Source: Sphingomonas sp. S1-29
GTDB taxonomy: Bacteria; Pseudomonadota; Alphaproteobacteria; Sphingomonadales; Sphingomonadaceae
Length of the DNA: 64,000 nt
NCBI RefSeq assembly: GCF_026167545.1
Contig: NZ_CP110678.1
Coordinates: 2,043,501-2,107,500, forward strand
Direction of reading: 5' to 3'
Shown: in pieces, positions 1-64,000 of the stretch
How the letters are laid out: each line of letters begins with the position of its first letter
Position numbering within the stretch: position 1 is the first letter of the stretch
Notes under the pieces: model-generated
The model's input: only the letters and a program-made list of their open reading frames with translations
What the model was told of the DNA's origin: nothing
The model's database searches: none
Program-made: the position numbers and the translations under genes

Positions 1-30
1 CCCCCAGCCCCTCCCTTCCAGGGAGGGGAG
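1..30. repeat. Family A palindromic repeat, one arm at window edge
   Basis: The stretch contains CTCCCTTCCAGGGAGGGGAG, the small hairpin that ends the family A elements elsewhere in the window (9295-9422, 14711-14839, 23662-23788, 42208-42332, 61199-61326). Only this hairpin and the preceding CCCCCAGCCC are visible, so the element probably continues to the left of the window. It directly follows the stop of ruvB and has no T-tract, so it is not a textbook Rho-independent terminator. Confidence 0.7.
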
Positions 31-32
31 AG

Positions 33-1064
33 CTAGTCGAACAACCCGTCCTGCGCGCCCGTCGGCATCGGCAGTCCCAGATGTTTCCACGCCGCGCCGT
101 TGAGGCAGCGCCCGCGCGCGGTGCGGGCGATCATGCCGATCTGGATGAGATACGGCTCGATCACTTCCTCGACGGTGTCGCGCGGCTCGGATAGCCCCGC
201 CGCCAGCGTCTCGACCCCCACCGGGCCGCCACGATAAATGTCGGCGATCATCAGCAGATAGCGGCGGTCCATCGCGTCGAGCCCGAGCGAATCGACCTCG
301 AGCCGGTTGAGCGCGGCATCAGCGGTGCGCGCATCGACGATCGGCGCGCCCGCGACATTGGCGAAGTCGCGCACCCGGCGCAGCAACCGCCCGGCGATCC
401 GCGGGGTGCCGCGCGCGCGGCGGGCGACCTCGCGCGCGCCATCGGGCGAGATCGCCAGGTCGAGCAGCCCGGCGGCGCGGGTGATCACGCGTTCGAGCTC
501 GTCGACGGAGTAGAATTGCAGCCGGATCGGAATGCCGAAGCGGTCGCGCAACGGGGTGGTGAGCAGCCCCTGCCGCGTCGTCGCGCCGACCAGAGTAAAG
601 CGCGGCAGATCGATCCGCACGCTGCGCGCCGACGGCCCCTCGCCGATCATCAGGTCGAGCGCGCGATCCTCCATCGCGGGGTAGAGCACTTCCTCGACCG
701 CGGGGGCGAGGCGGTGAATCTCGTCGATGAACAGCACGTCGCCATCCTCAAGGTTGGTGAGCAGCGCCGCCAGGTCGCCCGACTTGGCGATCACCGGCCC
801 CGAGGTAGCTCGGAACCCCACCCCCATTTCGCGCGCGACGATCTGCGCCAGCGTGGTCTTGCCGAGCCCGGGCGGCCCGAAGAACAACACATGATCGAGC
901 GCCTCGCCGCGCGACCGCGCCGCTTCGATAAAGATCCGCAGATTCTCACGCGCACCCTTCTGCCCGACGAAATCGTCGAGCGATTTGGGGCGCAGCGCGG
1001 CATCGACATCGTCGGGCTTGCGCAACGGGGTGAGGATGCGGTCGGTGTCGGTCACACCCTGCAT
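33..1064 (-). CDS. ruvB: Holliday junction branch migration ATPase RuvB
   Basis: RuvB is the hexameric AAA+ motor that, with RuvA, drives branch migration of Holliday junctions in the cytoplasm. The 343-residue product shows Walker A GPPGLGKT (about residues 63-70), Walker [10 protein letters not shown] (about 111-119), sensor 1 GATTR and a C-terminal winged-helix region ending near [16 protein letters not shown]. The reading frame stays open to 1208, but those 48 extra codons are Arg/Pro-rich and unlike the family. The ATG at 1064 gives [10 protein letters not shown], a normal RuvB beginning. It is the last gene of a minus-strand yebC-ruvC-ruvA-ruvB series but is separated from ruvA by a xylanase gene, which is unusual. 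Confidence 0.97.
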
Positions 1065-1134
1065 TAGCCGCGCGCGCGGCGGAACGAAAGCGGGACATCG
1101 AACCGCCCGCCCCCATCCTGGCGAGCGATGGCGA

Positions 1135-2367
1135 TCAGCGCGCGGTAGTTGCCTGGAAGGCCGCGCGAATCGCATCGTATAACGGCTTCGCCCGCGCCTC
1201 GGCATCATAGGGACACGGCCTGACCGGCTGCCCGTCGGGCCGCGGCGAGAAATTCTGCAGCCAGCTATATTTGTCGTTCATCCCCCAGACGAGCACGTCC
1301 TTGAGCTGCGGATAGCTGAACAACAGGTCGAGCCATGCCTTGCCATAGACCGCGACATCAGCGTCGCGCTGCGCGATGGTGCCGGTGCGGTTGCGATCGC
1401 TGACATCGAGTTCGGTGATGATGAGCTTGTAGCCGAGCCCGGTCACCTGATCGAGCCAGCTGCGCATGCCGGGGATCTGCGCATCGGCGATCGATTGCGC
1501 GGTGCCCGAGGAATAGAAGCCGATATGCGACTGGATGCCCAGCGCGTCGATCGGCACGTTGCGATCGCGAAACCCGCGCAGCAGCGCGAGCACGCCGTTG
1601 CGGTGCGTGACCGATCCCCAATCCATATAATCGTTATAGACCAGCTCGGCGGTGGGGAGTTCCTCGCGCGCGGTGCGGAAGGCCAGGTCCATGATGCTCG
1701 GGTCGCCGCCCACCGCGTCGGCCAGCATGTTGCGGCGTACCGCGCCGGTGCTCGGCTCGACCGCCTCGTTGAGCACGTCCCAGCTCTTGATGCGGTTGCC
1801 GAAATGCCGCGCGACGTTCTGGACATGGCTGCGGATCAGCCGTTCGGCGGTCGCGCGCGGGTTGACGCCCAGATCATAGCTGCGCAGCCAGGCGGGGAAG
1901 CGTTCCTGGATGTACCACAGCATCACATGGCCGCGCATCTCGAGCCGCTTGCTTTCGGCATAAGCGAGCATCGCATCGGCGCGCGTCCAATCGTACACAT
2001 TCTCGGCGCTCGACTGATATTCCCACTTCATCTCGTTTTCGGGGACGAGCAGCTGGCAGTCGCGCTCGAGCAGCGCGGCATAAGCGGGGTTGGCGAACGA
2101 TCCGGCATCGGCCCCGGCGGCGCTCCACGCCAGCGTCGAGCCGAAGCGCATGCCGCGCGTGGCTGCCGCCGCCGCGAGCGTCATGGCGGGCGTCGGGGTC
2201 GGCGTTGGCGTTGGTGTGGGCGTCGGGGTCGGCGCGGGGGTGGGGGTCGGACTGGGCGTGGCGATCGGCGGGCTGCTGTTGTCGCCCCCGCCGCTGCCGC
2301 TGCACGCAGTGACGCCGAGCGCGCCGGCAAGCACGAGGGTTTCGCGCCGCGAATAGGCCTTCATCAT
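1135..2367 (-). CDS. Secreted GH10 endo-1,4-beta-xylanase with Pro-Thr linker
   Basis: Glycoside hydrolase family 10 enzyme of 410 residues, expected to hydrolyse xylan beta-1,4 linkages with retention. The acid/base Glu lies in WDVLNEAVE (about E201) and the nucleophile Glu in IITELDVSD (about E319). The N-terminus carries an RRETLVLAG export signal and a possible lipobox ending at Cys22 (VTAC), so a membrane-anchored or secreted lipoprotein is likely. Residues about 37-61 are an almost pure Pro-Thr linker. The frame stays open to a TTG at 2436, but an AGGAGA motif just upstream of the ATG at 2367 supports the shorter start. A LacI-type operator lies about 70 bp upstream. The gene sits between ruvA and ruvB with no functional relation to them, so it is probably a lineage-specific insertion. 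Confidence 0.95.
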
Positions 2368-2437
2368 CGCTCTCCTCCCCTGGCGATCCGGTGGATCGCG
2401 GTCCCGCTCGGCTATCGATTCCGAGTCGTTGCACAAA

Positions 2438-2451
2438 TGCTAGCGCTATCA
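2438..2451. promoter_or_regulatory. LacI-family type operator upstream of xylanase
   Basis: TGCTAGCGCTATCA is a 14-bp palindrome with one mismatched pair, centred on the CG step. It fits the LacI-family pattern TGnTAnCGnTAnCA at every fixed position. It lies about 70 bp upstream of the chosen xylanase start, within reach of a promoter. Xylose or xylan catabolic genes of alphaproteobacteria are often controlled by LacI-type repressors with such sites. The regulator itself is not in the window. Confidence 0.6.
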
Positions 2452-2500
2452 TGCGACTGCGCAAGATCGGGGGAGCAGCCTTACCGAAATCCCGTATCGC

Positions 2501-3103
2501 TTAGCGCGAGGCGCGCTTGAGTGCCTCGCGCACCAGCGTGTCGAAGGGCGCATCGGGGCCGATCGCATCCTCGGCGGCGCGCACCGCGGCATTGGCCTCG
2601 GGCGCGCGAAAGCCCAGGTTGAGCAGCGCCGACACCGCATCCTGCGCCTGCCCGCCGGCAGCGGGCGAAGCACCCGCGACGCCCGCGGCGCCGATGCCGA
2701 ACCCGCCCGCCTTGTCCTTCAATTCGCGCACGATCCGCTCGGCGAGCTTGGGCCCGACCCCGTTGGCGCGCGCGACCATCGCCTTGTCCTGCCGCGCCAC
2801 CGCCGCGCGCAATTCGTCGGGCGCGAGCACCGACAGGATCGCCAGCGCGACGCGCGCGCCGACCCCCTGCACCCCGGTGAGCAGCCGGAACCAGTCGCGC
2901 TCGTCGGCGTCGGCGAAGCCCATCAGCCGGATCGAATCCTCCGACACCAGCATTTCGGTGTGGATCGTCACGGTGCCGCCGACCGGGCCGATCGCCGCGA
3001 GCGTCTTGGCCGACGAGCCGACGAGATAGCCGACGCCGCCGACGTCGATCACCGCATGGTCGATATCGGTCGCCGCCAGCCGCCCGGTGAGGTGCGCGAT
3101 CAT
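2501..3103 (-). CDS. ruvA: Holliday junction DNA helicase subunit RuvA
   Basis: RuvA is the tetrameric DNA-binding protein that holds the four-way junction and recruits RuvB. The product has 200 residues, the usual length. It shows an N-terminal OB-fold beginning MIAHLTGRL, two helix-hairpin-helix motifs ([14 protein letters not shown], about 77-90, and [13 protein letters not shown], about 113-125), an Ala/Gly-rich flexible linker (about 132-153) and the small C-terminal domain III that contacts RuvB. The ATG at 3103 gives the canonical N-terminus. The flanking neighbours (outer-membrane protein upstream, xylanase downstream) interrupt the usual ruvCAB order. Confidence 0.97.
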
Positions 3104-3204
3104 GCGGTGCCAACGATGCGGAAAAGCGCCGCGGCGGGATGTTCAGACAGGGTCATCGCCACGACCTATCAGGGTCCGCGCGATCGAGGAACGCGAAAGC
3201 TTTG

Positions 3205-4002
3205 TCAGCGGACGCCCGCGCCGAAGGTGTAGGTCAGCGCCAGGCCGCCCGACAGCTGGTTGCGCGAGCCGAACTCACGGACCAGCGGCGAGCCGCCGGG
3301 ATCGCCGACCAGCCGGTCATATTTGGTATAGCCATAGACGCCCCAGCTCGGGGTGAGCTGGCGCAGCAGCCCCGCGGTCGCGCCCACCGCCTGGAGCCCG
3401 CCATCGGCGGTATAGGCGGGCAATCCCGAAGCCGCCGCATCGGCGGGGGCGACGCCGAAAAAGGCGCGGTTGTAGCGGCTGTTCGACAGCGTCAGCCGCG
3501 GCCCGATCGAGAACAGCCAGCGATCGGCGTCGCGCATCACGTAATCGCCGCTGATATTGGCGATCAGCCCCTTATGCCCGCCAATCCCCTGCCGCGCCTC
3601 GACACGAACCCGCACCGCATCGGTCACCGCATATTGCGCGAAGCCGCCGAGCTCGACGGTGAAACCGACATCGGGCAGCGCACCGCCGACCTCGCGGCCA
3701 CGGCGCCGGCCTTCGAAGCCGAACGCCGGGCCGATCTGGAACCGCCCCTTGGTGAGCAACGGCAGCCCGCCGCTTTCGTCGGGCGCTTCGAAGGCGAAGG
3801 GAATGTCACCGCGGGTGCGCGAGACGTCGAGGAAGGGGCGGACGTCGTAGCTGTCCGATCCGGGATAGCTCGGCACCAGCTGCGGCCCGAGCGCGATGCG
3901 GGTGCGGCGGGGGCCGCGTGGATCTTCGTCCTGCGCGTGCGCGGTGGCGATGCCGACGCTGGCGAGGATCAGGGCGAGCGCGAGCGGGCGGGCGTTTCTC
4001 AT
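3205..4002 (-). CDS. MipA/OmpV family outer-membrane protein
   Basis: The 265-residue product starts with a Sec signal peptide (MRNARPLALALILASVGIATAHAQ, cleavage after AHA) followed by a beta-barrel-like sequence with alternating aromatic residues. It opens with RIALGPQLVPSYPGSD and ends in LTYTFGAGVR with the C-terminal strand pattern of an outer-membrane barrel. These features match the MipA/OmpV family, whose members act as scaffolds for murein-modifying enzymes or as porin-like proteins; the role here is not known. The frame is open to 4263 but that extension overlaps ruvC, so the ATG at 4002 just before the signal peptide is preferred. It is inserted between ruvC and ruvA. Confidence 0.85.
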   Translation of the reverse strand: MRNARPLALALILASVGIATAHAQDEDPRGPRRTRIALGPQLVPSYPGSDSYDVRPFLDVSRTRGDIPFAFEAPDESGGLPLLTKGRFQIGPAFGFEGRRRGREVGGALPDVGFTVELGGFAQYAVTDAVRVRVEARQGIGGHKGLIANISGDYVMRDADRWLFSIGPRLTLSNSRYNRAFFGVAPADAAASGLPAYTADGGLQAVGATAGLLRQLTPSWGVYGYTKYDRLVGDPGGSPLVREFGSRNQLSGGLALTYTFGAGVR

Positions 4003-4043
4003 GGCCTGAACAAACCAGCTTTTTGCAAGCTTGGCGAGCGACT

Positions 4044-4529
4044 TCAGCCGGTGATGCGGCGGCTTGCCATATGGTGCGCGTGGCAGATCGCGACCGCGAG
4101 CGCGTCGGCGGCGTCGGCACCGTCGATCTTCACCCCCGGCAGCAGCCGCGCGACCATCGCATGGACCTGCGCCTTTTCGGCGGCGCCGATACCGACCACC
4201 GCCTTCTTGACCAGCCGCGCGGCATATTCGCCGACTTCGAGCCCGCCACGCGCGAGCGCGCACAGCACGACGCCGCGCGCCTGGCCGAGCTTAAGCGTCG
4301 ATTGCGGGTTCGAATTGACGAACACCTCCTCGCACGCGGCGGCCTGCGGCGCGTGATCGGCCATGAGCGCGGCGAGCATCGCATCGAGATGCGCGAGCCG
4401 GCGCGGCAGCGGCGCGGCGGTGTCGGTCTTCAACCGCCCATTCGCAACATGCGACAGCCGGTTGCCCTCGGCGCGGATCAGCCCCCAGCCGGTGGTGCCG
4501 AGGCCTGGGTCGATGCCGAGGATCAGCAT
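4044..4529 (-). CDS. ruvC: Crossover junction endodeoxyribonuclease RuvC
   Basis: RuvC is the RNase H-fold resolvase that cuts Holliday junctions after RuvAB branch migration. The product has 161 residues. The metal-binding acids are visible: Asp7 in [10 protein letters not shown], the Glu pair 67-68 in ACEEVFVNS, and Asp139 and Asp142 in [10 protein letters not shown]. It starts at the first ATG (4529). It lies downstream of yebC, the common arrangement, but the C repeat at 4563-4642 and a MipA gene separate it from its neighbours. Confidence 0.97.
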
Positions 4530-4562
4530 GGGGGGTTGGGAAGAAGGCGCTTCCGTCTTGCC

Positions 4563-4642
4563 GTCACCCCAGCGAAAGCTGGGGTCTCGCGCCGCCAGCG
4601 CGCGCTTCGATCGCAGGAGACCCCAGCTTTCGCTGGGGTGAC
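4563..4642. repeat. Family C palindromic repeat (yebC-ruvC junction)
   Basis: The left arm GTCACCCCAGCGAAAGCT and the right arm AGCTTTCGCTGGGGTGAC are exact inverted complements flanking a GC-rich 44-base centre, and each arm also folds back on itself (CCCCAGC/GCTGGGG). Two further copies lie at 32397-32476 and 44889-44968. The element fills most of the gap between yebC and ruvC. A second short palindrome, CCTCCCCCGCCGGGGGAGG, follows at about 4702-4720. Confidence 0.85.
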
Positions 4643-4728
4643 GAGCATTGCCGAGGCAGCACTGTCCCCAACCGCAGCCGAACCGCCCGCGGCGGTTCCC
4701 CTCCCCCGCCGGGGGAGGATCGGCAGCC

Positions 4729-5472
4729 TCAACCCAGCTTCTCCATCACCTCATCGGAGACCTCGTAATTGCCCCACACGGTCTGGACGTCGTCATCCTC
4801 TTCGAGCACGTCGATCAGCTTCATCAGCGTGCCGGCATCAGCTTCGCCGACCTCGACCATCGTCTGCGGGCGCCAGGCGAGCTTGGCCCCCTCGGGTTCG
4901 CCGAGCACCGGCTCCAACGCGCGCGCGACTTCGTGCAGGGCATCCATCGCGGTCCAGATCTCGTGCCCGTCCTCGCTCGAGGTCACGTCCTCGGCGCCGG
5001 CTTCGAGCGCGGCTTCGAACACCTTCTCGGCATCGCCGGCGCTGGCGGGATAGTTGATCAGGCCCATCCGGTCGAAGCCGTGGCTCACCGAACCGCCCGC
5101 ACCCAGATTGCCGCCATTCTTCGATACCGCGGTTCGCACGTTGGTGGCCGTGCGGTTGCGATTGTCGGTCAGCGCCTCGATGATCAGGCTGACGCCGCCG
5201 GGACCGAAGCCCTCGTAGCGGATTTCCTCATAGGTCTCGGCATCGCTGCGCGAGGCCTTTTCGATCGCGCGCTGGATATTGTCCTTGGGCACCGACTGCG
5301 CCTTGGCGGCGTTGACCGCGGCGCGAAGCCGCGGGTTCATGTCGGGATCGGGGGTGCCCGCCTTGGCCGCGACGGTGATTTCGCGGCTGAGCTTGGAAAA
5401 CAGCGACGAGCGCTTCTTATCCTGCGCACCCTTGCGGTGCATGATGTTCTTGAACTTGGAATGGCCTGCCAT
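4729..5472 (-). CDS. yebC: YebC/PmpR family protein
   Basis: The 247-residue product begins [20 protein letters not shown], the family signature. It continues through [23 protein letters not shown] and the [19 protein letters not shown] segment, matching the three-domain YebC/TACO1 fold over its full length. Members have been described as DNA-binding regulators (PmpR) and, more recently, as translation factors helping ribosomes at proline stretches; which applies here cannot be told from sequence. It precedes ruvC on the same strand, a widespread neighbourhood. Confidence 0.95.
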
Positions 5473-5485
5473 CTTTTTTCCTTCC

Positions 5486-5581
5486 CCCTCTCCCCTGCAG
5501 GGGAGAGGGCCGGGGAGAGGGGCAGTGTACTGCCGTCCCGTACTGCCCCTCTCCCAACCCTCTCCCCTGAAGGGGAGAGGG
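5486..5581. repeat. Family B two-hairpin repeat
   Basis: Two short hairpins (CCCTCTCCCCTGCAGGGGAG and CCCTCTCCCCTGAAGGGGAG, each closing with AGGG) flank complementary inner arms GGGGAGAGGGGCAGT and ACTGCCCCTCTCCC, so the whole element can fold as a large bipartite palindrome. The same architecture is seen at 30469-30595 and inside the E2 gene at 43200-43319. It fills the gap between gapR and yebC. Confidence 0.85.
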
Positions 5582-5587
5582 CTATGA

Positions 5588-5827
5588 TCACACCAGCCCG
5601 AGCGCGGTCTTGTAGGTCTCGAGCAGCATTTCGGCCTCGTCGCGGTGGTGCTTCTCCATCTTGCGCAGCCGCACGATGGTCCGCATCGTCTTCACGTCGA
5701 AGCCGGTCGATTTCGCCTCGCCATACACGTCCTTGATGTCGTCGGCGATGCCGCGCTTTTCCTCTTCGAGCCGTTCGATCCGCTCGATCAGAAGACGCAG
5801 CTGCTCGGCGGAAATATTGTCGCTCAT
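5588..5827 (-). CDS. gapR: GapR / DUF2312 nucleoid-associated protein
   Basis: The 79-residue product begins [20 protein letters not shown] and consists of a long heptad-patterned helix followed by [20 protein letters not shown] and [19 protein letters not shown]. This is the DUF2312 fold known in Caulobacter as GapR, which binds overtwisted AT-rich DNA and helps topoisomerases ahead of replication. The frame is open to 6001, but those 58 extra codons lack family similarity; ATG 5827 is the family start. It is followed by the B repeat and yebC on the same strand. Confidence 0.92.
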
Positions 5828-5883
5828 GATTCTCTCGCGATGAATTGGGGTCAGGCGGCGCGGCATAAACCATGCGCGCGCCG

Positions 5884-5937
5884 GCGCAACCCGAATGGCC
5901 GGCGCAACCACAATGGCCCACGCAACCTCACTGGACC
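5884..5937. repeat. Three imperfect 18-bp tandem repeats
   Basis: Three consecutive 18-bp units, GCGCAACCCGAATGGCCG, GCGCAACCACAATGGCCC and ACGCAACCTCACTGGACC, follow each other without spacers. The last unit overlaps the stop codon of the amidohydrolase gene (5928-5930). There are too few units and no spacers for a CRISPR. Confidence 0.75.
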
Positions 5938-7280
5938 GGAAAACCCTGCCGCTGCCCGCCCAGCTTGTGCACCGCGCCGCGCCGCATGACGAAGCCGACA
6001 TCGTTCAGCCGCGCGACGTCGGCGACCGGATCGCCCGCCACCGCAATGATGTCGGCGTCCTTGCCCACCTCGATCGTGCCGATTCGATCGGCGCGGCCGA
6101 GCAGGGTCGCCGCCTCGACCGTCGCGGTGCGGATCGCGTCGATCGGCTTCATGCCCACCGCGGTCATATAGCCGAATTCGAGCCCGTTGGTGCCGTGCGG
6201 GCCGACCCCCGAATCGGTGCCGAACGCGATCTTCATGCCGCTGGCGAAGGCGCGGCGGTGGCTTTCCTTGACGACCGTGGCGACCTGTTCGGCCTTGGCG
6301 ACGCTGGCGGCGGGGCGCTCGCCCGCGCGGCCCTGGCGGATCACGCTTTCGAAGGCGTGCATCGTCGGCACCAGATACGCGCCCTTGGCCTTGAACAGCG
6401 CGATCGTTTCGTCATCGATATAGCTGCCATGTTCGATCGAATCGACGCCGGCGCGAAGCGCGGTGTCGATTCCCGACTTGCCATGCGCGTGCGCGGTCGC
6501 CTTGCGGCCAAAGGCGTGCGCGGTGTCGACGATCGCCTTCATCTCCTCGAGCGTCATCTGCGCCTCGAGCCCGCCGGCGATGTTGCTGCCGACCCCGCCC
6601 GAGGCGGCGAACTTGATGACTTCGGCGCCGGTGAAGATCTGCTCGCGCGTCGCGCGGCGGCAGTCATCGGCGCCGTTGCACAATTCGGGCGAACCCTCGC
6701 GCTCGACATGCGCGAAGTCGCGGCGCAGCCCGTTGGCGTCGCCATGGCCCGCGGTGACCGACACCATGCGACCGGCATTGACGATCGTCGGCCCCTCGAC
6801 ATCGCCGCGCGCGATCGCGTCGCGCAGCGCGCGGGTGCCGCGCGGCTCGCCGCCCAGGTCGCGGACGGTGGTGAAGCCGGCATCGAGCGTCTTGCGCGCG
6901 CTCTGCATCGCGGTGAGCAGCCCGTCTTCGAGATCCTTGGTGGTCTCGTCGAGCCGCGCCTGGAGCGGATAGCCGGTCGAATAGAGATGGACGTGCATGT
7001 CGATCAGCCCGGGCAGGACGTACTGGTCCTTGAGGTCGACCAGCTTGGCGCCGGCCTCGGGCGCGGCGAAGCCGTCGCGGATCTCGGCGATCTTGCCGTC
7101 GCGCACGACGATCGTGCTTTGCCCGCGCACGCGCTGGCCGGGGCGGTCGAGCAATTGGCCGGCGTGAATGTAGGTGACGACGGGCGCGGCGCGCGGGGCG
7201 GGTGCCGGCGGCGTCTGCGCGAAGGCGGTCGTGGCGGCAGTGGTGGCGAGCAGCGCGGCTGCCGTCAGGATCGTTCGCAT
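5928..7280 (-). CDS. Secreted amidohydrolase (imidazolonepropionase/prolidase-like)
   Basis: A 450-residue metal-dependent hydrolase of the amidohydrolase superfamily with a Sec signal peptide ([22 protein letters not shown]), so it should act in the periplasm. Metal-binding elements are in order: HxH in GLIDMHVHL (His96, His98), a probable carboxylated Lys in [10 protein letters not shown], His in AHAHG, His in SIEHGSY and the catalytic Asp in [11 protein letters not shown]. The closest well-studied relatives cleave Xaa-Pro or Xaa-Arg/Lys dipeptides, but substrate cannot be read from motifs. It starts at the first ATG, immediately before the signal peptide, and lies alone upstream of gapR. 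Confidence 0.88.
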
Positions 7281-7344
7281 TGGTGATGGTCCCCCTTGTT
7301 TGGCGGGGAAGGTAGCCGAGCGCTCGCGGAAGGAAAGCCCCCTT

Positions 7345-7370
7345 GCTCCCCTCCCTGCAAGGGAGGGGAG
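7345..7370. repeat. Solo family A hairpin
   Basis: CTCCCCTCCCTGCAAGGGAG followed by GGGAG is one arm of the family A repeat without its partner. It lies just downstream of the DUF1244 stop codon and may be the remnant of a full element or a solo REP-like unit. Confidence 0.65.
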
Positions 7371-7373
7371 GCG

Positions 7374-7817
<444 letters not shown>

Positions 7818-7822
7818 TTACA

Positions 7823-9286
7823 ATGACCAAGGCAATCGCCCCCCGTTCGCGCAAGGTGCGCATTCTCGCCACGCTGGGCCCCGCGAGCAACACGCCCGAG
7901 ATGATCGGCCGGCTGTTCGAGGCCGGTGCCGACGCGTTCCGAATCAATATGAGCCATGGCGACCAGGCATCGAAGGTGCCGGTGATCGAAGCGATCCGCG
8001 CGATGGAGAAGATCTACGACCGGCCGACGACGATCCTCGCCGATCTGCAGGGCCCCAAGCTTCGCGTCGGCCGCTTCGCCGAGGGCAAGGTGCTGCTCGA
8101 GGTCGGCAAGCGCTTCGTGCTCGATCGCGACCCGACGCCGGGCGACGCCAACCGCGTCGAGCTGCCGCACCGCGAGATTTTCGTCGCGATCGCGCGCGAT
8201 GCGCGGCTGTTGCTCGACGATGGCAAGCTGGTGCTGCGCGTCACCGATCATGACGATGAGCAGATCGTCACCGTCGTCGAGGTCGGCGGCTGGCTGTCGA
8301 ATTCGAAGGGGCTGAACGTTCCCGATGTCGTGCTGCCGATGGCGGCGCTGACCGAAAAGGATGTGAGCGACCTTGCCTTCGCGGTCGAGCAAAAGGTCGA
8401 CTGGATCGCACTGAGCTTCGTCCAGCGGCCCGAGGATCTCGCCGAGGCGCGCAAGCTGATCGGCGGCAAGACCGCCTTGCTCGCCAAGATCGAGAAGCCG
8501 AGCGCGGTCGCACGGCTCGAGGAAATCGTCGAGGCGTGCGACGGGGTGATGGTCGCGCGCGGTGATCTGGGCGTCGAACTCCCGCCGCAATCGGTGCCGC
8601 CGCTCCAGAAGCGGATCGTCGAGACCTCGCGCCGGCTCGGCCGCCCGGTGATCGTCGCGACGCAGATGCTCGAATCGATGATCACCGCGCCAACGCCGAC
8701 CCGCGCCGAGGTGAGCGACGTCGCGACCGCGGTCTATGACGGCGCCGATGCGATCATGCTCTCGGCCGAAAGCGCGGCGGGCGACTGGCCCGTCGAATCG
8801 GTCGCGATGATGGATGCGATCGCCAATGCGGTCGAGCGCGATCCGATGCATGGCGACCGCGTGCATTTCACCGTGCTCAAGCCCGACCCCACCACCGCCG
8901 ATGCGCTGGCCGAGGCCGCCAAGAACATCGCGGTGACCGCGTCGGCGAGCGCGATCATCTGCTTCACGCTGTCGGGATCGACCGCGCGGCGGATCGCGCG
9001 CGAGCGGCCCGGCGTGCCGATCCTGGTGCTGACCCCCAAGAAGGAAACCGCGCGGCGGCTGGGGCTGTTGTGGGGGGTCCATGCGGTGGTGACGCGCGAC
9101 GTCGCCTCGTTCGAGGAAATGGTCGCCAAGGCCAAGCGGATGGCGCTGCGCAACCACATCGCCAAGGGCGGCGACCGCGTGGTGGTGTGCGCCGGCGTGC
9201 CTTTCGGGATGCCGGGGTCGACCAACGTGCTGCACGTGACGCAGATCATCGGCGACGAACTGAAGAATTACCCCGGCGAGCGGTGA
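7823..9286 (+). CDS. pyk: Pyruvate kinase
   Basis: Pyruvate kinase converts phosphoenolpyruvate and ADP to pyruvate and ATP, the last step of glycolysis. The 487-residue product shows RKVRILATLGPASNTPEM at the N-terminus, the active-site segment LLAKIEKPSAV, MVARGDLGVELP and the family signature around VIVATQMLESMI, followed by the C-terminal domain with its allosteric-site fold. Length and order match bacterial type II pyruvate kinases. It stands alone between DUF1244 (divergent) and the family A repeat at 9295-9422. Confidence 0.97.
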   Translation: MTKAIAPRSRKVRILATLGPASNTPEMIGRLFEAGADAFRINMSHGDQASKVPVIEAIRAMEKIYDRPTTILADLQGPKLRVGRFAEGKVLLEVGKRFVLDRDPTPGDANRVELPHREIFVAIARDARLLLDDGKLVLRVTDHDDEQIVTVVEVGGWLSNSKGLNVPDVVLPMAALTEKDVSDLAFAVEQKVDWIALSFVQRPEDLAEARKLIGGKTALLAKIEKPSAVARLEEIVEACDGVMVARGDLGVELPPQSVPPLQKRIVETSRRLGRPVIVATQMLESMITAPTPTRAEVSDVATAVYDGADAIMLSAESAAGDWPVESVAMMDAIANAVERDPMHGDRVHFTVLKPDPTTADALAEAAKNIAVTASASAIICFTLSGSTARRIARERPGVPILVLTPKKETARRLGLLWGVHAVVTRDVASFEEMVAKAKRMALRNHIAKGGDRVVVCAGVPFGMPGSTNVLHVTQIIGDELKNYPGER

Positions 9287-9294
9287 GCTGACTT

Positions 9295-9422
9295 CCCCCC
9301 TCCCTTTCAGGGAGGGGTCGGGGGTGGGTGGAGGCCTGGAGCTACGGCAATCCGGCACCTCGACGCTGCCGTATCGCGGACACGCGACCCACCCCCAGCC
9401 CCTCCCTTCCAGGGAGGGGAGC
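9295..9422. repeat. Family A REPIN-like repeat, complete copy
   Basis: Two hairpins (CCCTCCCTTTCAGGGAGGGG and CCCCTCCCTTCCAGGGAGGGG-type) are joined by longer complementary arms TCGGGGGTGGGT and ACCCACCCCCAGC around a roughly 60-base variable centre that contains GCCTGGAGCTACGG and GCCGTATCGCGG. The element exactly fills the convergent junction between pyk and the HAD gene. This copy serves as the reference for the empty site of the IS30 insertion at 12670. Confidence 0.88.
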
Positions 9423-10055
9423 TTAAGCCAGCAGCCCCACTTCCACCAACCGCGCGCGGAACGCCGCGGCGTCGGTGAACGCGACGCTGTCGATCCCCAT
9501 CGCCCGCGCGGCCGCGACATTCGCCGGATTGTCGTCGACGAACACCGCGTCGTGCGCGCGCAACCCGAATCGGTCGAGCGCCAGCGCGTAGATCGCGGGA
9601 TCGGGCTTCACCAGCCGCTCGGCACCTGACACCACGATGTCGCGGAAGCGATCGAACAGCTGCGGCCAGGCGGCGCGGAACGCGGGCCAGAATTCGGCGC
9701 TGAAATTGGTGATCGCGAACAGCGGCACACCGGCGGCGTCGAGCGCCTCGACGATCTCGAACATCCCCGGAATCGGCCCGCCGACGCTGTCGTTGAAGCG
9801 CGGCCCCCACAGCGCGATGAGCTCGGCGTGCTCGGGGAAGCGTGCGCCGAGCTCGGCCGAGGTCTCGGCGAAGGGGCGGCCCTCGTCGTGCTGGAAATGC
9901 CATTCGGGGGTCACGACCTGCTCGACAAACGTCGAAAGCGCCCGATCGTCACCGATCAGGCGCTCGTACAAGAACCGCGGATGCCAGCTGAACAGGACGT
10001 TGCCGATATCGAAGATAACGGCGGTCGGACCGGTTGCCACTCTATGCAATCGCAA
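9423..10055 (-). CDS. HAD-IA family hydrolase
   Basis: Haloacid dehalogenase-superfamily enzyme of 210 residues. Motif I reads VIFDIGNVLF (nucleophile Asp about residue 16), motif II is in FAITNFSAEFW, the motif III Lys is in RLVKPDPAIY and motif IV is VFVDDNPANV. The DIGNVL form of motif I, lacking the second Asp of the DxD pair, is seen in the YihX/epoxide-hydrolase-like subgroup, which contains sugar-phosphate phosphatases. The substrate is unknown. rpmJ lies just upstream on the same strand with a 24-bp gap, so the two may be co-transcribed. Confidence 0.88.
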   Translation of the reverse strand: MRLHRVATGPTAVIFDIGNVLFSWHPRFLYERLIGDDRALSTFVEQVVTPEWHFQHDEGRPFAETSAELGARFPEHAELIALWGPRFNDSVGGPIPGMFEIVEALDAAGVPLFAITNFSAEFWPAFRAAWPQLFDRFRDIVVSGAERLVKPDPAIYALALDRFGLRAHDAVFVDDNPANVAAARAMGIDSVAFTDAAAFRARLVEVGLLA

Positions 10056-10079
10056 AGCGGCGACGCGGTCCGGGCAGAA

Positions 10080-10205
10080 TCAGCCCTGGCGCGCCTTGAA
10101 GCGACGGTTGGTCTTGTTGATGACGTACACGCGACCGCGACGACGGATCACGCGATTGTCGCGGTGCCGCCCCTTGAGCGACTTGAGGGAGTTGACGATC
10201 TTCAT
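10080..10205 (-). CDS. rpmJ: 50S ribosomal protein L36 (41 residues)
   Basis: Translation of the minus strand from ATG 10205 gives [20 protein letters not shown] continuing [21 protein letters not shown] and a TGA stop at 10080-10082. This is the C-minus (zinc-free, longer) form of ribosomal protein L36, 41 residues long with no Cys residues. It is not in a ribosomal-protein operon here; such lone copies are common in alphaproteobacteria. The product binds 23S rRNA in the large subunit. Confidence 0.95.
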
Positions 10206-10412
10206 GACCGATTCGCTTCTATTTGAATGGATGTGCCGGAAAGAGGCGCTCGGTTAGCGGTGGCCCCGCACCAAGTCAAGGCGAGCACCGCCGCGCAAAC
10301 CAGTGAAGCCAAATCGCAACGCGTGCGTTACAACCTGATATCGCTTGCCCGCCGGGCGGCGCGGTTGCCCATATGCCACCCCTGCCGGGGCGGTGCACAA
10401 GGACGTCGTCTC

Positions 10413-11015
10413 ATGCTTGCCAGGATCGCCATACTCTCTCTCGCCGCCCTCACCAGCGCCTGCGCGGCGGGCGGTGGCCGCAGCGGGCCAGTCAACGTCA
10501 TTCGCTACAATCTGGGCACCCCGGTCGGGCCGGGCACCTTCGGCATCGAGCCGCTGCGCACCGCGCCGACGATCAGCAGCGAATATCAGGCGCAGGCCGA
10601 TTCGGTCGCGCGCGCGCTCGAGGGGCTGAACTTTCGCCGGGTGACCGGCAACGAGCCGGCTGCGTATCTGGTCGAGATCGCGTTCAACCGCCAGGCGACC
10701 GGGCAGCGCACCCCGCCGCCGGTATCGATCGGGCTCGGCGGTGGCGGCGGCAGCTTCGGTCGCCGCGGCGGCGGCGTGGGGCTGGGGGGTGGTCTCAGCA
10801 CCGGGCTCGGCGGCGGACGCGACATCGTCGAGACCGAATTGTCGGCCAAGCTTCGCCGCCGCACCGATTCGACAGTGGTCTGGGAAGGCGCCGCGCGCAC
10901 CGTGGGCACCGCGCCGCGCGACGCGATCGAAGCCGCCAAACAGTCGGATCGCCTCGCCGATGCGCTGTTCCAGGGCTTTCCGGGCCAGTCGGGGATCACT
11001 ACTACCGTCCCATGA
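10413..11015 (+). CDS. DUF4136 lipoprotein
   Basis: A 200-residue product that begins with a lipoprotein signal peptide (MLARIAILSLAALTSAC, lipobox Cys17). The mature part has the DUF4136 pattern: INVIRYNL-like beta strand, an alternating ARALEGLNFRRVTGNEPAAY region and the later DSTVVWEGAARTVGT segment. A long Gly-rich insertion (GLGGGGGSFGRRGGG and more, about residues 104-133) splits the domain. Function unknown; lipoproteins of this family are probably envelope-located. Longer in-frame starts upstream lack a signal peptide. The stop overlaps the next gene by ATGA, indicating co-transcription. Confidence 0.8.
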   Translation: MLARIAILSLAALTSACAAGGGRSGPVNVIRYNLGTPVGPGTFGIEPLRTAPTISSEYQAQADSVARALEGLNFRRVTGNEPAAYLVEIAFNRQATGQRTPPPVSIGLGGGGGSFGRRGGGVGLGGGLSTGLGGGRDIVETELSAKLRRRTDSTVVWEGAARTVGTAPRDAIEAAKQSDRLADALFQGFPGQSGITTTVP

Positions 11016-12130
11016 CGATCGAGATCAGCGCCGCGTTCGACAGCGGCAACATCGAACTGGTGGGGATCGAGGGCGACCGAGTCGACCTCGAGATTCGCCG
11101 CGACGCCCATTCGGATTTCTTCCAGTGGTTCCACTTCCGCGTGTCGGGCGCGGCGGGTCGGACGCTGACATTCCGCATCCTCAACGCGGGCAAGGCGGCC
11201 TATGCCTTCGGCTGGCCGGGCTATCGCGCGCGGGTGAGCAGCGATCAGGTCGAATGGCCGATGACCGACACGGCCTATGCCGATGGGGTGCTGAGCTTCA
11301 CCCACCGGTTCGAGGGCGACGCGGCGTGGTTCGCCTATTTCGCGCCCTATTCGATGGAGCGGCACCGCGAGACGGTGGCGCGGATCGCCGCGATGCCCGG
11401 CGTTTCGCACCGCTCGCTCGGCAATTCGCTCGACGGCCAGCCGATCGATTGCCTGCAGATCGGCGATGGCCCCAAGCAGGTCTGGTTCTATGCGCGCCAG
11501 CATCCGGGCGAATCGATGGCCGAATGGTTCATGGAAGGGCTGCTCGAAAAGCTCACCGATCCCGACGATGCCATCGCGCGCGCGCTGCGCGAAAAGACGA
11601 CGCTCCATTGCGTCCCCAACATGAACCCCGACGGATCGGCGCGCGGCCATCTGCGCACCAATGCCGCGGGGGTGAACCTCAACCGCGAATGGCACGCGCC
11701 CACCCCCGATCGCAGCCCCGAAGTGCTCGCGGTGCGCGACGCGATGGACGTAACCGGCGTGACCTATGCGATGGACGTCCATGGCGACGAGGCGATTCCG
11801 GCGAACTTCATCGCGGGGTTCGAGGGCATCGCGTCGTGGACCGACGCGCATGGCGCCAAATTCTACGATTACGGCCGGCGGCTCGCGGCGAACACGCCGC
11901 TGTTCCAGACCGAGCGCGGCTATGAGAAATCGGCGCCGGGGCGCGCCAATCTGTCGATGTCGACCAACCAGCTCGCCGAGCGCTTCGGCGCGGTGTCGAT
12001 GACGCTCGAAATGCCGTTCAAGGATCATGATCCCTCGCCCGACCCGGTGTATGGCTGGTCGCCCGATCGATCGAAGCAATTGGCGCATGCGTGTCTCGTG
12101 ACGCTCGCCGAGGTGATCGACACGCTGTGA
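11012..12130 (+). CDS. M14 zinc carboxypeptidase, cytosolic carboxypeptidase-like
   Basis: The 372-residue product has an N-terminal beta-rich domain (about 1-120, with FFQWFHFRVSGAAGR and YSMERH) typical of cytosolic carboxypeptidases, then an M14 catalytic domain. Zinc ligands are His164 and Glu167 in RQHPGESMAEW and His257 in DVHGDE; the substrate-binding NLNREW and the catalytic Glu333 in TLEMPF are present. There is no signal peptide, so it should be cytoplasmic. Eukaryotic relatives remove C-terminal or side-chain glutamates; the bacterial substrate is not known. It overlaps the upstream DUF4136 gene by 4 bp and the downstream GNAT gene by 1-3 bp, forming a three-gene operon. Confidence 0.9.
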   Translation: MTIEISAAFDSGNIELVGIEGDRVDLEIRRDAHSDFFQWFHFRVSGAAGRTLTFRILNAGKAAYAFGWPGYRARVSSDQVEWPMTDTAYADGVLSFTHRFEGDAAWFAYFAPYSMERHRETVARIAAMPGVSHRSLGNSLDGQPIDCLQIGDGPKQVWFYARQHPGESMAEWFMEGLLEKLTDPDDAIARALREKTTLHCVPNMNPDGSARGHLRTNAAGVNLNREWHAPTPDRSPEVLAVRDAMDVTGVTYAMDVHGDEAIPANFIAGFEGIASWTDAHGAKFYDYGRRLAANTPLFQTERGYEKSAPGRANLSMSTNQLAERFGAVSMTLEMPFKDHDPSPDPVYGWSPDRSKQLAHACLVTLAEVIDTL

Positions 12131-12585
12131 TGCGGGTCGCGCAGGGCGAGCTGAAGCATCCGGCGGTCGTGGCGCTGCTCCAGCAGCATTTCGATTCGAT
12201 GCTCGCGCATTCGCCGCGCGGCGCGTGTCATTTCCTCGATCTGTCGGGGCTCGCCGCGCCCGAGGCGACCTTCCTGACCGCGTGGGAGGGCGAAACGTTG
12301 CTCGGCTGCGGCGCGCTCAAGGCGATCGATGCCGGGCATGGCGAAGTGAAGTCGATGCGCACTGCCGATCAGGCGCTGCGCCGCGGGGTGGCGGCGACTT
12401 TGCTGACTGCGATCGTGGAGGCCGCGCGCGCGCAGGGGATGACCCGGCTGAGCCTGGAGACCGGATCGGGCGAGCCCTTCGCGGCGGCGGTGGCGCTGTA
12501 TTTGCGCCACGGCTTCGACTGGTGCGAACCCTTCGGCGACTATGAAGCGACGCCGTTCAACCGTTTCATGACGAGGGCGATCTAG
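12130..12585 (+). CDS. GNAT family N-acetyltransferase
   Basis: A 151-residue acetyltransferase-fold protein. It has LGCGALKAI (beta 4), the acetyl-CoA binding region around MRTADQALRRGVAATLLTAI and LSLETGSGEPFAAAVALYLRHGFDWCEPF, matching the GNAT core over its length. Such small single-domain members modify diverse small molecules or peptides; the substrate cannot be assigned. ATG at 12130 overlaps the stop of the upstream carboxypeptidase, so the two products are probably made together. Confidence 0.85.
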   Translation: MRVAQGELKHPAVVALLQQHFDSMLAHSPRGACHFLDLSGLAAPEATFLTAWEGETLLGCGALKAIDAGHGEVKSMRTADQALRRGVAATLLTAIVEAARAQGMTRLSLETGSGEPFAAAVALYLRHGFDWCEPFGDYEATPFNRFMTRAI

Positions 12586-12592
12586 GCGCCCT

Positions 12593-12669
12593 TCTCCCCT
12601 CCCTGGAAGGGAGGGGTCGGGGGTGGGTCGAGGCCTGGAGCTACGGTCACCCGGCATCCCGATGCCGCC
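12593..12669. repeat. Left half of family A repeat split by IS30
   Basis: The sequence TCTCCCCTCCCTGGAAGGGA, GGGGTCGGGGGTGGGTCGAG and GGCCTGGAGCTACGG matches the left part of the intact copy at 9295-9422. It breaks off at GATGCCG, where the IS30 inverted repeat begins. The missing right half continues after the IS at 13894. Confidence 0.85.
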
Positions 12670-13893
12670 GGTGGGTTCAACGGGTGGTCGCAACGCATCA
12701 TTCTCATGATGAGAGGAGTGGTGCGATGAAGCAGCGTCGTCGGATATATTACTCGGCCGCTCAGCGGGCGGAGATCTGGGATCGGTGGCAGCGCGGAGAG
12801 TCGATGAGTTCGATTGGTCGCGGCTTTGAGCGGGAGAGCTCGTCGATCTTCTCGGTGCTCTCCCCGTCGGGCGGGATCCGCCCACCCGATCGGAAGCGAT
12901 CCGGGCGCGCGCTCAGCCTGGCCGAACGCGAAGAGATATCCAGAGGTCTGGTCGCCGGCCGTTCACTGCGCGCCATTGCAGTCCAGCTCGACCGCGCGCC
13001 GTCAACGATCAGCCGGGAGGTCGGCCGTAACGGTGGCGCCGATCGGTATCGTGCCACGCTATCGGATCAGGCGGCATGGGACCGCGCGCTGCGCCCGAAG
13101 CGCTGCAAGCTCGCTTGCCACCCGGGCTTGCGACGAACAGTATCACGCAAGTTGCGCCGCAAATGGTCGCCAGAGCAGGTTGCGGGCTGGCTCAAGCATA
13201 GCTTTCCGGACGAAGACCAGCATCGCGTGTCACACGAGACGATCTACAAGAGCCTTTATATTCAGGCGCGTGGCGTCCTCAAGAAAGAGCTGCTTGCGCA
13301 TCTGCGGGCGAAGCGCACGATCCGGCGCTCGCGCCACGCCAGCTTGAAGCGCGACGGGCTCGGCCAGATCAAGGATGCGATATCGATCAGCGAACGGCCT
13401 GCTTCGGTGGAGGATCGCGCCGTGCCCGGGCACTGGGAGGGCGATCTGATCTCGGGGGCGCGAGGCAGCCATGTCGTGACGCTGGTCGAGCGCCAGTCGC
13501 GCTACGTGATCCTGGCCAAGGTCGCGAACAAGGAGACTGCCAGCGTCGTCTCGGCGCTGATCAAGCAGGCGCGCAAACTGCCCCACGAACTCTATCGATC
13601 GCTGACCTGGGATCGCGGCAAGGAACTTGCCGACCATCGGCGCTTCACTCTCACAACCGACGTTGCCGTCTACTTCTGCGATCCTCAGAGCCCATGGCAG
13701 CGCGGCACCAACGAAAACACCAACCGCCTGTTGCGCCAGTATCTGCCCCACGGCGTCGATCTGTCGACCTTCAGCCAGGCCCAGCTCAGCACCATCGCAA
13801 GACAGCTCAACGAGCGGCCGAGAAAAACCTTGATGTACCAAACGCCAGCTGAGAAGTTCGCTGAGAGCGTTGCGGCGATCGGTTGAACCCACC
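12670..13893 (+). mobile_element. IS30-family insertion sequence, about 1.2 kb
   Basis: The element is bounded by inverted repeats GGTGGGTTCAAC (12670-12681) and GTTGAACCCACC (13882-13893). The similarity extends to about 27 bp per end with 23 matches, including an internal CGCAACGC block. One intact transposase gene fills the interior and its stop codon lies within the right repeat. The flanking bases CC on both sides fit a 2-bp target duplication, within the short duplications usual for the family. The insertion interrupts a family A palindromic repeat rather than a gene. Confidence 0.9.
12726..13886 (+). CDS. IS30-family transposase
   Basis: The 386-residue product begins [20 protein letters not shown]. 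It has two N-terminal helix-turn-helix segments, the second with the IS30 hallmark [13 protein letters not shown] and [24 protein letters not shown] catalytic core follows: first Asp in [10 protein letters not shown], second Asp in LTWDRGKEL and Glu in [19 protein letters not shown], the last block being characteristic of IS30. The gene looks intact (no frameshift or internal stop) and is preceded by GAGAGGAG at a usable distance from the ATG at 12726. Confidence 0.95.
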
Positions 13894-13947
13894 CCGTATT
13901 GCGGACACTCGACCCACCCCCAGCCCCTCCCTTTCAGGGAGGGGAGG
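13894..13947. repeat. Right half of family A repeat split by IS30
   Basis: CCGTATTGCGGACACTCGAC followed by CCACCCCCAGCCCCTCCC and AGGGAGGGGAGG matches the right half of the intact family A copy at 9295-9422. Joining it to 12593-12669 restores a complete element. Confidence 0.85.
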
Positions 13948-14020
13948 AGACGCGCGGTTTGCCTCCCCCGCTCCAGCCGCTAGAGCGACGCCTTCCCCCG
14001 CCCCGTCCGGAGACGCCCCC

Positions 14021-14707
14021 ATGCCAACGCTCGTCCTGATCCGCCACGGCCAGTCGGCCTGGAACCTCGAAAACCGCTTCACCGGCTGGTGGGACGTCGA
14101 CCTGACCGACAAGGGGGTCGAAGAGGCCAAGGCCGCGGGCCGGCTGCTTGCTGAGAAGGGCTTCGATTTCGACCTGTGCTTCACCTCGGTCCAGAGCCGC
14201 GCAATCCGCACGCTCAACCTGGCGCTCGAGCAGATGGGGCGGCTTTGGCTGCCGGTCGAGAAGGACTGGCACCTCAACGAGCGGCATTATGGCGGGCTGA
14301 CCGGACTCAACAAGGCCGAGACCGCGGCGAAGCACGGCGACGAACAGGTCCATATCTGGCGGCGCAGCTTCGACGTGCCGCCGCCGCCGATCGAGCCCGG
14401 CAGCGAATATGACCTGTCGGCCGACCGCCGCTATGCCGGCATCGCCATCCCCGCGACCGAGAGCCTGAAGGACACGATCGCGCGCGTGCTGCCCTATTGG
14501 GAATCGCGCATCGTCCCCGAGCTGAAATCGGGCAAGCGCGTCGTGATCTCGGCGCACGGCAATTCGCTGCGCGCGCTGGTCAAGCATCTGTCGGGGATTT
14601 CGGACGACGAGATCACGAGCCTCGAGATCCCGACCGGCCAGCCGATCGTGTACGAATTGAACGATGCGATGGCGGCGACCGACCGTTATTATCTGAGCGA
14701 GCGGTGA
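14021..14707 (+). CDS. gpmA: 2,3-bisphosphoglycerate-dependent phosphoglycerate mutase
   Basis: This enzyme interconverts 3- and 2-phosphoglycerate in glycolysis. The 228-residue product has the phosphohistidine motif [12 protein letters not shown] (His9), the active-site loop [14 protein letters not shown] and the second catalytic His in [12 protein letters not shown], all diagnostic of the cofactor-dependent type. The ORF is open upstream to 13883, but that region is repeat sequence; ATG 14021 gives [10 protein letters not shown], the family start. Confidence 0.96.
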
Positions 14708-14710
14708 GAC

Positions 14711-14839
14711 TCTCCCCTCCCTGAAAGGGAGGGTTCGGGGGTGGGTCGAGGCCGGGCAATACGGCTGCGCTGGTCCGTGACCCCTGCCGTATCACGAGCA
14801 CGCCACCCACCCCCAGCCCCTCCCTGAAAGGGAGGGGAG
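14711..14839. repeat. Family A REPIN-like repeat, complete copy
   Basis: Hairpins CTCCCCTCCCTGAAAGGGAG (left) and CCCTCCCTGAAAGGGAGGGG (right) are joined by GGGGGTGGGTCGAG and the complementary CCACCCACCCCCAGC around a variable centre with CTGCCGTATCACG. It starts 4 bp after the gpmA stop and separates gpmA from argG. Confidence 0.87.
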
Positions 14840-14924
14840 CAGTGCGCAGCCCAGGACGAACGGTATTCCTTCGCATCGTCCATTCGCCTAAACGCCCCCG
14901 CATCACCATCCCCGGAGCCTGCCC

Positions 14925-16142
14925 ATGACCGACCCCGTCAATCGCGTCGTCCTCGCCTATTCGGGCGGGCTCGACACCAGCGTCATCCTCAAATGGCTCC
15001 AGCAGACCTATAATTGCGAGGTCGTCACCTTCACCGCCGATCTCGGCCAGGGCGAGGAGCTCGAGCCCGCGCGCGCCAAGGCCGAGATGATGGGGGTCAA
15101 GCCCGAGCATATCTTCATCGACGATCTGCGCGAGGAATTCGTCGGCGACTATGTCTTCCCGATGATGCGCGCCAATGCGCTGTACGAGGGGCTGTACCTG
15201 CTCGGCACCTCGATCGCGCGCCCGCTGATCGCCAAGCGCCAGATCGAGATCGCGCGGATGGTCGAGGCCGATGCGGTCAGCCACGGCGCGACCGGCAAGG
15301 GCAATGACCAGGTCCGCTTCGAACTCGGCTATTACGCGCTCGCGCCCGACATCAAGGTGATCGCGCCGTGGCGCGAATGGGATCTGACCAGCCGCACCGC
15401 GCTGATCGCCTATGCCGAGCAGCACCAGATCCCGGTGCCCAAGGACAAGCGCGGCGAGGCCCCCTTCTCGACCGACGCCAATCTGCTCCACACCTCTTCC
15501 GAGGGGCTGGTGCTCGAAGACCCCTGGGCCGAAGTCCCAGGCTATGTCTTCTCGCGCACCGTCGATCCCGAGGATGCGCCCGACAAGCCACAGGTCATCG
15601 AGATCGAATTCGAACATGGCGATCCGATCGCGATCGACGGGCTTTCGATGACGCCCGCGGTGCTGCTCGCCGCGCTCAACGATCTCGGCCGGACGCACGG
15701 CATCGGCCGGCTCGACCTGGTCGAGAACCGCTTCGTCGGCATGAAGTCGCGCGGAATGTACGAGACCCCCGGCGGCACGATCCTGCACGCCGCGCACCGC
15801 GCGATCGAGCAATTGACGCTCGATCGCGGCGCAGCGCACCTCAAGGACGAGCTGATGCCGCGCTATGCCGAGCTGATCTACAACGGCTTCTGGTTCAGCC
15901 CCGAGCGCGAAATGCTCCAGGCGGCGATCGACCTGAGCCAGAAGAAGGTCAACGGCATGGTCCGGCTGAAGCTCTACAAGGGCGGCGTCCATGTGATCGG
16001 CCGCCAATCGCCCGATTCGCTCTATTCGGAAAAGGTCGTGACCTTCGAGGACGACGCCGGCGCCTATGACCAGCGCGACGCCGCGGGCTTCATCAAGCTA
16101 CAGGCACTGCGCCTGCGCCTGCTGGGCCGCCGCGACCAGTAA
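14925..16142 (+). CDS. argG: Argininosuccinate synthase
   Basis: ArgG condenses citrulline and aspartate with ATP hydrolysis to argininosuccinate, the penultimate step of arginine synthesis. The 405-residue product shows the PP-loop [11 protein letters not shown] near the N-terminus, the citrulline/aspartate-binding block [23 protein letters not shown] and [13 protein letters not shown]. Length and motifs match type I synthases. The ATG at 14925 is preceded by GGAG at suitable distance. Confidence 0.97.
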
Positions 16143-16148
16143 GCGGCG

Positions 16149-17351
16149 CTATCGCTCGACCGTGGCAATCACGGTCGAGCGATATTGCACCACGAACAAC
16201 CCCCAGAGCAGCAGCGCGATGCCGGGGATTCCCGCCGCGACCAGCACCATTCCCAGCTGCGCCGCCATGAAGCCGCCGAGCACCAGCCGCCGCTCCCAGC
16301 CCTGCAGTCGCGGCACGTACAGCAGCATCCCCGCCGCCATCGCCGACACCGTCAGGTCGTAGTTGAACGCATAGGGCAGCACCAGGAAGGTCGCGGTGGC
16401 GGCGAGCAGCGCCACTTGCTCGATACTGCCGCGCCGCGCGGCATGCACCACCATCGCCGCCGCGAGCGCCGCCTGCGCCCAATGGATCGCGAACGCGGTC
16501 ATGCGGGGCATCGACCAATGCAGTAGCCCGGTGGCGAGCGAGGTCGACATGAAGCGGAAGAAACTGTTCCCCGCATCGATCAGCGCCGCCTGCACGCCGA
16601 GCGTGACGGTGACATATTCGATCCAGCGATCGATCCCGAACAGCGCCGCGCTGCCCGCGACCAGCAGCACCACCGTCACCGCCGCCGCCCCGATCGCGCG
16701 CCACTCGCCGCGCGCCAGCAGCACCAGCGGCACCAGGATCGCGATATGCGGCTTGATCGCCAGCAGCCCGAAGCAAATCCCCGCCAGCACCGGGCGGGCC
16801 TCGAGGTTGCGCCAGCCATACAGCAGCAACCCGCCGATCAGGAATCCGTAATGCCCCGCCCAGATGTTGATGAGCCCCGCGGGCGTGGCCAGCACCAGCC
16901 ATGCCGGCAACCCGGTCGCACGTTCCCACCATGGCCGCGCGGCGCGCACGAAGAACCACCCCGTTGCCACCAGCCACGCCAGCAACGCGACCGGATAGGG
17001 CAGCAGCCCGAATGGCAGCACCAGCGGCAGGGTGAGCGGCGGATAGGAATAATTATGCTGCCCGATCCGCCCGAACTGTTCGAGCTGGAAGCGATGATAG
17101 CCCGCCAGATCGTATAGCAGCTCGAGCCGGCCCTCGATCAGCAGCCGCCCCGCGGTCCAGACATTGACGAAATCGCGCCCCCAATAGGCGCCGGGCGAAA
17201 CCATTCCGGCGTCGAGATGGCGCAGATCGACCGCGAACAGGCCGAAGACGACAAGATTGCCGACGATCCAGGGGGCGAGCCATGCCCAGCCGCGCATCGG
17301 CTCGCCGCCGCCAGACCGCGCTGCGCGCGGCGAACCGATCATGTCCCCCAT
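16149..17351 (-). CDS. GT87/DUF2029-like multi-pass membrane glycosyltransferase
   Basis: The 400-residue product is an integral membrane protein with about nine to eleven hydrophobic helices, starting at WLAPWIVGNLVVFGLFAVDL. After the first helix comes GRDFVNVWTAGRLLIEGR and a Tyr-rich segment with YSYPPLTLPLVLPFGLL, the pattern of the DUF2029/GT87 family of polyprenyl-phosphate-dependent mannosyltransferases (GT-C fold). Another conserved stretch is LLAIKPHIAILVPLVLLARGEW. The acceptor is unknown. The ATG at 17351 is used, but ATG 17342, preceded by GGGGGAC, is equally possible. Confidence 0.75.
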   Translation of the reverse strand: MGDMIGSPRAARSGGGEPMRGWAWLAPWIVGNLVVFGLFAVDLRHLDAGMVSPGAYWGRDFVNVWTAGRLLIEGRLELLYDLAGYHRFQLEQFGRIGQHNYSYPPLTLPLVLPFGLLPYPVALLAWLVATGWFFVRAARPWWERATGLPAWLVLATPAGLINIWAGHYGFLIGGLLLYGWRNLEARPVLAGICFGLLAIKPHIAILVPLVLLARGEWRAIGAAAVTVVLLVAGSAALFGIDRWIEYVTVTLGVQAALIDAGNSFFRFMSTSLATGLLHWSMPRMTAFAIHWAQAALAAAMVVHAARRGSIEQVALLAATATFLVLPYAFNYDLTVSAMAAGMLLYVPRLQGWERRLVLGGFMAAQLGMVLVAAGIPGIALLLWGLFVVQYRSTVIATVER

Positions 17352-17456
17352 CAGGTCGTCTTACCACCAGCGACTTACCGCGGCGTTATCGCTTGTGCGG
17401 CAGACCGCAGCGATCGCCGCTTGTCGGCGCGGCGCTCGGCTCGCTAAGGCGGCACG

Positions 17457-19160
17457 ATGCAGGCGGTGGGCGACGAACGACTGAACTGGTGGCAGACGCG
17501 GTGGTTCGTGGCGGCGATGGCGTTCGTCGCGGCGATCCCGCTGCTGCTGCCCGACGTGCCGCCGTTGGTCGACCTGCCGGGCCATCTGGGGCGCTGGCGG
17601 GTGCAGCAGTCGATCGGCCAGGCGCCCTGGCTGGCCGACTGGTATAATTTCGAATGGCAGCTGATCGGCAATCTCGGGATCGACCTGCTGGTCGTGCCGC
17701 TCGAGCCGTTGCTGGGGCTCGAGCTCGCGGTAAAGCTGATCGTGATCGCGATTCCGGTGCTCACCGCGGTAGGATTGCTCTGGATCGCGCGCGAGGTGCA
17801 CGGGCGCATCCCCGCCACCGCCCTGTTCGCGCTGCCGATCGTCTACAGCTTCCCCTTCCATTTCGGCTTCGTCAATTTCGCGCTGGCGATGGCGCTGGCG
17901 CTCAATGCCTTCGCGCTGTGGCTGCGGCTCGCCAGGCTGGGGCATATCCGGCTGCGCGCGATCCTGTTCGTCCCGCTCGGCCTCGTGCTGTGGGTCACGC
18001 ACACCTATGGCTGGGGACTGCTCGGCGTGCTCGCCTTTTCGGGCGAGCTGATCCGCCAGCATGATCGCGGGCGCAACTGGTTCATCGCCGCGTTCTTCGC
18101 CGGGCTCCATTGCATCGTGCTGCTGCCGCCCGCGATCCTGATGCTGGTGTGGCGCACCGGCGGCGACGTCACCGGGCAGACCGCCGACTGGTTCAACTGG
18201 CGGATCAAGGCGCGCTGGGTGCTGATGATCTTTCGCGACCGCTGGGAATTGCTCGACATGGCGACGCTGGCGGCGTGCTTCCTGCTGCTGCTCAAGGGCG
18301 TGCGCGATCCCGCGATCGAATATTCGCGCAATCTGAGCCTGTCGGCACTGTTCCTGCTCGCGGTCTATCTGCTGCTGCCGCGCATCGTCTTCGGCTCGGC
18401 CTATGCCGATATGCGGCTCGCGCCCTTCCTGCTCGGCATCGCCTTGCTGGCGCTGCGCCCCAAGGCGGGGCTGTCGATCCGCGGCGCGTCGGTGGTCGCG
18501 GCGATCGGGATGGCGTTCTTCGTCGGGCGCGTGGCGGCGACGACGGTGAGCTTCTGGCAATATGACCAGAGCTATGACCGCCAGCTCGCCGCGCTCGACA
18601 AGCTGCCCGTCGGGGCGCGGCTGCTGACCTTCATCGGCGAGACCTGCCGCGACGAATGGACGATGTCGCGGCTCGAGCACCTCCCGGCGATGGCGCTGAC
18701 GCGCAAGCTCGCCTTTTCGAACGATCAATGGTCGATGGCGGGCGCGCAGATGCTGACGGTGAAATACGATCCCGGGCGCGGCTTCAACCATGACCCCTCG
18801 CAGATCGTCACCGACGTCAAATGCCCGCGGCAATATTGGCGGCCGATCGCGGTGGCGCTGACGCGCTTCCCGCGCAATGCGTTCGACTATGTCTGGATGG
18901 TCGATCCGCCGGCCTATGACCGCCGGCTCGAAGCCGGGCTCACGCCATTATGGCGCGACGGCAACAGCGCGTTGTTCCGCGTCGAGGACCGGCGGCCGCC
19001 GCGCTTGCTGATGCAGGATCTTGGCCCCTATGGGCCCGAATATTTCGAGGCGATCAGCCGCCGCCGGGCTTTCGGAAAGGCGTCATCTCGCCCAGGAACA
19101 CCTGTTCCTGCGCCACCGCCTCGCGCTCGCGCGCCAGGAAGTCGGCCACCGCGCGCCTGA
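17457..19160 (+). CDS. Multi-pass membrane protein of unknown function, GT-C-like layout
   Basis: A 567-residue protein with about ten hydrophobic segments in the first 370 residues and a soluble C-terminal third (about 375-530). The order of first TM helix, an extracytoplasmic acidic loop (PPLVDLPGHLGRWR) and further helices resembles GT-C membrane glycosyltransferases, but no diagnostic motif was found. The C-terminal part includes FIGETCRDEWTMSRLEHLPA and DYVWMVDPPAYDRRL. The last roughly 35 residues are Pro/Arg/Ala-rich and encoded opposite the end of the convergent DUF482 gene (107-bp overlap). It is divergent from the GT87-like gene, with 105 bp between. Confidence 0.7.
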   Translation: MQAVGDERLNWWQTRWFVAAMAFVAAIPLLLPDVPPLVDLPGHLGRWRVQQSIGQAPWLADWYNFEWQLIGNLGIDLLVVPLEPLLGLELAVKLIVIAIPVLTAVGLLWIAREVHGRIPATALFALPIVYSFPFHFGFVNFALAMALALNAFALWLRLARLGHIRLRAILFVPLGLVLWVTHTYGWGLLGVLAFSGELIRQHDRGRNWFIAAFFAGLHCIVLLPPAILMLVWRTGGDVTGQTADWFNWRIKARWVLMIFRDRWELLDMATLAACFLLLLKGVRDPAIEYSRNLSLSALFLLAVYLLLPRIVFGSAYADMRLAPFLLGIALLALRPKAGLSIRGASVVAAIGMAFFVGRVAATTVSFWQYDQSYDRQLAALDKLPVGARLLTFIGETCRDEWTMSRLEHLPAMALTRKLAFSNDQWSMAGAQMLTVKYDPGRGFNHDPSQIVTDVKCPRQYWRPIAVALTRFPRNAFDYVWMVDPPAYDRRLEAGLTPLWRDGNSALFRVEDRRPPRLLMQDLGPYGPEYFEAISRRRAFGKASSRPGTPVPAPPPRARAPGSRPPRA

Positions 19161-20199
19161 AGCCCGGGTTGGGCAGGTAATGCGCCGACCAGGTGGTGAT
19201 CGGCGCATAGCCGCGCGCCAGCTTGTGCTCGCCCTGCGCTCCCGCTTCGACGCGCTGCAGCCCGCGCGCGATCGCCACGTCGATCGCCTGGTAATAGCAA
19301 AGCTCGAAATGGAGGAAGGGCACGTCCTCGGTACAGCCCCAATAACGGCCATATAGCGCGTCGTCGCCGATCAGGTTGAGCGCGGCGGCGATCGGGCGAC
19401 CGTCGCGTTCGGCGACGATCATCAGCACGCGATCGGGCATCCGCTCGCCGAGCAGCGAGAAGCACGCGCGCGTCAGATAGGGCCGGCCCCATTTGCGGCT
19501 GCCGGTGTCCTGGTAGAAGACCCAGAAGGCATCCCAATACGCCTCGGTGATCTCGGCGCCGGTCAGGTGGCGGATCGTCAGCCCCTCGACCGCGGCGGCG
19601 CGTTCTTTGCGCACCCCCTTGCGCTTGCGGCTGGCGAGCGCGCCGAGGAAATCGTCGAAGCAGCCATAACCCTCGTTCGCCCAATGGAATTGGGTTCCCT
19701 GGCGGATCAGCCAGCCCGCCGCCTCGAAATGGCCGATCTGGGCTTCGTCGACGAAGGTCGCGTGCGCCGAGGATAATTCGTTCTGGTCGGTCACCGCCTC
19801 GATCGCGGCGATCAGCGCGGGGGCTTGGCGCTCGTCGCGCAGCAACAGTCGGGGGCCGGGCACCGGGGTGAAGGGCGCGGCGATCTGGAGCTTGGGGTAA
19901 TAAGTGCCGCCGGCGCGATCCCAGGCATCGGCCCAGCCCTGATCAAAGACATATTCGCCCTGGCTGTCGGCCTTGGCATAAGCGGGCACCGCGCCCGCGA
20001 TCCGGCCATCGGGCCCGTCGATCACGATCGGCGCCGCCTGCCACCCCGAGCGCCCGCCGACCGACCCCGATTCCTCGAGGATCGACAGGAAGGCGTGGCT
20101 GACAAAGGGGTTGCCCGAGCCGGCACAGGCGTCCCACTGGTCGGCGGGCAGGCCCGAGACGCCCTTGGCGATCCGCGCGAGAATGGGGGTGTCGCTCAC
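19054..20199 (-). CDS. DUF482/GNAT-fold peptidogalycan-type acyltransferase
   Basis: A 381-residue protein matching the DUF482 (FemAB-like GNAT) family. Recognisable segments are GNPFVSHAFLSILEESGSVG, ASRKRKGVRKERA, YWDAFWVFYQDTGSRKWGRP and LHFELCYYQAIDVAIARGL, then EAGAQGEHKLARGYAP, in family order. The biochemical role is not established. The frame is open to 20562, but the extra codons run opposite the mscS 3' end and look non-coding. The GTG at 20199 gives VSDTPILARIAKGVSGLP with the family length. It is the last gene of the sseA-metC-mscS run, 69 bp below mscS. Confidence 0.82.
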   Translation of the reverse strand: MSDTPILARIAKGVSGLPADQWDACAGSGNPFVSHAFLSILEESGSVGGRSGWQAAPIVIDGPDGRIAGAVPAYAKADSQGEYVFDQGWADAWDRAGGTYYPKLQIAAPFTPVPGPRLLLRDERQAPALIAAIEAVTDQNELSSAHATFVDEAQIGHFEAAGWLIRQGTQFHWANEGYGCFDDFLGALASRKRKGVRKERAAAVEGLTIRHLTGAEITEAYWDAFWVFYQDTGSRKWGRPYLTRACFSLLGERMPDRVLMIVAERDGRPIAAALNLIGDDALYGRYWGCTEDVPFLHFELCYYQAIDVAIARGLQRVEAGAQGEHKLARGYAPITTWSAHYLPNPGFRRAVADFLAREREAVAQEQVFLGEMTPFRKPGGG

Positions 20200-20267
20200 C
20201 CCGGCAGATGTAGAGCGGTTCGGCGCGGCTGCAACACCGCCATCGGGCCCAAACTCGCCTTCGGCTT

Positions 20268-21560
20268 TCAATCGGTTACCGCTGCCGGCGCCGCGGCGGG
20301 CCAGTTGCGCACATGGATGTCGCGCTGCGGGAACGGGATTTCGATGCCATGTTCCTTGAACAGCCACCACAGGCGGTTGAGCACGTCGGAGCGGACATTG
20401 CCGATGCCGCTTTCGGGATCGCTGACCCAGGCGAGGATCTCGTGCTCGACCGCATTGTCGCCGAACGCCGCGAGCCAGACATTGGGCTTGGGGCTTTTGA
20501 GCACGCGTGGGCTGTCGTTGGCGGCGCGCAGCATCAGCTCCTGCGCCAGCTTGAGGTCGCAATGGTATGAAACGCCGACCGGAATCCGCACGCGCACGTT
20601 GCGATCGGAGAAGGACCAGTTCTCGACCTCCTGCGTCATCAGATTCTCGTTGGGAATCAGATGCTCCTTGCCGTCGCGCGTGATGATGCTCACCGCGCGG
20701 ACCCCGATCTTGTTCACCTGCCCCACCGCCTCGCCGATCACGATGACATCGCCGGGCTTGATCGACCGGTCCATCAGCAGGATGATCCCGGCGATCAGGT
20801 TACCGATCGTCTTTTGCAGGCCGAAGCCGATCGCCAGCCCGAACGCACCGCCGAAGATCGCGAAGGTCGTCAGGTCGATGCCGAGCATGTCGACGCCGAC
20901 GAAGAAGGCGACGACGATCACGATGATCCCCGCCAGCTTCTGGAACAGCAGCTTCTGCGCGGGGTCGAAGCCGCGCGCCTGGCCGATCGCATGGTTGATC
21001 ACGCGGTTGGCGAGCCGCGCAATCGCATAGATCGCCACCGACGCGATGATCAGCGTGACGACCGAAAGCAAGGTGATCCGCTTCGATCCGACCTCGACCC
21101 CGATCCGCCCGAGTACCGTGGTGACCGGGGTAAGTCCGCCGACCGAATAGCTGAACAGCGACAGGAAGACGAACCCGGCGACCCCCCACGACACCCAGCG
21201 CGACAGGTTGGCACCGCGCAGCAGCGCGACCGTCGCGCGCGCCGCGGCGGCGCTGAGCGCGAAACCGATCGGCAGCGTCGCCAGCGCCGCCCAGCCGCGC
21301 GACGCCAGGATGATCGCCAGCAGCAGCGCGGCGCTGAGATGACGAACGATTGCGCAGATTCGCGGCTGGAACGGCCCGTCCTTCAGCCCGGCGCGGTCGG
21401 CGGCGAGCTGCGCCAGCCGCGGGCCGACCGTGCGCGAGGTGTACCAGCCGATCGCCAGCGCAGCGATCGTCAGCGCGCCGGCGATCGCGGCCTCGATCAA
21501 TTGCGGCTGGGTCGGCACGGTGAAGCCGTTCGCCGCGAGCCAGGTTGCAGCGACGTTCAT
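20268..21560 (-). CDS. MscS-family mechanosensitive ion channel
   Basis: A 430-residue inner-membrane channel protein. It has about five predicted helices, with the pore-lining segment in TTFAIFGGAFGLAIGFGLQK followed by TIGNLIAGIILLMDRSIKPGD. Next come the beta domain (VIVIGEAVGQVNKIGVR, LIPNENLMTQEVENWS) and the C-terminal alpha/beta domain ending in the typical FPQRDIHVRN. Such channels release solutes under hypo-osmotic shock. Its ATG overlaps the metC stop (ATGA at 21557-21560), so it is translated from the sseA-metC transcript. Confidence 0.93.
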   Translation of the reverse strand: MNVAATWLAANGFTVPTQPQLIEAAIAGALTIAALAIGWYTSRTVGPRLAQLAADRAGLKDGPFQPRICAIVRHLSAALLLAIILASRGWAALATLPIGFALSAAAARATVALLRGANLSRWVSWGVAGFVFLSLFSYSVGGLTPVTTVLGRIGVEVGSKRITLLSVVTLIIASVAIYAIARLANRVINHAIGQARGFDPAQKLLFQKLAGIIVIVVAFFVGVDMLGIDLTTFAIFGGAFGLAIGFGLQKTIGNLIAGIILLMDRSIKPGDVIVIGEAVGQVNKIGVRAVSIITRDGKEHLIPNENLMTQEVENWSFSDRNVRVRIPVGVSYHCDLKLAQELMLRAANDSPRVLKSPKPNVWLAAFGDNAVEHEILAWVSDPESGIGNVRSDVLNRLWWLFKEHGIEIPFPQRDIHVRNWPAAAPAAVTD

Positions 21561-22753
21561 CGCGCGGCGCGAAAGCGCGCAAGCCCCGCGTCGAGATCGG
21601 CGATCAGGTCGTCGACCGATTCGATTCCGATCTGCAACCGCACCAACGGCCCCTCGGCCTCCCAGCTGGTGCAGCTGCGATGATGTTGCGGATCGACCGG
21701 CAGCGCGAGGCTTTCGAACCCGCCCCAGCTATAGCCGATGCCGAAATGCGCGAGCCCGTCGATCAGCGCGGCGCGCGCCGCCTCGTCGCCGCCATCGAGC
21801 ACGAAGCTGAACAGCCCCGAGCCGCCCTTGAAATCGCGGACGAACACGTCGTTGCCGGGGCAATCGGGCAAGGCCGGGTGGAGCACCCGCGCGACATCGG
21901 GCTGTACCTTGAGCCATTGCGCGATCTGCAGCGCCGCGCTCCCTTGCGCCTTCAGCCGCAGCGCCATCGTCCGCAGGCCGCGGCTGCCGAGCCAGGCATC
22001 GTCGGGGCTGACGCATTGCCCCAATTGATAGGTTGCGGTGCGCAGCGCGTCGTAGCAGCCATGCCCCGCGGTCACCGATCCGAGCATCACGTCCGAATGC
22101 CCGACGACATATTTGGTGCAGGCGAGGATCGTGTAATCGACCCCGTGCGCGATCGCGGGGAACAGCAACGGCGTCGCCCAGGTATTGTCGAGCAGCGTCA
22201 CGATTCGATGCGCGCGCGCCGCCGCCACGATCGCGGGGACGTCCTGCACCTCGAAGGTCAGGCTGCCCGGACTTTCCATGAAGATCGCGCGGGTGCGCTC
22301 GCCGATCAGCTGCGCGATCCCCGCGCCGACCATCGGATCATAGAAGCGCGTCGTGATCCCCATCCGCGCGAGCAGCCCGCCCGCCAGCGCGCGGGTCGGG
22401 TCATAGCTGCTGTCGGGCAGCAGCAATTCGTCGCCGGGCGACAGCACCGCGAGCAACGCGGTGGCGATCGCCGCGACCCCCGAGGGATAGAGCAGGGTGC
22501 CGCTGGCGCCGGGCTCGAGCTCGGTCAGCGCGTCGGCCAGGCTCCACTGGGTCGGGGTGCCGCGGCGGCCATAGAATAGCCGGTGATGGGTGTCGCGCTT
22601 GCCCGGGGCGCGCAGATCGGCGACCGAATCGTAGAGGATCGTCGATGCGCGCCACACCGGCGGATTGACGATCCCCTGGGTCCATTCGGCGCGCCGCCCG
22701 GCCTGGACGACGCGCGTTTCATTGTCGATTTCGCCTTTACCGTCTGGATTCAC
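21557..22753 (-). CDS. metC: Cystathionine beta-lyase
   Basis: A PLP enzyme of the Cys/Met metabolism family that cleaves cystathionine to homocysteine, pyruvate and ammonia. The 398-residue product has FYGRRGTPTQ (substrate loop), LYPSGVAAIATALLAVL, LLDNTWATPLLF and the PLP-binding Lys214 in TKYVVGHSDVMLGSV; the VGHSD form is typical of beta-lyases. The GTG at 22753 overlaps the sseA stop in a GTGA arrangement; the longer frame upstream lies opposite sseA and is not used. Neighbours suggest a small sulfur-metabolism operon with sseA. Confidence 0.92.
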   Translation of the reverse strand: MNPDGKGEIDNETRVVQAGRRAEWTQGIVNPPVWRASTILYDSVADLRAPGKRDTHHRLFYGRRGTPTQWSLADALTELEPGASGTLLYPSGVAAIATALLAVLSPGDELLLPDSSYDPTRALAGGLLARMGITTRFYDPMVGAGIAQLIGERTRAIFMESPGSLTFEVQDVPAIVAAARAHRIVTLLDNTWATPLLFPAIAHGVDYTILACTKYVVGHSDVMLGSVTAGHGCYDALRTATYQLGQCVSPDDAWLGSRGLRTMALRLKAQGSAALQIAQWLKVQPDVARVLHPALPDCPGNDVFVRDFKGGSGLFSFVLDGGDEAARAALIDGLAHFGIGYSWGGFESLALPVDPQHHRSCTSWEAEGPLVRLQIGIESVDDLIADLDAGLARFRAAR

Positions 22754-23592
22754 GCCGCGCCCATCGCCTTTGGCGTGGTGCGGTCGGCACCCCATTCGGA
22801 CCAGCTGCCGTCGTACAAGGCCGCCTTGTTGCCGATCAGGTGCAGCCCGAAGGCGAGCACCGAGGCGGTGACCCCCGATCCGCAGGTGGTGACGATCGGC
22901 TTGGTGGTGTCGATGCCCGCGCCCTCGAACGCTGCCTTGATCGCTTGCTCGTCCTTGTAGGTGCCGTCCTCGTTGAGGATCGCCGAGATCGGCAGGTTGC
23001 GGCTGCCGGGAATGTGGCCGGCATGCGTCGCGGGGCGTGGATCGGGCTCCTCGCCGGTAAAGCGTGCTGCCGAGCGGGCATCGACCACCTGTTCGGCGCC
23101 GCTGTCGACATTGGCCTTCATCTGCTCGAGGTCGCGCAGATCCTTGCGGTCTTCCCACACGGTGAAGTGGCGATGGCGCAGCGTTTCCTTGCCGCTTGAA
23201 AGCTCGCGCTCCTCGGCCTTCCACTTGGCGAGCCCGCCGTCGAGGATCGCGACGTCGTGCGCGCCGAACGCCTTGAGCATGAACCACGCGCGCGCCGAGG
23301 TCTTGAGCGGGGCATCGTCGTACAGCACGATCCGGCTGCCATCGCCCAAGCCCAGCGACTGCATCCGGCTGGCGAATTTCTCGGCGGGGGGCATCATCAT
23401 CGGCAGGTTGCTGGTCGAATCGCGCAGCTCGCCAAGGTCCATGAACACCGCGCCGGGGATATGCCCCTTTTCATACTCGGCGGCGGCGTCGCGTCCGCCG
23501 GGTTCGGGCATGAACCAGGTGGCGTCGACCACCCGCAGGTCGCTCGCGCCGAGCTCGTTTGCAAGCCATTCGGTGGTCACCAGCGATTCCAT
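22750..23592 (-). CDS. sseA: 3-mercaptopyruvate sulfurtransferase
   Basis: A tandem-rhodanese protein of 280 residues that transfers sulfur from mercaptopyruvate to acceptors such as thioredoxin or cyanide. The inactive N-terminal rhodanese domain (about 1-140) includes HIPGAVFMDLGEL. The catalytic C-terminal domain has HIPGSRNLPIS and the active-site loop CGSGVTAS with Cys237; the CG(S/T)GVT form marks mercaptopyruvate rather than thiosulfate specificity. ATG 23592 is preceded by GCAGGAGAG. It leads the minus-strand run sseA-metC-mscS-DUF482. Confidence 0.93.
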   Translation of the reverse strand: MESLVTTEWLANELGASDLRVVDATWFMPEPGGRDAAAEYEKGHIPGAVFMDLGELRDSTSNLPMMMPPAEKFASRMQSLGLGDGSRIVLYDDAPLKTSARAWFMLKAFGAHDVAILDGGLAKWKAEERELSSGKETLRHRHFTVWEDRKDLRDLEQMKANVDSGAEQVVDARSAARFTGEEPDPRPATHAGHIPGSRNLPISAILNEDGTYKDEQAIKAAFEGAGIDTTKPIVTTCGSGVTASVLAFGLHLIGNKAALYDGSWSEWGADRTTPKAMGAA

Positions 23593-23661
23593 ATTTTCTC
23601 TCCTGCGGGGTCGTCGGCGCAACTCTAGAGCATCCGGGATCGGGGGCAACACCCGCTACTT

Positions 23662-23788
23662 CTCCCCTCCCTGAAAGGGAGGGGCTGGGGGTGGGTCGAG
23701 TAGGGGGTTCACCGAACCGCGGGTGCTCCGGGTAACCGTATCGCCCGGACCGTACCCACCCCCGACCCCTCCCTTTTAGGGAGGGGAG
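23662..23788. repeat. Family A REPIN-like repeat, complete copy
   Basis: Left hairpin CTCCCCTCCCTGAAAGGGAG and right hairpin CCCCTCCCTTTTAGGGAGGGG-type arms are connected by GGGCTGGGGGTGGGTCGAG and its complement ACCCACCCCCGACC around a variable 60-base core. It separates the sseA promoter region from the end of the photolyase gene. Confidence 0.87.
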
Positions 23789-23792
23789 AAGG

Positions 23793-25316
23793 CTACAACC
23801 TTGCCAGAAACCCCGCCGCCTGCGCCCGGAGCGCATCCTGCGTCTCGGCATCCATCCGGTCCCAGTTGCGATACGGCATCCCCAGCCGCTGGTTGTCGCC
23901 AAGCTTGCCGCGGTTGCGCGCCAGGAAATCCCAATACAGCGCGTTGAACGGGCAGGCATCGTCGCCCAGCCGCTGCTTCACGTCGTAGCGGCAATGGCCG
24001 CAATAATCGGACATCCGGTTGATATAGGCGCCCGACGAGGCATAGGGCTTCGACGCCAGCAGCCCGCCATCGCCGAACTGGCTCATCCCCAGCACATTGG
24101 GTGCCTCGACCCATTCATAGGCGTCGGCATAGACTTCGAGATACCAGCGCTGCACCTGCGCGGGATCGGCGCCGATCAGCAGCGCGAAATTGCCCGTGAT
24201 CATCAGCCGCTGGATATGGTGGGCATAGGCATGGTCGATCGTCTCGCGAACCGCCTGCGCCATGCAGTGCATGTCGGTGTCGCCGGTCCAGTAGAAGCCC
24301 GGCAGGTCGCGCCGCGCATTGAGGAAGTTGCGCTCGGTATATTCCGGCCCCTCGCGCCAATAGATGCCGCGGACATATTCGCGCCAGCCGATGATCTGGC
24401 GGATGAACCCCTCGGCGGCGTTGAGCGGCACGGCCCCCACGCGGTATCTTTTCTCGACCTCGCGGCACAGGTCGAGCGGGTCGAGCAGCCCGCAATTGAT
24501 GTAGGGCGACAGCACCGCGTGCCACAGGAAGGGCTCGCCGGTGACCATCGCGTCCTGATAATCGCCGAAGCTCGCCAGCGCGTGGGTGAGGAAATGCTCG
24601 CGCTGCGCCAGCGCGTCTTCGGGGGTCACCGCGAAATCGAACCCCTCGAGATCGCCGATATGATCGCCGAATCGGTCCGCCACCAGCGCCAGCACCTCGC
24701 GGGTGATCGCGTCGGGCGCGAACGACAGCGGCCGCGGCGGGCGTGCGCCCTTCTTGGCGGGCTTGCGATTCTCGGCGTCGTAATTCCACGCGCCGCCCTC
24801 GGGCTTGCCCTCGGCATCGAGCAGCAGCCCGGTCTTGCGCCGCATGCCGCGATAGAAGAATTCCATCCGCAACTGCTTCTTGTCCGCCGCCCATTGCTCG
24901 AAATCGGCATGGCTGGCGACGAAGCGATCGTCGGCGCGGATTTCGACCGCGCAATCGAAGCGATCCTCCCATGACTCGAGCATCGCGCGCACCCGCCATT
25001 CGCCGGCTTCGGTGACGACGATCCGTTCGGGCGAATACCGCTCGACCGCGCGCGCGACTTCGGCCGAAAAGCCGCCCTCATTCTGTGGGTCGTCGAGCTT
25101 CACATAATCGACGCGCCACCCCGCGCCGCGCAGCCGCTCGGCATGATGCCGCATCGCCGCAAAAAGCAGCGCGATCTTGCGCTGGTGATGCCGGACATAC
25201 GTCGCCTCGTCGACCACCTCCATCATCAGCACCACCGCGTCGGCGCGGTCGACGTCTTGCAGCGACGAGAGTGTGTCCGACAGCTGGTCGCCCAGCACCG
25301 GGATCAGGATCGTCAT
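23793..25316 (-). CDS. FeS-type (6-4) photolyase / cryptochrome
   Basis: A 507-residue protein of the iron-sulfur bacterial cryptochrome/photolyase class, whose known member PhrB of Agrobacterium repairs 6-4 photoproducts with blue light. The N-terminal half is a Rossmann-like domain ([14 protein letters not shown]). The C-terminal half is the helical FAD domain with [16 protein letters not shown] and [13 protein letters not shown]. Cluster cysteines appear as one in [10 protein letters not shown] and three in YCGHCRYD and DDACPF (residues 439, 442, 455, spacing x2 and x12), close to the PhrB pattern. It is divergent from queF with 44 bp between starts. Confidence 0.93.
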
Positions 25317-25360
25317 GCGTATGCTTCCATGTCTGCCGGCTCCATCCTACATCGCTGCGC

Positions 25361-25807
25361 ATGACCCCCAAATTCCTTGGCCAGACCGCCGCCCTCCCCG
25401 CATCGCCCGAAGCAGCGACGCTAGACTATGTTCCCAATCCGCGCGCGGGGCTTGCCTATTGCGTACGCTTCGTATCCCCCGAATTCACCTCGCTCTGCCC
25501 GGTGACCGGCCAGCCCGATTTCGCGCATCTGGTGATCGACTATGTCCCAGGCGACACGATCGTCGAATCGAAATCGCTCAAACTGTTCCTCGGCAGCTTC
25601 CGCAACCATGCCGCGTTCCACGAGGATTGCACCGTCGGCATCGGCGACCGGCTGTTCCGCGAGATGGCGCCCAAATGGCTGCGGATCGGCGGCTATTGGT
25701 ATCCGCGCGGCGGCATTCCAATCGACGTCTTCTGGCAATCGGGCGCCCCGCCGCAGGACGTGTGGATTCCCGACCAGGAAGTGCCGGGCTATCGCGGCCG
25801 CGGCTGA
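25361..25807 (+). CDS. queF: preQ0 reductase QueF (NADPH-dependent 7-cyano-7-deazaguanine reductase)
   Basis: QueF reduces the nitrile of preQ0 to preQ1 in queuosine tRNA-modification synthesis. The 148-residue product is the short unimodular type. It shows the catalytic Cys in [16 protein letters not shown], the family motif [15 protein letters not shown] and a C-terminal [18 protein letters not shown] 25361 fits the family start; longer frames upstream run opposite the photolyase. No preQ1 riboswitch-like element could be seen in the 44-bp leader. Confidence 0.95.
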
Positions 25808-25830
25808 CTGAACATCGGGTGCCAAACATC

Positions 25831-25865
25831 GCAACAGTGGTGTTGCGTTGCACAATTGTTGCAAC
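25831..25865. promoter_or_regulatory. Two adjacent inverted repeats upstream of the GT4-GH130 unit
   Basis: GCAACAGTGGTGTTGC (25831-25846) is a perfect 6-bp inverted repeat with a 4-bp centre. It is followed directly by GTTGCACAATTGTTGCAAC (25847-25865), a 19-bp near-palindrome with 8 of 9 outer pairs matching when one inner position pair is ignored. Both share GCAAC/GTTGC half-sites, so they look like tandem operators for one dimeric regulator. They lie 75-110 bp before the GT4 start. The regulator is not identified. Confidence 0.5.
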
Positions 25866-25939
25866 CATATTGCGGATAAAACGTTGGGAGATCGTAACCG
25901 GCTGAGATGCCGCTCTTTAACATTGCTGGAGGGAAACGG

Positions 25940-28216
25940 ATGTCGGCCCCTATCGACGTGGCAGCTGCGCGGGTCGATCATCTCGCGCTGATCGGCAACT
26001 TCCTGCCGCGCAAGTGCGGGCTGGCGACGTATACGACGCACACCTATCAGGCGTTGGTCGATCAGTTTCCCGACATCCAGGTCGACGTCTATGCGATGGA
26101 CGACCATCCCGGACGCTACGCCTACCCCCCCGAGGTCACGAGCAGCATCCCCGAACAGGATTTGAGCGCCTATATCGATACCGCGCGCGCGATCGAGGCG
26201 AGCGGCGCCAAGGCGCTGTGGGTGCAGCACGAATATGGCATCTATGGCGGCGCGGCGGGCGACCATCTGCTCGCATTGCTCGATCGCATCTCGCTGCCGG
26301 TCATCGTCACATTGCACACCATCCTCGAGCGCCCGAGCGCCGACGAACGCCGCGTAATGGAGGCGATCCTTCGCCGCGCGAGCAAGGTGATCGTGATGGC
26401 CGAGCGCGGTCGCGAGATTCTGCTGCGCGTCTATGGTGCGCAGCCGCGCGCGATCGCGATGATCCCGCATGGCGTTCCCGATCGCCCGCTGGTCGATCCC
26501 GATACGCTGAAGGGCCGCTTCGGCTGGGAGGGGCGCGAGGTCATCTTCACCTTCGGCCTGCTTGCCCCCAACAAGGGGATCGAGACGGTCATCGAGGCGA
26601 TGCCCGCGATCGTCGAGCGCTGCCCCAAGGCACATTATGTCGTGCTCGGCGCGACCCACCCCAATCTGGTGGCGCATGAGGGCGAGCGCTATCGCGAGAG
26701 CCTGGCGACCTTGGTCGGCGCGCTCGGCATGCAGGACCATGTCGAGTTCGTCGACGCCTTCGTCGAGCAGGACGAGCTGCTCGATTATCTCCAGGCCGCC
26801 GACATCTATGCGACGCCCTACCACAACCCCGCGCAGATCACCTCGGGCGCGCTGTCCTATGCGGTCGGCGTGGGCAAGCCGGTGGTTTCGACGCCCTATG
26901 TTCACGCGACCGAGATTCTCGCCGATCATCACGGCATCCTGGTCGATTTCCGCGATACCGAAGCCTTCGCGCGCGAAATCGGCGAACTGCTGACCGACCA
27001 GAGCCGCCGCAATCGTTTATCGCAGCGTGCCTATGCGCGCGGCCGCACGATGATCTGGCCGCGACTCGCCGAGGCGGCGATGGTCGAGCTCGAGGCGGTC
27101 ATCGCTGCGCGCCCGCGCCGCCTGCCCGGCATGGCCGTCGAATATGTCGCGCTCGCCCCCGATCTGTCGGCGGTCGAGCGAATGAGCGATGCGACCGGCA
27201 TGCTCCAGCATTCGATCTATTCGATGCCCGATCGCCGCCACGGCTATTGCATCGACGACAATGCCCGCGCGCTGATCCTGATGTGCCGGATCGATCCCTT
27301 GAGCGAGGAACAGCGCGACAAATGGACGGCGGTCTATGGCTCGTTCGTCCAGTTCGCCTGGAACCCCGACGCGCGGCGCTTCCGCAACTTCATGAACTTC
27401 GACCGGACGTGGTGCGAGGATCAGGGGTCCGAGGATTCGAACGGTCGCGCGCTCTGGGCGCTGGGCGTCACCGCGAGCGAGGCGCGCGCGCAGAAGCATC
27501 GCGACTGGGCGGGCGCGCTGTTCGACCAGACCGCGAGCATCGCCTTCGACCTTGGCAGCCCGCGCGCGCAGGCGTTCGCGATGCTGGGTGCAGCGGCGAT
27601 GGTCGAGGCGCATCCGGGGCATGGCCTCGCCACCTCGATCCTCAACCGTTTCGGCGAGCAGCTGATCGCCCTGTGCGACATCACCCGCCGCCCAGAATGG
27701 CAATGGTTCGAGATCGTGCTGGCCTATGACAATGCGCGGATGCCCGAGGCGCTGATCCGCGCGGGGCATGCGCTTGGTCGCCCCGAATTCGTCCAATGCG
27801 GGATCGAGACGCTCGAATGGATCGTCGAGCGCCAGACCTCGCCCAGCGGGCGTTTTCGCGCGGTGGGCACCGAGAGCTTCGGCCGCCCCTTCGCCGATCC
27901 GCTGCCGTTCGACCAGCAGCCGCTCGAGGCGCAGGCGACGGTCGATGCTTGCTCGGCGGCGTTCGTGGCGACGGGTGATCGCAAATGGATCGCCGAGGGG
28001 CTCAAGGCCTATCGCTGGTATCTGGGGGCCAACGACCTCGATCTGCCGCTGGCGACCAGCCAGGACGGCGGCTGTTTCGATGGACTCCAGCCCAATGGTT
28101 TGAACCGCAATCAGGGCGCCGAATCGATTTTGGCGCTCCAATTGGCCAATTGCGCAATTTCCTCCCTTTCAAAAGCAGCCGAATCCATGGCAGACCCGCC
28201 GCGCGCCGTAGCATGA
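25940..28216 (+). CDS. GT4 glycosyltransferase fused to a C-terminal toroid-like domain
   Basis: A 758-residue two-part protein. Residues about 1-390 form a GT-B glycosyltransferase of family 4, with an N-terminal LIGNFLPRKCGLATYTTH, the linker-adjacent IFTFGLLAPNKGIETVIEAM and a donor-site region DIYATPYHNPAQITSGALSY. Residues about 400-750 look like a helical (alpha/alpha) barrel of the kind found in glycosidases and phosphorylases: HGYCIDDNARALILM, EDSNGRALWALGVTA and GLNRNQGAESILALQLA; I cannot name its family. An AGGGA-type site (GGAGGGAAACGG) precedes ATG 25940. The GH130 gene follows after 34 bp, so both probably act on one oligosaccharide. Confidence 0.85.
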   Translation: MSAPIDVAAARVDHLALIGNFLPRKCGLATYTTHTYQALVDQFPDIQVDVYAMDDHPGRYAYPPEVTSSIPEQDLSAYIDTARAIEASGAKALWVQHEYGIYGGAAGDHLLALLDRISLPVIVTLHTILERPSADERRVMEAILRRASKVIVMAERGREILLRVYGAQPRAIAMIPHGVPDRPLVDPDTLKGRFGWEGREVIFTFGLLAPNKGIETVIEAMPAIVERCPKAHYVVLGATHPNLVAHEGERYRESLATLVGALGMQDHVEFVDAFVEQDELLDYLQAADIYATPYHNPAQITSGALSYAVGVGKPVVSTPYVHATEILADHHGILVDFRDTEAFAREIGELLTDQSRRNRLSQRAYARGRTMIWPRLAEAAMVELEAVIAARPRRLPGMAVEYVALAPDLSAVERMSDATGMLQHSIYSMPDRRHGYCIDDNARALILMCRIDPLSEEQRDKWTAVYGSFVQFAWNPDARRFRNFMNFDRTWCEDQGSEDSNGRALWALGVTASEARAQKHRDWAGALFDQTASIAFDLGSPRAQAFAMLGAAAMVEAHPGHGLATSILNRFGEQLIALCDITRRPEWQWFEIVLAYDNARMPEALIRAGHALGRPEFVQCGIETLEWIVERQTSPSGRFRAVGTESFGRPFADPLPFDQQPLEAQATVDACSAAFVATGDRKWIAEGLKAYRWYLGANDLDLPLATSQDGGCFDGLQPNGLNRNQGAESILALQLANCAISSLSKAAESMADPPRAVA

Positions 28217-28250
28217 TGTAAACGGCGTTCGGCCTTTAGGGGGGCGGGAC

Positions 28251-29531
28251 TTGCTCGATTTGTTTAACCACGAGCTTCGGCTCCATGCCGATCCCTCGCG
28301 CGTGGTGGTGCGTCCGTTTCATATCGCCTGGCAATCGAACGGCTCGGCGCCCAGCCGCACCGAGCGGCTGGTGCGCGAAGTGCTCGACATGTCGCCGGGG
28401 GAGGCGCGTGCGCAACTGCGCGCGGTGCTCAAGGATTTCGAGGCGCGGCATTGGCAGACGCGCCGCGTCTTCATGACCCGCTATGAGGAGATCGAGGCGC
28501 TGCTCGGGCTCGACGGCGCCAATATCTCCGACGAGAAGCGCCAGCTGATCGGCGCCTATTTCTGCCACGAATATAGCTATGCCGCCGCCGCGCTGATGAA
28601 CCCCAGCGCGGTGCCGCATTACGACCAGACCGGCATGCCCGAGGGATCGCTCCGCATCCTGATGTCGCTGCGCGCGGTGGGCGAAGGCCATATCTCGTCG
28701 GTGGCGTTCCGCGAGGGGATCATCACCGCCGACAGTGAATTCACCTTGGCCCCCGAACCTCCTTTCGCCACCGCCGCCGACACCCATGGCGACGAACAGG
28801 CGATGCCCGAGGGCGAGGTGACGGTGTTCCGCCACCGCGATTCGACGCTGTCGGGAACGGTGATCTTCCCGATCACCAAGGCGCAGTCGAACGGCCTGGA
28901 AGACATGCGGCTGGTCAATTTTACGCATGAGGACGGCAGCGTCGAATGGATCGGCACCTACACCGCGTATAACGGCTCGGTCATCCAGTCCGAACTGCTG
29001 CGCACCCGCGATTTCCGCAGCTTCGATCTGGTGCCGATGACGGGCAGCGCCGCGCGCAACAAGGGCATGGGACTGTTCCCGCGCAAGGTGGGCGGCGAAT
29101 ATATGATGATCGGCCGGCAGGACGGCGAAAATCTGTTCCTGATCAAGTCCGACACGCTGACCGATTGGGGCGAAGGCGAATTGCTGCTCAAGCCGCAATA
29201 TCCCTGGGAGTTCGTCCAGATCGGCAATTGCGGCCCGCCGATCGAGATCGCCGAGGGCTGGCTGCTGCTGACGCATGGAGTCGGCGCGATGCGCAAATAT
29301 TCGATCGGCGCGGTGCTGCTCGACAAGGACGATCCCTCGATGGTGATCGGCCGGACGTCGCGCCCGATCCTGGCGGCCGCCGACCAGGATCGCGAAGGCT
29401 ATGTCCCCAACGTCGTCTATTCGTGCGGCGCGCTCAAGCACGGCGAGAATCTGTTCATTCCTTATGGCGTCGCCGATTCCTCGGTGGCGTTCGCCTCGGT
29501 GCCGATCCAGTCGTTGCTCGATGTGATGTAG
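28251..29531 (+). CDS. GH130 family glycosidase/phosphorylase
   Basis: A 426-residue protein with the five-bladed propeller pattern of GH130, a family of inverting beta-mannoside phosphorylases and hydrolases. Visible blocks are VVVRPFHIAWQSNG, FMTRYEEIEALL, the conserved GLEDMRLVNFTHEDGS with the catalytic-region acidic residues, and ILAAADQDREGYVPNVVYSCG. The gene begins with a TTG at 28251 right after GGGGGCGGGAC; no better in-frame ATG is available before the conserved start LDLFNHELRLHADPSRV. It follows the GT4-toroid gene closely. Donor and product (possibly a mannose-containing storage or protective glycan) are inferred only. Confidence 0.88.
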   Translation: MLDLFNHELRLHADPSRVVVRPFHIAWQSNGSAPSRTERLVREVLDMSPGEARAQLRAVLKDFEARHWQTRRVFMTRYEEIEALLGLDGANISDEKRQLIGAYFCHEYSYAAAALMNPSAVPHYDQTGMPEGSLRILMSLRAVGEGHISSVAFREGIITADSEFTLAPEPPFATAADTHGDEQAMPEGEVTVFRHRDSTLSGTVIFPITKAQSNGLEDMRLVNFTHEDGSVEWIGTYTAYNGSVIQSELLRTRDFRSFDLVPMTGSAARNKGMGLFPRKVGGEYMMIGRQDGENLFLIKSDTLTDWGEGELLLKPQYPWEFVQIGNCGPPIEIAEGWLLLTHGVGAMRKYSIGAVLLDKDDPSMVIGRTSRPILAAADQDREGYVPNVVYSCGALKHGENLFIPYGVADSSVAFASVPIQSLLDVM

Positions 29532-29585
29532 CCCCGCGCCCGGTATCGGTTGCCCCCGCCCCGCCCGATACCCTAGAGCCGCGCG

Positions 29586-30458
29586 ATGAACGATACACGA
29601 GTACCATCGCGCATGTTCCGCCGGGCGGACGAGGATGCGCAGACCGCCCGCACTGGCAGCCACACCCCGCAGACCGAGCATCCCGCCTATCAGCTGGCGT
29701 TCCAGGACCTCGATTTCCTGTTGCGCGAGGATCTGCGGCCGATCCGCTTCCAGCTCGAATTGCTCAAGCCGACCCTGCTGCTCGACGAGGCCAAGATCGC
29801 CTCGATGCTGGTGATGTACGGTTCGGCGCGGATCCCCGAGCCCGAAAAGGCCAAGGCGCTGTTCGAGCTCGCCGCCGACGACAAGGCGCGCGCGATCGCG
29901 CAGCGGCTGGTCGACAAGTCGAAATATTACGACGTCGCGCGCGAGCTGGCGCGGCTCGCCAGCGCCTTCCCGCGCGATGAAGACGGCAATCGCCATTTCG
30001 TGGTGTGCTCGGGCGGCGGGCCTTCGATCATGGAGGCTGCCAATCGCGGCGCCGCCGATGTCGGCGCCGAATCGGTCGGGCTCAACATCGTGCTGCCGCA
30101 CGAACAGGCGCCCAACGCCTATGTCACCCCGTCGCTGTCGATGCAGTTCCACTATTTCGCGCTGCGCAAGATGCACTTCCTGCTGCGCGCGCGCGCGGTG
30201 GCGGTGTTCCCCGGCGGGTTCGGGACGTTCGACGAATCGTTCGAGCTGCTGACGCTGATCCAGACCGGCAAGATCGAGCGGATGCCGGTGCTGTTCTACG
30301 GCCGCGAATTCTGGGAGCGCGTCGTGAGCTTCGAGGCGTTGTGCGAGGAGGGCGTGATCTCCGAGCGCGACCTCGACCTCATCACCTTCGTCGAGACGGC
30401 GGAGGAGGGCTGGCGCGTGGTGCAGGATTTCTGGGCGGCGAAAGACGCCGAGGGCTGA
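29586..30458 (+). CDS. LOG-family Rossmann-fold nucleotide nucleosidase
   Basis: A 290-residue protein of the LOG / lysine-decarboxylase-like family, whose members hydrolyse nucleoside 5'-monophosphates (cytokinin-activating LOG, PpnN). The family motifs are CSGGGPSIMEAANRGAADVG (about residues 141-160) and FPGGFGTFDESFELLTLIQ, the PGGxGTxxE signature. An N-terminal region of about 100 residues with EHPAYQLAFQDLDFLL precedes the core, longer than plant LOG enzymes. The exact substrate is unknown. It lies 54 bp after the GH130 gene on the same strand and may share its transcript. Confidence 0.85.
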   Translation: MNDTRVPSRMFRRADEDAQTARTGSHTPQTEHPAYQLAFQDLDFLLREDLRPIRFQLELLKPTLLLDEAKIASMLVMYGSARIPEPEKAKALFELAADDKARAIAQRLVDKSKYYDVARELARLASAFPRDEDGNRHFVVCSGGGPSIMEAANRGAADVGAESVGLNIVLPHEQAPNAYVTPSLSMQFHYFALRKMHFLLRARAVAVFPGGFGTFDESFELLTLIQTGKIERMPVLFYGREFWERVVSFEALCEEGVISERDLDLITFVETAEEGWRVVQDFWAAKDAEG

Positions 30459-30468
30459 ACCTCAAAAG

Positions 30469-30595
30469 CCCTCTCCCCTCCGGGGAGAGGGTTGGGAGAG
30501 GGGCTGTCATGAAGCGCATCGCTCCTCTGCCCCTCTCCCGACCTTCCCCCGGCATTCGCCGGGGTCGGCCACCCTCTCCCCGGCGGAGAGAGGGC
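30469..30595. repeat. Family B two-hairpin repeat with an extra hairpin
   Basis: The element has hairpin CCCTCTCCCCTCCGGGGAGA with following GGG, inner arms GGGAGAGGGGCTGT and CTGCCCCTCTCCC, and a second terminal hairpin CCCTCTCCCCGGCGGAGAGAGGG. Unlike the 5486-5581 copy, it carries an additional CCCCCGGCATTCGCCGGGG hairpin in the right half. It fills the convergent junction between the LOG gene and the cytochrome c gene. Confidence 0.8.
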
Positions 30596-30605
30596 TAAAA
30601 AAGGC

Positions 30606-31307
30606 TTACTTGACCTTCGCGGCCTCTTCGGCGGCGGCAGGATCCTGCGACGGTGCGCCGGGCGCGGGGGTCGAGCGGTTCGCCATGTCGGCGGTCGGCG
30701 CTTCGGTCGCGACGTTGGCGGCGGCGTCGGTCTGGTTCGCGGTCGCGGCTTCGTCGGTGCTCGCACCCGCCTCTGCGCCCGCGGCAGGCGCTGCCGGCAG
30801 CGGCAGGTTCGAGCCTTGCGCGTTCAGATACGCGATCACGTTGGCGCGCTCCTGGTCGTTCGACAGGCCCGCGAAGCTCATCTTGGTACCCGGCGCGTAT
30901 TTGCGCGGGCTGAGCAGCCATTCGTTCATCGCGTCGAAGGTCCAATTGCCTGCAATGCCCTTCAGCACGTCCGAATAGGGGAAGCCGGGCTTGCCGCCGT
31001 GCGGCTGGCCAAGGACACCATACAGGTTCGGGCCGATCCCGGCGGCGCCACCCTGGTTGATCGAGTGGCACGAGGCGCATTTCGAGAACGACTTCTCACC
31101 CGCGGCGACGTCGGCGCTGGCGAGCAGCGTGGCGATCGGCACGGCTGCCGCAGCCGCCGCGCCTTCTTCGACGACGCCCTCGATCGGGTAGCCCATCGTT
31201 TCGGGGCGGCCGCCGTGGAAGATCATGCCGCTTGCGATCGTCAGCCCGAGTGCTGCGGTGCAACCGGCCAGGGCCCAGCCGGCGATCGTATTGGTGCGAT
31301 TATCCAT
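30606..31307 (-). CDS. Membrane-anchored c-type cytochrome (CycM-like)
   Basis: A 233-residue protein with an uncleaved N-terminal membrane helix (about 8-28, GWALAGCTAALGLTIASGM), a short linker and one class I cytochrome c domain. The heme site is CASCH (77-81) and the axial Met is probably M143 in GTKMSFAG. GIGPNLYGVLG and a C-terminal helix AYLNAQ complete the fold. Residues about 165-233 form an Ala/Pro/Thr/Glu-rich tail that is not part of the heme domain. Such CycM-type proteins shuttle electrons from bc1 to cytochrome c oxidase at the periplasmic face. Divergent from pheA. Confidence 0.92.
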   Translation of the reverse strand: MDNRTNTIAGWALAGCTAALGLTIASGMIFHGGRPETMGYPIEGVVEEGAAAAAAVPIATLLASADVAAGEKSFSKCASCHSINQGGAAGIGPNLYGVLGQPHGGKPGFPYSDVLKGIAGNWTFDAMNEWLLSPRKYAPGTKMSFAGLSNDQERANVIAYLNAQGSNLPLPAAPAAGAEAGASTDEAATANQTDAAANVATEAPTADMANRSTPAPGAPSQDPAAAEEAAKVK

Positions 31308-31423
31308 TGCGCTGCCGAAAACTCTTCAACGAGGGGAAAGGTGGGGTCCCTTTAGATTGGCTTTCCCGGCACGGCAAGCCGCGCTTGCCCGGCGGCGAAC
31401 CGCCCGATAGGCGCAAGCGCACC

Positions 31424-32314
31424 ATGGAAAGCTATGCCGCCCCCGCCCGCCCGCTGGTCGAAGCGATGACCGCCGCCGCCGCCGCCGACCCTGCGCGCGC
31501 GGTCGCGTTCCAGGGCGCGCCCGGCGCCAACAGCCATGTCGCAGCGCGCGAGGCATTCCCCGACGGCCTGCCGCTGCCCTGCTTCGACTTCGCCGATGCG
31601 ATCGACGCGGTGCGCGAGGCGCGCGCCGATTGCGCGATCATCCCGATCGAGAATTCGCTCCACGGCCGCGTCGCCGACATCCATTTCCTGCTGCCCGAAT
31701 CGGGGCTGGTGATCACCGGCGAGCATTTCCTGACGATCCGCCACACGCTGATGGGGCTGGGGACGCGCGACGAGGTCCGCGAGGCGATGAGCCACCCGCA
31801 GGCGCTGGGCCAGTGCCGCCACTGGCTGCGCGCGCACGCTATCCAGCAGAAATCCTACCCCGATACCGCGGGTGCCGCAGCGATGGTCGCCGAACTCGGC
31901 GACCCACGCATCGCCGCGCTCGCGCCGGCGGCGGCGGCCGAGCTGTACGGGCTGCGGATCCTTGCCGACGACATCGCCGATGCCGACCACAACATGACCC
32001 GCTTCGTCGTGCTGGCGCGCGGATCGAAGCCGATCGTCACCGACGGCGCGATCATGACGACGCTGATCTTCGAGGTGAAGAACGTCCCCGCCGCGCTCTA
32101 CAAGGCGATGGGCGGGTTCGCGACCAACGGGGTCAACATGACCAAGCTAGAAAGCTACCAGCGCGGCGGCAGCTTCGCCGCGACCGAATTCTATGCCGAT
32201 ATCGAGGGGCGGCCGGGCGACGCCAATGTCGATCGCGCGCTCGAGGAGCTCGGCTTCCATTCGAAATGGCTACGCGTGCTGGGGTCGTATCCGCAGGCGC
32301 GGTCGCGGGGGTAG
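31424..32314 (+). CDS. pheA: Prephenate dehydratase (monofunctional)
   Basis: The enzyme converts prephenate to phenylpyruvate in phenylalanine synthesis. The 296-residue product has no chorismate mutase domain. The catalytic domain shows VAFQGAPGANSHVAA, IIPIENSLHGRVADIHFLL and the TRF catalytic motif in DADHNMTRFVVLARG. A C-terminal ACT domain (about 205-285, with ATNGVNMTKLESY) should bind phenylalanine for feedback control. The frame is open upstream to 31232, but ATG 31424 gives a normal N-terminus. Confidence 0.94.
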   Translation: MESYAAPARPLVEAMTAAAAADPARAVAFQGAPGANSHVAAREAFPDGLPLPCFDFADAIDAVREARADCAIIPIENSLHGRVADIHFLLPESGLVITGEHFLTIRHTLMGLGTRDEVREAMSHPQALGQCRHWLRAHAIQQKSYPDTAGAAAMVAELGDPRIAALAPAAAAELYGLRILADDIADADHNMTRFVVLARGSKPIVTDGAIMTTLIFEVKNVPAALYKAMGGFATNGVNMTKLESYQRGGSFAATEFYADIEGRPGDANVDRALEELGFHSKWLRVLGSYPQARSRG

Positions 32315-32344
32315 GCGGAGGCGAGGCGCGAGGCCGGATTGTTC

Positions 32345-32523
32345 GCGCAGAGGCGCAGAGGACGCCGAGCTACAGACAAGGCAGCCCCCCAATATCGTCA
32401 CCCCAGCGAAAGCTGGGGTCCAGAGCCGCAAGGCGCGCGCTCACATACGGGAGACCCCAGCTTTCGCTGGGGTGACGGGCTGGCTAAGCCCGCACTTCCT
32501 CAGCGTCCTCTGCGCCTCTGCGC
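32345..32523. repeat. Nested composite palindrome (family C inside a longer inverted repeat)
   Basis: A perfect 21-bp outer inverted repeat, GCGCAGAGGCGCAGAGGACG plus C at 32345-32365 and its complement at 32503-32523, encloses a family C element (GTCACCCCAGCGAAAGCTGG from 32397 and its inverse ending at 32476). The right outer arm overlaps the end of nudC and encodes most of its C-terminal tail. The arrangement suggests one repeat inserted within another. Confidence 0.85.
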
Positions 32524-33392
32524 GGATCCCCCTCCAACCAAGCCTCGAGCAACGTATGCGCGATCGCATAAGCCGGCGGCGCCACAAACCGCGCGCCCTC
32601 CACCCCCGCCATCGCCGCAGCCACCTCGTCGCGCGTCGCCCAGAACGCATCCTCGAGCTCGGCGCGATCGAGCGTCAGCGAATCATCGTCCGCCACCGCG
32701 GTGCACGCGATCATCAGCGACGAGGGGAACGGCCAGGGCTGGCTCGCGACATAGCGGACGTCGCGCACCCGCACGCCTGCTTCCTCGAGCGTCTCGCGCG
32801 CCACCGCTTCCTCGATCGATTCGCCAGGCTCGACGAACCCCGCGAGCCCCGAATAGCGCCCCGCCGGCCAGCCGGGCCCGCGCGCCAGCAGCACCCGCCC
32901 GCGGCATTCGGTGAGCATGATCACCACCGGATCGGTGCGCGGGAAATGCTGTGCGCCGCATTCTGGGCAAGACCGTGCCCAGCCGCCCTTGATCGGCGCG
33001 GTGCCGGTGCCGCACACCGCGCAGCAGCGGTGGCGGACATGCCAGTCGACCAGGCTGCGCGCCGCGGCATAGAGCGCCATTTCCTCGCGCGGCAGCACCC
33101 CCAGCAGCGCGAACAGCTCGGGCGGGCGCGGGCCGCTGGCGGGTGCATCGGGCGCGAGCGCGGCGAAATGCGGGGTGCCGTCGATCAGCCCGAGCAACAG
33201 CAACTCGCCTCCAGCCGGTGCGTCGGCGAGCGTGCGCCACACCAGCCGGTCGCGTTCGACCACCGGATTCAGCCCGTCGAGCACCAGCAGCCGCGCGCGC
33301 GGATCGCGCGTGGCTGCCGCCAGCGCCTCGGCATCTCCCCTCAATCGATCGGCGCGATCGATCGTCGCGCCGGTAAAGCCCGGTGGAGTCAC
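32484..33392 (-). CDS. nudC: NAD+ diphosphatase NudC (NADH pyrophosphatase / deNADding enzyme)
   Basis: NudC hydrolyses NAD(H) to NMN(H) and AMP and removes NAD caps from RNA. The 302-residue product has the zinc ribbon (CCAVCG and CPECG, Cys 123-127 and 142-145), the Nudix box GFVEPGESIEEAVARETLEEAG within 185-207, and the subfamily motif SQPWPFPSS just after it. The last about 15 residues (GDPRRGAEDAEEVRA) are encoded by the arm of a palindromic repeat and are probably an accretion. The GTG start at 33392 overlaps the stop of the upstream serine hydrolase (GTGA). Confidence 0.94.
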   Translation of the reverse strand: MTPPGFTGATIDRADRLRGDAEALAAATRDPRARLLVLDGLNPVVERDRLVWRTLADAPAGGELLLLGLIDGTPHFAALAPDAPASGPRPPELFALLGVLPREEMALYAAARSLVDWHVRHRCCAVCGTGTAPIKGGWARSCPECGAQHFPRTDPVVIMLTECRGRVLLARGPGWPAGRYSGLAGFVEPGESIEEAVARETLEEAGVRVRDVRYVASQPWPFPSSLMIACTAVADDDSLTLDRAELEDAFWATRDEVAAAMAGVEGARFVAPPAYAIAHTLLEAWLEGDPRRGAEDAEEVRA

Positions 33393-34732
33393 CGACGCGG
33401 GCGGCTGGTCGCCAGGTCGGTATAGGCGGCGCGCACGACGTCGGCGCGCAGCGGCCAGCGGTCGGCGGGGAAGTAATTGACCATCGCGGTGCCGCGCACC
33501 TGGTTCTTGGGATCAACCCAGGCGATCGTGCCCGCCGCGCCGCCCCAGCCATAGGTGCCCGCCCCCGGGCCACCGCCGGGCGCGTCGGTCAGCGTCACCG
33601 ATCCGCCCGCGCCATAGCCGCTCGTCGGCCCCGCGCTGCCGCCGGTGGTGCCCGCGACGCTGCCATAGCTCACCCCCTTGGGCAGCAGGTTCGACATCGC
33701 CAGCATCGCGGTTTCGCGCTTCATCAGCCGGCGACCGTCGAGCTCGCCATAATTCTGCAGCATGTGCAGGAAGCGATCATAATCGCGCGCCGACATCACC
33801 AGCCCCGCCCCGCCATAGGGAAACGAGGGCGGATCGAGGAAGGTCGAGCGCGCTGCCGGATCACCCGGGATCAGATTGTCGCCCGCCCAGATATAATTGT
33901 CGGCGAACCGCCCGACTTCGCTGCCGGGCACGGTGAAATAGCTCGAATTCATCGCCAGCGGCTGGAAGATCCGCGTCGCGACGAAGCGATCGAAGGGCAT
34001 TCCCGACGCCACCTCGATCACCGCGCCCAGCACGTCGAGGCTCATCGAATAGCTCCACACCGTCCCCGGCTCGGCGATCAGCGGCAGCGTCGCGGTGCGA
34101 TCGGCGAATTCGCGCAAGCTGGGGGGCCGCACCGGCTTCACCGCGGCCTCGATCTGGCGGTTGGCGGCGAAGGGAACGAGCCCCAACCGCTCATATTCCT
34201 TGAGCAGCGGCCCCTTGGTGCTGATCGAATAGCCAAGCCCGGCGGTATGCGTCAGCAGGTGGCGCACCGTGATCGGCGTCTTGGCGGGGCGGCTCGCCAG
34301 GCTGTTTGCCGGATCGGTGAGCACCGTCATCGTCTTGAAGCCGGGAATGAAGTCGCCGATCGGCTGGTCGAGCTTCAACTTGCCTTCCTCGACCAGCATC
34401 ATCGCGGCGATCCCGGTGATCGGCTTGGTCATCGAATAGACGCGCCACAGCGTGTCGCGGCTGGTCGCCGCGGCGCCTGGCGCCATCGCGATCGTGCCCT
34501 TGGCTGTGAAGCTGGTGGGCCGATCGCCCTGGCCGATCGCCAGCACGATCCCCGGTGCCTTCTTCTCGGCGACGTAGCGCGTGGCGAGCGCCGCCATGGT
34601 CGGCATCGCGCTCGAAGCGGCGGCGGTCGCTGGCTGGCGCTGCGCCTGGACCGGAGGGGCTCCATCGACTCCGATGCACGCCACCAGCGTCATTGCCGCC
34701 GAGCCCAGCATCCAGCGCTTCACCTTCGTCAT
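33389..34732 (-). CDS. Class C beta-lactamase-like serine hydrolase (lipoprotein)
   Basis: A 447-residue secreted serine hydrolase. The nucleophile motif SMTK (Ser100, Lys103 in RVYSMTKPITG) is followed by TPITVRHLLTHTAGLGYSI and GTVWSYSMSLDVLGAVIE, matching the class C beta-lactamase / esterase EstB / D-aminopeptidase group. The signal peptide ends in a possible lipobox (LVAC, Cys19). The region after about 360 is Gly-rich (GGSAGPTSGYGAGGS). It may be an esterase; resistance activity should not be assumed. ATG 34732 overlaps the mutY stop (ATGA) and is 8 bp from GGAGG, better than ATG 34738. Confidence 0.87.
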   Translation of the reverse strand: MTKVKRWMLGSAAMTLVACIGVDGAPPVQAQRQPATAAASSAMPTMAALATRYVAEKKAPGIVLAIGQGDRPTSFTAKGTIAMAPGAAATSRDTLWRVYSMTKPITGIAAMMLVEEGKLKLDQPIGDFIPGFKTMTVLTDPANSLASRPAKTPITVRHLLTHTAGLGYSISTKGPLLKEYERLGLVPFAANRQIEAAVKPVRPPSLREFADRTATLPLIAEPGTVWSYSMSLDVLGAVIEVASGMPFDRFVATRIFQPLAMNSSYFTVPGSEVGRFADNYIWAGDNLIPGDPAARSTFLDPPSFPYGGAGLVMSARDYDRFLHMLQNYGELDGRRLMKRETAMLAMSNLLPKGVSYGSVAGTTGGSAGPTSGYGAGGSVTLTDAPGGGPGAGTYGWGGAAGTIAWVDPKNQVRGTAMVNYFPADRWPLRADVVRAAYTDLATSRPRR

Positions 34733-35805
34733 CTGCATATCCTCCGCATCGCATCTGCCGCTTTCCGAAAGACGGTGGGCAACCCCGCCGAATCGAGTGC
34801 GTCGATCGGCCACCATTCGCCGTCTATTGTGTCGGGATGACGACGCCAGCCACCGCTGGCAAGCGCGCACACCAGCTCGAAATGGGTGAAGCCGTGCGCG
34901 ACGGTTTCGTCGTGCAGCCGCCAGGCGACGTCGGCAGGGGCGTTGTCGAGCAGCGGCGCAGTATCCGCCCAAGGCCCGGTGGGCAGCGCGAGCATCCCGC
35001 CGAGCAGCCCCTTGGCGGGCCGGCGTCGCAGCAGCACGCGGCCATCGCATTCGAGCCAAAACATCGTCCCATGCCGCACCGGGCGCGCGCGCTTGGCCGC
35101 CTTCACGGGCAATCGCTCGGGCGCGCCCTGCGCAAAGCCATCGCAATGCGCGCGGATCGGGCACAACAGGCAGCGCGGACTTCGCGTGGTGCAGATGCCC
35201 GACCCCAGATCCATCATCGCCTGCGCGAAATCGCCCGCGCGCGCGCCGGGAGTCACGCGGTCGGCGGCGGCGCGGATCAGCGGCTTGGCGGTGGGCAGCG
35301 GGGTTTGGATCGCAAACAACCGCGCGGCCACGCGCTCGACATTGGCATCGACCACCACCGCACGCCTGCCGAACGCGATCGCGGCGATCGCGGCGGCGGT
35401 ATAGTCGCCGATGCCGGGTATCGTCCGCAGCATCGCCTCGGTATCGGGCAATTCGCCGCCATGCACGGCAGCGATCACCCGCGCCCCGGCGAGCAGATTG
35501 CGCGCCCGCGCATAATAGCCAAGCCCCGCCCAGGCAGCCATCACCTCGGCATCATCTGCCGCCGCGAGCGCGGCAAAGGTCGGCCAGCGCGTGGTCCAGC
35601 GTTCGAAATAGGGCCGCACCGTCGCGACCTGCGTCTGCTGGAGCATCACTTCGGACAGCCAGACGCGATACGGGTCGGGGGCAGCGGTCCCCGGCGGCGC
35701 GCGCCACGGCAGCGACCGGGCATTGGCATCGTACCAAGCGAGCAGATCGCTCGCGACCGCGGGCTTGGGCGACAGTGGCGGGGACAAAGGAACCTTGGCG
35801 GACAC
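34729..35805 (-). CDS. mutY: A/G-specific adenine glycosylase
   Basis: MutY removes adenine mispaired with 8-oxoguanine. The 358-residue product has the catalytic Glu52 in SEVMLQQTQVATV, the helix-hairpin-helix RTIPGIGDYTAAAIAAIAFG, Asp153 in VVVDANVERV and the iron-sulfur cluster cysteines C205, C212, C215 and C221 with the classic x6-x2-x5 spacing. The C-terminal domain is MutT-like (FWLECDGRVLLRRRPAKGLLGGMLALP) and should recognise 8-oxoG. The frame is open to 36120 opposite the DUF721 gene; the GTG at 35805 gives the family length. Downstream genes overlap, forming mutY-hydrolase-nudC. Confidence 0.94.
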   Translation of the reverse strand: MSAKVPLSPPLSPKPAVASDLLAWYDANARSLPWRAPPGTAAPDPYRVWLSEVMLQQTQVATVRPYFERWTTRWPTFAALAAADDAEVMAAWAGLGYYARARNLLAGARVIAAVHGGELPDTEAMLRTIPGIGDYTAAAIAAIAFGRRAVVVDANVERVAARLFAIQTPLPTAKPLIRAAADRVTPGARAGDFAQAMMDLGSGICTTRSPRCLLCPIRAHCDGFAQGAPERLPVKAAKRARPVRHGTMFWLECDGRVLLRRRPAKGLLGGMLALPTGPWADTAPLLDNAPADVAWRLHDETVAHGFTHFELVCALASGGWRRHPDTIDGEWWPIDALDSAGLPTVFRKAADAMRRICR

Positions 35806-35832
35806 GCCCGGCCTATGGCATGGACATTCGCG

Positions 35833-36372
35833 ATGGCGAAGACACCGCGTACCACCTCGACCGCGAGGCAACCGATCCAGCCGCCGCCGCGCTCGAACCG
35901 CGCGCGGCCGGTCGCCGATCTGCTGCCGCAGGTCGGCGGCGCCGCGTTCAAGCGATTCGGCTTCGTCCAGTCGGCGGTGGTCAGCCGCTGGCATGAGATC
36001 GTCGGCGATCGCTATGCGCGCGTCTCGGCCCCCGAATCGATCCGCTTCCCACACGGCAAGCGCGGCGAGGGGGTGCTGACGCTCACCGTCGGCGGCGCGC
36101 ACGCGACGATGATGCAGCATATCGCGCCCGAGATCATCGAGCGGGTGAACCGTTTCTTCGGCTATCCCGCCGTCATCAAATTGGTGTTTCGCCAGGGCGA
36201 GATCCGCCGCCCCACCCGCCCGGTCGCGCGCCCGCCGCGCGCGCCGGTTCCCGCCGAGCTCGGCGATTCGCTGCGCGACATCGCCGATCCCGAACTGAAG
36301 GCGGTGCTCGAGGCGCTGGCATCGGGCCTCGCCGAACCCCGCTCGATCCCCATCCTGGGAAAGATACGCTGA
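35833..36372 (+). CDS. DUF721 protein (DciA-like helicase loader candidate)
   Basis: A roughly 179-residue protein with the DUF721 core RPVADLLPQVGGAAFKRFGF, VSRWHEIVGDRYARVSAPES and GVLTLTVGGAHATMMQHIAPE, ending in VIKLVFRQ. DUF721 includes DciA, the ancestral loader of the replicative helicase DnaB in bacteria that lack DnaC. The tail after about 115 is Pro/Arg-rich and divergent. Two in-frame ATGs are possible, 35815 and 35833; the second is used without strong support. It is divergent from mutY with only about 10-28 bp between starts, and its stop overlaps the next gene (TGATG). Confidence 0.82.
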   Translation: MAKTPRTTSTARQPIQPPPRSNRARPVADLLPQVGGAAFKRFGFVQSAVVSRWHEIVGDRYARVSAPESIRFPHGKRGEGVLTLTVGGAHATMMQHIAPEIIERVNRFFGYPAVIKLVFRQGEIRRPTRPVARPPRAPVPAELGDSLRDIADPELKAVLEALASGLAEPRSIPILGKIR

Positions 36373-37049
36373 TGCGCCCTTATCTGATCGTCCTCGCGTT
36401 GCTGTTCGGCGCGCTGCTCACCGGCTCGAGCCAGGCCCAAACGGCCCCCTCTCAAGCCCAGCGCGACTGGCGCACCGCGATCCGCCAGACCCCCACCGGC
36501 GCACACATCATCGGCAACCCCGCCGCCAAGGTGAAGCTGGTCGAATATCTCAGCTACACCTGCCCGCATTGCGCGGCGTTCGTCGCCGAATCGAAGCCCG
36601 AACTGCTCGACGGCATGGTCCGCCGCGGCAGCGTCAGCCTCGAGGTGCGGCACGCGGTGCGCGACGGGCTCGATCTGTCGGCGGCGATGCTGGTGCGCTG
36701 CACCGGCCCCGCCAATTTCGTCGCCGCGCACAACGCGGTGTTCGCCAACCAGGAAGCGATGCTCGCCAAGGCGCAGGCCTATCGCCCCGCCGAGGGCGCA
36801 TCGCAGGCAGCGCAGCTAGCGGGGCTTGCCGATGCCAGCGGGGTTACCGCCCTGGTCCGCCCGCGCCTCAAGACCGCTCCCCAAGCCTGCCTCGCCGCCA
36901 CCGCCGACCGCGCCAAGCTCGTCGCGATGGCTGAGGCCGCCTTCGCCAAGATCCAGGGCACCCCCAGCTTCGAAGTCAACGGCACGCTCGTGCCCGGCAA
37001 CGACTGGGCAAGCCTCAAACCGCGCCTGCTCGCCGCTGGCGCCCGCTGA
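36372..37049 (+). CDS. Periplasmic DsbA-family thiol protein (CPHC)
   Basis: A 225-residue thioredoxin-fold protein with a Sec signal peptide (LIVLALLFGALLTGSSQAQ). The active-site CPHC lies in YLSYTCPHCAAFVAESKP (about residues 59-62), and the cis-Pro loop is in KIQGTPSFEVNGTL. The helical insert between them is short. CPHC is the motif of DsbA oxidases. Its start overlaps the DUF721 stop, and a second Dsb-like gene follows 24 bp later; the pair upstream of smc is a recurring sphingomonad arrangement as I recall it. Substrates are unknown. Confidence 0.88.
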   Translation: MRPYLIVLALLFGALLTGSSQAQTAPSQAQRDWRTAIRQTPTGAHIIGNPAAKVKLVEYLSYTCPHCAAFVAESKPELLDGMVRRGSVSLEVRHAVRDGLDLSAAMLVRCTGPANFVAAHNAVFANQEAMLAKAQAYRPAEGASQAAQLAGLADASGVTALVRPRLKTAPQACLAATADRAKLVAMAEAAFAKIQGTPSFEVNGTLVPGNDWASLKPRLLAAGAR

Positions 37050-37073
37050 CACCCTCCAGGAGACCCGTCTTCC

Positions 37074-37799
37074 ATGCGTACCACCCTCGCTCTCGCCTCC
37101 CTGGCCCTGCTCGCCGCGTGCAACGGCGCCGACACCAGCTCGAACACCAGCGCGCCTGCCGCGCCGGTCGCCGCGGCGCCCGCGCCCGCCGGCCAGAACT
37201 GGACCGAAACCGTCAGCGAAACCCCCGAGGGCGGCTATCGCATGGGCAATCCCGATGCCGCGGTGAAGCTGGTCGAATATGGCTCGCGCACCTGCCCCGC
37301 CTGCGCCGCCTTTGCGCGCGACGGCTTCGATCCGCTGACCAAGCTCGTCGAAAGCGGCAAGGTTTCGTTCGAATTCCGCGACTTCCTGATCCACGGTGCG
37401 CCCGACCTCGCATCGGCAGTGCTCGGCCGCTGCGGCGGCACCGCGCCCTTCTTCCCGATGCTCGAACAGATGTATGCCGACCAGTCGGCGACGCTCGACC
37501 GGTTGCAGAACCTGTCGCAGGCGCAGCAGCAGCAATTGCAGTCGCTGCCGCCGCAGGAGCAGATCGCCGCGATCGCGCAAGCCGCGGGCTATGTCGATTT
37601 CGTCAAGCAGCGCGGCATTTCGGACGCGCAGGCCAAGACCTGCCTCGCCGACACCGCCTTGGTCGACAAATTGGTGAAGACCACCGAATCGGCGACCGAA
37701 GTCCAGGGCACCCCCAGCTTCTTCATCAACGGCGAGAAGGTCGAGAACGCGGTGAGCTGGCAGCAGGTCGAGGCGGCGCTGAAGAACGCGGGGGCGTAA
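37074..37799 (+). CDS. DsbA-like thioredoxin-domain lipoprotein (CPAC)
   Basis: A 241-residue product with a lipoprotein signal (LALASLALLAAC, lipobox Cys) and an Ala/Pro/Thr-rich stalk of about 25 residues. A thioredoxin-fold domain follows with active site CPAC in YGSRTCPACAAFARDGFDP and cis-Pro loop EVQGTPSFFINGEKV. The insert contains a Gln-rich helix (SQAQQQQLQSLPPQEQ). The different dipeptide between the cysteines (PA rather than PH in the neighbour) implies a different redox potential. It probably forms a membrane-tethered partner of the preceding Dsb protein. Confidence 0.87.
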   Translation: MRTTLALASLALLAACNGADTSSNTSAPAAPVAAAPAPAGQNWTETVSETPEGGYRMGNPDAAVKLVEYGSRTCPACAAFARDGFDPLTKLVESGKVSFEFRDFLIHGAPDLASAVLGRCGGTAPFFPMLEQMYADQSATLDRLQNLSQAQQQQLQSLPPQEQIAAIAQAAGYVDFVKQRGISDAQAKTCLADTALVDKLVKTTESATEVQGTPSFFINGEKVENAVSWQQVEAALKNAGA

Positions 37800-37822
37800 T
37801 CGCGATTGGGTGAACCATCGCT

Positions 37823-37909
37823 CCCGTTCGTGCTGAGCTTGTCGAAGCACTGTCCTTCCTTCCGCAGGTGGAGAGAAGAACGGTCCTTCGACAGGCTCAG
37901 GACGAACGG
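37823..37909. repeat. Family D palindromic repeat (GAGCTTGTCGAAG type)
   Basis: CCCGTTCGTGCTGAGCTTGT and CGAAGCACTGTCCTT on the left are complemented, with small mismatches, by GGTCCTTCGACAGGCTCAGG and ACGAACGG on the right. The element fills most of the gap between the Dsb-like lipoprotein gene and smc. Related copies lie at 62284-62480. Confidence 0.8.
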
Positions 37910-37929
37910 ACGATAGGGCTCGCGTCGCC

Positions 37930-40900
37930 ATGCGGATCACCCGCCTCCGCCTGACCGGCTTCAAGAGCTTCGTCGACCCCTCCGACCTGCGGATCGAACC
38001 CGGCCTCACCGGCATCGTCGGCCCCAATGGCTGCGGCAAGTCGAACCTGCTCGAGGCGTTGCGCTGGGCGATGGGCGAAAGCTCGGCGCGGTCGCTGCGC
38101 GGCGCGGGGATGGAGGACGTCATCTTCGCGGGAACGGCCACCCGCCCCGCGCGCGACTTCGCCGAAGTCGCACTGCATGCCGAGGGGGTGGGCGCGGACG
38201 ACGAGGTCGAAGTCGTCCGCCGGATCGAGCGCGGCGCGGGCTCGGCATACCGCATCAACGGCCGCGACGTCCGCGCCAAGGATGTCGGCTTGCTGTTCGC
38301 CGATTCGGCGACCGGTGCGCATTCGCCCGCCTTGGTCAGCCAGGGGCGGATCGGCGCAATCATTGCCGCGCGCCCCGCCGAGCGCCGCGCGATGCTCGAG
38401 GAAGCCGCCGGCATCGCCGGGCTCCACGTCCGCCGCAAGGATGCCGAGCAGAAGCTGCGCGCGACCGAGGCCAACCTGCTCCGCCTCGACGAACTAATCG
38501 CCGACCAGGACGCGCGCGCCGCCGCACTCAAGCGCCAGGCGCGCCAGGCGCAGCGCTATCGCGCGCTGTCCGAGCAGATTCGCACCGCCGAGGGACGGAT
38601 GCTCTTCGCGCGCTGGCGTGACGCCGCCGCCGCCGCCGATCTCGCCAAGCGCGAAGCTGCCGAGTCCGACACGCTGGTGAACGAACGCGCCGAGGCGCAG
38701 CGTGCCGCCGCCGCCTATCAGACCACCGCCGCCGCGACGCTCGGCGATGCCCGGACCGCCGCGCAGACCGCGCGCGATGCCGCCACCGGGGCCGGCCACC
38801 GGCTCGATACGCTCCGCACCGAACAGGCGACGATCACCCAGCGGCTGGGCGAATTGCGCGCCAGCGCACAGCGGCTGACCGGCGACCGCACCCGCGAAGG
38901 CACGCTAGCGAGCGACGCCGCCGAAGCGATCGCACGCCTCGCCACCGAACGCGAAACGCTCGACGCCCGGATTGCCGAGACCGCCGAACGAATCCCCACG
39001 CTCGACGCCACGCTCGCACAGGCCGAACGCCAGGCGCGCGATGCCGAGGTCGCGCTCGCCCAGGCGCTCGCCGCGCAAGCCCAAGAGGCCGCCGAGGTCC
39101 GCGTCGCGCAAGCCGCGCTCGCCGCCGCCCGCGCCCGGCTCGATCGCGCCACCCGCGACCGCGCGCGCATCGCCGCCGAGGCACAGGCGCTCGGCGACGC
39201 CGCCCCGCTCCACGCCGAGCGCACCCGCGCCGCCGATTCCCGTGCGCAAGCCGCGCGCCACGCCGAAACCGCGCGCGCCGCGCTCGCGCAAGCCGATGCC
39301 GAGGAACGCGGCGCGATCGACACGCGCGGTCGCGCGCAATCGGCGCGCGCGGCAGCACACGCCGAACTAGCCGCGCTCGACAGCGAATCCGCCGCGCTCG
39401 CCAAGGCGACCCGCCCCGCCGGGCGCGTGCGGCTGCTCGATTCGGTGGTCCCCGCCCCGGGCTATGAGCGCGCGCTCGCCGCTGCGCTCGGAGACGATCT
39501 CGAAGCCGGGCTCGACGCCAGCGCCGAACGCTGGTGGGCCGGGGCGCAGGTGGACCCCGCCGATCCGCCGCCCCCGCAGGGCACGACGCCGCTCGCCGCC
39601 CATGTTGAAGCACCCCCCGCGCTGGCGCGCCGCCTCGCCCAGATCCTCGTCGCCGAAAGCGACAGCGGCCAGCCGCTCGCGGTCGGCCAGCGGCTGGTGA
39701 CCTTGAACGGCGTGCTTCGCCGCTGGGACGGCTATGTCGCCAAGAGCGGCGGCGCGGCGGCTGCCGAACGGCTCGAACGAATCAGCCGGCTGCGCGCGAT
39801 CGAAGCGCTGCGCCCCGCCGCGATCCGCGCGGTCGACAGCGCCGATGGCGAACTCGCGCGGATCGAGGCGGTCATCGCCGAATCGCGCCGCGCCGCCGCC
39901 GATGCCCGCCGCGTGCTCGACCAGTCCGACCGGACAGAACGCGAAATGGCGCGCGCCGAGGATCGCGCCGCGGGCCAGCTCGAACGCCTTGACGCCCAGC
40001 GCGCCGACCTCGACGCCCGCGGCCAGCGGATCGAAGCCGATCTCCACGAGGCAGAGGCCGAAGAGACCCGCGCCGCGCAGGCGATCACCGCGCTCCCCGA
40101 CGGCACCGCGACCCGTGAAGCCGTCGCCAAACTGTCGAGCGAAGCCGAATCGCGCCGCGCCGCCGCAGCGCAGGCGCGCGCCGAACGCGCCACGCTCGAT
40201 CGCGCATTGGCGCAGGACCGCGAACGCCACGCTGCCGCCACCGCCGAGGCCAAGAGCTGGCGCGCCCGCGCCGGCGAGGCCGCACGCCGGATCGCCGACA
40301 TCGACAAGCGCGCCGCCGACCTTGCCCAGGAAACGCAGACGCTCGCCGACAAGCCCGTCGCGCTGGCGCTGGCGATCGACGAAGCCACCAGCGCCGCCGC
40401 CGCCACCCGTGCGCAGGCCGAAACCCTCGCCACCGCCGAACGCGCTGCCGAAGCCGCGCTCCGCCTTACCGAAGACACCGCGCGCCAGGCCGCCGAAGCC
40501 TTGAGCGAAGCGCGCGAGCGCCGGGCGGGCGCGGCCGCGCGTGCGGAAAACCAGCAGCAACGCCGCCTCGAGCTCGGCCGCGTCTCGGGCGAGCGCTTCG
40601 AATGCCCGCCGCCCTTGCTGCCCGAACGCGCGGGCTTCGCCTCGGCGAGCGTCGGCGCGCCCGACGACGAAGCCGCGGCGCACGACCGGCTCGTCGCCGA
40701 ACGCGAGCGGATCGGCGCGGTGAACCTGATCGCCGACAGCGAACTCGCCGAACTCGAAACCGAAAGCGCGAACAACGCCCGCCAGCGCGCCGAACTTGGC
40801 GAAGCCGTCGCGCGGCTGCGCGGCTCGATCGGCACGCTCAACCGCGAGGGGCGGCAGCGATTGCTCGCGGCGTTCGAGGCGGTCGACGGCCATTTCCGTC

Positions 40901-41337
40901 GGCTGTTCGCGACACTGTTCGACGGCGGCGAGGCGCATCTGGAGCTCGTCGATTCGGACGATCCGCTCGAAGCCGGGCTCGAGATCATGGCGCAGCCGCC
41001 GGGCAAGAAGCTGCAATCGCTCACGCTGCTGTCGGGCGGCGAACAGGCGCTCACCGCGGTCGCGCTGATCTTCGGGCTGTTCCTCACCAATCCCGCGCCG
41101 ATCTGCGTCCTCGACGAAGTCGACGCCCCGCTCGACGATGCCAATATCGATCGCTTCTGCGACTTGCTCGAGGTGATGACTCGCGAAACCGAGACCCGCT
41201 ATCTGATCGTCACGCACAACGCCGCGACGATGAGCCGGATGCACCGATTGTTCGGCGTCACGATGGTCGAACGCGGGGTATCGCGGCTGGTATCGGTCGA
41301 TCTCGGCAGCGCCGAGGGGCTGCTCGCGGCGGAATAG
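37930..41337 (+). CDS. smc: Chromosome segregation ATPase SMC
   Basis: SMC forms the rod-shaped dimer of the bacterial condensin complex (with ScpA and ScpB, not in this window). The 1135-residue product has Walker A GPNGCGKSN (31-39), a long coiled coil (about 165-480), a compact hinge (about 500-610), a second coiled coil (about 615-950), the ABC signature LSGGEQ (about 1034-1039), Walker B ICVLDEVDAPLD (about 1058-1069) and the switch His in IVTHNAATM. The coiled coils are strongly Ala/Arg/Glu-biased. It directly follows the dciA-dsb-dsb genes on the same strand. Confidence 0.95.
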   Translation: MRITRLRLTGFKSFVDPSDLRIEPGLTGIVGPNGCGKSNLLEALRWAMGESSARSLRGAGMEDVIFAGTATRPARDFAEVALHAEGVGADDEVEVVRRIERGAGSAYRINGRDVRAKDVGLLFADSATGAHSPALVSQGRIGAIIAARPAERRAMLEEAAGIAGLHVRRKDAEQKLRATEANLLRLDELIADQDARAAALKRQARQAQRYRALSEQIRTAEGRMLFARWRDAAAAADLAKREAAESDTLVNERAEAQRAAAAYQTTAAATLGDARTAAQTARDAATGAGHRLDTLRTEQATITQRLGELRASAQRLTGDRTREGTLASDAAEAIARLATERETLDARIAETAERIPTLDATLAQAERQARDAEVALAQALAAQAQEAAEVRVAQAALAAARARLDRATRDRARIAAEAQALGDAAPLHAERTRAADSRAQAARHAETARAALAQADAEERGAIDTRGRAQSARAAAHAELAALDSESAALAKATRPAGRVRLLDSVVPAPGYERALAAALGDDLEAGLDASAERWWAGAQVDPADPPPPQGTTPLAAHVEAPPALARRLAQILVAESDSGQPLAVGQRLVTLNGVLRRWDGYVAKSGGAAAAERLERISRLRAIEALRPAAIRAVDSADGELARIEAVIAESRRAAADARRVLDQSDRTEREMARAEDRAAGQLERLDAQRADLDARGQRIEADLHEAEAEETRAAQAITALPDGTATREAVAKLSSEAESRRAAAAQARAERATLDRALAQDRERHAAATAEAKSWRARAGEAARRIADIDKRAADLAQETQTLADKPVALALAIDEATSAAAATRAQAETLATAERAAEAALRLTEDTARQAAEALSEARERRAGAAARAENQQQRRLELGRVSGERFECPPPLLPERAGFASASVGAPDDEAAAHDRLVAERERIGAVNLIADSELAELETESANNARQRAELGEAVARLRGSIGTLNREGRQRLLAAFEAVDGHFRRLFATLFDGGEAHLELVDSDDPLEAGLEIMAQPPGKKLQSLTLLSGGEQALTAVALIFGLFLTNPAPICVLDEVDAPLDDANIDRFCDLLEVMTRETETRYLIVTHNAATMSRMHRLFGVTMVERGVSRLVSVDLGSAEGLLAAE

Positions 41338-41340
41338 GCC

Positions 41341-42162
41341 TCAGCCCACCTGTACCCAAAGCGCGGTGGCATCGTCACATCGCTTGAAGCGCGGAAAGCG
41401 CACGCACGTCGCATCCTCGGCCTCGATGCCGCGCAATTCGCACGCCAGCGCTGCCAGCCCGCGCGCCTCGACCGCCGCGATCAGCCCCGCGCCGTCATAG
41501 GCGCCATAGGCATCGACCAGCGCCGAAAACCCGTCGCTCATCAGCAGCAGCATGTCGCCGCGCGCGACGGGCACCCGCGCGGTGGTGAGCACCGCCTGCG
41601 ATCGCCCCGCATTCACCCCCAGCACCCGCCGGCCGGGCCGTCCGCGCGCCGCGCGGCGATCGGCGGTGACCAACGGCGCGCGCTTCTTGGCCGCGCCGAT
41701 CCCAACCCCCAAAGCCGCCGCCTGCGCGCGCTCGCCCGATCGGTCGGGGGCCGCGCCGATCCAGCGGACCGAATCGCCGTGGCGGAGCAACCCCGCGCAA
41801 TCGCCGATCCAGCCGCAATCGAGCTGGTCGCCGACGATCGACACCGCCAGCATCGATCCGCTGGGCAATTCCCACGCGGCTTCGGGCTCGCGCCGATGCT
41901 CGCTGCGATAGCGGCGCTCGATCACCGCGAACACGTCGCTGCACACCCGCGCGATCGATCCGGGCGCGACACCCGCGAACGCCGCATCGGTCACGCTCGC
42001 CAGCCACGCCGCGCCGCCGCGCTCGCCGAGCAGCCCCGGCGGCCCCAGATCGGTCGCGCCGTCGATCACCCAGGCGAGCGTGTCGCCACAGCCTGCACGG
42101 TCGTCATTGGGGGTGGCGGCGTCGCCGGCCAGGCCGATCGACTGGAGCAGGTCGAAATGCAT
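41341..42162 (-). CDS. PP2C-like protein phosphatase
   Basis: A 273-residue single-domain protein resembling PP2C-family metal-dependent phosphatases. The acidic metal sites can be seen as PNDDRAG near the N-terminus, WVIDGATDLG, GWIGDCAGLLR, LLLMSDGFSALVDAYG and a C-terminal DDATALWV. The family dephosphorylates Ser/Thr residues or regulators; no kinase or partner is adjacent. It converges with smc, with only 3 bp between the stops. Confidence 0.8.
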   Translation of the reverse strand: MHFDLLQSIGLAGDAATPNDDRAGCGDTLAWVIDGATDLGPPGLLGERGGAAWLASVTDAAFAGVAPGSIARVCSDVFAVIERRYRSEHRREPEAAWELPSGSMLAVSIVGDQLDCGWIGDCAGLLRHGDSVRWIGAAPDRSGERAQAAALGVGIGAAKKRAPLVTADRRAARGRPGRRVLGVNAGRSQAVLTTARVPVARGDMLLLMSDGFSALVDAYGAYDGAGLIAAVEARGLAALACELRGIEAEDATCVRFPRFKRCDDATALWVQVG

Positions 42163-42207
42163 GGGGGCAGGCGTAGCCTAGCTTCATGACAGTTCGGTAT
42201 CGCCCTT

Positions 42208-42332
42208 CTCCCCTCCCTGGAAGGGAGGGGCCGGGCGTGGGTCGAGTGCTCGCGCTACGGCGGCGACAGGTGCGAGGAGAGCCATCTCCAGGCCCCTACC
42301 CACCCCCAACCCCTCCCTTTCAGGGAGGGGAG
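42208..42332. repeat. Family A REPIN-like repeat, complete copy
   Basis: Hairpins CTCCCCTCCCTGGAAGGGAG and CCCCTCCCTTTCAGGGAGGGG-type arms flank GGGCGTGGGTCGAGTGCTCG and CTACCCACCCCCAACC, the usual complementary inner arms, around a variable core. It separates the E2 gene from the PP2C gene on the same strand. Confidence 0.86.
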
Positions 42333-42335
42333 CTT

Positions 42336-43703
42336 TTACTCAGCGAACAGCAGCACCGGAGTCTCGAGCAGCTTCTTCACCGCCTGGACATAGCTTGCCG
42401 CGTCGAAGCCATCGACGACGCGGTGGTCGCAGCTGATCGACAGGTTCATCAGCTTGGCGCGCACCAGGTCGTCGCCGCGGAACATCGGCCGCTCGACGAT
42501 CTTGTTCGGCCCGATGATCGCCACCTCGGGGCGGTTGATGACCGGCGTCGTCGCGATCCCACCCAGCGGCCCGAGCGAGGTGATCGTCAGCGTCGATCCC
42601 GACAGCTCGTCGGACTTTGCCTTGCCGGTGCGCGCGGCGTCGGCCAGCCGGCCGATCTCGCTCGCCAATTGCCAGACATTCTTGTCCTGCGCGTCGCGGA
42701 TCACCGGCACCATCAGCCCGGCATCGGTCTGCGTCGCCATCCCCAGATGCACGCTGCCATGCCGAGTCACGACGCCGGCTTCGTCGTCATAACGCGCGTT
42801 GAGCATCGGGAAATCGGGAATCGAGCGACAGATCGCGACGATCAGCAGTGGCAGCATCGTCAGCTTGGGCCGCGCGCCGCGATTGGCGTTGAGATCGGCG
42901 CGCATCTCTTCCAGCGCGGTGACGTCGATCTCGTCGACATAGGTGAAATGCGGGATCGCGCGCTTCGATGCCGCCATATTCTCGGCGATCCGCCGGCGCA
43001 TCCCGATCACCTTGACCGGCACATCGGCGCGCGCGCGGCTGGCCCCCGGCGCGTGATAACCCTCGCCGCCGCCATAGCGCAGATACGCATCGAGATCGGC
43101 GTGGCGGACGTGATTGCCATCGGATTTCACCGAGGCGAGGTCGACGCCCAGCGCCTTGGCACGCGCACGCACCGCCGGCGAAGCCAGCACCTGCTGCTGC
43201 TCCCTCTCCCCCCCGGGGAGAGGGCCGGGGAGAGGGGCAGTCGGGGCAGCTGGCGCAGTAGGCGAGGTTGGCGTGCCATTACTGCCCCTCTCCCAACCCT
43301 CTCCCCGGAGGGGAGAGGGCTTTTCGGGCTCGCCGAGCCCCGCGTCCTTCGCCTCAACACGAATCCGCGCATCTTCCTCGGGCGTGGGACACACCGCTTG
43401 CGCGTCGCTCGCCTCCTCGACCCCCGGATTCTCCGCGACCATCGTGTCGCTCTCGGTCACCGCCTCGGTTTCGATCACCACCAAGGTTGCGCCGATCGCC
43501 ACATGGTCGCCGACCTCGCCCGCAAGTTCGACGACGATCCCCGACACCGGCGATTCCATCTCGACGGTCGCCTTGTCGGTCATCATGTCGGCGATCTGCT
43601 GGTCTTCCTCGACCCGGTCGCCGACCGCGATATGCCATTGGACGATCTCGGCCTCGGCAATGCCTTCGCCGATATCGGGCAGGCGGAAAGAGAAACGCGC
43701 CAT
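42336..43703 (-). CDS. bkdB: Branched-chain 2-oxoacid dehydrogenase E2 (dihydrolipoyl acyltransferase) with repeat-encoded linker
   Basis: E2 of the branched-chain 2-oxoacid dehydrogenase complex transfers the acyl group from lipoate to CoA. The 455-residue product has an N-terminal lipoyl domain (about 1-80, lipoyl Lys44 in MMTDKATVEME), a linker, a peripheral-subunit-binding domain (about 172-208, LASPAVRARAKALGVDL) and a catalytic domain with SCDHRVVDGFD. Residues about 129-168 of the linker (from [12 protein letters not shown] to GPLPGGERE) are translated from a family B palindromic repeat. ATG 43703 is preceded by CGGAGTG from the adjacent family E repeat. Confidence 0.94.
   Translation of the reverse strand: MARFSFRLPDIGEGIAEAEIVQWHIAVGDRVEEDQQIADMMTDKATVEMESPVSGIVVELAGEVGDHVAIGATLVVIETEAVTESDTMVAENPGVEEASDAQAVCPTPEEDARIRVEAKDAGLGEPEKPSPLRGEGWERGSNGTPTSPTAPAAPTAPLPGPLPGGEREQQQVLASPAVRARAKALGVDLASVKSDGNHVRHADLDAYLRYGGGEGYHAPGASRARADVPVKVIGMRRRIAENMAASKRAIPHFTYVDEIDVTALEEMRADLNANRGARPKLTMLPLLIVAICRSIPDFPMLNARYDDEAGVVTRHGSVHLGMATQTDAGLMVPVIRDAQDKNVWQLASEIGRLADAARTGKAKSDELSGSTLTITSLGPLGGIATTPVINRPEVAIIGPNKIVERPMFRGDDLVRAKLMNLSISCDHRVVDGFDAASYVQAVKKLLETPVLLFAE
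43200..43319. repeat. Family B repeat inside the E2 coding sequence
   Basis: The stretch has the complete family B architecture: hairpin CCCTCTCCCCCCCGGGGAGA with GGG, inner arms GGGGAGAGGGGCAGTC and ACTGCCCCTCTCCCAACC, and the terminal hairpin CCCTCTCCCCGGAGGGGAGA with GGG. It is in the bkdB reading frame without stop codons and is about 120 bp, a multiple of three. It lies between the lipoyl and subunit-binding domains, where length is tolerated. Confidence 0.88.
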
Positions 43704-43712
43704 TAAAACACT

Positions 43713-43790
43713 CCGTTCGTGTCGAGCGAAGTCGAGACACCTTGGGTCATACACACGCTTCCGTTTCTCGACTTCGCTCGAAACGAACGG
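43713..43790. repeat. Family E palindromic repeat (TCGACTTCGCTCGA type)
   Basis: CCGTTCGTGTCGAGCGAAGT with CGAGACAC on the left pairs with GTTTCTCGACTTCGCTCGAA with ACGAACGG on the right. It fills the junction between the E1 beta and E2 genes, and its left edge supplies the CGGAG sequence in front of the E2 start. Confidence 0.8.
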
Positions 43791-43808
43791 AAGGGACCGA
43801 CGCGCACG

Positions 43809-44876
43809 TCAGTCCTTCATGATTTTCTTGAGCGCCTGTCCGATGCGGACCGGCCCCGGGAAATACGCCCATTCCAGGCTGTGCGGATACGGCGTGTCGA
43901 ACCCCGTCACCCGCTCGACCGGCGCTTCGAGGTGGTAGAAGCAGCGCTCCTGCACCAATGCCGCCAGCTCGGCGCCGAAACCGCCGGTGCGCGTCGCTTC
44001 GTGGACAACCATGCAGCGCCCGGTCTTCTTCACTGATGCCTCGATCGTCTCGATGTCGAGCGGCACCAGCGTGCGAAGGTCGATCACCTCGGCGTCGACG
44101 CCGGCTTCCTCGACCGTCGCGATCGCGACATGCACCATCGTGCCATAGGCCAGAATCGTCAGGTCGTTGCCCGCCCGCGCGATCGCCGCCTTGCCCAGCG
44201 GGATCTTGTAATAGCCCGTCGGCACTTCGCCCGCGGGATGTGCCGACCAGTTCTTGGCGGGCTTGTCCCAATAGCCGTCGAACGGGCCGTTATAGATCCG
44301 CTTGGGCTCGAAGAAGAGCACCGGATCATTATCCTCGATCGCCGAGATCAACAGCCCCTTGGCATCATAGGGCGTTGCCGGAATCACGGTCTTGATCCCC
44401 GAGACATGGGTGAAGATGCCCTCGGGCGACTGCGAATGCGTCTGCCCGCCGAAAATCCCGCCGCCAAAGGGCGAGCGCACCGTGATCGGCGAAATGAACT
44501 CGCCCGCCGAACGATAACGCAGCCGCGCGGCTTCGGAGACCAATTGGTCGAGCGCAGGATAGATGTAATCGGCGAACTGGATTTCGGGCACCGGGCGCAG
44601 GCCATAGGCACCCATTCCCACCGCGACGCCGATGATGCCGCATTCGGTGATCGGCGTGTCGAACACCCGCGTCTTGCCATATTTCGCCTGCAATCCCGCG
44701 GTCGCGCGGAAGACGCCGCCGAAATAGCCGACATCCTCGCCCATCACGATGACATCGGGATCGCGCGCCATCACGACGTCCATCGCCGAATTAATCGCCT
44801 GGATCATGTTCATGCGGGTGGTTTCGCCGGGGGCTTCAGTGCCGGCTTCGGCGTCTGCTTGGGTCACGTCACTCAC
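43809..44876 (-). CDS. bkdA2: Branched-chain 2-oxoacid dehydrogenase E1 beta subunit
   Basis: The 355-residue product is the beta subunit of the thiamine-diphosphate-dependent E1. It shows MNMIQAINSAMDVVMARDPD, VMGEDVGYFGGVFRAT, DTPITECGIIGVAVGMGAYG and RSPFGGGIFGGQTHSQS, all typical of the branched-chain type. The frame is open to 44942, but the upstream part ([11 protein letters not shown]) is translation of the family C repeat. The GTG at 44876 gives a short acidic leader before MNMI as in relatives; ATG 44813 is an alternative. It lies between E1 alpha and E2 in one minus-strand operon. Confidence 0.93.
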   Translation of the reverse strand: MSDVTQADAEAGTEAPGETTRMNMIQAINSAMDVVMARDPDVIVMGEDVGYFGGVFRATAGLQAKYGKTRVFDTPITECGIIGVAVGMGAYGLRPVPEIQFADYIYPALDQLVSEAARLRYRSAGEFISPITVRSPFGGGIFGGQTHSQSPEGIFTHVSGIKTVIPATPYDAKGLLISAIEDNDPVLFFEPKRIYNGPFDGYWDKPAKNWSAHPAGEVPTGYYKIPLGKAAIARAGNDLTILAYGTMVHVAIATVEEAGVDAEVIDLRTLVPLDIETIEASVKKTGRCMVVHEATRTGGFGAELAALVQERCFYHLEAPVERVTGFDTPYPHSLEWAYFPGPVRIGQALKKIMKD

Positions 44877-44888
44877 CACATCCACTCC

Positions 44889-44968
44889 GTCACCCCAGCG
44901 AAAGCTGGGGTCTCTGCGTAGCCGTCCGCGCGCTTGCGGCACGAGACCCCAGCCTTCGCTGGGGTGAC
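44889..44968. repeat. Family C palindromic repeat (E1 alpha-E1 beta junction)
   Basis: GTCACCCCAGCGAAAGCTGG (from 44889) and CCAGCCTTCGCTGGGGTGAC (ending 44968) form the outer arms, with GGTCTCTGCG and GCACGAGACC inside. One base differs from a perfect match (CCTT for CTTT in the right arm). It occupies nearly the whole gap between the E1 alpha and E1 beta genes. Confidence 0.83.
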
Positions 44969-44979
44969 GACTGGAATTT

Positions 44980-46263
44980 TCACTTTCTCGCCCATGGCCG
45001 CCCGCTCGCTTCTTCCTCGGCGAGCATCTGCGCGCGCTGTTCCTTCAGATGCCAGGGCATTTCCTCGAACACCCCTTCGAACAGCGTGTCGAGCGGCTGG
45101 TGCAACCCGTGCCCCAATATGCCGTTGGCCTCGGCCTCTTTCTGGCAACGCTTCACCAGCTCGGCGAGCTCGAGATCCTGCGCCGCGTGGCGTTCTTCGT
45201 CCCATTCTCCCAACCGAACCAAATGCCCCTTCAGCCGCGCGATCGGATCGCCCAGCGGCCAATCGCTGGCTTCATTGGCCGATCGATATTGCGACGGATC
45301 GTCCGAGGTCGAATGCCCTTCGGCACGATAGGTGAAATGCTCGATCAGCGTCGGACCCTGGTTGGTCCGCGCGCGCTCGGCTGCCCATTCGGTCGCGGCG
45401 TACACCGCCAGCGCGTCGTTGCCGTCGATGCGCAGGCCGGCAATGCCATAGCCCAGCGCGCGCGCGGCGAAAGTCGTCGATTCGGCACCGGCAAACCCCG
45501 AAAAGCTCGAAATCGCCCATTGGTTGTTGACGACGTTCAGGATCACCGGCGCGCGATAGACGCTGGCGAAGGTGCAGGCCGAATGGAAATCGCCCTCGGC
45601 GGTCGATCCCTCGCCGCACCAGGTGGCGGCGATCCGCGTGTCGCCCTTGGCGGCGCTCGCCATCGCCCAGCCCACCGCCTGCGGATATTGCGTCGCCAGA
45701 TTGCCCGAGATCGAGAAGAATGCCCCCTCGCGCGTCGAATACATGATCGGCAATTGCTTGCCCTGCAGCCGGTCGCCCTTGTTCGAATAAATCTGGTTCA
45801 TCATGTCCACCAGCGACCAATCGCGCGCGATCAGGATGCCCTGCTGGCGATAGCTGGGAAAGGTCATGTCGTCGCGCTGCAACGCCATCGTCGCGGCGAC
45901 CGCGACCGCCTCTTCGCCGGTGCATTTCATGTAGAAGCTGGTCTTGCCCTGCCGCTGCGCGCGGAACATCCGCTCATCGAACGCGCGCACCAGCGCCATG
46001 TAGCGCAGCATCCGCCGAAGCGTGTCGGGGGTCAGCCGCGGTGCCCATGGCCCCACCGCATTGCCCTCATCGTCGAGCACGCGGACCAGCCCATAGGCCA
46101 GCTCGTGAAACTGCGCCGCCGGCTCGGCGGGGTCGGGGCGGCGGCCGCTGCCCGCAGGCGGCACGATCACGTCGCTGTATTCGGCCTGGTCGCCCGGGCG
46201 GAATTTGGGCTCGGGCACGTGGAGCGACAGCGGGGGCAGGTTGGCGCGGGGTTCGCCGGTCAA
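44980..46263 (-). CDS. bkdA1: Branched-chain 2-oxoacid dehydrogenase E1 alpha subunit
   Basis: The 427-residue product is the alpha subunit of E1, which decarboxylates branched-chain 2-oxoacids with thiamine diphosphate. It has RLMLRYMALVRAFDERMF-like helix, KTSFYMKCTGEEAVAVA, the ThDP motif AATWCGEGSTAEGDFHSA followed by ILNVVNNQWAIS, and the loop EGHSTSDDPSQYR. The frame is open to a TTG at 46341, but the TTG at 46263 has GGAG six bases upstream and gives LTGEPRANLPPLSLHVPEP, a normal N-terminus. First gene of the bkd run; no E3 gene is in the window. Confidence 0.93.
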   Translation of the reverse strand: MTGEPRANLPPLSLHVPEPKFRPGDQAEYSDVIVPPAGSGRRPDPAEPAAQFHELAYGLVRVLDDEGNAVGPWAPRLTPDTLRRMLRYMALVRAFDERMFRAQRQGKTSFYMKCTGEEAVAVAATMALQRDDMTFPSYRQQGILIARDWSLVDMMNQIYSNKGDRLQGKQLPIMYSTREGAFFSISGNLATQYPQAVGWAMASAAKGDTRIAATWCGEGSTAEGDFHSACTFASVYRAPVILNVVNNQWAISSFSGFAGAESTTFAARALGYGIAGLRIDGNDALAVYAATEWAAERARTNQGPTLIEHFTYRAEGHSTSDDPSQYRSANEASDWPLGDPIARLKGHLVRLGEWDEERHAAQDLELAELVKRCQKEAEANGILGHGLHQPLDTLFEGVFEEMPWHLKEQRAQMLAEEEASGRPWARK

Positions 46264-46379
46264 GACACTCTCCAGATTCGCCTCGGACGTCGCTTGGACA
46301 ACGCTCCAGAGCCGGTTCGGCGCCTTGTTATAAAGTTTCAAATGATATTACCAGCCCGTCTATCGGCCAGGGCGGGCGA

Positions 46380-46408
46380 TTGACCACGCGCGATACGCTT
46401 CATATACG
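46380..46408 (+). promoter_or_regulatory. Possible sigma-70 promoter for the ParD-like/map pair
   Basis: TTGACC and TATACG are separated by 17 bp, matching the -35 consensus in five of six positions and the -10 in four of six. The site lies 34 bp upstream of the ParD-like start in an unusually AT-rich stretch for this genome (CATATACGAATCATATTG). This is a consensus match by eye only. Confidence 0.4.
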
Positions 46409-46441
46409 AATCATATTGCCGCCAATTGGAGACCATCGCCG

Positions 46442-46648
46442 ATGGGTATCGTGAAGATCGACGACCAGCTGCACGAGGAAGCGCGCCGCGCCAGCAATGT
46501 CATGTGCCGATCGATCAACGCACAGGCCGAATTCTGGATGAAGATCGGCATGCTCGCCGAGGCCAATCCGACGCTGTCGTTCAACGCCATCGTCCAGCGC
46601 CAGCTCGAACGCGCGCAGCCGCATCTGAACGAGGTACAAGCTGCCTGA
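46442..46648 (+). CDS. ParD-like (DUF3423-type) ribbon-helix-helix protein
   Basis: A 68-residue protein, MGIVKIDDQLHEEARRASNV followed by MCRSINAQAEFWMKIGMLAE. The short N-terminal beta strand and two helices with RSINAQAEFW match the ParD-like antitoxin family (ribbon-helix-helix fold). Such proteins usually repress their own operon. No ParE/RelE-type toxin follows. The next gene, starting 2 bp after the stop, is a methionine aminopeptidase, and this pairing is found in other proteobacteria as I recall it. Whether it is an antitoxin or simply a regulator cannot be told. Confidence 0.82.
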   Translation: MGIVKIDDQLHEEARRASNVMCRSINAQAEFWMKIGMLAEANPTLSFNAIVQRQLERAQPHLNEVQAA

Positions 46649-46649
46649 C

Positions 46650-47423
46650 TTGATCAAGACCGCCGACGAGCTTGCGTTGATGCGGATCTCGGGCCGGCTG
46701 CTCGCGTCGGTGTTCGAGATGCTCGACACGCTCGACCTTGCCGGCATGTCGACGCTCGCGGTCAACGATCTGGTCGAACGCTACATCACGCACGACCTGG
46801 CCGCACGCCCCGCGAGCAAGGGACAATATGGCTTCGCCTATGTCCTCAACTGCTCGATCAACCAGGTCGTCTGCCACGGCGTTCCCGACGCCGCCGCGAT
46901 CATCGCCGATGGCGACATCGTCAATTTCGACATCACGCTCGAAAAAAACGGCTTCATCGCCGATTCGAGCAAGACCTATATCGTCGGCAACGCCTCCGCG
47001 CCCGCGTGGCGGCTGGTGCGCGCGGCGCAGGCGGCGATGTGGCAGGGGATCGCGCAGGTCCGCCCCGGCGCGCATCTGGGCGATATCGGCTTTGCGATCG
47101 AGCGCCACGCCAAGCAGCATGGCTATGCGATCGTCCGCGAATATTGCGGCCACGGCATCGGCCGCGAGATGCACGAGGAGCCGCAGGTGCTCGCCTTCGG
47201 CCGCCGCGGCAGCGGGATGCGGCTGCGCGAAGGGATGGTCTTCACGATCGAACCGATGGTCAACCAGGGCACGCGCCGGACCGAGACCGCCGAGGACGGC
47301 TGGACCGTCGTCACCGCCGACGGTCGGCTTTCGGCGCAGTTCGAGCATACCGTCGCGGTCACGCGCACCGGGGTCGAGGTCCTGACGCTGCGCCAGGACG
47401 AAACGCCACGAAGCGAACGCTAG
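46650..47423 (+). CDS. map: Methionine aminopeptidase type I
   Basis: This metalloenzyme removes N-terminal Met from nascent proteins. The 257-residue product has all five metal ligands: Asp94 and Asp105 (VNFDITLEKNGFIADSSKTY), His168 (GHGIGREMHEEP), Glu201 (FTIEPMVN) and Glu232 (SAQFEHTVAV), plus His76 in VVCHGVPD. The start is a TTG at 46650, one base after the stop of the ParD-like gene; no in-frame ATG precedes the conserved KTADELALMRISGRL. It may be a second Map, separate from an essential copy elsewhere, given its pairing with a ribbon-helix-helix gene. Confidence 0.93.
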   Translation: MIKTADELALMRISGRLLASVFEMLDTLDLAGMSTLAVNDLVERYITHDLAARPASKGQYGFAYVLNCSINQVVCHGVPDAAAIIADGDIVNFDITLEKNGFIADSSKTYIVGNASAPAWRLVRAAQAAMWQGIAQVRPGAHLGDIGFAIERHAKQHGYAIVREYCGHGIGREMHEEPQVLAFGRRGSGMRLREGMVFTIEPMVNQGTRRTETAEDGWTVVTADGRLSAQFEHTVAVTRTGVEVLTLRQDETPRSER

Positions 47424-47492
47424 CCCGGCTTTTCCACTCGGTTAACCTTTGGCGCCTAGTCAAACTTGATCCAGTATAAGCCAGGACGGGCC

Positions 47493-47729
47493 ATGCGTAT
47501 CGATCAACTCGACCCCACCCCCACCGCCGCCGAGCCGCTCGAAATACCCAGCGAGCTGCTCGAAAGCGTCCATCGCCACCAGGCGCATCTGGCGGCACTC
47601 ATCGCCAGCATGCGCGCCGCCGGAGTCGAACACGACACGATCGAGAGCAGCGTGCGTACGCTGGTCGACAGCTATGCCGACGAGCTTACCGCCGCGATCC
47701 GCGAGATGATGAAGGGGGATGCGGCATGA
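47493..47729 (+). CDS. Hypothetical 78-residue helical protein upstream of GGDEF gene
   Basis: Not recognised. The product starts MRIDQLDPTPTAAEPLEIPS and then is helical and acidic (LLESVHRHQAHLAALIASMR, SSVRTLVDSYADELTAAIRE). No Cys, no signal peptide, no transmembrane segment. Its stop overlaps the start of the GAF-GGDEF cyclase gene by 4 bp (ATGA at 47726-47729), so the two are translationally coupled; a regulatory or partner role is a reasonable guess. GGAC lies just before ATG 47493. Confidence 0.65.
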   Translation: MRIDQLDPTPTAAEPLEIPSELLESVHRHQAHLAALIASMRAAGVEHDTIESSVRTLVDSYADELTAAIREMMKGDAA

Positions 47730-48709
47730 CGACCGACATGCTGTTGCACGACGACGAGGCGCGGATCGCCGCGCTCCACCGGCTGAGCGTGCTCGACACC
47801 GCGGTCGAGGAACCGTTCGAAAAGATCGTCACGCTGGTGCGTACCGTGCTCGCGGTACCGATCGCGACCGTGACCTTGGTCGATCGCGACCGCCAGTGGT
47901 TCAAGGCCAAGCGCGGGGTCGATGCCGACCAGACGCCGCGGTCGATATCGTTCTGCACCCACACCATCCAGCAACGCACGCCGTTCGTCGTCGAGAATGC
48001 CGATCTCGATCCGCGTTTCGCCGGCACCGCGCTGGTCGCCGGCCCGCCTTATATCAAAAGCTATGCCGGCATCCCGCTGCGCACGCCCGAGGGCTATAAC
48101 ATCGGCGCGCTGTGCGCGATGGATACGCGGCCGCGCCATTTCAGCCCAGCCGACCTCGCGATCCTGTCGAACTTCGCCAACATCGTGTGCGACGAGCTCG
48201 AGCTGCGGCTGATCGCGCAGGTCGATCACCTCACCGGCGCGCTCACCCGCCGCGGCTTCGTCGCGCAGGCCGAGCGCGAGATCGCGCGCGCCCGCCGCTA
48301 TGGTCGCCCGAGCAGCCTGGTGATGCTCGATCTCGATCACTTCAAATCGGTCAACGACACCCATGGCCATCCCGCGGGCGACCGGGTGCTGAACCAGGTC
48401 GCCAGGATCGCTGGCGGCGCGCTTCGCCCCAGCGACGTGTTCGGCCGGCTGGGGGGCGAGGAATTCGCGATCCTGCTGCCCGAAACCGCGGCCAGCGACG
48501 CGGTGGTCGTCGCCGACCGCCTGCGCGGCATGATCGCGCAAAACCCGGTCATGCTCGATGGCGATGTCGTGATCGACGTCACCGCCAGCATGGGGGTCGC
48601 GGCGCTCGGCCCCGACATGACATCCTTCGCGCAATGGCTCGAGCGCGCCGACACGATGCTCTACGCCGCCAAGGCAGGCGGGCGGAATTGCACGCGGATG
48701 GCTGCCTAG
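47726..48709 (+). CDS. GAF-GGDEF diguanylate cyclase
   Basis: A 327-residue cytoplasmic protein with an N-terminal GAF domain (about 20-165, [37 protein letters not shown]) and a C-terminal GGDEF domain (about 165-325). The active-site motif is GGEEF ([12 protein letters not shown]). An RxxD inhibitory site (RPSD) lies five residues upstream of it, so product inhibition by c-di-GMP is expected. The metal-binding [19 protein letters not shown] is intact. The protein should make c-di-GMP in response to a GAF-sensed ligand. Coupled to the 78-residue upstream gene. Confidence 0.92.
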
Positions 48710-48757
48710 CAGCCGCGGCGGCGGACGGCAGACCAGCCTCCGCCGCCGCCCTGACGG

Positions 48758-49186
48758 TTAGCGCGGCAGCGTCAGCGGCGGCGAATAATCGGCCATCGTC
48801 ATGAAGACGCTGTCGACCTTGGCGACCAGCTTGCCGTTCGCCTCCGACGCCGCCGCCACCGCGCGCCACTCGGGATCGGCGCCGAACGCCTTCCAGCTCG
48901 CCTCGCGCGCCGCGCGGCTGGGATAAGCCAGCACATACACGATCCGCCCCTCGGCCGCGGCCTGTGTCGGCTGCTCGTTCCAATAGGCGACGTTGCGCAT
49001 CCCGTGCTTGGCGAACAGCCCCAGCGTATGCTCGCGGAACCGCGCATTCAGCGCCGCAAGCTTGCCCGGCGCGGGGTAATAGATGCGCAGTTCATAGAAC
49101 AACGCCTGCGGATCGACCGCAGCCTCCTGCGCCGAAGCAGGGATCGCGCAGGCAACAAGGGCAAGACAGGCAAGGGCAGAGCGCAT
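48758..49186 (-). CDS. Secreted NIPSNAP family protein
   Basis: A 142-residue protein with a Sec signal peptide (MRSALACLALVACAIPASAQ) and one NIPSNAP ferredoxin-like domain: FYELRIYYPAPGKLAALNAR, HTLGLFAKHGMRNVAYWNEQ, RIVYVLAYPSRAAREASWKA. Function is unknown for bacterial members. The frame is open to 49267, but ATG 49186 precedes the signal peptide and has GGGAG upstream. Confidence 0.85.
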   Translation of the reverse strand: MRSALACLALVACAIPASAQEAAVDPQALFYELRIYYPAPGKLAALNARFREHTLGLFAKHGMRNVAYWNEQPTQAAAEGRIVYVLAYPSRAAREASWKAFGADPEWRAVAAASEANGKLVAKVDSVFMTMADYSPPLTLPR

Positions 49187-49367
49187 GGGGGACTCCCGGG
49201 GGTGGTGAAGGGTTGGGCACGCAGCTTGTCTAGGCGCCGGCGGAGGCGTTCGCCAAGGTATCGCCACCTATCGTTCAGGCACGACCGGCGGCGCCCGTGA
49301 CCGATCACCCGCGATGGAACGCATACACTGCGTCGAGGCGCAACCGTTGCAGGGAGCGGCTGCTTGC

Positions 49368-50156
49368 CTATCGCATAAAATACCCGTTCACCTTCCAATC
49401 GTCACCTTCCCGGGCCAGCACGACGGTTTCGATTGCGCCGGGCTTTTGCGCAAAATCCGTTTTGAACACGACAATTTCATACTCGCCCGCAGGTGCGCCG
49501 GGGAGCGACGACGCCTTGGTCGCGCTTTGCAGCGTCCGCGAAGACATGGGTCCGAACGGCTGTCGCACAGGCTGAATGGTTGAAGCCCACCGCGCTTTCG
49601 GCATTTGGGATTTGAACAATGCCCCTGCTGCATTCCAGCTTTCGTCCCAACGCTGGTCGTCGAGCAGCAAGACCCAAGCACCCGCAGCGACCGTGGCAGG
49701 CGATTGGACGGCATTCGGCGCCGTCTCGACACGATCGCCATTCGGGGCCTGCGGCGATTCCGTGCCGCCGTTTCCGAAAAATGCGAACGAAAGCACGGCT
49801 GCGGCAATGAGAAGCGACATGATGAGCATTCCTCCACTGAGCCAGAACAGGGAACGCCCCCCGGTTCGGCGTTCATCCGAATGCTGACGATCTTCCCCAT
49901 CGACCGGCGTCAGGGCGACCCCCAATTCTTTGTCCACAAGCAAATTGGGATCGTCGCGCTCGACTTCATCCAGCAGCCGCGCTGCCTCGCGGCTGCTGGA
50001 AACCGCCAGTTTTCGCCGCGCATCGCGCAGCCGCTCGTTCACCGTATGAACCGACAGGTCCAGACTACGCGCAATCGATTTGGCGTCGTGGCCGCCAAGC
50101 AGAAGCCGAAGCGTCTCCTTCTCGCGTTCGGTGAGTGCTTGTACCCCTTCGGCCAT
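49368..50156 (-). CDS. LuxR-type HTH regulator with TM helix and DUF4019 domain
   Basis: A 262-residue protein with an N-terminal LuxR/GerE DNA-binding domain (about 5-62, LTEREKETLRLLLGGHDAKS and SLDLSVHTVNERLRDARRKL). A linker follows, then a single membrane helix (about 103-127, LFWLSGGMLIMSLLIAAAVL) and a C-terminal DUF4019-like domain with WNAAGALFKSQMPKARW, PVRQPFGPMSSRTLQSATK and GAPAGEYEIVVFKTDFAQKP. The HTH at the cytoplasmic N-terminus and the sensor in the periplasm suggest a membrane-bound one-component regulator. Signal and targets are unknown. Confidence 0.85.
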   Translation of the reverse strand: MAEGVQALTEREKETLRLLLGGHDAKSIARSLDLSVHTVNERLRDARRKLAVSSSREAARLLDEVERDDPNLLVDKELGVALTPVDGEDRQHSDERRTGGRSLFWLSGGMLIMSLLIAAAVLSFAFFGNGGTESPQAPNGDRVETAPNAVQSPATVAAGAWVLLLDDQRWDESWNAAGALFKSQMPKARWASTIQPVRQPFGPMSSRTLQSATKASSLPGAPAGEYEIVVFKTDFAQKPGAIETVVLAREGDDWKVNGYFMR

Positions 50157-50332
50157 TATCGAAGCGATCTGCCAGGCGTTCTATGTGCCAGCCATGACAA
50201 GGGTCCGTCTCCCTGCACAGGATTCGCAACGATCATCATGTTGGCATCGGCCCAAGACGCCGTGAAGTCGTGACATAGCCGATCTTAGTCCGATGGATCC
50301 CAGCGTGCGGCCTTAACGGGGCTCCCCCACCC

Positions 50333-51340
50333 TCACCCCGCGACCACGATCTGCTCGATCGTCCCGAAGATCGCGTGGTGGCGTTCGTCTTCGGCCCAGA
50401 TGCGCACCGTGTCGCCGGCTTTCAGGAACGGCGTTACCGGCTTGCCGCCTTCGATCGTCTCGATCATCCGCACCTCGGCGATGCACGAATAGCCGACGCC
50501 GCCCGCCGCCACCGGCTTGCCCGGGCCGCCATTCGCGTCGCGGTTCGAGACCGTGCCCGATCCGATGATCGTTCCCGCGCCCAGCGCGCGCGTCTTGGCG
50601 GCGTGCGCGATCAGCGTGCCGAAATCGAAGGTCATGTCCTCGCCCGCCTGCGCGCGGCCGAAGGGCTGGCCGTTGAGGTCGACGTTGAGCGCGCGGTGCA
50701 ACTTGCCGTCGGCCCAGGCATCGCCGAGCGAATCGGGGGTCACGAACACCGGCGAAAAGGCGCTGGCGGGCTTCGACTGGAAGAAGCCGAACCCCTTGGC
50801 GAGTTCGCCGGGGATCAGGTTGCGCAAGCTGACGTCGTTGGTCAGCCCGACCAGCCGCACCGCCGCCAGCGCCTGATCGCGGCTCGCGCCTGCGGGTACG
50901 TCGCCGGTCACCACCACCACTTCGGCCTCGAGGTCGCAGCCCCAGGCCTCGTCGGCGAGCGGGATGTCGTCGCGCGGCCCCAGGAACCCGTCGGACCCGC
51001 CCTGGTACATCAGCGGATCGTGCCAGAACGTCTCGGGCATCTCGGCACCGCGCGCCTGCCGCACCAGCGCGACATGGTTCACATAGGCCGATCCATCGGC
51101 CCATTGATACGCGCGCGGCAGCGGTGCCGCGGCCTGGCGCTCGTGGAAGCGCATCATCGGGATCGCCTCGTGGTTGAGGTCGGTCGCCAGGTTGCGCAGC
51201 GCCGCCTCGACCGCATCCCAGTCGTCGAGCGCGGCCTGCAGCGTCGGCGCGATATGCCCGGCGTCGGCGCACCACGCCAGATCGTCGGACACCACCACCA
51301 ACCGTCCGTCGCGACCATGCTTCAGGCTTGCCAGCTTCAT
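50333..51340 (-). CDS. Fumarylacetoacetate hydrolase family protein
   Basis: A 335-residue protein of the FAA hydrolase superfamily, whose members cleave 4-fumarylacetoacetate or related oxo-acids. Recognisable segments are DIPLADEAWGCDLEAEVVVV (metal-binding acids), GLTNDVSLRNLIPGELAKGFGF, SKPASAFSPVFVTPD and GTIIGSGTVSNRD. Length and N-terminal domain fit the tyrosine-degradation type group, but the substrate is not fixed by motifs. ATG 51340 gives MKLASLKHGRDGRLVVVSDD. Divergent from the hybrid kinase. Confidence 0.85.
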   Translation of the reverse strand: MKLASLKHGRDGRLVVVSDDLAWCADAGHIAPTLQAALDDWDAVEAALRNLATDLNHEAIPMMRFHERQAAAPLPRAYQWADGSAYVNHVALVRQARGAEMPETFWHDPLMYQGGSDGFLGPRDDIPLADEAWGCDLEAEVVVVTGDVPAGASRDQALAAVRLVGLTNDVSLRNLIPGELAKGFGFFQSKPASAFSPVFVTPDSLGDAWADGKLHRALNVDLNGQPFGRAQAGEDMTFDFGTLIAHAAKTRALGAGTIIGSGTVSNRDANGGPGKPVAAGGVGYSCIAEVRMIETIEGGKPVTPFLKAGDTVRIWAEDERHHAIFGTIEQIVVAG

Positions 51341-51456
51341 CGCGCTCTCCACTATTTTTTAGCACTGTTTTCGCGTACCTGCATAGCCGCTGGCGCCGCG
51401 AAGTCGAGCGCTTCGCGGCAGTTGACAGTCCCCCTTTCGCTCCCCATCGACGAGCG

Positions 51457-54400
51457 ATGCAGCGCGGCCTTGGCTTCCTCGATCACCCCGGCGAGATGGC
51501 CGGCCGAATCCGCGCACAGGATTGGTCGCGGCACCCGCTGGGTGCGCCCGAAACCTGGCCGCAGGCGCTGCGATTCATCCTCGATCTGGTGCTGTCGTCG
51601 AGCTTCCCGATGGCGATCTATTGGGGCCGCGACTATCATTTGCTCTACAACGACGCGTGGTCGGCGATCCCCGCCGATCGCCACCCCTGGGCACTCGGCC
51701 GCCCCGGCGCCGAGGTCTGGGCCGATATCTGGGACGTCGTCGGCCCCGATTTCGATCGCGCGCGCGACGAAGGCGTGGGGTTCGCGAGCTACGATCAGCT
51801 GCTGATGATGGAGCGCGATGGCGTTCCCCGCGAAACCTATTGGAACTATAGCGGCACCCCGGTCCGCGACGAATATGGCAAGGTCGCGGGGCTGCTCAAC
51901 CAGGGCAACGAGACGACGCGGTTCGTGCTCGCCGAGCGCGAGCGCCGCGCCGAATTGCGCCGGCTGCACGAACTCTTCCACCAGTCGCCCGGCGCGGTCG
52001 CGCTGCTGCACGGCCCCGAACACCGCTTCGAGCTGGCCAACGACGCCTTTCTCGGCCTCGTCGGGCGCCGCGACCTGCTGGGCAAGCGCGTCGCCGAAGC
52101 GATGCCCGAGGTGGTCGACCAGGGCTTCGTCGCGTTGCTCGACAATGTCTTTTCCACCGGCAAGACCTATCGCGCCTGGGGCGAGGCGGTGCGGCTGGCG
52201 CGGTCGGGCGATGGCGCGCTCGAGGAACGCGTCGTCGATTTCGTCTATCAGCCGATCCGCAACGCCGCGGGCACCGTCACCGATATCTTCATCCAGGCGA
52301 CCGACATCACCGATCGCGCCCAAGCCGAAGCCGCGCTGCGCGAAAGCCAGGCGCGGCTGCAATTGGCGCTCAACGTCTCGCAGGGCGTCGGCACCTGGGA
52401 CTGGGACGTCGTCAACGATCGGGTGACCGCCGATGCGGGCTTCGCGCGGTTGTACGGCGTCGAGGAGCAAACCGCGCAGATCGGCGCCCCGCTGGTCGAT
52501 TTCTTCTCGGCGATCCACCCCGACGATGCCGAGCGCGTCCGCACCGCGGTCGATTCGACGCTGCTGACCGGGGCGGCATTCTCCGAGGAATATCGCCTCG
52601 TCCAGCCCGATGGCAGCATCCGCTGGGTCGCAGCACAAGGGCGCGCGCTGCGCAGCGACGGCGGCGACATGGCGCGCTTCCCCGGCATCACCTTCGACAT
52701 CACCAACCGCAAGGCCGCCGAGGAAGCCGCGCGCTCGACCGCCGAGGAATTGCGCGCCGCAACCGAGGCGCAGGCGTTTCTCTATGCGCTCGCCGAGCGC
52801 CAGCGCGCGCTCGACACTCCCGAGGCGATCATGCGCTTCACCGCAAGTGCGCTCGGCGAGCGGCTGGGGCTCGATCGCGCGGGCTTTTACCGCGTCGGCG
52901 AGAATGGCGATATCGACCTGGGTCCCGGCTGGACCAACGGCACGATGCCCGAACTGCGCGGCCCGCTCACTGCAGACGAGCTCGGCGCAGTCCAGCGCGC
53001 ACAATATGAATCGGGGCGCACGCTGATCGTCAGCGACACGACGCGCGATCCCAGCTTTAACGGGTCGGCGATCGCACGGACCACGGTGGCGGCGATCGGC
53101 GTGCCGCTGCTGCGCCACGGCCGCTGGGTGGCGAGCATGTACGGCAATTGCGCCAGCCCGCGCGAATGGCCCGCCGAGGAAGTCGCCTTCATCGAAGCCG
53201 TCGCCGAAATCACCTGGGACGCGGTCGAGCGCGTCGGCGCGGTCGCCGCGCTCAAGGAAAGCGAAGGCAAGTTCCGCGCGATCGCCAATTCGATCGACCA
53301 TATGGTCTGGTCGTCGCTCCCCAATGGGCGGATCGATTATCTCAACCAGCGCTGGCACGATTTCACCGGCACGAGCGATGGCGCGATGGTCGGCGACGCC
53401 TGGTCGCAGGTCGTCCATCCCGACGAGCGCGGCGAGGCGGTCGAACGCTGGCGCCACGCGCTCGAAACCGGCGAGCCCTATCACCTCGAATATCGCATGC
53501 GCCACGCCGCCTCGAACGGCTGGCGCTGGGTGCTCGCACGCGCCAGCGCAGTGCGCGACGATGGCGGCGCGATCACCCGCTGGTTCGGCACCTGCACCGA
53601 CATCCAGGACATCGTCGATGCGCGCGAGATCCTGTCGCGATCGCGCGAGGAGCTCGAGCGCGCGGTGAACGAGCGCACCCGCCAGCTGATGAGCGCCGAG
53701 GACCAGTTGCGCCAGGCGCAGAAGATGGAGGCGGTCGGCCAGCTCACCGGCGGCATCGCGCACGACTTCAACAACATGCTCGCGGTGGTGATCGGCGCGC
53801 TCGACCTGCTCGAACGCCGGCTGGCGCAGGGATCGACCGACGTTTCGCGCTATGTGATGGCAGCGCGCGACGGTGCGACGCGCGCCGCGGGGCTGACCCA
53901 GCGATTGCTCGCCTTTGCGCGCCAAAGCCCGCTCGCGGCGCGGCCGATCGACGTCAACCAGATGGTGCGCGGGATGATCGAGCTGCTGATCCGCACGATC
54001 GGCGACGATATCCGCGTCGAAACCAAGCTGGGCGAGCTCAGCGGCAGCGCGATCGCCGATCCCAGCCAGCTCGAAAATGTCATCCTCAACTTGGCGGTCA
54101 ACGCGCGCGACGCGATGCCGCGCGGCGGCACGCTGACGATCGAAACCGACCGCGCGCAGATCGGGGCCGACATCGCCGCTGGCTATGGCATCAGCCCCGG
54201 CGACTATATCACCATCGCGGTCGCCGACACCGGCGAGGGGATGGCCCCCGAAACCGCCGCGCGCGCGTTCGAACCCTTCTTCACCACCAAGGGGGTGGGC
54301 AAGGGTACCGGGCTGGGGCTCAGCCAGGTGTTCGGCTTCGTCCGCCAGTCGGCGGGGCATGTCCGGATCGACAGCCAGCAGGGCAGCGGCACCACCGTCT

Positions 54401-54828
54401 GCGTCTATCTTCCCGCGGCCAGCGCGGTCCCCGCGACCGACCTGCCGCCGCGCGCGAAGACGCTGGTGCGCGGCGCCGAGGTGGTGCTGGTGGTCGAGGA
54501 CGAAGACCGCGTGCGTGCGCATTCGGTCGAGGCGCTGCGCGAACTCGGCTATGACGTCACCCATGCGAGTAGCGGTGCCGAGGCGATCGCGATGCTCGAC
54601 GCCGGCCGCCGCCCCGCGTTGCTGTTCACCGATGTGGTGATGCCCGGCATGACCGGCCCCGAACTCGCGCGGCTGGCGCGCGACCGGCTGCCCGGGCTGC
54701 GCGTGCTCTACACCAGCGGCTATACCGGCGACGCCGCGGGCGACGACGGGCTGGACGCGCCGATGCTGCCCAAGCCGTTCGACCTGTCGCAGCTCGCGCT
54801 CGGCGTCCGCCAGGTGCTCGACGCCTGA
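51457..54828 (+). CDS. Hybrid histidine kinase with PAS/GAF sensors and receiver domain
   Basis: A 1123-residue soluble sensor kinase. In order: PAS-like (about 45-155), PAS (about 170-295), PAS_3-type (about 300-420, WDWDVVNDRVTADAGFARLY), GAF (about 440-590), PAS (about 600-720) and a coiled coil. Then come the HisKA box GGIAHDFNNMLAVV with phospho-His about 769, the HATPase domain (NLAVNARDAMPRGG, DTGEGM, GKGTGLGLSQVFGF) and a C-terminal receiver with phospho-Asp about 1059 in LLFTDVVMPGM. No membrane helix. The H-box form with FNN and the attached receiver resemble the HWE-unrelated HisKA hybrid kinases of sphingomonads. ATG 51457 chosen. An even longer antisense frame exists but is not credible. 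Confidence 0.9.
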   Translation: MQRGLGFLDHPGEMAGRIRAQDWSRHPLGAPETWPQALRFILDLVLSSSFPMAIYWGRDYHLLYNDAWSAIPADRHPWALGRPGAEVWADIWDVVGPDFDRARDEGVGFASYDQLLMMERDGVPRETYWNYSGTPVRDEYGKVAGLLNQGNETTRFVLAERERRAELRRLHELFHQSPGAVALLHGPEHRFELANDAFLGLVGRRDLLGKRVAEAMPEVVDQGFVALLDNVFSTGKTYRAWGEAVRLARSGDGALEERVVDFVYQPIRNAAGTVTDIFIQATDITDRAQAEAALRESQARLQLALNVSQGVGTWDWDVVNDRVTADAGFARLYGVEEQTAQIGAPLVDFFSAIHPDDAERVRTAVDSTLLTGAAFSEEYRLVQPDGSIRWVAAQGRALRSDGGDMARFPGITFDITNRKAAEEAARSTAEELRAATEAQAFLYALAERQRALDTPEAIMRFTASALGERLGLDRAGFYRVGENGDIDLGPGWTNGTMPELRGPLTADELGAVQRAQYESGRTLIVSDTTRDPSFNGSAIARTTVAAIGVPLLRHGRWVASMYGNCASPREWPAEEVAFIEAVAEITWDAVERVGAVAALKESEGKFRAIANSIDHMVWSSLPNGRIDYLNQRWHDFTGTSDGAMVGDAWSQVVHPDERGEAVERWRHALETGEPYHLEYRMRHAASNGWRWVLARASAVRDDGGAITRWFGTCTDIQDIVDAREILSRSREELERAVNERTRQLMSAEDQLRQAQKMEAVGQLTGGIAHDFNNMLAVVIGALDLLERRLAQGSTDVSRYVMAARDGATRAAGLTQRLLAFARQSPLAARPIDVNQMVRGMIELLIRTIGDDIRVETKLGELSGSAIADPSQLENVILNLAVNARDAMPRGGTLTIETDRAQIGADIAAGYGISPGDYITIAVADTGEGMAPETAARAFEPFFTTKGVGKGTGLGLSQVFGFVRQSAGHVRIDSQQGSGTTVCVYLPAASAVPATDLPPRAKTLVRGAEVVLVVEDEDRVRAHSVEALRELGYDVTHASSGAEAIAMLDAGRRPALLFTDVVMPGMTGPELARLARDRLPGLRVLYTSGYTGDAAGDDGLDAPMLPKPFDLSQLALGVRQVLDA

Positions 54829-54919
54829 CTTCGCGGCTTTCGCGCAGGCGGTGGACGCCGCCGCCGCCGCGCGATAGGGCTTGCCCGCATTCCCGACCAT
54901 CTACGAAGGACGAAGCGCT

Positions 54920-56209
54920 TTGGCGAACGTGGCAGTAATCGGCGCGCAATGGGGCGACGAGGGCAAGGGCAAGATCGTCGACTGGCTGGCCGAGCGCGCC
55001 GACGTCGTCGTGCGCTTCCAGGGCGGGCATAATGCCGGCCACACCTTGGTCGTCGGCGACAAGGTCTATAAGCTGTCGCTGCTGCCGTCGGGCATCGTGC
55101 GCGGTACCCCCAGCGTCATCGGCAACGGCGTCGTGCTCGACCCCTGGGCGCTCCGCGACGAGGTCGAGCGGCTGCGCGGCCAGGGGGTCACCGTCTCGCC
55201 CGACACGCTGATGATCGCCGACACCTGCGCGCTGATCCTGCCCTTCCACCGCGACCTCGACGGGCTGCGCGAGGATGCCTCAGGCGCGGGCAAGATCGGC
55301 ACCACCCGGCGCGGCATCGGCCCCGCCTATGAAGACAAGGTCGGTCGCCGCGCGCTTCGCGTCTGCGACCTGGCGCATCTCGACGATCTCGATGCCCAGC
55401 TCGATCGCGTCGCCGCGCATCACGACGCGCTGCGCGCCGGCTTTGGCGAACCGCCGATCGACCGCGCCGCACTGATCGAGCAATTGCGCGAGATCGCCGA
55501 TTTCGTGCTGCAATATGCCCAGCCGGTCTGGCGCTCGCTGAACGAGGCGCGCTCGCGCGGTCGCCGCATCCTGTTCGAGGGCGCGCAGGGCGTGCTGCTC
55601 GACATCGATCACGGCACCTATCCGTTCGTCACCTCGTCGAACACGATCGCGGGCACCGCGGCGGGCGGCTCGGGGCTGGGGCCGGCGGCGGTCGGCTTCG
55701 TGCTCGGCATCGCCAAGGCCTATACCACGCGCGTCGGATCGGGCCCCTTCCCTACCGAGCTCGAGGACGAGACCGGCGAGCGCCTCGGCGTGCGCGGGCA
55801 TGAATTCGGCACCGTCACCGGGCGCAAGCGCCGCTGCGGCTGGTTCGACGCGGTGCTGGTACGCCAATCGGCGGCGGTATCGGGGATCACCGGCATCGCG
55901 CTCACCAAGCTCGACGTGCTCGACGGGTTCGAGACGATCAACATCTGCACCGGCTATCGGCTGGGCGATGCCACGCTCGACCATTTCCCCGCGCATGCCG
56001 CCGATCAGGCGCGCGTGGTGCCGATCTATGAGACGATGGAGGGCTGGTCCGAAACCACCGCTGGCGCGCGAAGCTGGGCCGAACTCCCGGCGCAGGCGAT
56101 CAAGTATATCCGCCGGATCGAGGAGCTGATCCGCTGCCCGGTGGCATTGGTATCGACCAGCCCCGAGCGCGAGGACACGATCCTGGTCCGCGATCCCTTC
56201 TCGGACTGA
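54920..56209 (+). CDS. purA: Adenylosuccinate synthetase
   Basis: PurA joins IMP and aspartate using GTP in AMP synthesis. The 429-residue product starts with [20 protein letters not shown], the GTP-binding P-loop. It continues with [29 protein letters not shown] and, near the C-terminus, the guanine-binding region with [12 protein letters not shown]. The TTG at 54920 with GAAGGA nine bases upstream gives the normal family length; an in-frame upstream ATG-like start at 54881 would add residues not seen in the family. Followed by a Rho-independent terminator. Confidence 0.96.
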
Positions 56210-56230
56210 GGTCGCTCGGACGACACGCAC

Positions 56231-56263
56231 AAAAAAAGGCCCGGCGAATACCGGGCCTTTTTC
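56231..56263. terminator. Rho-independent terminator between purA and the convergent small gene
   Basis: The stem GGCCCGG / CCGGGCC with loop CGAATA is followed by TTTTT on the plus strand and preceded by AAAAAAA, so it can terminate transcription from both sides. It lies 21 bp after the purA stop and 14 bp beyond the stop of the convergent gene at 56277. This is the only hairpin in the window with a proper T-tract on both sides. Confidence 0.9.
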
Positions 56264-56276
56264 TTGTCGTTCGACC

Positions 56277-56567
56277 TTAGCCCTGCGGCGGGGTCGTCGT
56301 CGACGATTCGCCCGGCACCTCGGCATCGGTCTCGGGCGTGCCCGCGGGATCGGCGGTCGGGTCGGTCGGCGCGGTCTCGGTCATCGAATCGGGGACCGTC
56401 GGATCGGTCGGCGTGGTCTGGCCTTCCATTGCTTCATCGACCGGCGTGCTCGGGGTTCCCGGCGCGGGCATCGTCTGTTTAGGAGCCGTCTGCGTCGGTG
56501 CAGTCTGGGCGATGGCTGCGGTCGAACCGCAAAGAATCAGCATGCCTGCAAGGATCTTGGTGCGCAT
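56277..56567 (-). CDS. Secreted Pro/Thr-rich low-complexity protein
   Basis: A 96-residue protein with a Sec signal peptide (MRTKILAGMLILCGSTAAIA) and a mature part made almost only of Thr, Pro, Asp, Glu and Ala (TDPTVPDSMTETAPTDPTAD, GTPETDAEVPGESSTTTPPQ). No domain is recognised. Such short disordered exported proteins are frequent in sphingomonads; a structural or stress role is a guess. ATG 56567 is preceded by GGAGAGCA. Confidence 0.7.
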   Translation of the reverse strand: MRTKILAGMLILCGSTAAIAQTAPTQTAPKQTMPAPGTPSTPVDEAMEGQTTPTDPTVPDSMTETAPTDPTADPAGTPETDAEVPGESSTTTPPQG

Positions 56568-56685
56568 TGTTGCTCTCCGTGATTGAAACTAGTGAGAGCA
56601 GAACAGTCGCGCGCAGCTTTGGTCGCACCCCGAAAAACGGTTCATCTTCGATACAGCTCGCTTCTGCGGCGACCCGAGCCTCGCT

Positions 56686-57753
56686 TCAGCCGCATTGAGC
56701 CCGATTCAGCAGTTTCTGGTCGGCGAGCACTAACGCGACCATCGCCTCGACTACCGGCACCCCGCGAATACCGACGCACGGGTCGTGGCGACCACGCGTT
56801 GCGATCTCGGCGGCATTGCCCTCGCGGTCGATCGTCTCGACCGGGGTGAGGATCGAACTCGTCGGCTTGAACGCCGCGCGCACGCGGATCGGCTGTCCGG
56901 TCGATATCCCGCCCGCAATCCCGCCGGCATGGTTCGCCAGGAAGGTCGGCGCGCCAGCACCGGGCCGCATCGCATCGGCATTGTCCTCGCCGCGCAGCGC
57001 CGCCGCGGCAAAGCCGTCGCCGATCTCGACCCCCTTCACCGCGTTGATCGACATGATGCCGCTCGCCAATTCGCTGTCGAGCTTGGCATAGAGCGGCGCG
57101 CCCCAGCCCGCGGGAACGCCCGTCGCCTCGCACGCGATCACCGCGCCCAGCGACGATCCCGCCTTGCGCGCCTCGTCGACCAACCGCTCCCAGCGCCTGG
57201 CCGCCTCGGCATCGGGGCAGAAGAACGGGTTACGGTCGATCTCGCCGGCGTCGAACCGCGCCGGATCGATCGCGTCGCCGCCGATCGCCTCGACCCAGGC
57301 GGTGATCGTCACCTCTGGGATCACCAGCCGCGCGACCGCGCCCGCCGCCACCCGCATCGCAGTCTCGCGCGCGGAAGACCGCCCGCCGCCACGATGGTCG
57401 CGAAAGCCGTATTTGGCGTCATAGGCATAATCGGCATGGCCGGGGCGATACGCCTTGGCGACCTCCGAATAATCCTTCGATCGTTGGTCGACATTCTCGA
57501 TCATCAGGCTGATCGGCGTGCCGGTGCTGCGCCCCTCGAACACCCCCGACAGGATACGCACCGCATCGGGCTCCTGCCGCTGCGTCGTGAAGCGCGACGT
57601 GCCTGGCCGGCGCTTGTCGAGGAAGGGCTGGAGATCGGCTTCGCTGAGCGCGATCCCCGGCGGGCAGCCATCAACGACCGCGCCGATCGCGGGGCCATGC
57701 GATTCGCCCCAGGTGGTGAACCGGAATACCCGGCCGAAACTATTGTAGCTCAT
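56686..57753 (-). CDS. aroC: Chorismate synthase
   Basis: AroC makes chorismate from 5-enolpyruvylshikimate-3-phosphate using reduced FMN. The 355-residue product begins [20 protein letters not shown] and carries the signatures [38 protein letters not shown] and [15 protein letters not shown], ending with the [20 protein letters not shown] block. Its ATG overlaps the stop of the DUF2442 gene (ATGA), so it is translated as part of the yihY-fabI-DUF4160-DUF2442-aroC run. Confidence 0.97.
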
Positions 57754-58103
57754 TCGGCGGCCACGGCGTTCCAGCCAGGGCCGAACCGTTCGACCATATA
57801 GCGCGCAGTCCCGAAGCGACCCGCCATCAACCCGGCCACGGTGATGTCGACGTCGGACGCTTCCCAGTGCAGCCCGAAGCCGACTGGCGTGGTCTCGACC
57901 TTGGCGATCTCGGCCTCGCTGGCATCCTCAAGCCCTTGCACCAACCGCGGCGGAAACATGAACGTGCAGCCGTTGAAGAGTTCGACAATGACGCGGTCGG
58001 TCGCGGCGTCGTAGCGTGCCGTCTTCGCGCGTGGTTCGGTCACCATCGCGATTCGGCCGCGCTCTTCGGCGGCGGCGAACTCAGCGTCGGTTGGGTCAGC
58101 CAT
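57750..58103 (-). CDS. DUF2442 domain protein
   Basis: A 117-residue protein with a DUF2442 core: [40 protein letters not shown] and [20 protein letters not shown], then [13 protein letters not shown]. Function unknown. DUF2442 genes are commonly found next to DUF4160 genes, as here, and the pair has the size and overlap of a toxin-antitoxin or regulatory module. The start at ATG 58103 lies inside the end of the DUF4160 gene (8-bp overlap). Confidence 0.83.
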
Positions 58104-58335
58104 GGATTTCCTTCCAGCGCTCAAGCAGCATCGCTTGCTGCTTGGCGATTTCGCGCATCATACGCCGTTGGTCGGCGCGCGTCATCTCGTTCACGCGCAG
58201 GATCTGCGGGGAACCGTCCTCGCCGGCAAGCAGCACCTTGGCTTCACCGTCGCCCCGAACATGAACATGCGCCGGTTCATGATCATCGACGTAGATAACG
58301 AAGCGCAGCCCGTGCGCACGATGCACGACCACCAT
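58096..58335 (-). CDS. DUF4160 domain protein
   Basis: A 79-residue protein, beginning MVVVHRAHGLRFVIYVDDHE and containing the family hallmark PAHVHVRGDGEAKVLL followed by a basic helical C-terminus (MTRADQRRMMREIAKQQAML). The HxHxxG pattern with a surrounding acidic/hydrophobic strand is the DUF4160 signature. Its biochemical function is unknown. It starts 3 bp after the fabI stop, so it is embedded in a housekeeping operon, and overlaps DUF2442. Confidence 0.83.
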   Translation of the reverse strand: MVVVHRAHGLRFVIYVDDHEPAHVHVRGDGEAKVLLAGEDGSPQILRVNEMTRADQRRMMREIAKQQAMLLERWKEIHG

Positions 58336-58338
58336 CCC

Positions 58339-59142
58339 TCAAGCCAGCGCGATATCCGGTGCGTCCTCGGCCTTCATCCCGATCACGTTGTAGCCGGCAT
58401 CGACATGGTGGATCTCACCGGTCACCCCGCTTGCCAGGTCGCTGCACAGATACAGCCCCGCGCCGCCGACATCCTCGATCGTCACGTTGCGGCGAAGCGG
58501 CGCGTTCAGCTCGTTCCATTTGAGGATATAGCGGAAATCGCCGATACCGCTCGCCGCCAGCGTGCGGATCGGCCCCGCCGAGATCGCGTTCACGCGGATG
58601 TTGCGCGGCCCCAGGTCCATCGCGAGGTACTTCACCGACATGTCGAGCGCGGCCTTGGCCACCCCCATGACATTATAATGCGGCACGACCTTTTCCGAGC
58701 CGTAATAGGTCAATGTCACCAGCGATCCGCCATTGGGCATCATCGCCTGCGCGCGCTGCGCGATCGCGGTGAACGAATAGACGCTGATGTTCATCGTCAT
58801 CAGGAAATTGTCGAGGCTGGTGTCGTAATAGGCACCGCGCAGCTCGTTCTTGTCCGAAAAGCCGATCGCGTGGACGACGAAGTCGATCGTCTCCCAGCGT
58901 TCCTTGAGCGTTTCGAACGCGCGGTCGAGCGCCGCCATGTCCGACACGTCGCAATCGAACAGGAAATCGGAGCCCAATTGTGCGGCAAGCGGTCGCACGC
59001 GCTTGGCCAGCGCCTCGCCCTGATAGCTGAACGCCAGCTCGGCGCCCGCGCCCGCGAGCTGCTGCGCGATCCCCCACGCCAGCGAGCGTTCGTTGGCCAG
59101 CCCCATGATGAGCCCGCGCTTACCCTGCATCAATCCCGTCAC
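58339..59142 (-). CDS. fabI: Enoyl-ACP reductase (NADH) FabI
   Basis: FabI reduces enoyl-ACP in fatty-acid elongation. The 267-residue short-chain dehydrogenase-fold protein has the nucleotide motif GLANERSLAWGIA, HAIGFSDKNELRG, and the catalytic Tyr and Lys spaced x6 in LTYYGSEKVVPHYNVMGVAKA. SAGPIRTLAASGIGDF follows, typical of FabI. The GTG at 59142 overlaps the yihY stop (GTGA); an ATG at 59130 is an alternative start. Confidence 0.95.
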   Translation of the reverse strand: MTGLMQGKRGLIMGLANERSLAWGIAQQLAGAGAELAFSYQGEALAKRVRPLAAQLGSDFLFDCDVSDMAALDRAFETLKERWETIDFVVHAIGFSDKNELRGAYYDTSLDNFLMTMNISVYSFTAIAQRAQAMMPNGGSLVTLTYYGSEKVVPHYNVMGVAKAALDMSVKYLAMDLGPRNIRVNAISAGPIRTLAASGIGDFRYILKWNELNAPLRRNVTIEDVGGAGLYLCSDLASGVTGEIHHVDAGYNVIGMKAEDAPDIALA

Positions 59143-60089
59143 GCCGCACCCGCCTTCTCGTCATTGGGCGCGTCCTCTAGCCCGTTTTCGGGCACTTCCG
59201 CCAGTGCGGCGTTCAACTCGGCGCCGATCACCACCCCCAGCCCGATAATGAAGAAGAAGATGAGCGCGATCATCACCCCCGCCAGGCTGCCATAAGTGCG
59301 GTCGTAGCCGCCGAGCATCCCCAAGGTCGGCGGCAGCAACGCGGTGGTGGCGTTCCACCAGATCGTCACCACCAACGGCCCCGGCCATTTGGGACATTTC
59401 GACCAGCGCCAGCGCGACGGGGTGAGCGTGTAGAACAGCATGTACAGCGCGCCGAACAGCGCCACCGCGGGCGCGATCCGGCTGAGCGACACGATCCGCG
59501 CGGCATCCGATGCGAAGGGCAACAGCCGCGTGATGAAGGTCTCGGCGCCGGTCAGGATCACCTGGAAGCTGAACGCCACCATCACCAGGATCACCGAGGC
59601 AAGGATCAGCCCGACCGACCCCAGCCGATATTCCCAGAACGGCCGCGACATCGTCACGCCATAGGCGCGGCGCAGGATCAGCCGCACCGTCTCGACGAAG
59701 CTCGCGGTGGTCCACAGCCCGACGACCACACCGAACCACACCAGCGATCCGGCGCGCGCCGCCAGCACATCGGTGATCGGCTGTTGCAGCAGCACCGCGA
59801 CCTCGGGCGGCACCGTCTGCAGGAACGCGTTCAGCGCCTGCAACCCATCGCCGGTCCGCCCAAAGATCTGCGCGATCGATGCCGCGACGATAAAGAAGGG
59901 GAACAGTGTCAGCAGCGACAGATAGGCGAGGTTGCCGGCGTGCATGAAGCCGTCGTCATAGGTTCCCAGCGCCACCCGCCTGGCGACCTCGATGAACCGG
60001 TCGCCGATCCCCAGCGACGCCAACCGCCGCCGCATCCCGCTCCTGGCGCGCGCCTCGGGGGTATATTCGGGGGGCGAGGCTTCAGTCAC
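59139..60089 (-). CDS. YihY/BrkB family inner-membrane protein
   Basis: A 316-residue protein with about six membrane helices. The N-terminal motif GTYDDGFMHAGNLAYLSLLT and the later FWEYRLGSVGLILASVILVM, ALFGALYMLFYTLTPSR, YDRTYGSLAGVMIALIFFFI match the YihY family. An earlier suggestion of RNase BN activity for the family is not supported; the function is unknown. ATG 60089 lies between two repeat arms. First gene of the run ending in aroC. Confidence 0.88.
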   Translation of the reverse strand: MTEASPPEYTPEARARSGMRRRLASLGIGDRFIEVARRVALGTYDDGFMHAGNLAYLSLLTLFPFFIVAASIAQIFGRTGDGLQALNAFLQTVPPEVAVLLQQPITDVLAARAGSLVWFGVVVGLWTTASFVETVRLILRRAYGVTMSRPFWEYRLGSVGLILASVILVMVAFSFQVILTGAETFITRLLPFASDAARIVSLSRIAPAVALFGALYMLFYTLTPSRWRWSKCPKWPGPLVVTIWWNATTALLPPTLGMLGGYDRTYGSLAGVMIALIFFFIIGLGVVIGAELNAALAEVPENGLEDAPNDEKAGAA

Positions 60090-60093
60090 GGAT

Positions 60094-60188
60094 ACAGGCC
60101 CTCACCCTATCGCGCCTTCGGCGCTCTTCCCTCTCCCGCCTGCGGGAGAGGGAGGGAGGCGCGCAGCGCCGGAAGGGTGAGGGCCTGT
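60094..60188. repeat. Large palindrome between yihY and dnaJ-like gene
   Basis: Perfect 15-bp outer arms ACAGGCCCTCACCCT (60094-60108) and AGGGTGAGGGCCTGT (60174-60188) enclose a further hairpin CCCTCTCCCGCCTGCGGGAG with AGGG and smaller complementary pieces (GCGCCTTCGGCGC). It resembles family B in its inner part but has different outer arms. It leaves only 4 bp before the yihY start and 10 bp after the DnaJ-like stop. Confidence 0.82.
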
Positions 60189-60198
60189 CCAAGTAATT

Positions 60199-61128
60199 TC
60201 AAACCCCGAACCGCGCGCGCGGATCGCCCCGGTCGCGGCCCGCCCACCCCTCGACGAACGCCGCCAGCGCGGCATCGTCGGCGGGCAGCTCGATCATCAG
60301 CGTCACCAGCTCGTCGCCGCGCCCGCCGGTCTTCTTGTGAAACCCGCGCCCCTTGATCCGCAGCGTCTTGCCCGAGCTCGACCCCTTGGGCACCGTCAGC
60401 ATCACCGCGCCATCGGGGGTGGGCACGCGCACCGGGCCGCCGAGCACCGCCTCGGCCAGGCTCACCGGCAGGTCGAGCCGGATATCGTCGCCGTCGCGGG
60501 TGAAGAAGCGGTGCGGCTGGACCTCGATCGTCACGATCGCATCGCCCGCGCCCCCCGGCCCCGGCTGGCCCTTGCCCGCCAGCCGCATCTGGGTGCCGTT
60601 CTCGACCCCCGCGGGCAGTTTCAGGTCGATCGTCTTGCCGTCGCCCAGCGTGATCCGCTGCGGCGCGAGCGTCGCTGCATCGATGAAGGGCACCGCCAGC
60701 CGATAGGCCGCATTCGCGCCCTTGGCCGGTGGCTGGCGGCGCCCGAACCCGCCGGCAAAGCCGCCGCCGCCCGCGCGCCCGCCGAACAGGCCCTCGAAAA
60801 TGTCGCCGATATCGCCGTCGCTGCCACCGCCATAGTCGGGGCGGAAGCCGCCCGGCCCGCCCGGCCCCCCTTGCCCGAACGGCCCCGCGCCGAACGGCGA
60901 GGTCGGATTGCCGTCGCCATCGATCTCGCCGCGATCGAAGCGCGCGCGCTTGTCCTTGTCGGTCAGCAGGTCATAGGCCTGCGTCACCTTGCCGAAGCGT
61001 TCGGTGGCGGCGGGATTGTCCTTGTTGCGGTCGGGGTGCAGCTGCTTGGCGAGCGTGCGATACGCTTTCTTGATCTCGTCGGCGCTCGCCCCGCGCGATA
61101 CGCCCAAAGCTGCATAAGGATCGGCCAC
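60199..61128 (-). CDS. CbpA-like DnaJ protein (J domain plus C-terminal substrate domains)
   Basis: A 309-residue co-chaperone. The J domain (about 1-70) has [22 protein letters not shown] and the HPD motif in [12 protein letters not shown] long Gly-rich region (about 75-125, [20 protein letters not shown]) follows, then two beta-rich C-terminal domains ([40 protein letters not shown]). There is no cysteine-rich zinc-finger domain, which places it with CbpA rather than DnaJ proper. It should stimulate DnaK. Confidence 0.9.
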
Positions 61129-61198
61129 GTAGTTCCCCGTTGGTTGGTCGCCGCTCTAGATGGGCGAAGGGCCACGATTTCGCAATCTTCCTCCCCTT

Positions 61199-61326
61199 CT
61201 CCCCTCCCTGAAAGGGAGGGGCCGGGGGTGGGTCGAGTGCTCGCGATACGGAAGCCGCACGCGCAACAGCAACCATATCCCCAGGACGCTACCCACCCCC
61301 AACCCCTCCCTAGGAGGGAGGGGAGA
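61199..61326. repeat. Family A REPIN-like repeat, complete copy
   Basis: CTCCCCTCCCTGAAAGGGAG at the left, GGGGGTGGGTCGAGTGCTCG inside, TACCCACCCCCAACCCCTCC and CTAGGAGGGAGGGG at the right. The variable core differs from other copies (AACAGCAACCATATCCCCAG). It fills the gap between the transglutaminase and the DnaJ-like gene. Confidence 0.86.
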
Positions 61327-61328
61327 AG

Positions 61329-62210
61329 TTACCCCACCGGCGCCACATCGACCGACACATCCATCGCCTGCGCCCCCGATCCGAGCACCACGCCGTCGAT
61401 CGGCGCGATGTCGCCATAGTCGCGGCCGATCGCGACGATCACATGGTCCTCGGCCATCCAAATGCCGTTGGTCGGATCGACCCCGATCCAGCCGCGCGTC
61501 GGACCGCACCACAGCAATACCCAGGCATGCGTCGCGTCGGCGCCGACCAGCCGTTCCTCGCCCGGCGGCGGCAGCGTGCGCAGATAGCCCGAGGCATAGG
61601 CGGCGGGCAGCCCCGCGGCGCGCAGGCCGCAGATCATGATCTGCGCGAAATCCTGGCACACCCCGTGGCGGTTGGCGAAGGCCTCGGCGGGCAGTGTATC
61701 GACCAGCGTCGCCGCCGGATCGAAGGCGAATTCGCGCTGGATCCGCTGCGCCAGCGCGATCGCCGCTTCGAGCCCGCCCCGCTCGGGATCGAGCTCCTGC
61801 GCGCACCAATCGGCGATGCCGTCGTCGATCGGGATGCGTGGGCTCGGAAACAGATACGCCGCGGGCGACAGCGCCGACAGATCGCGGCTCGCGCGCGCCA
61901 TTTCGCCGATCTCGCGCAGCGTCGGGTCGCTCGGGTCGGGCATCGGGATCAGCCGCTCGACCACGACATCGGCGACGCTCTCGATCGTCAGCACCTCGAC
62001 CGCGCTCTCGATCACCAACCGCACGACATTGGCGAGCCCCGCCTGCGCGCGCGCGGGCTTGGTCCGCCCGCCGGGCAGGATCGTCAGCGCATAGCGCTCG
62101 ACGCGCTGTCCCGGCCATTCGATCGGCTCCAGCCGCAGGTTGCAGCGCGCGAAGGCGACGGGCTCGTCATAATCGAAGCGCGTCACGTGGCGGATGGCGT
62201 AGCGCATCAT
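61329..62210 (-). CDS. Bacterial transglutaminase-like cysteine protease-fold protein
   Basis: A 293-residue protein of the transglutaminase-like superfamily. The catalytic Cys lies in RHGVCQDFAQIMICGLRA, the His in DATHAWVLLWC and the Asp in WIGVDPTNGIW, in the order of the papain-like fold. An N-terminal beta-rich domain (about 1-100, RHVTRFDYDEPVAFARCNLR) is typical of the group encoded beside ATP-grasp and alpha-E proteins, as found here. No signal peptide. The role is probably peptide-bond or amide chemistry in an uncharacterised tagging pathway. Confidence 0.88.
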   Translation of the reverse strand: MMRYAIRHVTRFDYDEPVAFARCNLRLEPIEWPGQRVERYALTILPGGRTKPARAQAGLANVVRLVIESAVEVLTIESVADVVVERLIPMPDPSDPTLREIGEMARASRDLSALSPAAYLFPSPRIPIDDGIADWCAQELDPERGGLEAAIALAQRIQREFAFDPAATLVDTLPAEAFANRHGVCQDFAQIMICGLRAAGLPAAYASGYLRTLPPPGEERLVGADATHAWVLLWCGPTRGWIGVDPTNGIWMAEDHVIVAIGRDYGDIAPIDGVVLGSGAQAMDVSVDVAPVG

Positions 62211-62283
62211 CGGACGGGGGTTCCGCGCATCGACAAACGAACCGCCCTATCCCCGTTCGCGTGAGGTGCGCGCGCCCCAACCC

Positions 62284-62480
62284 CCCGTTCGCCCTGAGCT
62301 TGTCGAAGGGTCGGCCCGAACCATCCACGGACGCGCCCAGCGGAAAATGCGGGCCGATGCTTCGACAAGCTCAGCACGAACGGAGATTGGGGTCGACACC
62401 CCTCACCCCCCGTTCGCCCTGAGCTTGTCGAAGGGCCGCCGCGAACCATCCACGGACGCGACCCGCGGAAAACGGGAGCC
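62284..62480. repeat. Two tandem family D units in the 313-bp gap
   Basis: This gap (62211-62523) holds no gene. It contains CCGTTCGCCCTGAGCTTGTC with GAAGGG at 62285, an inverted partner CTTCGACAAGCTCAGCACGA near 62361, and a second direct copy CGTTCGCCCTGAGCTTGTCG at about 62410. Each direct unit is followed by GAACCATCCACGGACGCG and a GCGGAAAA element, so a unit of about 125 bp is duplicated in tandem with the inverted arm between. Confidence 0.8.
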
Positions 62481-62523
62481 AACGCCCCGACAGGCACATC
62501 GCCACCGCAAGGAACCGAAAAAC

Positions 62524-64000
62524 TCACGCGAGCGTAAGCCCCGCCCCGCGCAACGGTTCCGACCCTTGCAGGAAATAGCGCCGCGCCACCGCCTCGGCCA
62601 GGATATACAGCTCCGCCTCGACCGCCCCCAATGTCGCGGCATCGAGCGTCGCCGCGGCTTGCGTCGACACCATTGCGCGCAGCCGCGTCGCCGCCATCTG
62701 CTGCGGCTCGCCAAGCCCGTCGTCGCTCAGCACCGGCAGCGCCGCCAGATGCTCGCCGATCGCCGCGACCTGGAACGCCAGCCCGCGCGGATTGCCCGGA
62801 TCGAGCGCCACCAGGTCGATCGCCGGCACCCGCGCGATCCCCGTCAGATAGCGCTGGCGATAGCTGATCTGGCTGTCGGCCAGGTCGAGCAGCGTCGACA
62901 GGTCATCGGCGGTCGAGGCATCGATCCCGAACGCCACCAGGTTGCGCACCACCTTGGCCGCGCGCTCGATCCGCCTCCCCAGATCGTGGAACCGCCACGC
63001 ATCGGTGCGCCCCATATGCTCGGCCGACAGCCCGGCGAGCGCGGCATAGCGCCGCTGCAGCGAGCCCGCGCGATCGAGGATGCCGCCGCGCACCGGATGC
63101 GGCGCGTCGAGCAGCCGGATCATGTCGGCCGACAGCCGGTCGCGCGACACACGGCCGAGCCCGCGCGCCTGGCGGTTGGTCGCGCGCACCGAATACCAGC
63201 CCTCCTCGACCCCCTCCATCGCCGCGCGCGCGAAGGCGGTCAGGTCCTGCCGCTTGAGGCTCGGCGGTGCCGGCGCGGCGCCAGTCTCGACGATCAGCCG
63301 CACCAGCCGCTCGACCGTCGGCCCGGCGAGCGCCGCGCCGGTATCGGCGCTGATCGAATTGCCCAGCAGCACGCGGATGACGCCGAGCAGCGCCTCGCCG
63401 CGCTCGAGATAGCGCCCCAGCCAGAACAGATTGTCCGCCACCCGGCTGGGCAGCGTCCCCGGATTGCGCCGAAGATGCTGCGAATCGACCGCGGGCAGCA
63501 GCGACGAAGGCGCGACCGGCTCGGGGCCGTGCACCACCACGTCGGCCGACCACAGCCCCTCGCCCATCGCGGTCGCGCGGACATCGCCTTGCCGCCCCAG
63601 CCGCGCGAAGCCGCCGGGCAGCACCGTCCAGCCGCCTTCGCCGTTGCGCGCCGCGAACACCCTGAGCGCGAAGGGCCGCGCCGCCAGCGCATCGTCGATC
63701 ACCACCGGCATCGTCGACAGGTGGACGACTTCCTGCCCGACATAATCCTGCGGGCGAAGCGCCATGTCGGCGAGCAGCGCCGCGCGCTCGGCGGCATTCA
63801 GGTCGGCACCCACCACCGCGTTGCAATCGGGCAGTACCCGCGTCGGCACCCCGAATGCCGATGCGATGATCATGCTGTCGAGTTCGTCGGCGACTTGGGC
63901 GGCCTCGCGCGGCTGGCCGCACCACCAGGTCGCGATATTGGGCAATTTGAGCGCGTCGCCGGTCAGCCGGGTGCAGAGCGCGGGCAGGAACGCCGCGAGC
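62524..64000 (-). CDS. Fused circularly permuted ATP-grasp / alpha-E protein (5' end outside window)
   Basis: Partial: the frame runs open to the right edge with no start codon needed inside. Codons upstream of the apparent TTG at 63945 read FLPALCTRLTGDALKLPNIA, so the ATP-grasp domain continues off the window. The visible 492 or so residues contain the end of a circularly permuted ATP-grasp (TWWCGQPREA, ALRPQDYVGQEVVHLSTMPV, RVFAARNGEGGWTVLPGGFA), then an alpha-E domain starting at LPSRVADNLFWLGRYLERGE and ending in ARRYFLQGSEPL. These domains are usually on two separate proteins. The neighbouring transglutaminase belongs to the same conserved gene group. Confidence 0.9.
   Translation of the reverse strand, partial: LAAFLPALCTRLTGDALKLPNIATWWCGQPREAAQVADELDSMIIASAFGVPTRVLPDCNAVVGADLNAAERAALLADMALRPQDYVGQEVVHLSTMPVVIDDALAARPFALRVFAARNGEGGWTVLPGGFARLGRQGDVRATAMGEGLWSADVVVHGPEPVAPSSLLPAVDSQHLRRNPGTLPSRVADNLFWLGRYLERGEALLGVIRVLLGNSISADTGAALAGPTVERLVRLIVETGAAPAPPSLKRQDLTAFARAAMEGVEEGWYSVRATNRQARGLGRVSRDRLSADMIRLLDAPHPVRGGILDRAGSLQRRYAALAGLSAEHMGRTDAWRFHDLGRRIERAAKVVRNLVAFGIDASTADDLSTLLDLADSQISYRQRYLTGIARVPAIDLVALDPGNPRGLAFQVAAIGEHLAALPVLSDDGLGEPQQMAATRLRAMVSTQAAATLDAATLGAVEAELYILAEAVARRYFLQGSEPLRGAGLTLA

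Follow-up and report, generated by a model that had tools for sequence, protein, structure and literature searches.

In the window analysed here (64 kb, positions 2043501-2107500 of a single closed 3,376,213-base contig), the gap between the stop codon of a pyruvate kinase gene, which ends at 9286, and the HAD hydrolase gene that converges on it from the minus strand (9423-10055) is occupied by a palindromic element (9295..9421) that recurs several times in the same stretch. The original prediction likened this element, which we call family A, to the REPINs that RAYT transposases mobilise in other bacteria. The locus thus raises the question of what kind of repeat family A is, whether it has spread by copying and, if so, what kind of enzyme might have moved it.

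Five complete copies and one split by an insertion sequence had been predicted in the window, and all of them were found in their places. Repeat finding resolved six left parts of 80 nt and, in register with them, six right parts of 53 nt; the hairpin pairs of the five complete copies start at 9297/9399, 14714/14817, 23664/23766, 42210/42310 and 61201/61303. In the copy behind the pyruvate kinase gene, the left hairpin (9297..9317) has the form CCCCTCCCT-NNN-AGGGAGGGG and is followed by two pyrimidines (the left joint TC, 9318..9319, mispaired with the right joint), the left arm GGGGGTGGGT (9320..9329), a box and a short core, after which the inverted counterpart presents the right arm ACCCACCCCC (9387..9396), the right joint AG (9397..9398) and the right hairpin (9399..9419). 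Each of the other complete copies closely follows a stop. The one at 14712..14839 is 6 nt past that of a histidine-phosphatase-family (phosphoglycerate-mutase-like) gene and upstream of the argininosuccinate synthase gene. For the remaining three, the gene that stops is on the minus strand: it belongs to the DPRP family at 23662..23788 (6 nt away), encodes a 2-oxoacid dehydrogenase E2 at 42208..42332 (5 nt) and is transglutaminase-like at 61199..61325 (5 nt). The split copy (12594..13946, hairpins at 12596 and 13924) comes after the end (12585) of a GNAT acetyltransferase gene, and its core is interrupted by an IS30-family insertion sequence (12670..13893, plus strand) with a transposase gene at 12684-13886 and the ends GGTGGGTTCAAC/GTTGAACCCACC. 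This insertion may have produced a 2-bp duplication (CC), and the IS30 end GGTGGGTTCAAC is similar to the family A arm in the form GGTGGGTCGAG. The two single arms also predicted were confirmed in part: the one at 7345 is indeed a lone hairpin (7348..7368), but without an arm, while positions 1..30 are not a single arm but the right end of a larger copy that starts to the left of the window, at about 2043347, and whose left hairpin is broken by another palindromic insert. This insert, AGTGCCGGGT...ACCCGACACT, was seen in the stretch 2043301-2043700.

Other repeats share the window with family A. A second untagged dimer family of the same plan is present at 30468-30599 and 43202-43324, with the hairpin CCCTCTCCCC-NNN-GGGGAGAGGG, a 2-nt joint and the arm GGGAGAGGGG; the copy at 43202 has a mispaired joint (CC/AA) and lies in frame within the E2 acyltransferase gene, where it accounts for some 41-45 linker residues before the E3-binding domain. 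CGTC-tagged palindromic dimers (CGTCACCCCAGCGAAAGCTGGGGTCT) at 4562-4646, 32396-32480 and 44888-44972 resemble the published CGTC class of REPs (PMC3733652, partial text), and a pair of 108-nt direct repeats (81% alike, 125 nt apart) occupies 62275-62507.

The genome-wide count that the original prediction called for shows that family A is a high-copy family; its copies are mostly extragenic. We found 165 hairpins with at most 2 mismatches (0 with the reversed-pattern control), and 73 + 77 = 150 cases of hairpin, joint and arm together (again 0 in the control); a BLAST search with the 9295 copy gave at least 81 genome matches on both strands, with 40 of 129 candidates scored. Within the window, 14 hairpins were matched with up to 3 mismatches, while 20 first-order Markov controls together gave 1. 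Chance palindromes, which a GC-rich genome might be expected to supply and which the prediction itself had named as an explanation that could undo it, are excluded by these controls, and together with an assembly artefact have no credibility for a family that lies on a single closed contig and whose arms are found in 93 of 151 congeneric genomes. The window carried no Rfam match at gathering score, and plasmid records held no family A match. DNA taken around places located by BLAST or by pattern (40 stretches), together with the window, contained 49 hairpin pairs 60-125 nt apart. Once two tandem-array units, a 91-spaced pair and two short copies had been left aside, 44 copies of a long class (spacing 98-104) remained, on which the following analyses were done. 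A short class with a smaller core was seen at eight places, including one 91-spaced variant, and a tandem array of three units with a 110-nt period and shared hairpins is present at 2427172-2427517.

Oriented by their boxes, all 44 long-class copies can be aligned as a single asymmetric unit of about 125-129 bp, composed of two inverted half-units. Each half-unit consists of a 21-nt hairpin, a 2-nt joint, the 10-nt arm GGGGGTGGGT and a semi-conserved box, and the two enclose a variable core of about 22 nt. The bipartite plan proposed earlier, two small hairpins with complementary arms, therefore holds, although the conserved block is longer than described, since it comprises the hairpin, the joint and the arm, followed by the box. 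The expectation that cores vary while arms are conserved was borne out by the alignment: mean pairwise identity (n=44) was 0.95 for the left hairpin, 0.98 for the left arm and 0.79 for the left box, fell to 0.38 in the core, and was 0.64, 1.00 and 0.94 for the right box, arm and hairpin. A strand of the element can be folded either as a single long hairpin or as two small hairpins plus a stem. Folding z-scores ranged from -5.9 to -6.8 for the RNA of three copies, and were -5.3 and -5.5 for the two DNA strands of one copy.

The two halves of a copy are systematically unlike. Both joint bases differ between halves in 40 of the 44 copies, where 13.6 would be expected; taken singly, the first differs in 42 (23.8 expected with halves reshuffled) and the second also in 42 (23.3 expected). 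In 36 copies the joints pair as CT/GA, TC/AG, TT/GG or CC/AA, that is, as C.A or T.G at both positions, and none of the 44 has fully complementary joints. The same tendency was observed in 66 copies from other species, with the first joint base unlike in 64 (39.9 expected), the second in 47 (34.6 expected) and identical joints in a single copy against 13.2 expected. Boxes behave in a similar way, one A box being combined with one B/C box in 29 of 33 clearly typed copies (16.7 expected) or, without the typing filter, in 36 of 44, the rest being five B/C-B/C and three A-A. Hairpin loops showed no such heterotypy (13/44 identical, 14.4 expected). Joint and box are combined in random phase (20:16), and for the two joint bases the phase is close to random (24:12, p 0.065). 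Heterodimers are common in REP families, a preference that according to one report "has no obvious explanation" and for which escape from SbcCD has been suggested (PMC3733652, partial text). If protection from a hairpin nuclease were the full reason, perfect pairing should be avoided in general; this idea is weakened by the fact that 10 of the 44 copies keep perfectly inverted 21-nt hairpins and still have a mispaired joint. The same source, recounting earlier work, indicates that pairing up the mispaired residues of an E. coli REP abolished cleavage by the RAYT (PMC3733652, partial text). Three accounts of the unlike halves are possible: a hairpin-binding enzyme or nuclease may require or spare mispaired joints, the inner parts of a heterodimeric ancestor may have undergone repeated inversion between the arms, or dimers may have been put together from two half-types.

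Evidence that family A is copied as a unit comes from the copies at 434656 and 2108593, which are 93% identical over boxes and core and have unrelated flanks. The copied unit is thus the whole dimer, with borders within some 2-5 nt of the outer hairpins. Family A also differs between species. In a relative that is 90% identical at pykA (G136), examined over 66 kb with partly conserved synteny, family A is missing at 9295, 12593, 14711 and 23662 in conserved synteny; the first site has a palindrome of another type (GTCATTCCCG...CGGGAATGAC), and the other three have no more than short hairpins that are unrelated or degenerate. Nor does the aligned stretch contain the lone hairpin of 7345, and the comparison covers the sites other than 42208 and 61199, where the neighbourhood is rearranged. 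When the pykA end was compared in 29 other species, six had elements with the same arms and other cores, about 10 had palindromes of other sequence (by eye) and the remainder neither; in one of the species compared, nine bases separate the two stops. Between metW and ssb, also in 29 other species, one had a same-arm element, at least four had palindromes of other sequence (by eye), and one showed a short gap without any element before the apparent end of ssb.

No exact empty site with identical flanks appeared among the relatives compared, nor did we see a copy gained or lost inside a single species, so that it is from the differences between species that we infer movement, with transposition as the probable process. 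Direct matches flanking the 44 copies were not in excess at any offset or length tried, which gives no sign of a target duplication; the search for the partner of a MITE covered the IS30 family. That insertion sequence, whose transposase has a single match in the genome at E 1e-10, was ruled out as autonomous partner, as its one copy is an insertion into a family A core; no other partner was found. The state of G136 at 12593 and 23662 suggested that copies had been inserted at the tip of ancestral terminator hairpins. We rejected this idea, since complementarity between the flanks of the 44 copies does not exceed the chance level (mean run 3.27, 3.35 when shuffled).

Outside the genus, which is probably Sphingomonas in the broad GTDB sense, the element was not found by BLAST in 24 genomes belonging to other genera within the same order. 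Exact arm patterns were present, among the matches listed, in Sphingopyxis, Sphingobium, Hephaestia and others, and also in metagenome-assembled genomes (MAGs) of rumen Prevotella and Bacteroidaceae. The 33-nt end block was noticed at fourteen loci of Prevotella/Bacteroidaceae MAGs, and in the paired cases the hairpins are inside and the tails point outward. A Prevotella RAYT was considered as the source of the arms and discarded, the hairpin being near none of 18 Y1 loci; Y1 matches were found in 10 of 12 Prevotella-type genomes, and the three loci typed resemble IS200/IS605.

Taken together, these observations make it likely that family A is a non-autonomous, REPIN-like (or MITE-like) palindromic dimer that has spread by insertion, is kept behind stop codons, is moved in trans by an enzyme other than a RAYT, and probably acts as a two-way 3'-end structure. 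The copied unit would be the whole dimer of about 125-129 bp, with its two inverted half-units around a short variable core, and insertion without target duplication would have spread it within the genus to places that differ between species. Copies would persist where they are least harmful, and maybe helpful: directly past stops, for the most part where two genes converge or in the gap that separates a gene from the next one downstream. At such places, a very stable DNA or RNA hairpin may form and probably serve as a 3'-end structure in both directions, either protecting mRNA ends or causing pausing and insulation between convergent genes. The mover would act in trans and would not be a RAYT encoded in this genome.

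Two other readings have to be weighed against this one. If family A elements were true REPINs, moved now or in the past by a RAYT lost from the lineage or acting from elsewhere, their architecture and the copying of the dimer would be accounted for, both matching published REPINs (PMC3116915, partial text), and RAYT-like genes do occur in the genus, with NF047646 detecting them in 8 of 151 genomes (2 above cut-off), 7 of which have at least one arm. We nevertheless regard this as distinctly improbable. Mobilisation by a resident RAYT finds no support in the genome itself, where NF047646 found no RAYT and PF01797 found a single Y1 gene, frameshifted (2623036-2623391), that scores 98.8 bits as IS200/IS605 (cut-off 55) and 25.4 bits as RAYT (cut-off 80). 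The 6 kb surrounding this gene contain not one family A hairpin; by eye, the frameshifted transposase adjoins a 436-aa ORF resembling TnpB. The original prediction had itself named the lack of a RAYT-like gene as grounds for refutation, and on this point the genome speaks against it. A RAYT flanked by the same arms, which the original prediction suggested looking for, is thus not present here, nor does any of the RAYT-like loci examined in congeneric genomes have a family A hairpin within about 1.5 kb. PF01797 had matches in two of 36 congeneric genomes, and at least three element-rich relatives had no Y1 family match at E 0.001. Of the 93 genomes with arms, 7 have RAYT-like genes, as does 1 of the 58 that lack arms; the figure is 2 of 28 at 20 or more arms and 0 of 15 at 50 or more. 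Fisher tests, which ignore phylogeny, showed no significant association with arm number at any threshold over the 151 genomes. The near-identical pair of copies suggests recent activity without a resident RAYT, and the GTAG tag is missing at the 88 half-units. For this genome, the RAYT explanation is therefore largely refuted. REPINs are usually explained by RAYTs, and here a large, recently active-looking family of the same anatomy inhabits genomes without one; either RAYTs are dispensable, or they are lost quickly and outlived by the repeats.

The other reading starts from where the copies lie. According to gene calls made with our own simple GC3-based method, the stop of an inward-facing gene is at most 15 nt from the border in 34 of the 44 own copies, with most gaps of 2-8 nt and the stop 11 nt inside the hairpin in four copies; fifteen have an inward gene end close on both sides, and several convergent gene pairs are separated solely by the element and a few bases. 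Uniform placement in the intergenic space of the window would bring 8.5% of copies this close to a stop, or 14.6% when it is confined to gaps bordered by an inward gene end. For other species the figure was 30 of 57 assessed copies, that is, the 66 (a few of which have a different hairpin) minus 9 too near the end of their locus; the 66 come from 119 stretches of other genomes, of which the 14 titled Prevotella or Bacteroidaceae were set aside and 39 without title retained. Family A could accordingly be a host-serving 3'-end element, kept and spread for ending or protecting transcripts as a mobile terminator or insulator, with mobility as a secondary trait. Besides this placement, it is favoured by a report that E. 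coli REPs no more than 15 nt from a stop lower translation (PMC12306157, partial text) and by 10 of the 66 other-species copies, whose core has a terminator-like hairpin with a T-rich tail; in seven of these, a stem of 10-12 bp encloses a CTCGA-type loop. Six loci show a strong intrinsic-terminator-like hairpin of this sort between the same ends. A comparison of two pykA loci (L210 and L231) had suggested arms enclosing the native pykA terminator, which was dropped as a general model since similar terminator-bearing cores recur elsewhere in several species; the elements themselves seem to carry the terminator there and, where such cores lie past stop codons, they would be mobile terminators, which is a lead. 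Against this reading, none of the 44 own cores has a U-tract, which leaves a terminator role unsupported here, and no terminator-like site was found at the elements within 7000-24500. Relatives manage without the element at the same gene ends, and the placement, published for GTAG and CGTC REPs including CGTC-1 of S. wittichii (PMC3733652, partial text), is a shared property of the class that may merely mark where insertions are tolerated. We consider it unlikely that service to the host is what drives the family, and favour a mobile palindromic dimer moved in trans, for which the original prediction of a REPIN-like, mobile architecture stands on the conserved inverted ends, variable spacer, high copy number, intergenic setting, unit copying and presence or absence between species.

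A bolder version of the preferred reading, which we put forward as speculation and hold to be rather doubtful, is that this REPIN-like family replicates independently of Y1 transposases, and that the mechanism forces every copy to consist of two unlike halves, as if inner segments were inverted or half-types assembled; the end block in Prevotella would then suggest that the machinery recognising these ends spans phyla.

Among known repeats, the BIMEs of E. coli are mosaics of inverted REPs behind genes, linked to RAYTs and to the GTAG tag and often clustered. Family A has in common with them the inverted repeats behind genes, and differs in the other features. The enterobacterial RU-1 repeats are also named ERIC and are not known to have a transposase. 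They share with family A their size (about 127 bp), intergenic setting and MITE-like character (PMC2759123, partial text), but sequence and hosts are unrelated, and family A is distinguished by terminal hairpins that stand apart and by its hypervariable core. Closer in its hosts is the CGTC class of REPs of Alphaproteobacteria, including S. wittichii, whose members are also mostly dimers, with heterodimers common, most convergent copies less than 20 bp from both ORF ends and, as far as the available text goes, no dedicated transposase (PMC3733652). Family A likewise consists of dimers adjoining the 3' ends of ORFs and has no dedicated transposase, so heterodimers, gene-end placement and the lack of such an enzyme are traits already known from that class. 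It is set apart from the CGTC REPs described in the available text by its different stem (CCCCTCCCT, with a 3-nt loop), its long conserved inner arm and the lack of the tag, CGTC being found at the hairpin edge of 1 of 88 half-units (PMC3733652). What is new is the untagged sequence, of which we found no earlier description among the listed papers on Sphingomonas repeats or containing AGGGAGGGG, most subscription papers lying outside the search. With the REPINs of Pseudomonas, family A shares inverted conserved ends, a variable spacer, an extragenic setting, copying of the dimer and a possible long hairpin; it differs in its conserved block (33 nt versus the REPIN 16-mer), in its systematically non-identical halves, and in lacking both the RAYT and the tag, with 0 GTAG and 1 CTAC near the hairpin edges of 88 half-units (PMC3116915, partial text). 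On account of these last two differences we do not file family A as a REPIN, although it is like one in form and probably in copying, and its rule of unlike halves offers a concrete handle on the published puzzle of REP heterodimers (PMC3733652, partial text).

Follow-up and report, generated by a model that had tools for sequence, protein, structure and literature searches.

Palindromic repeats of several families translated in frame in the hinge of a bkdB-type E2 acyltransferase of Sphingomonas

Results

The E2 gene and its translated repeat

The window (the whole stretch of 64,000 nt that was analysed, from Sphingomonas sp. S1-29, hereafter G000) carries an E2 acyltransferase gene on its minus strand at 42336-43703. 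The frame runs for 455 codons without a stop (455 aa), and its product has three Pfam domains: a lipoyl domain (PF00364, Biotin_lipoyl; residues 6-77, 43473-43688), an E3-binding or peripheral subunit-binding domain (PF02817, E3_binding; residues 172-196, 43116-43190) and a catalytic domain (2-oxoacid_dh; residues 229-453). This is the third E2 of the genome, the PdhC- and SucB-type E2s being located elsewhere in it. By exclusion and from its N-terminal motif the gene is probably the branched-chain one, and we call it bkdB-type; no NCBIfam equivalog scored above its cut-off.

In the hinge that joins the lipoyl domain to the E3-binding domain, residues 129-168 are encoded by a complete inverted REP dimer of a family that we term F1 (43202-43319, minus strand like all its parts), recognized from the sequence and its core matches. 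The F1 hairpin core has 23 nt and the pattern CCCTCTCCCC-NNN-GGGGAGAGGG. Two such cores, mutually inverted and both with 0 mismatches, bound the element: the first in reading order lies at 43297-43319 and is translated as PSPLRGEG, the second lies at 43202-43224 and gives the PLPGGERE with which the peptide ends. Inside them, as read from the sequence, an inner stem arm at 43281-43294 (GGGAGAGGGGCAGT on the coding strand) pairs with its partner at 43228-43241. The inner loop (43242-43280) codes for a Pro/Ala/Thr-rich stretch and, by genome search, is particular to the E2 copy. At up to three mismatches the core pattern has 4 matches in the 64-kb window, against 0.00 expected from shuffles. An AlphaFold2 model of the E2, built from 33 aligned E2s, predicts that the insert is disordered, with pLDDT below 50 at residues 124-156 and 158-169.

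A sequence-only reading of this DNA had reported a complete palindromic element in frame inside the E2 gene. The open frame of 455 codons, the Pfam domains and the exact cores bear out its coordinates, frame and domain position, and the element is the inverted F1 dimer just described. That reading had also described the element as intergenic elsewhere, which holds for the F1 copies examined. In the genome the F1 core occurs 19 times at one mismatch, versus 0 for a reversed control pattern. Taken alone, the arms of the E2 copy find matches of up to 100% identity across 43 nt in other copies, whereas identity over the whole dimer is just 72-75%. Most intergenic F1 dimers share the inner stem of the E2 copy. 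All F1 cores examined outside E2 were intergenic according to a codon-usage gene caller, a crude tool that was run on stretches of the genome; it replaced stop-to-stop ORFs, which are useless as a genic/intergenic test at the G+C content of this genome. Among the F1 copies examined, E2 is the only host gene. In the window one core of another family, F6 at 13925, was called marginally genic. It falls within the called gene, some 40 nt from its start, and probably lies upstream of the true one.

The same operon holds further palindromic dimers at 42211-42329, 43711-43794 and about 44930-44990. An F6 dimer lies directly 3' of E2, a repeat of another family (TCGAGCGAAGTCGAGA) separates E2 from E1 beta, and a TPAKAG/TPAFAG-type repeat separates E1 beta from E1 alpha. 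F4-type elements are nested in or adjoin F1 dimers at 30547-30564 of the window and at two loci elsewhere (L109 and L118), and one family is therefore able to insert into another.

Repeat against repeat in the nearest relatives

The two closest E2s, from genomes G180 and G192, have catalytic domains 99% identical to that of G000. The sequence-only reading led one to expect an empty site and about 40 residues fewer in the closest relatives. This was not seen: at the same hinge position both carry a repeat of a different family, F5 (ILPDTGRGTAGEAGGGGG...GPPPRAGED), and the E2s have 456 and 457 aa against 455 aa in the window. Comparison of G000 with these two in blocks of 90 nt gave 85-98% identity in the flanks but 52-61% in the insert, whose edges are sharp. 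Since the closest relatives carry F5 between intact flanks of 95% identity, the contrast is repeat versus repeat rather than filled versus empty. The intact frame and the 99% identical catalytic domain suggest that the insert is tolerated in the protein, as the same reading had proposed.

Other close pairs behave likewise. The hinge holds F1 in one member and F4 in the other at 95% flank identity (G057/G023), or is filled in one and free of repeats in the other: F5 versus none (G233/G045), F3 versus none (G028/G031) and F7 versus none (G001/G006). Flank identities of distant pairs with F5 inserts were ungapped and unusable; insert identities and the close pairs were kept.

Occupancy and turnover across the genus

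In a random sample of same-genus genomes, 45 of 58 bkdB hinges contain repeats, which fall into eight families (F1-F8); strict cores, one or more per hinge, are present in 39 of the 58. A ninth family, F9, was found among the nearest relatives by catalytic domain, of which 21 out of 27 carry repeats. Some labels are soft, as decayed copies were partly assigned to families by eye. Repeat-like hinges also occur at named loci of Sphingopyxis, Stakelama and Hephaestia; more distant (outgroup) genera have plain Pro/Ala hinges.

The predicted absence, missing from the closest relatives, does appear in the wider genus, where repeat-free hinges exist and the E2s having them are shorter (median 427 aa versus 445 aa with repeats, p = 6e-5). 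The single event that had been envisaged is too few. The site is a recurrent one, and the 87 same-genus E2s compared call for no fewer than 48 changes of hinge state. The number is a parsimony count, and the tree behind it, built quickly from the E2 flanks with the hinge left out, is imperfect, with many weakly supported branches; the close pairs are firmer evidence. Reuse of a fixed target site is unlikely: the distance from the conserved ENPGVEE motif to the insert varies among species, which argues against a single nucleotide target.

In two genomes (G052 at L049 and G280 at L098) the bkdB frame is interrupted, either within the hinge repeat or immediately beyond it. In G280 the F9 dimer shows a spacing of 52, not 53, and in G052 a perfect 52-bp inverted repeat adjoins the insert. 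Either the gene is really inactivated in these cases or the assembly is in error within a hairpin.

Paralogous hinges and core density

How should this record be read? We consider it probable that the hinge of Sphingomonas bkdB-type E2s is a recurrent landing place for palindromic elements, with a filter on reading phase and with turnover. Short non-autonomous inverted REP dimers of about 50-150 nt, from families dispersed in the genome, would insert into the hinge, and the survivors would be those that are in frame and in the single phase giving a hydrophilic, disordered peptide rich in Pro, Gly, Ala and Glu. The insert would take over part of the old Pro/Ala hinge and then decay or yield to another family, in the fastest cases within about 5% nucleotide divergence or less; the present occupant would thus be F1 in the window and F5 in its two nearest relatives. 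The peptide itself may well be functionally neutral.

Another explanation, to which we give somewhat less than even chances, is that the hinge is merely very permissive, much like intergenic DNA, and that its density of repeats reflects insertion pressure without special targeting. The predicted disorder of the insert fits this, as does the window, where intergenic DNA, at 2.0 cores per kb, comes to within a factor of about two of the hinge average. Repeat-free hinges are also found in repeat-poor genomes (median 28 versus 113.5 repeats of the five families counted, p = 2e-5, an optimistic value since related genomes do not give independent copy numbers).

The paralogous E2s of many of the same genomes point the other way. 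Their PdhC and SucB hinges are comparable and disordered but almost never carry repeats: 1 of 28 PdhC hinges has one and 0 of about 16 SucB hinges. The sole PdhC case (L271, in G027) is a decayed F1-like dimer. Tolerance alone leaves these clean hinges unexplained, a point that counts against the landing-place reading as well.

Density in the relatives also argues against a merely permissive spot. In their neighbourhoods cores are 8 to 30 times as dense in the hinge as in intergenic DNA, a ratio affected by the crude caller, which inflates intergenic length. A 16-fold excess of hinge over intergenic DNA came from a sample ranked by full-length similarity, with intergenic length inflated in the same way, and is not relied on here. 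The random sample agrees with it in direction: at 4.1 cores per kb the bkdB hinge stands above intergenic DNA of the same loci (0.14), other coding DNA (0.03) and the remainder of E2 (0.02). In the window itself the difference is only about twofold. Across samples the hinge has 4-5 cores per kb and other coding DNA 0.00-0.06. Cores are thus no rarer in the hinge than in intergenic DNA, and the size of the excess is uncertain, given the crude gene caller and the unequal repeat loads of the genomes.

Reading phase, repeat load and exchange of alleles

In six families the first core always stands in one codon phase: F2 (5/5), F4 (7/7), F5 (11/11), F6 (7/7), F7 (10/10) and F9 (4/4). The minimum numbers of presence/absence changes on the tree for these families are 5, 6, 9, 7, 10 and 3, respectively. 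Phase is not constant in F1 (14 to 2) or in F3 (mixed, 3 to 2). Given one phase in six families, insertions appear to be filtered for a tolerable peptide. Two explanations of the constant phase remain, selection against the other phases and lateral spread of the same insert; the differing stems, inner loops and positions of the F7 carriers favour selection on phase, presumably purifying.

Lateral spread is the core of an alternative that we regard as improbable, namely that each family entered the hinge on one or a few occasions and from there passed from species to species through homologous recombination between bkdB alleles, with the hinge as an exchangeable cassette. Constant phase within a family would follow from it. 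G020 and G180, though distant from each other, have F5 inserts with 93% identity, and the F3 inserts of G022 (L009) and G002 (L024), about 115 nt long, do not differ at all while their flanks differ by 3-6%. This last identity could be due to recent conversion, transfer or chance.

Against exchange, the flanks of G000, G180 and G192 are mutually similar right up to the edges of the insert, and stem variants, inner loops and the distance from ENPGVEE vary among the carriers of one family. Furthermore, the family found in a hinge tracks the abundance of that family in its own genome. Hinge carriers of a family have more genome-wide copies of it (mean rank 0.78 versus 0.57 by permutation, with 0 of 20,000 permutations as high), for the five families that the copy counts cover (F1, F2, F4, F5 and F7); here too the p value is optimistic, as related genomes are not independent. 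These observations point to independent insertion rather than exchange of alleles.

RNA structure

The fold predicted for the insert as RNA is a single long, near-perfect hairpin (-103.7 kcal/mol, z = -9.3), and hinges with repeats are structured in general (median z -5.35). Could the repeats be kept for the hairpin, for example as a translational pause at a domain boundary or as a site of mRNA processing? We think this very improbable. Repeat-free hinges of the same genus have no excess structure (median z -0.12), nor do those of the outgroups (0.29), which makes a conserved function of the RNA structure unlikely, and many cores contain mismatches. It is of note that the predicted mRNA hairpin at 43202-43319 must be opened by ribosomes.

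Lastly, the view that the linker is older than the repeat and resembles it only by low-complexity composition has in its favour that a Pro/Ala-rich composition is natural to E2 hinges, but it is refuted by palindromic cores of 23 nt that match exactly and enclose inner stems, where chance would give 0, by the 95 strict cores observed in hinges against 0.07 in codon-shuffled ones, and by the unrelated sequence that the nearest relatives have at this place.

Discussion

Comparison with known palindromic elements

Rickettsia palindromic elements (RPE-1, RPE-4 and RPE-6; Ogata and Claverie) are palindromic mobile repeats that lie in frame in protein genes, are translated, and occur in many unrelated genes. 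The sequence-only reading had likened the E2 element to them. The comparison is supported, for a palindromic repeat that is otherwise intergenic lies in frame in E2, a conserved protein gene, and is absent from relatives. The likeness is one of description. A difference is that here a single hinge, in a single gene, has been reused by eight families or more.

REPINs are inverted pairs of REPs with a spacer that form a longer hairpin, are dispersed and mostly intergenic, and are moved by RAYTs (Bertels and Rainey, PMC3116915). The present dimers share the first of these features, being two inverted REPs, set apart by a spacer, that can fold as a single long hairpin, and they are likewise dispersed and mainly extragenic, those of the 19 genomic F1 cores that were examined outside E2 being intergenic. 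They differ in that no RAYT gene flanked by a REP was found. A Y1 transposase (PF01797, RAYT fold) is absent from 36 of 40 genomes, some of which have hundreds of repeat copies, so in respect of RAYTs the dimers fall outside REPINs. The one match in G000, an IS200-like tnpA (L130, G000:C1:2623036-2623391), is broken by a frameshift and runs over two frames. The elements are therefore not clearly REPINs in the RAYT sense.

For the CGTC superfamily of REPs, the main text of a 2013 paper reports no transposase association (PMC3733652), and our elements likewise have no association with a tyrosine transposase and occur predominantly as head-to-head dimers. In contrast, the unpaired CGTC (or TGTC, CCTC) end tag is mostly missing: a simple text test found a CGTC-type tag within 8 nt upstream in 2 of 126 F1, 0 of 34 F9, 0 of 39 F7 and 8 of 35 F4 cores. 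The same text classes RPE-4 and RPE-6 as CGTC REPs and describes REP dimers inside uvrA, uvrB, recB and other genes, where in its authors' view flexible linkers may make them neutral; it makes no mention of E2 genes (PMC3733652).

In-frame intragenic REPs are thus already known, from the RPEs and from uvrA and recB. For a site used more than once, the closest precedent is recB of Xanthomonas campestris and X. oryzae, in which, by the same account, different REPs lie at about the same site (PMC3733652). Compared with those intragenic GTAG/CGTC REPs, with two species at one site, the bkdB hinge spans tens of species and at least eight families; its occupants often change from one close relative to another, and the reading phase is constant. 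Literature searches on the bkdB-type E2 hinge, with partial coverage of subscription papers, found nothing. As far as this literature goes, what is new is the combination of one hinge, at least eight families, turnover between close relatives, clean paralogous hinges and constant phase.

Implications

A bolder form of the landing-place reading can be put forward tentatively, as one that we think less likely than plain permissiveness, if not as improbable as the exchange of alleles. The bkdB hinge of the Sphingomonadaceae would be a preferred and effectively domesticated slot, to which elements moved by a machinery independent of RAYTs are targeted or in which they are favoured; each family would keep one fixed phase, and the elements would supply the interdomain linker and be exchanged about as fast as species diverge.

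Mobile palindromes are usually viewed as intergenic debris that at times enters genes by accident. Here a single protein hinge documents tens of insertions within one bacterial group, made by several families; the paralogous hinges act as internal controls, and a filter on reading phase is visible. Two questions thereby become testable: how REP-like dimers move without a RAYT, and how often mobile DNA turns into working protein. Because the hinge keeps its reading frame, it can serve as a record for each lineage, its occupant indicating which repeat families have recently been active there.
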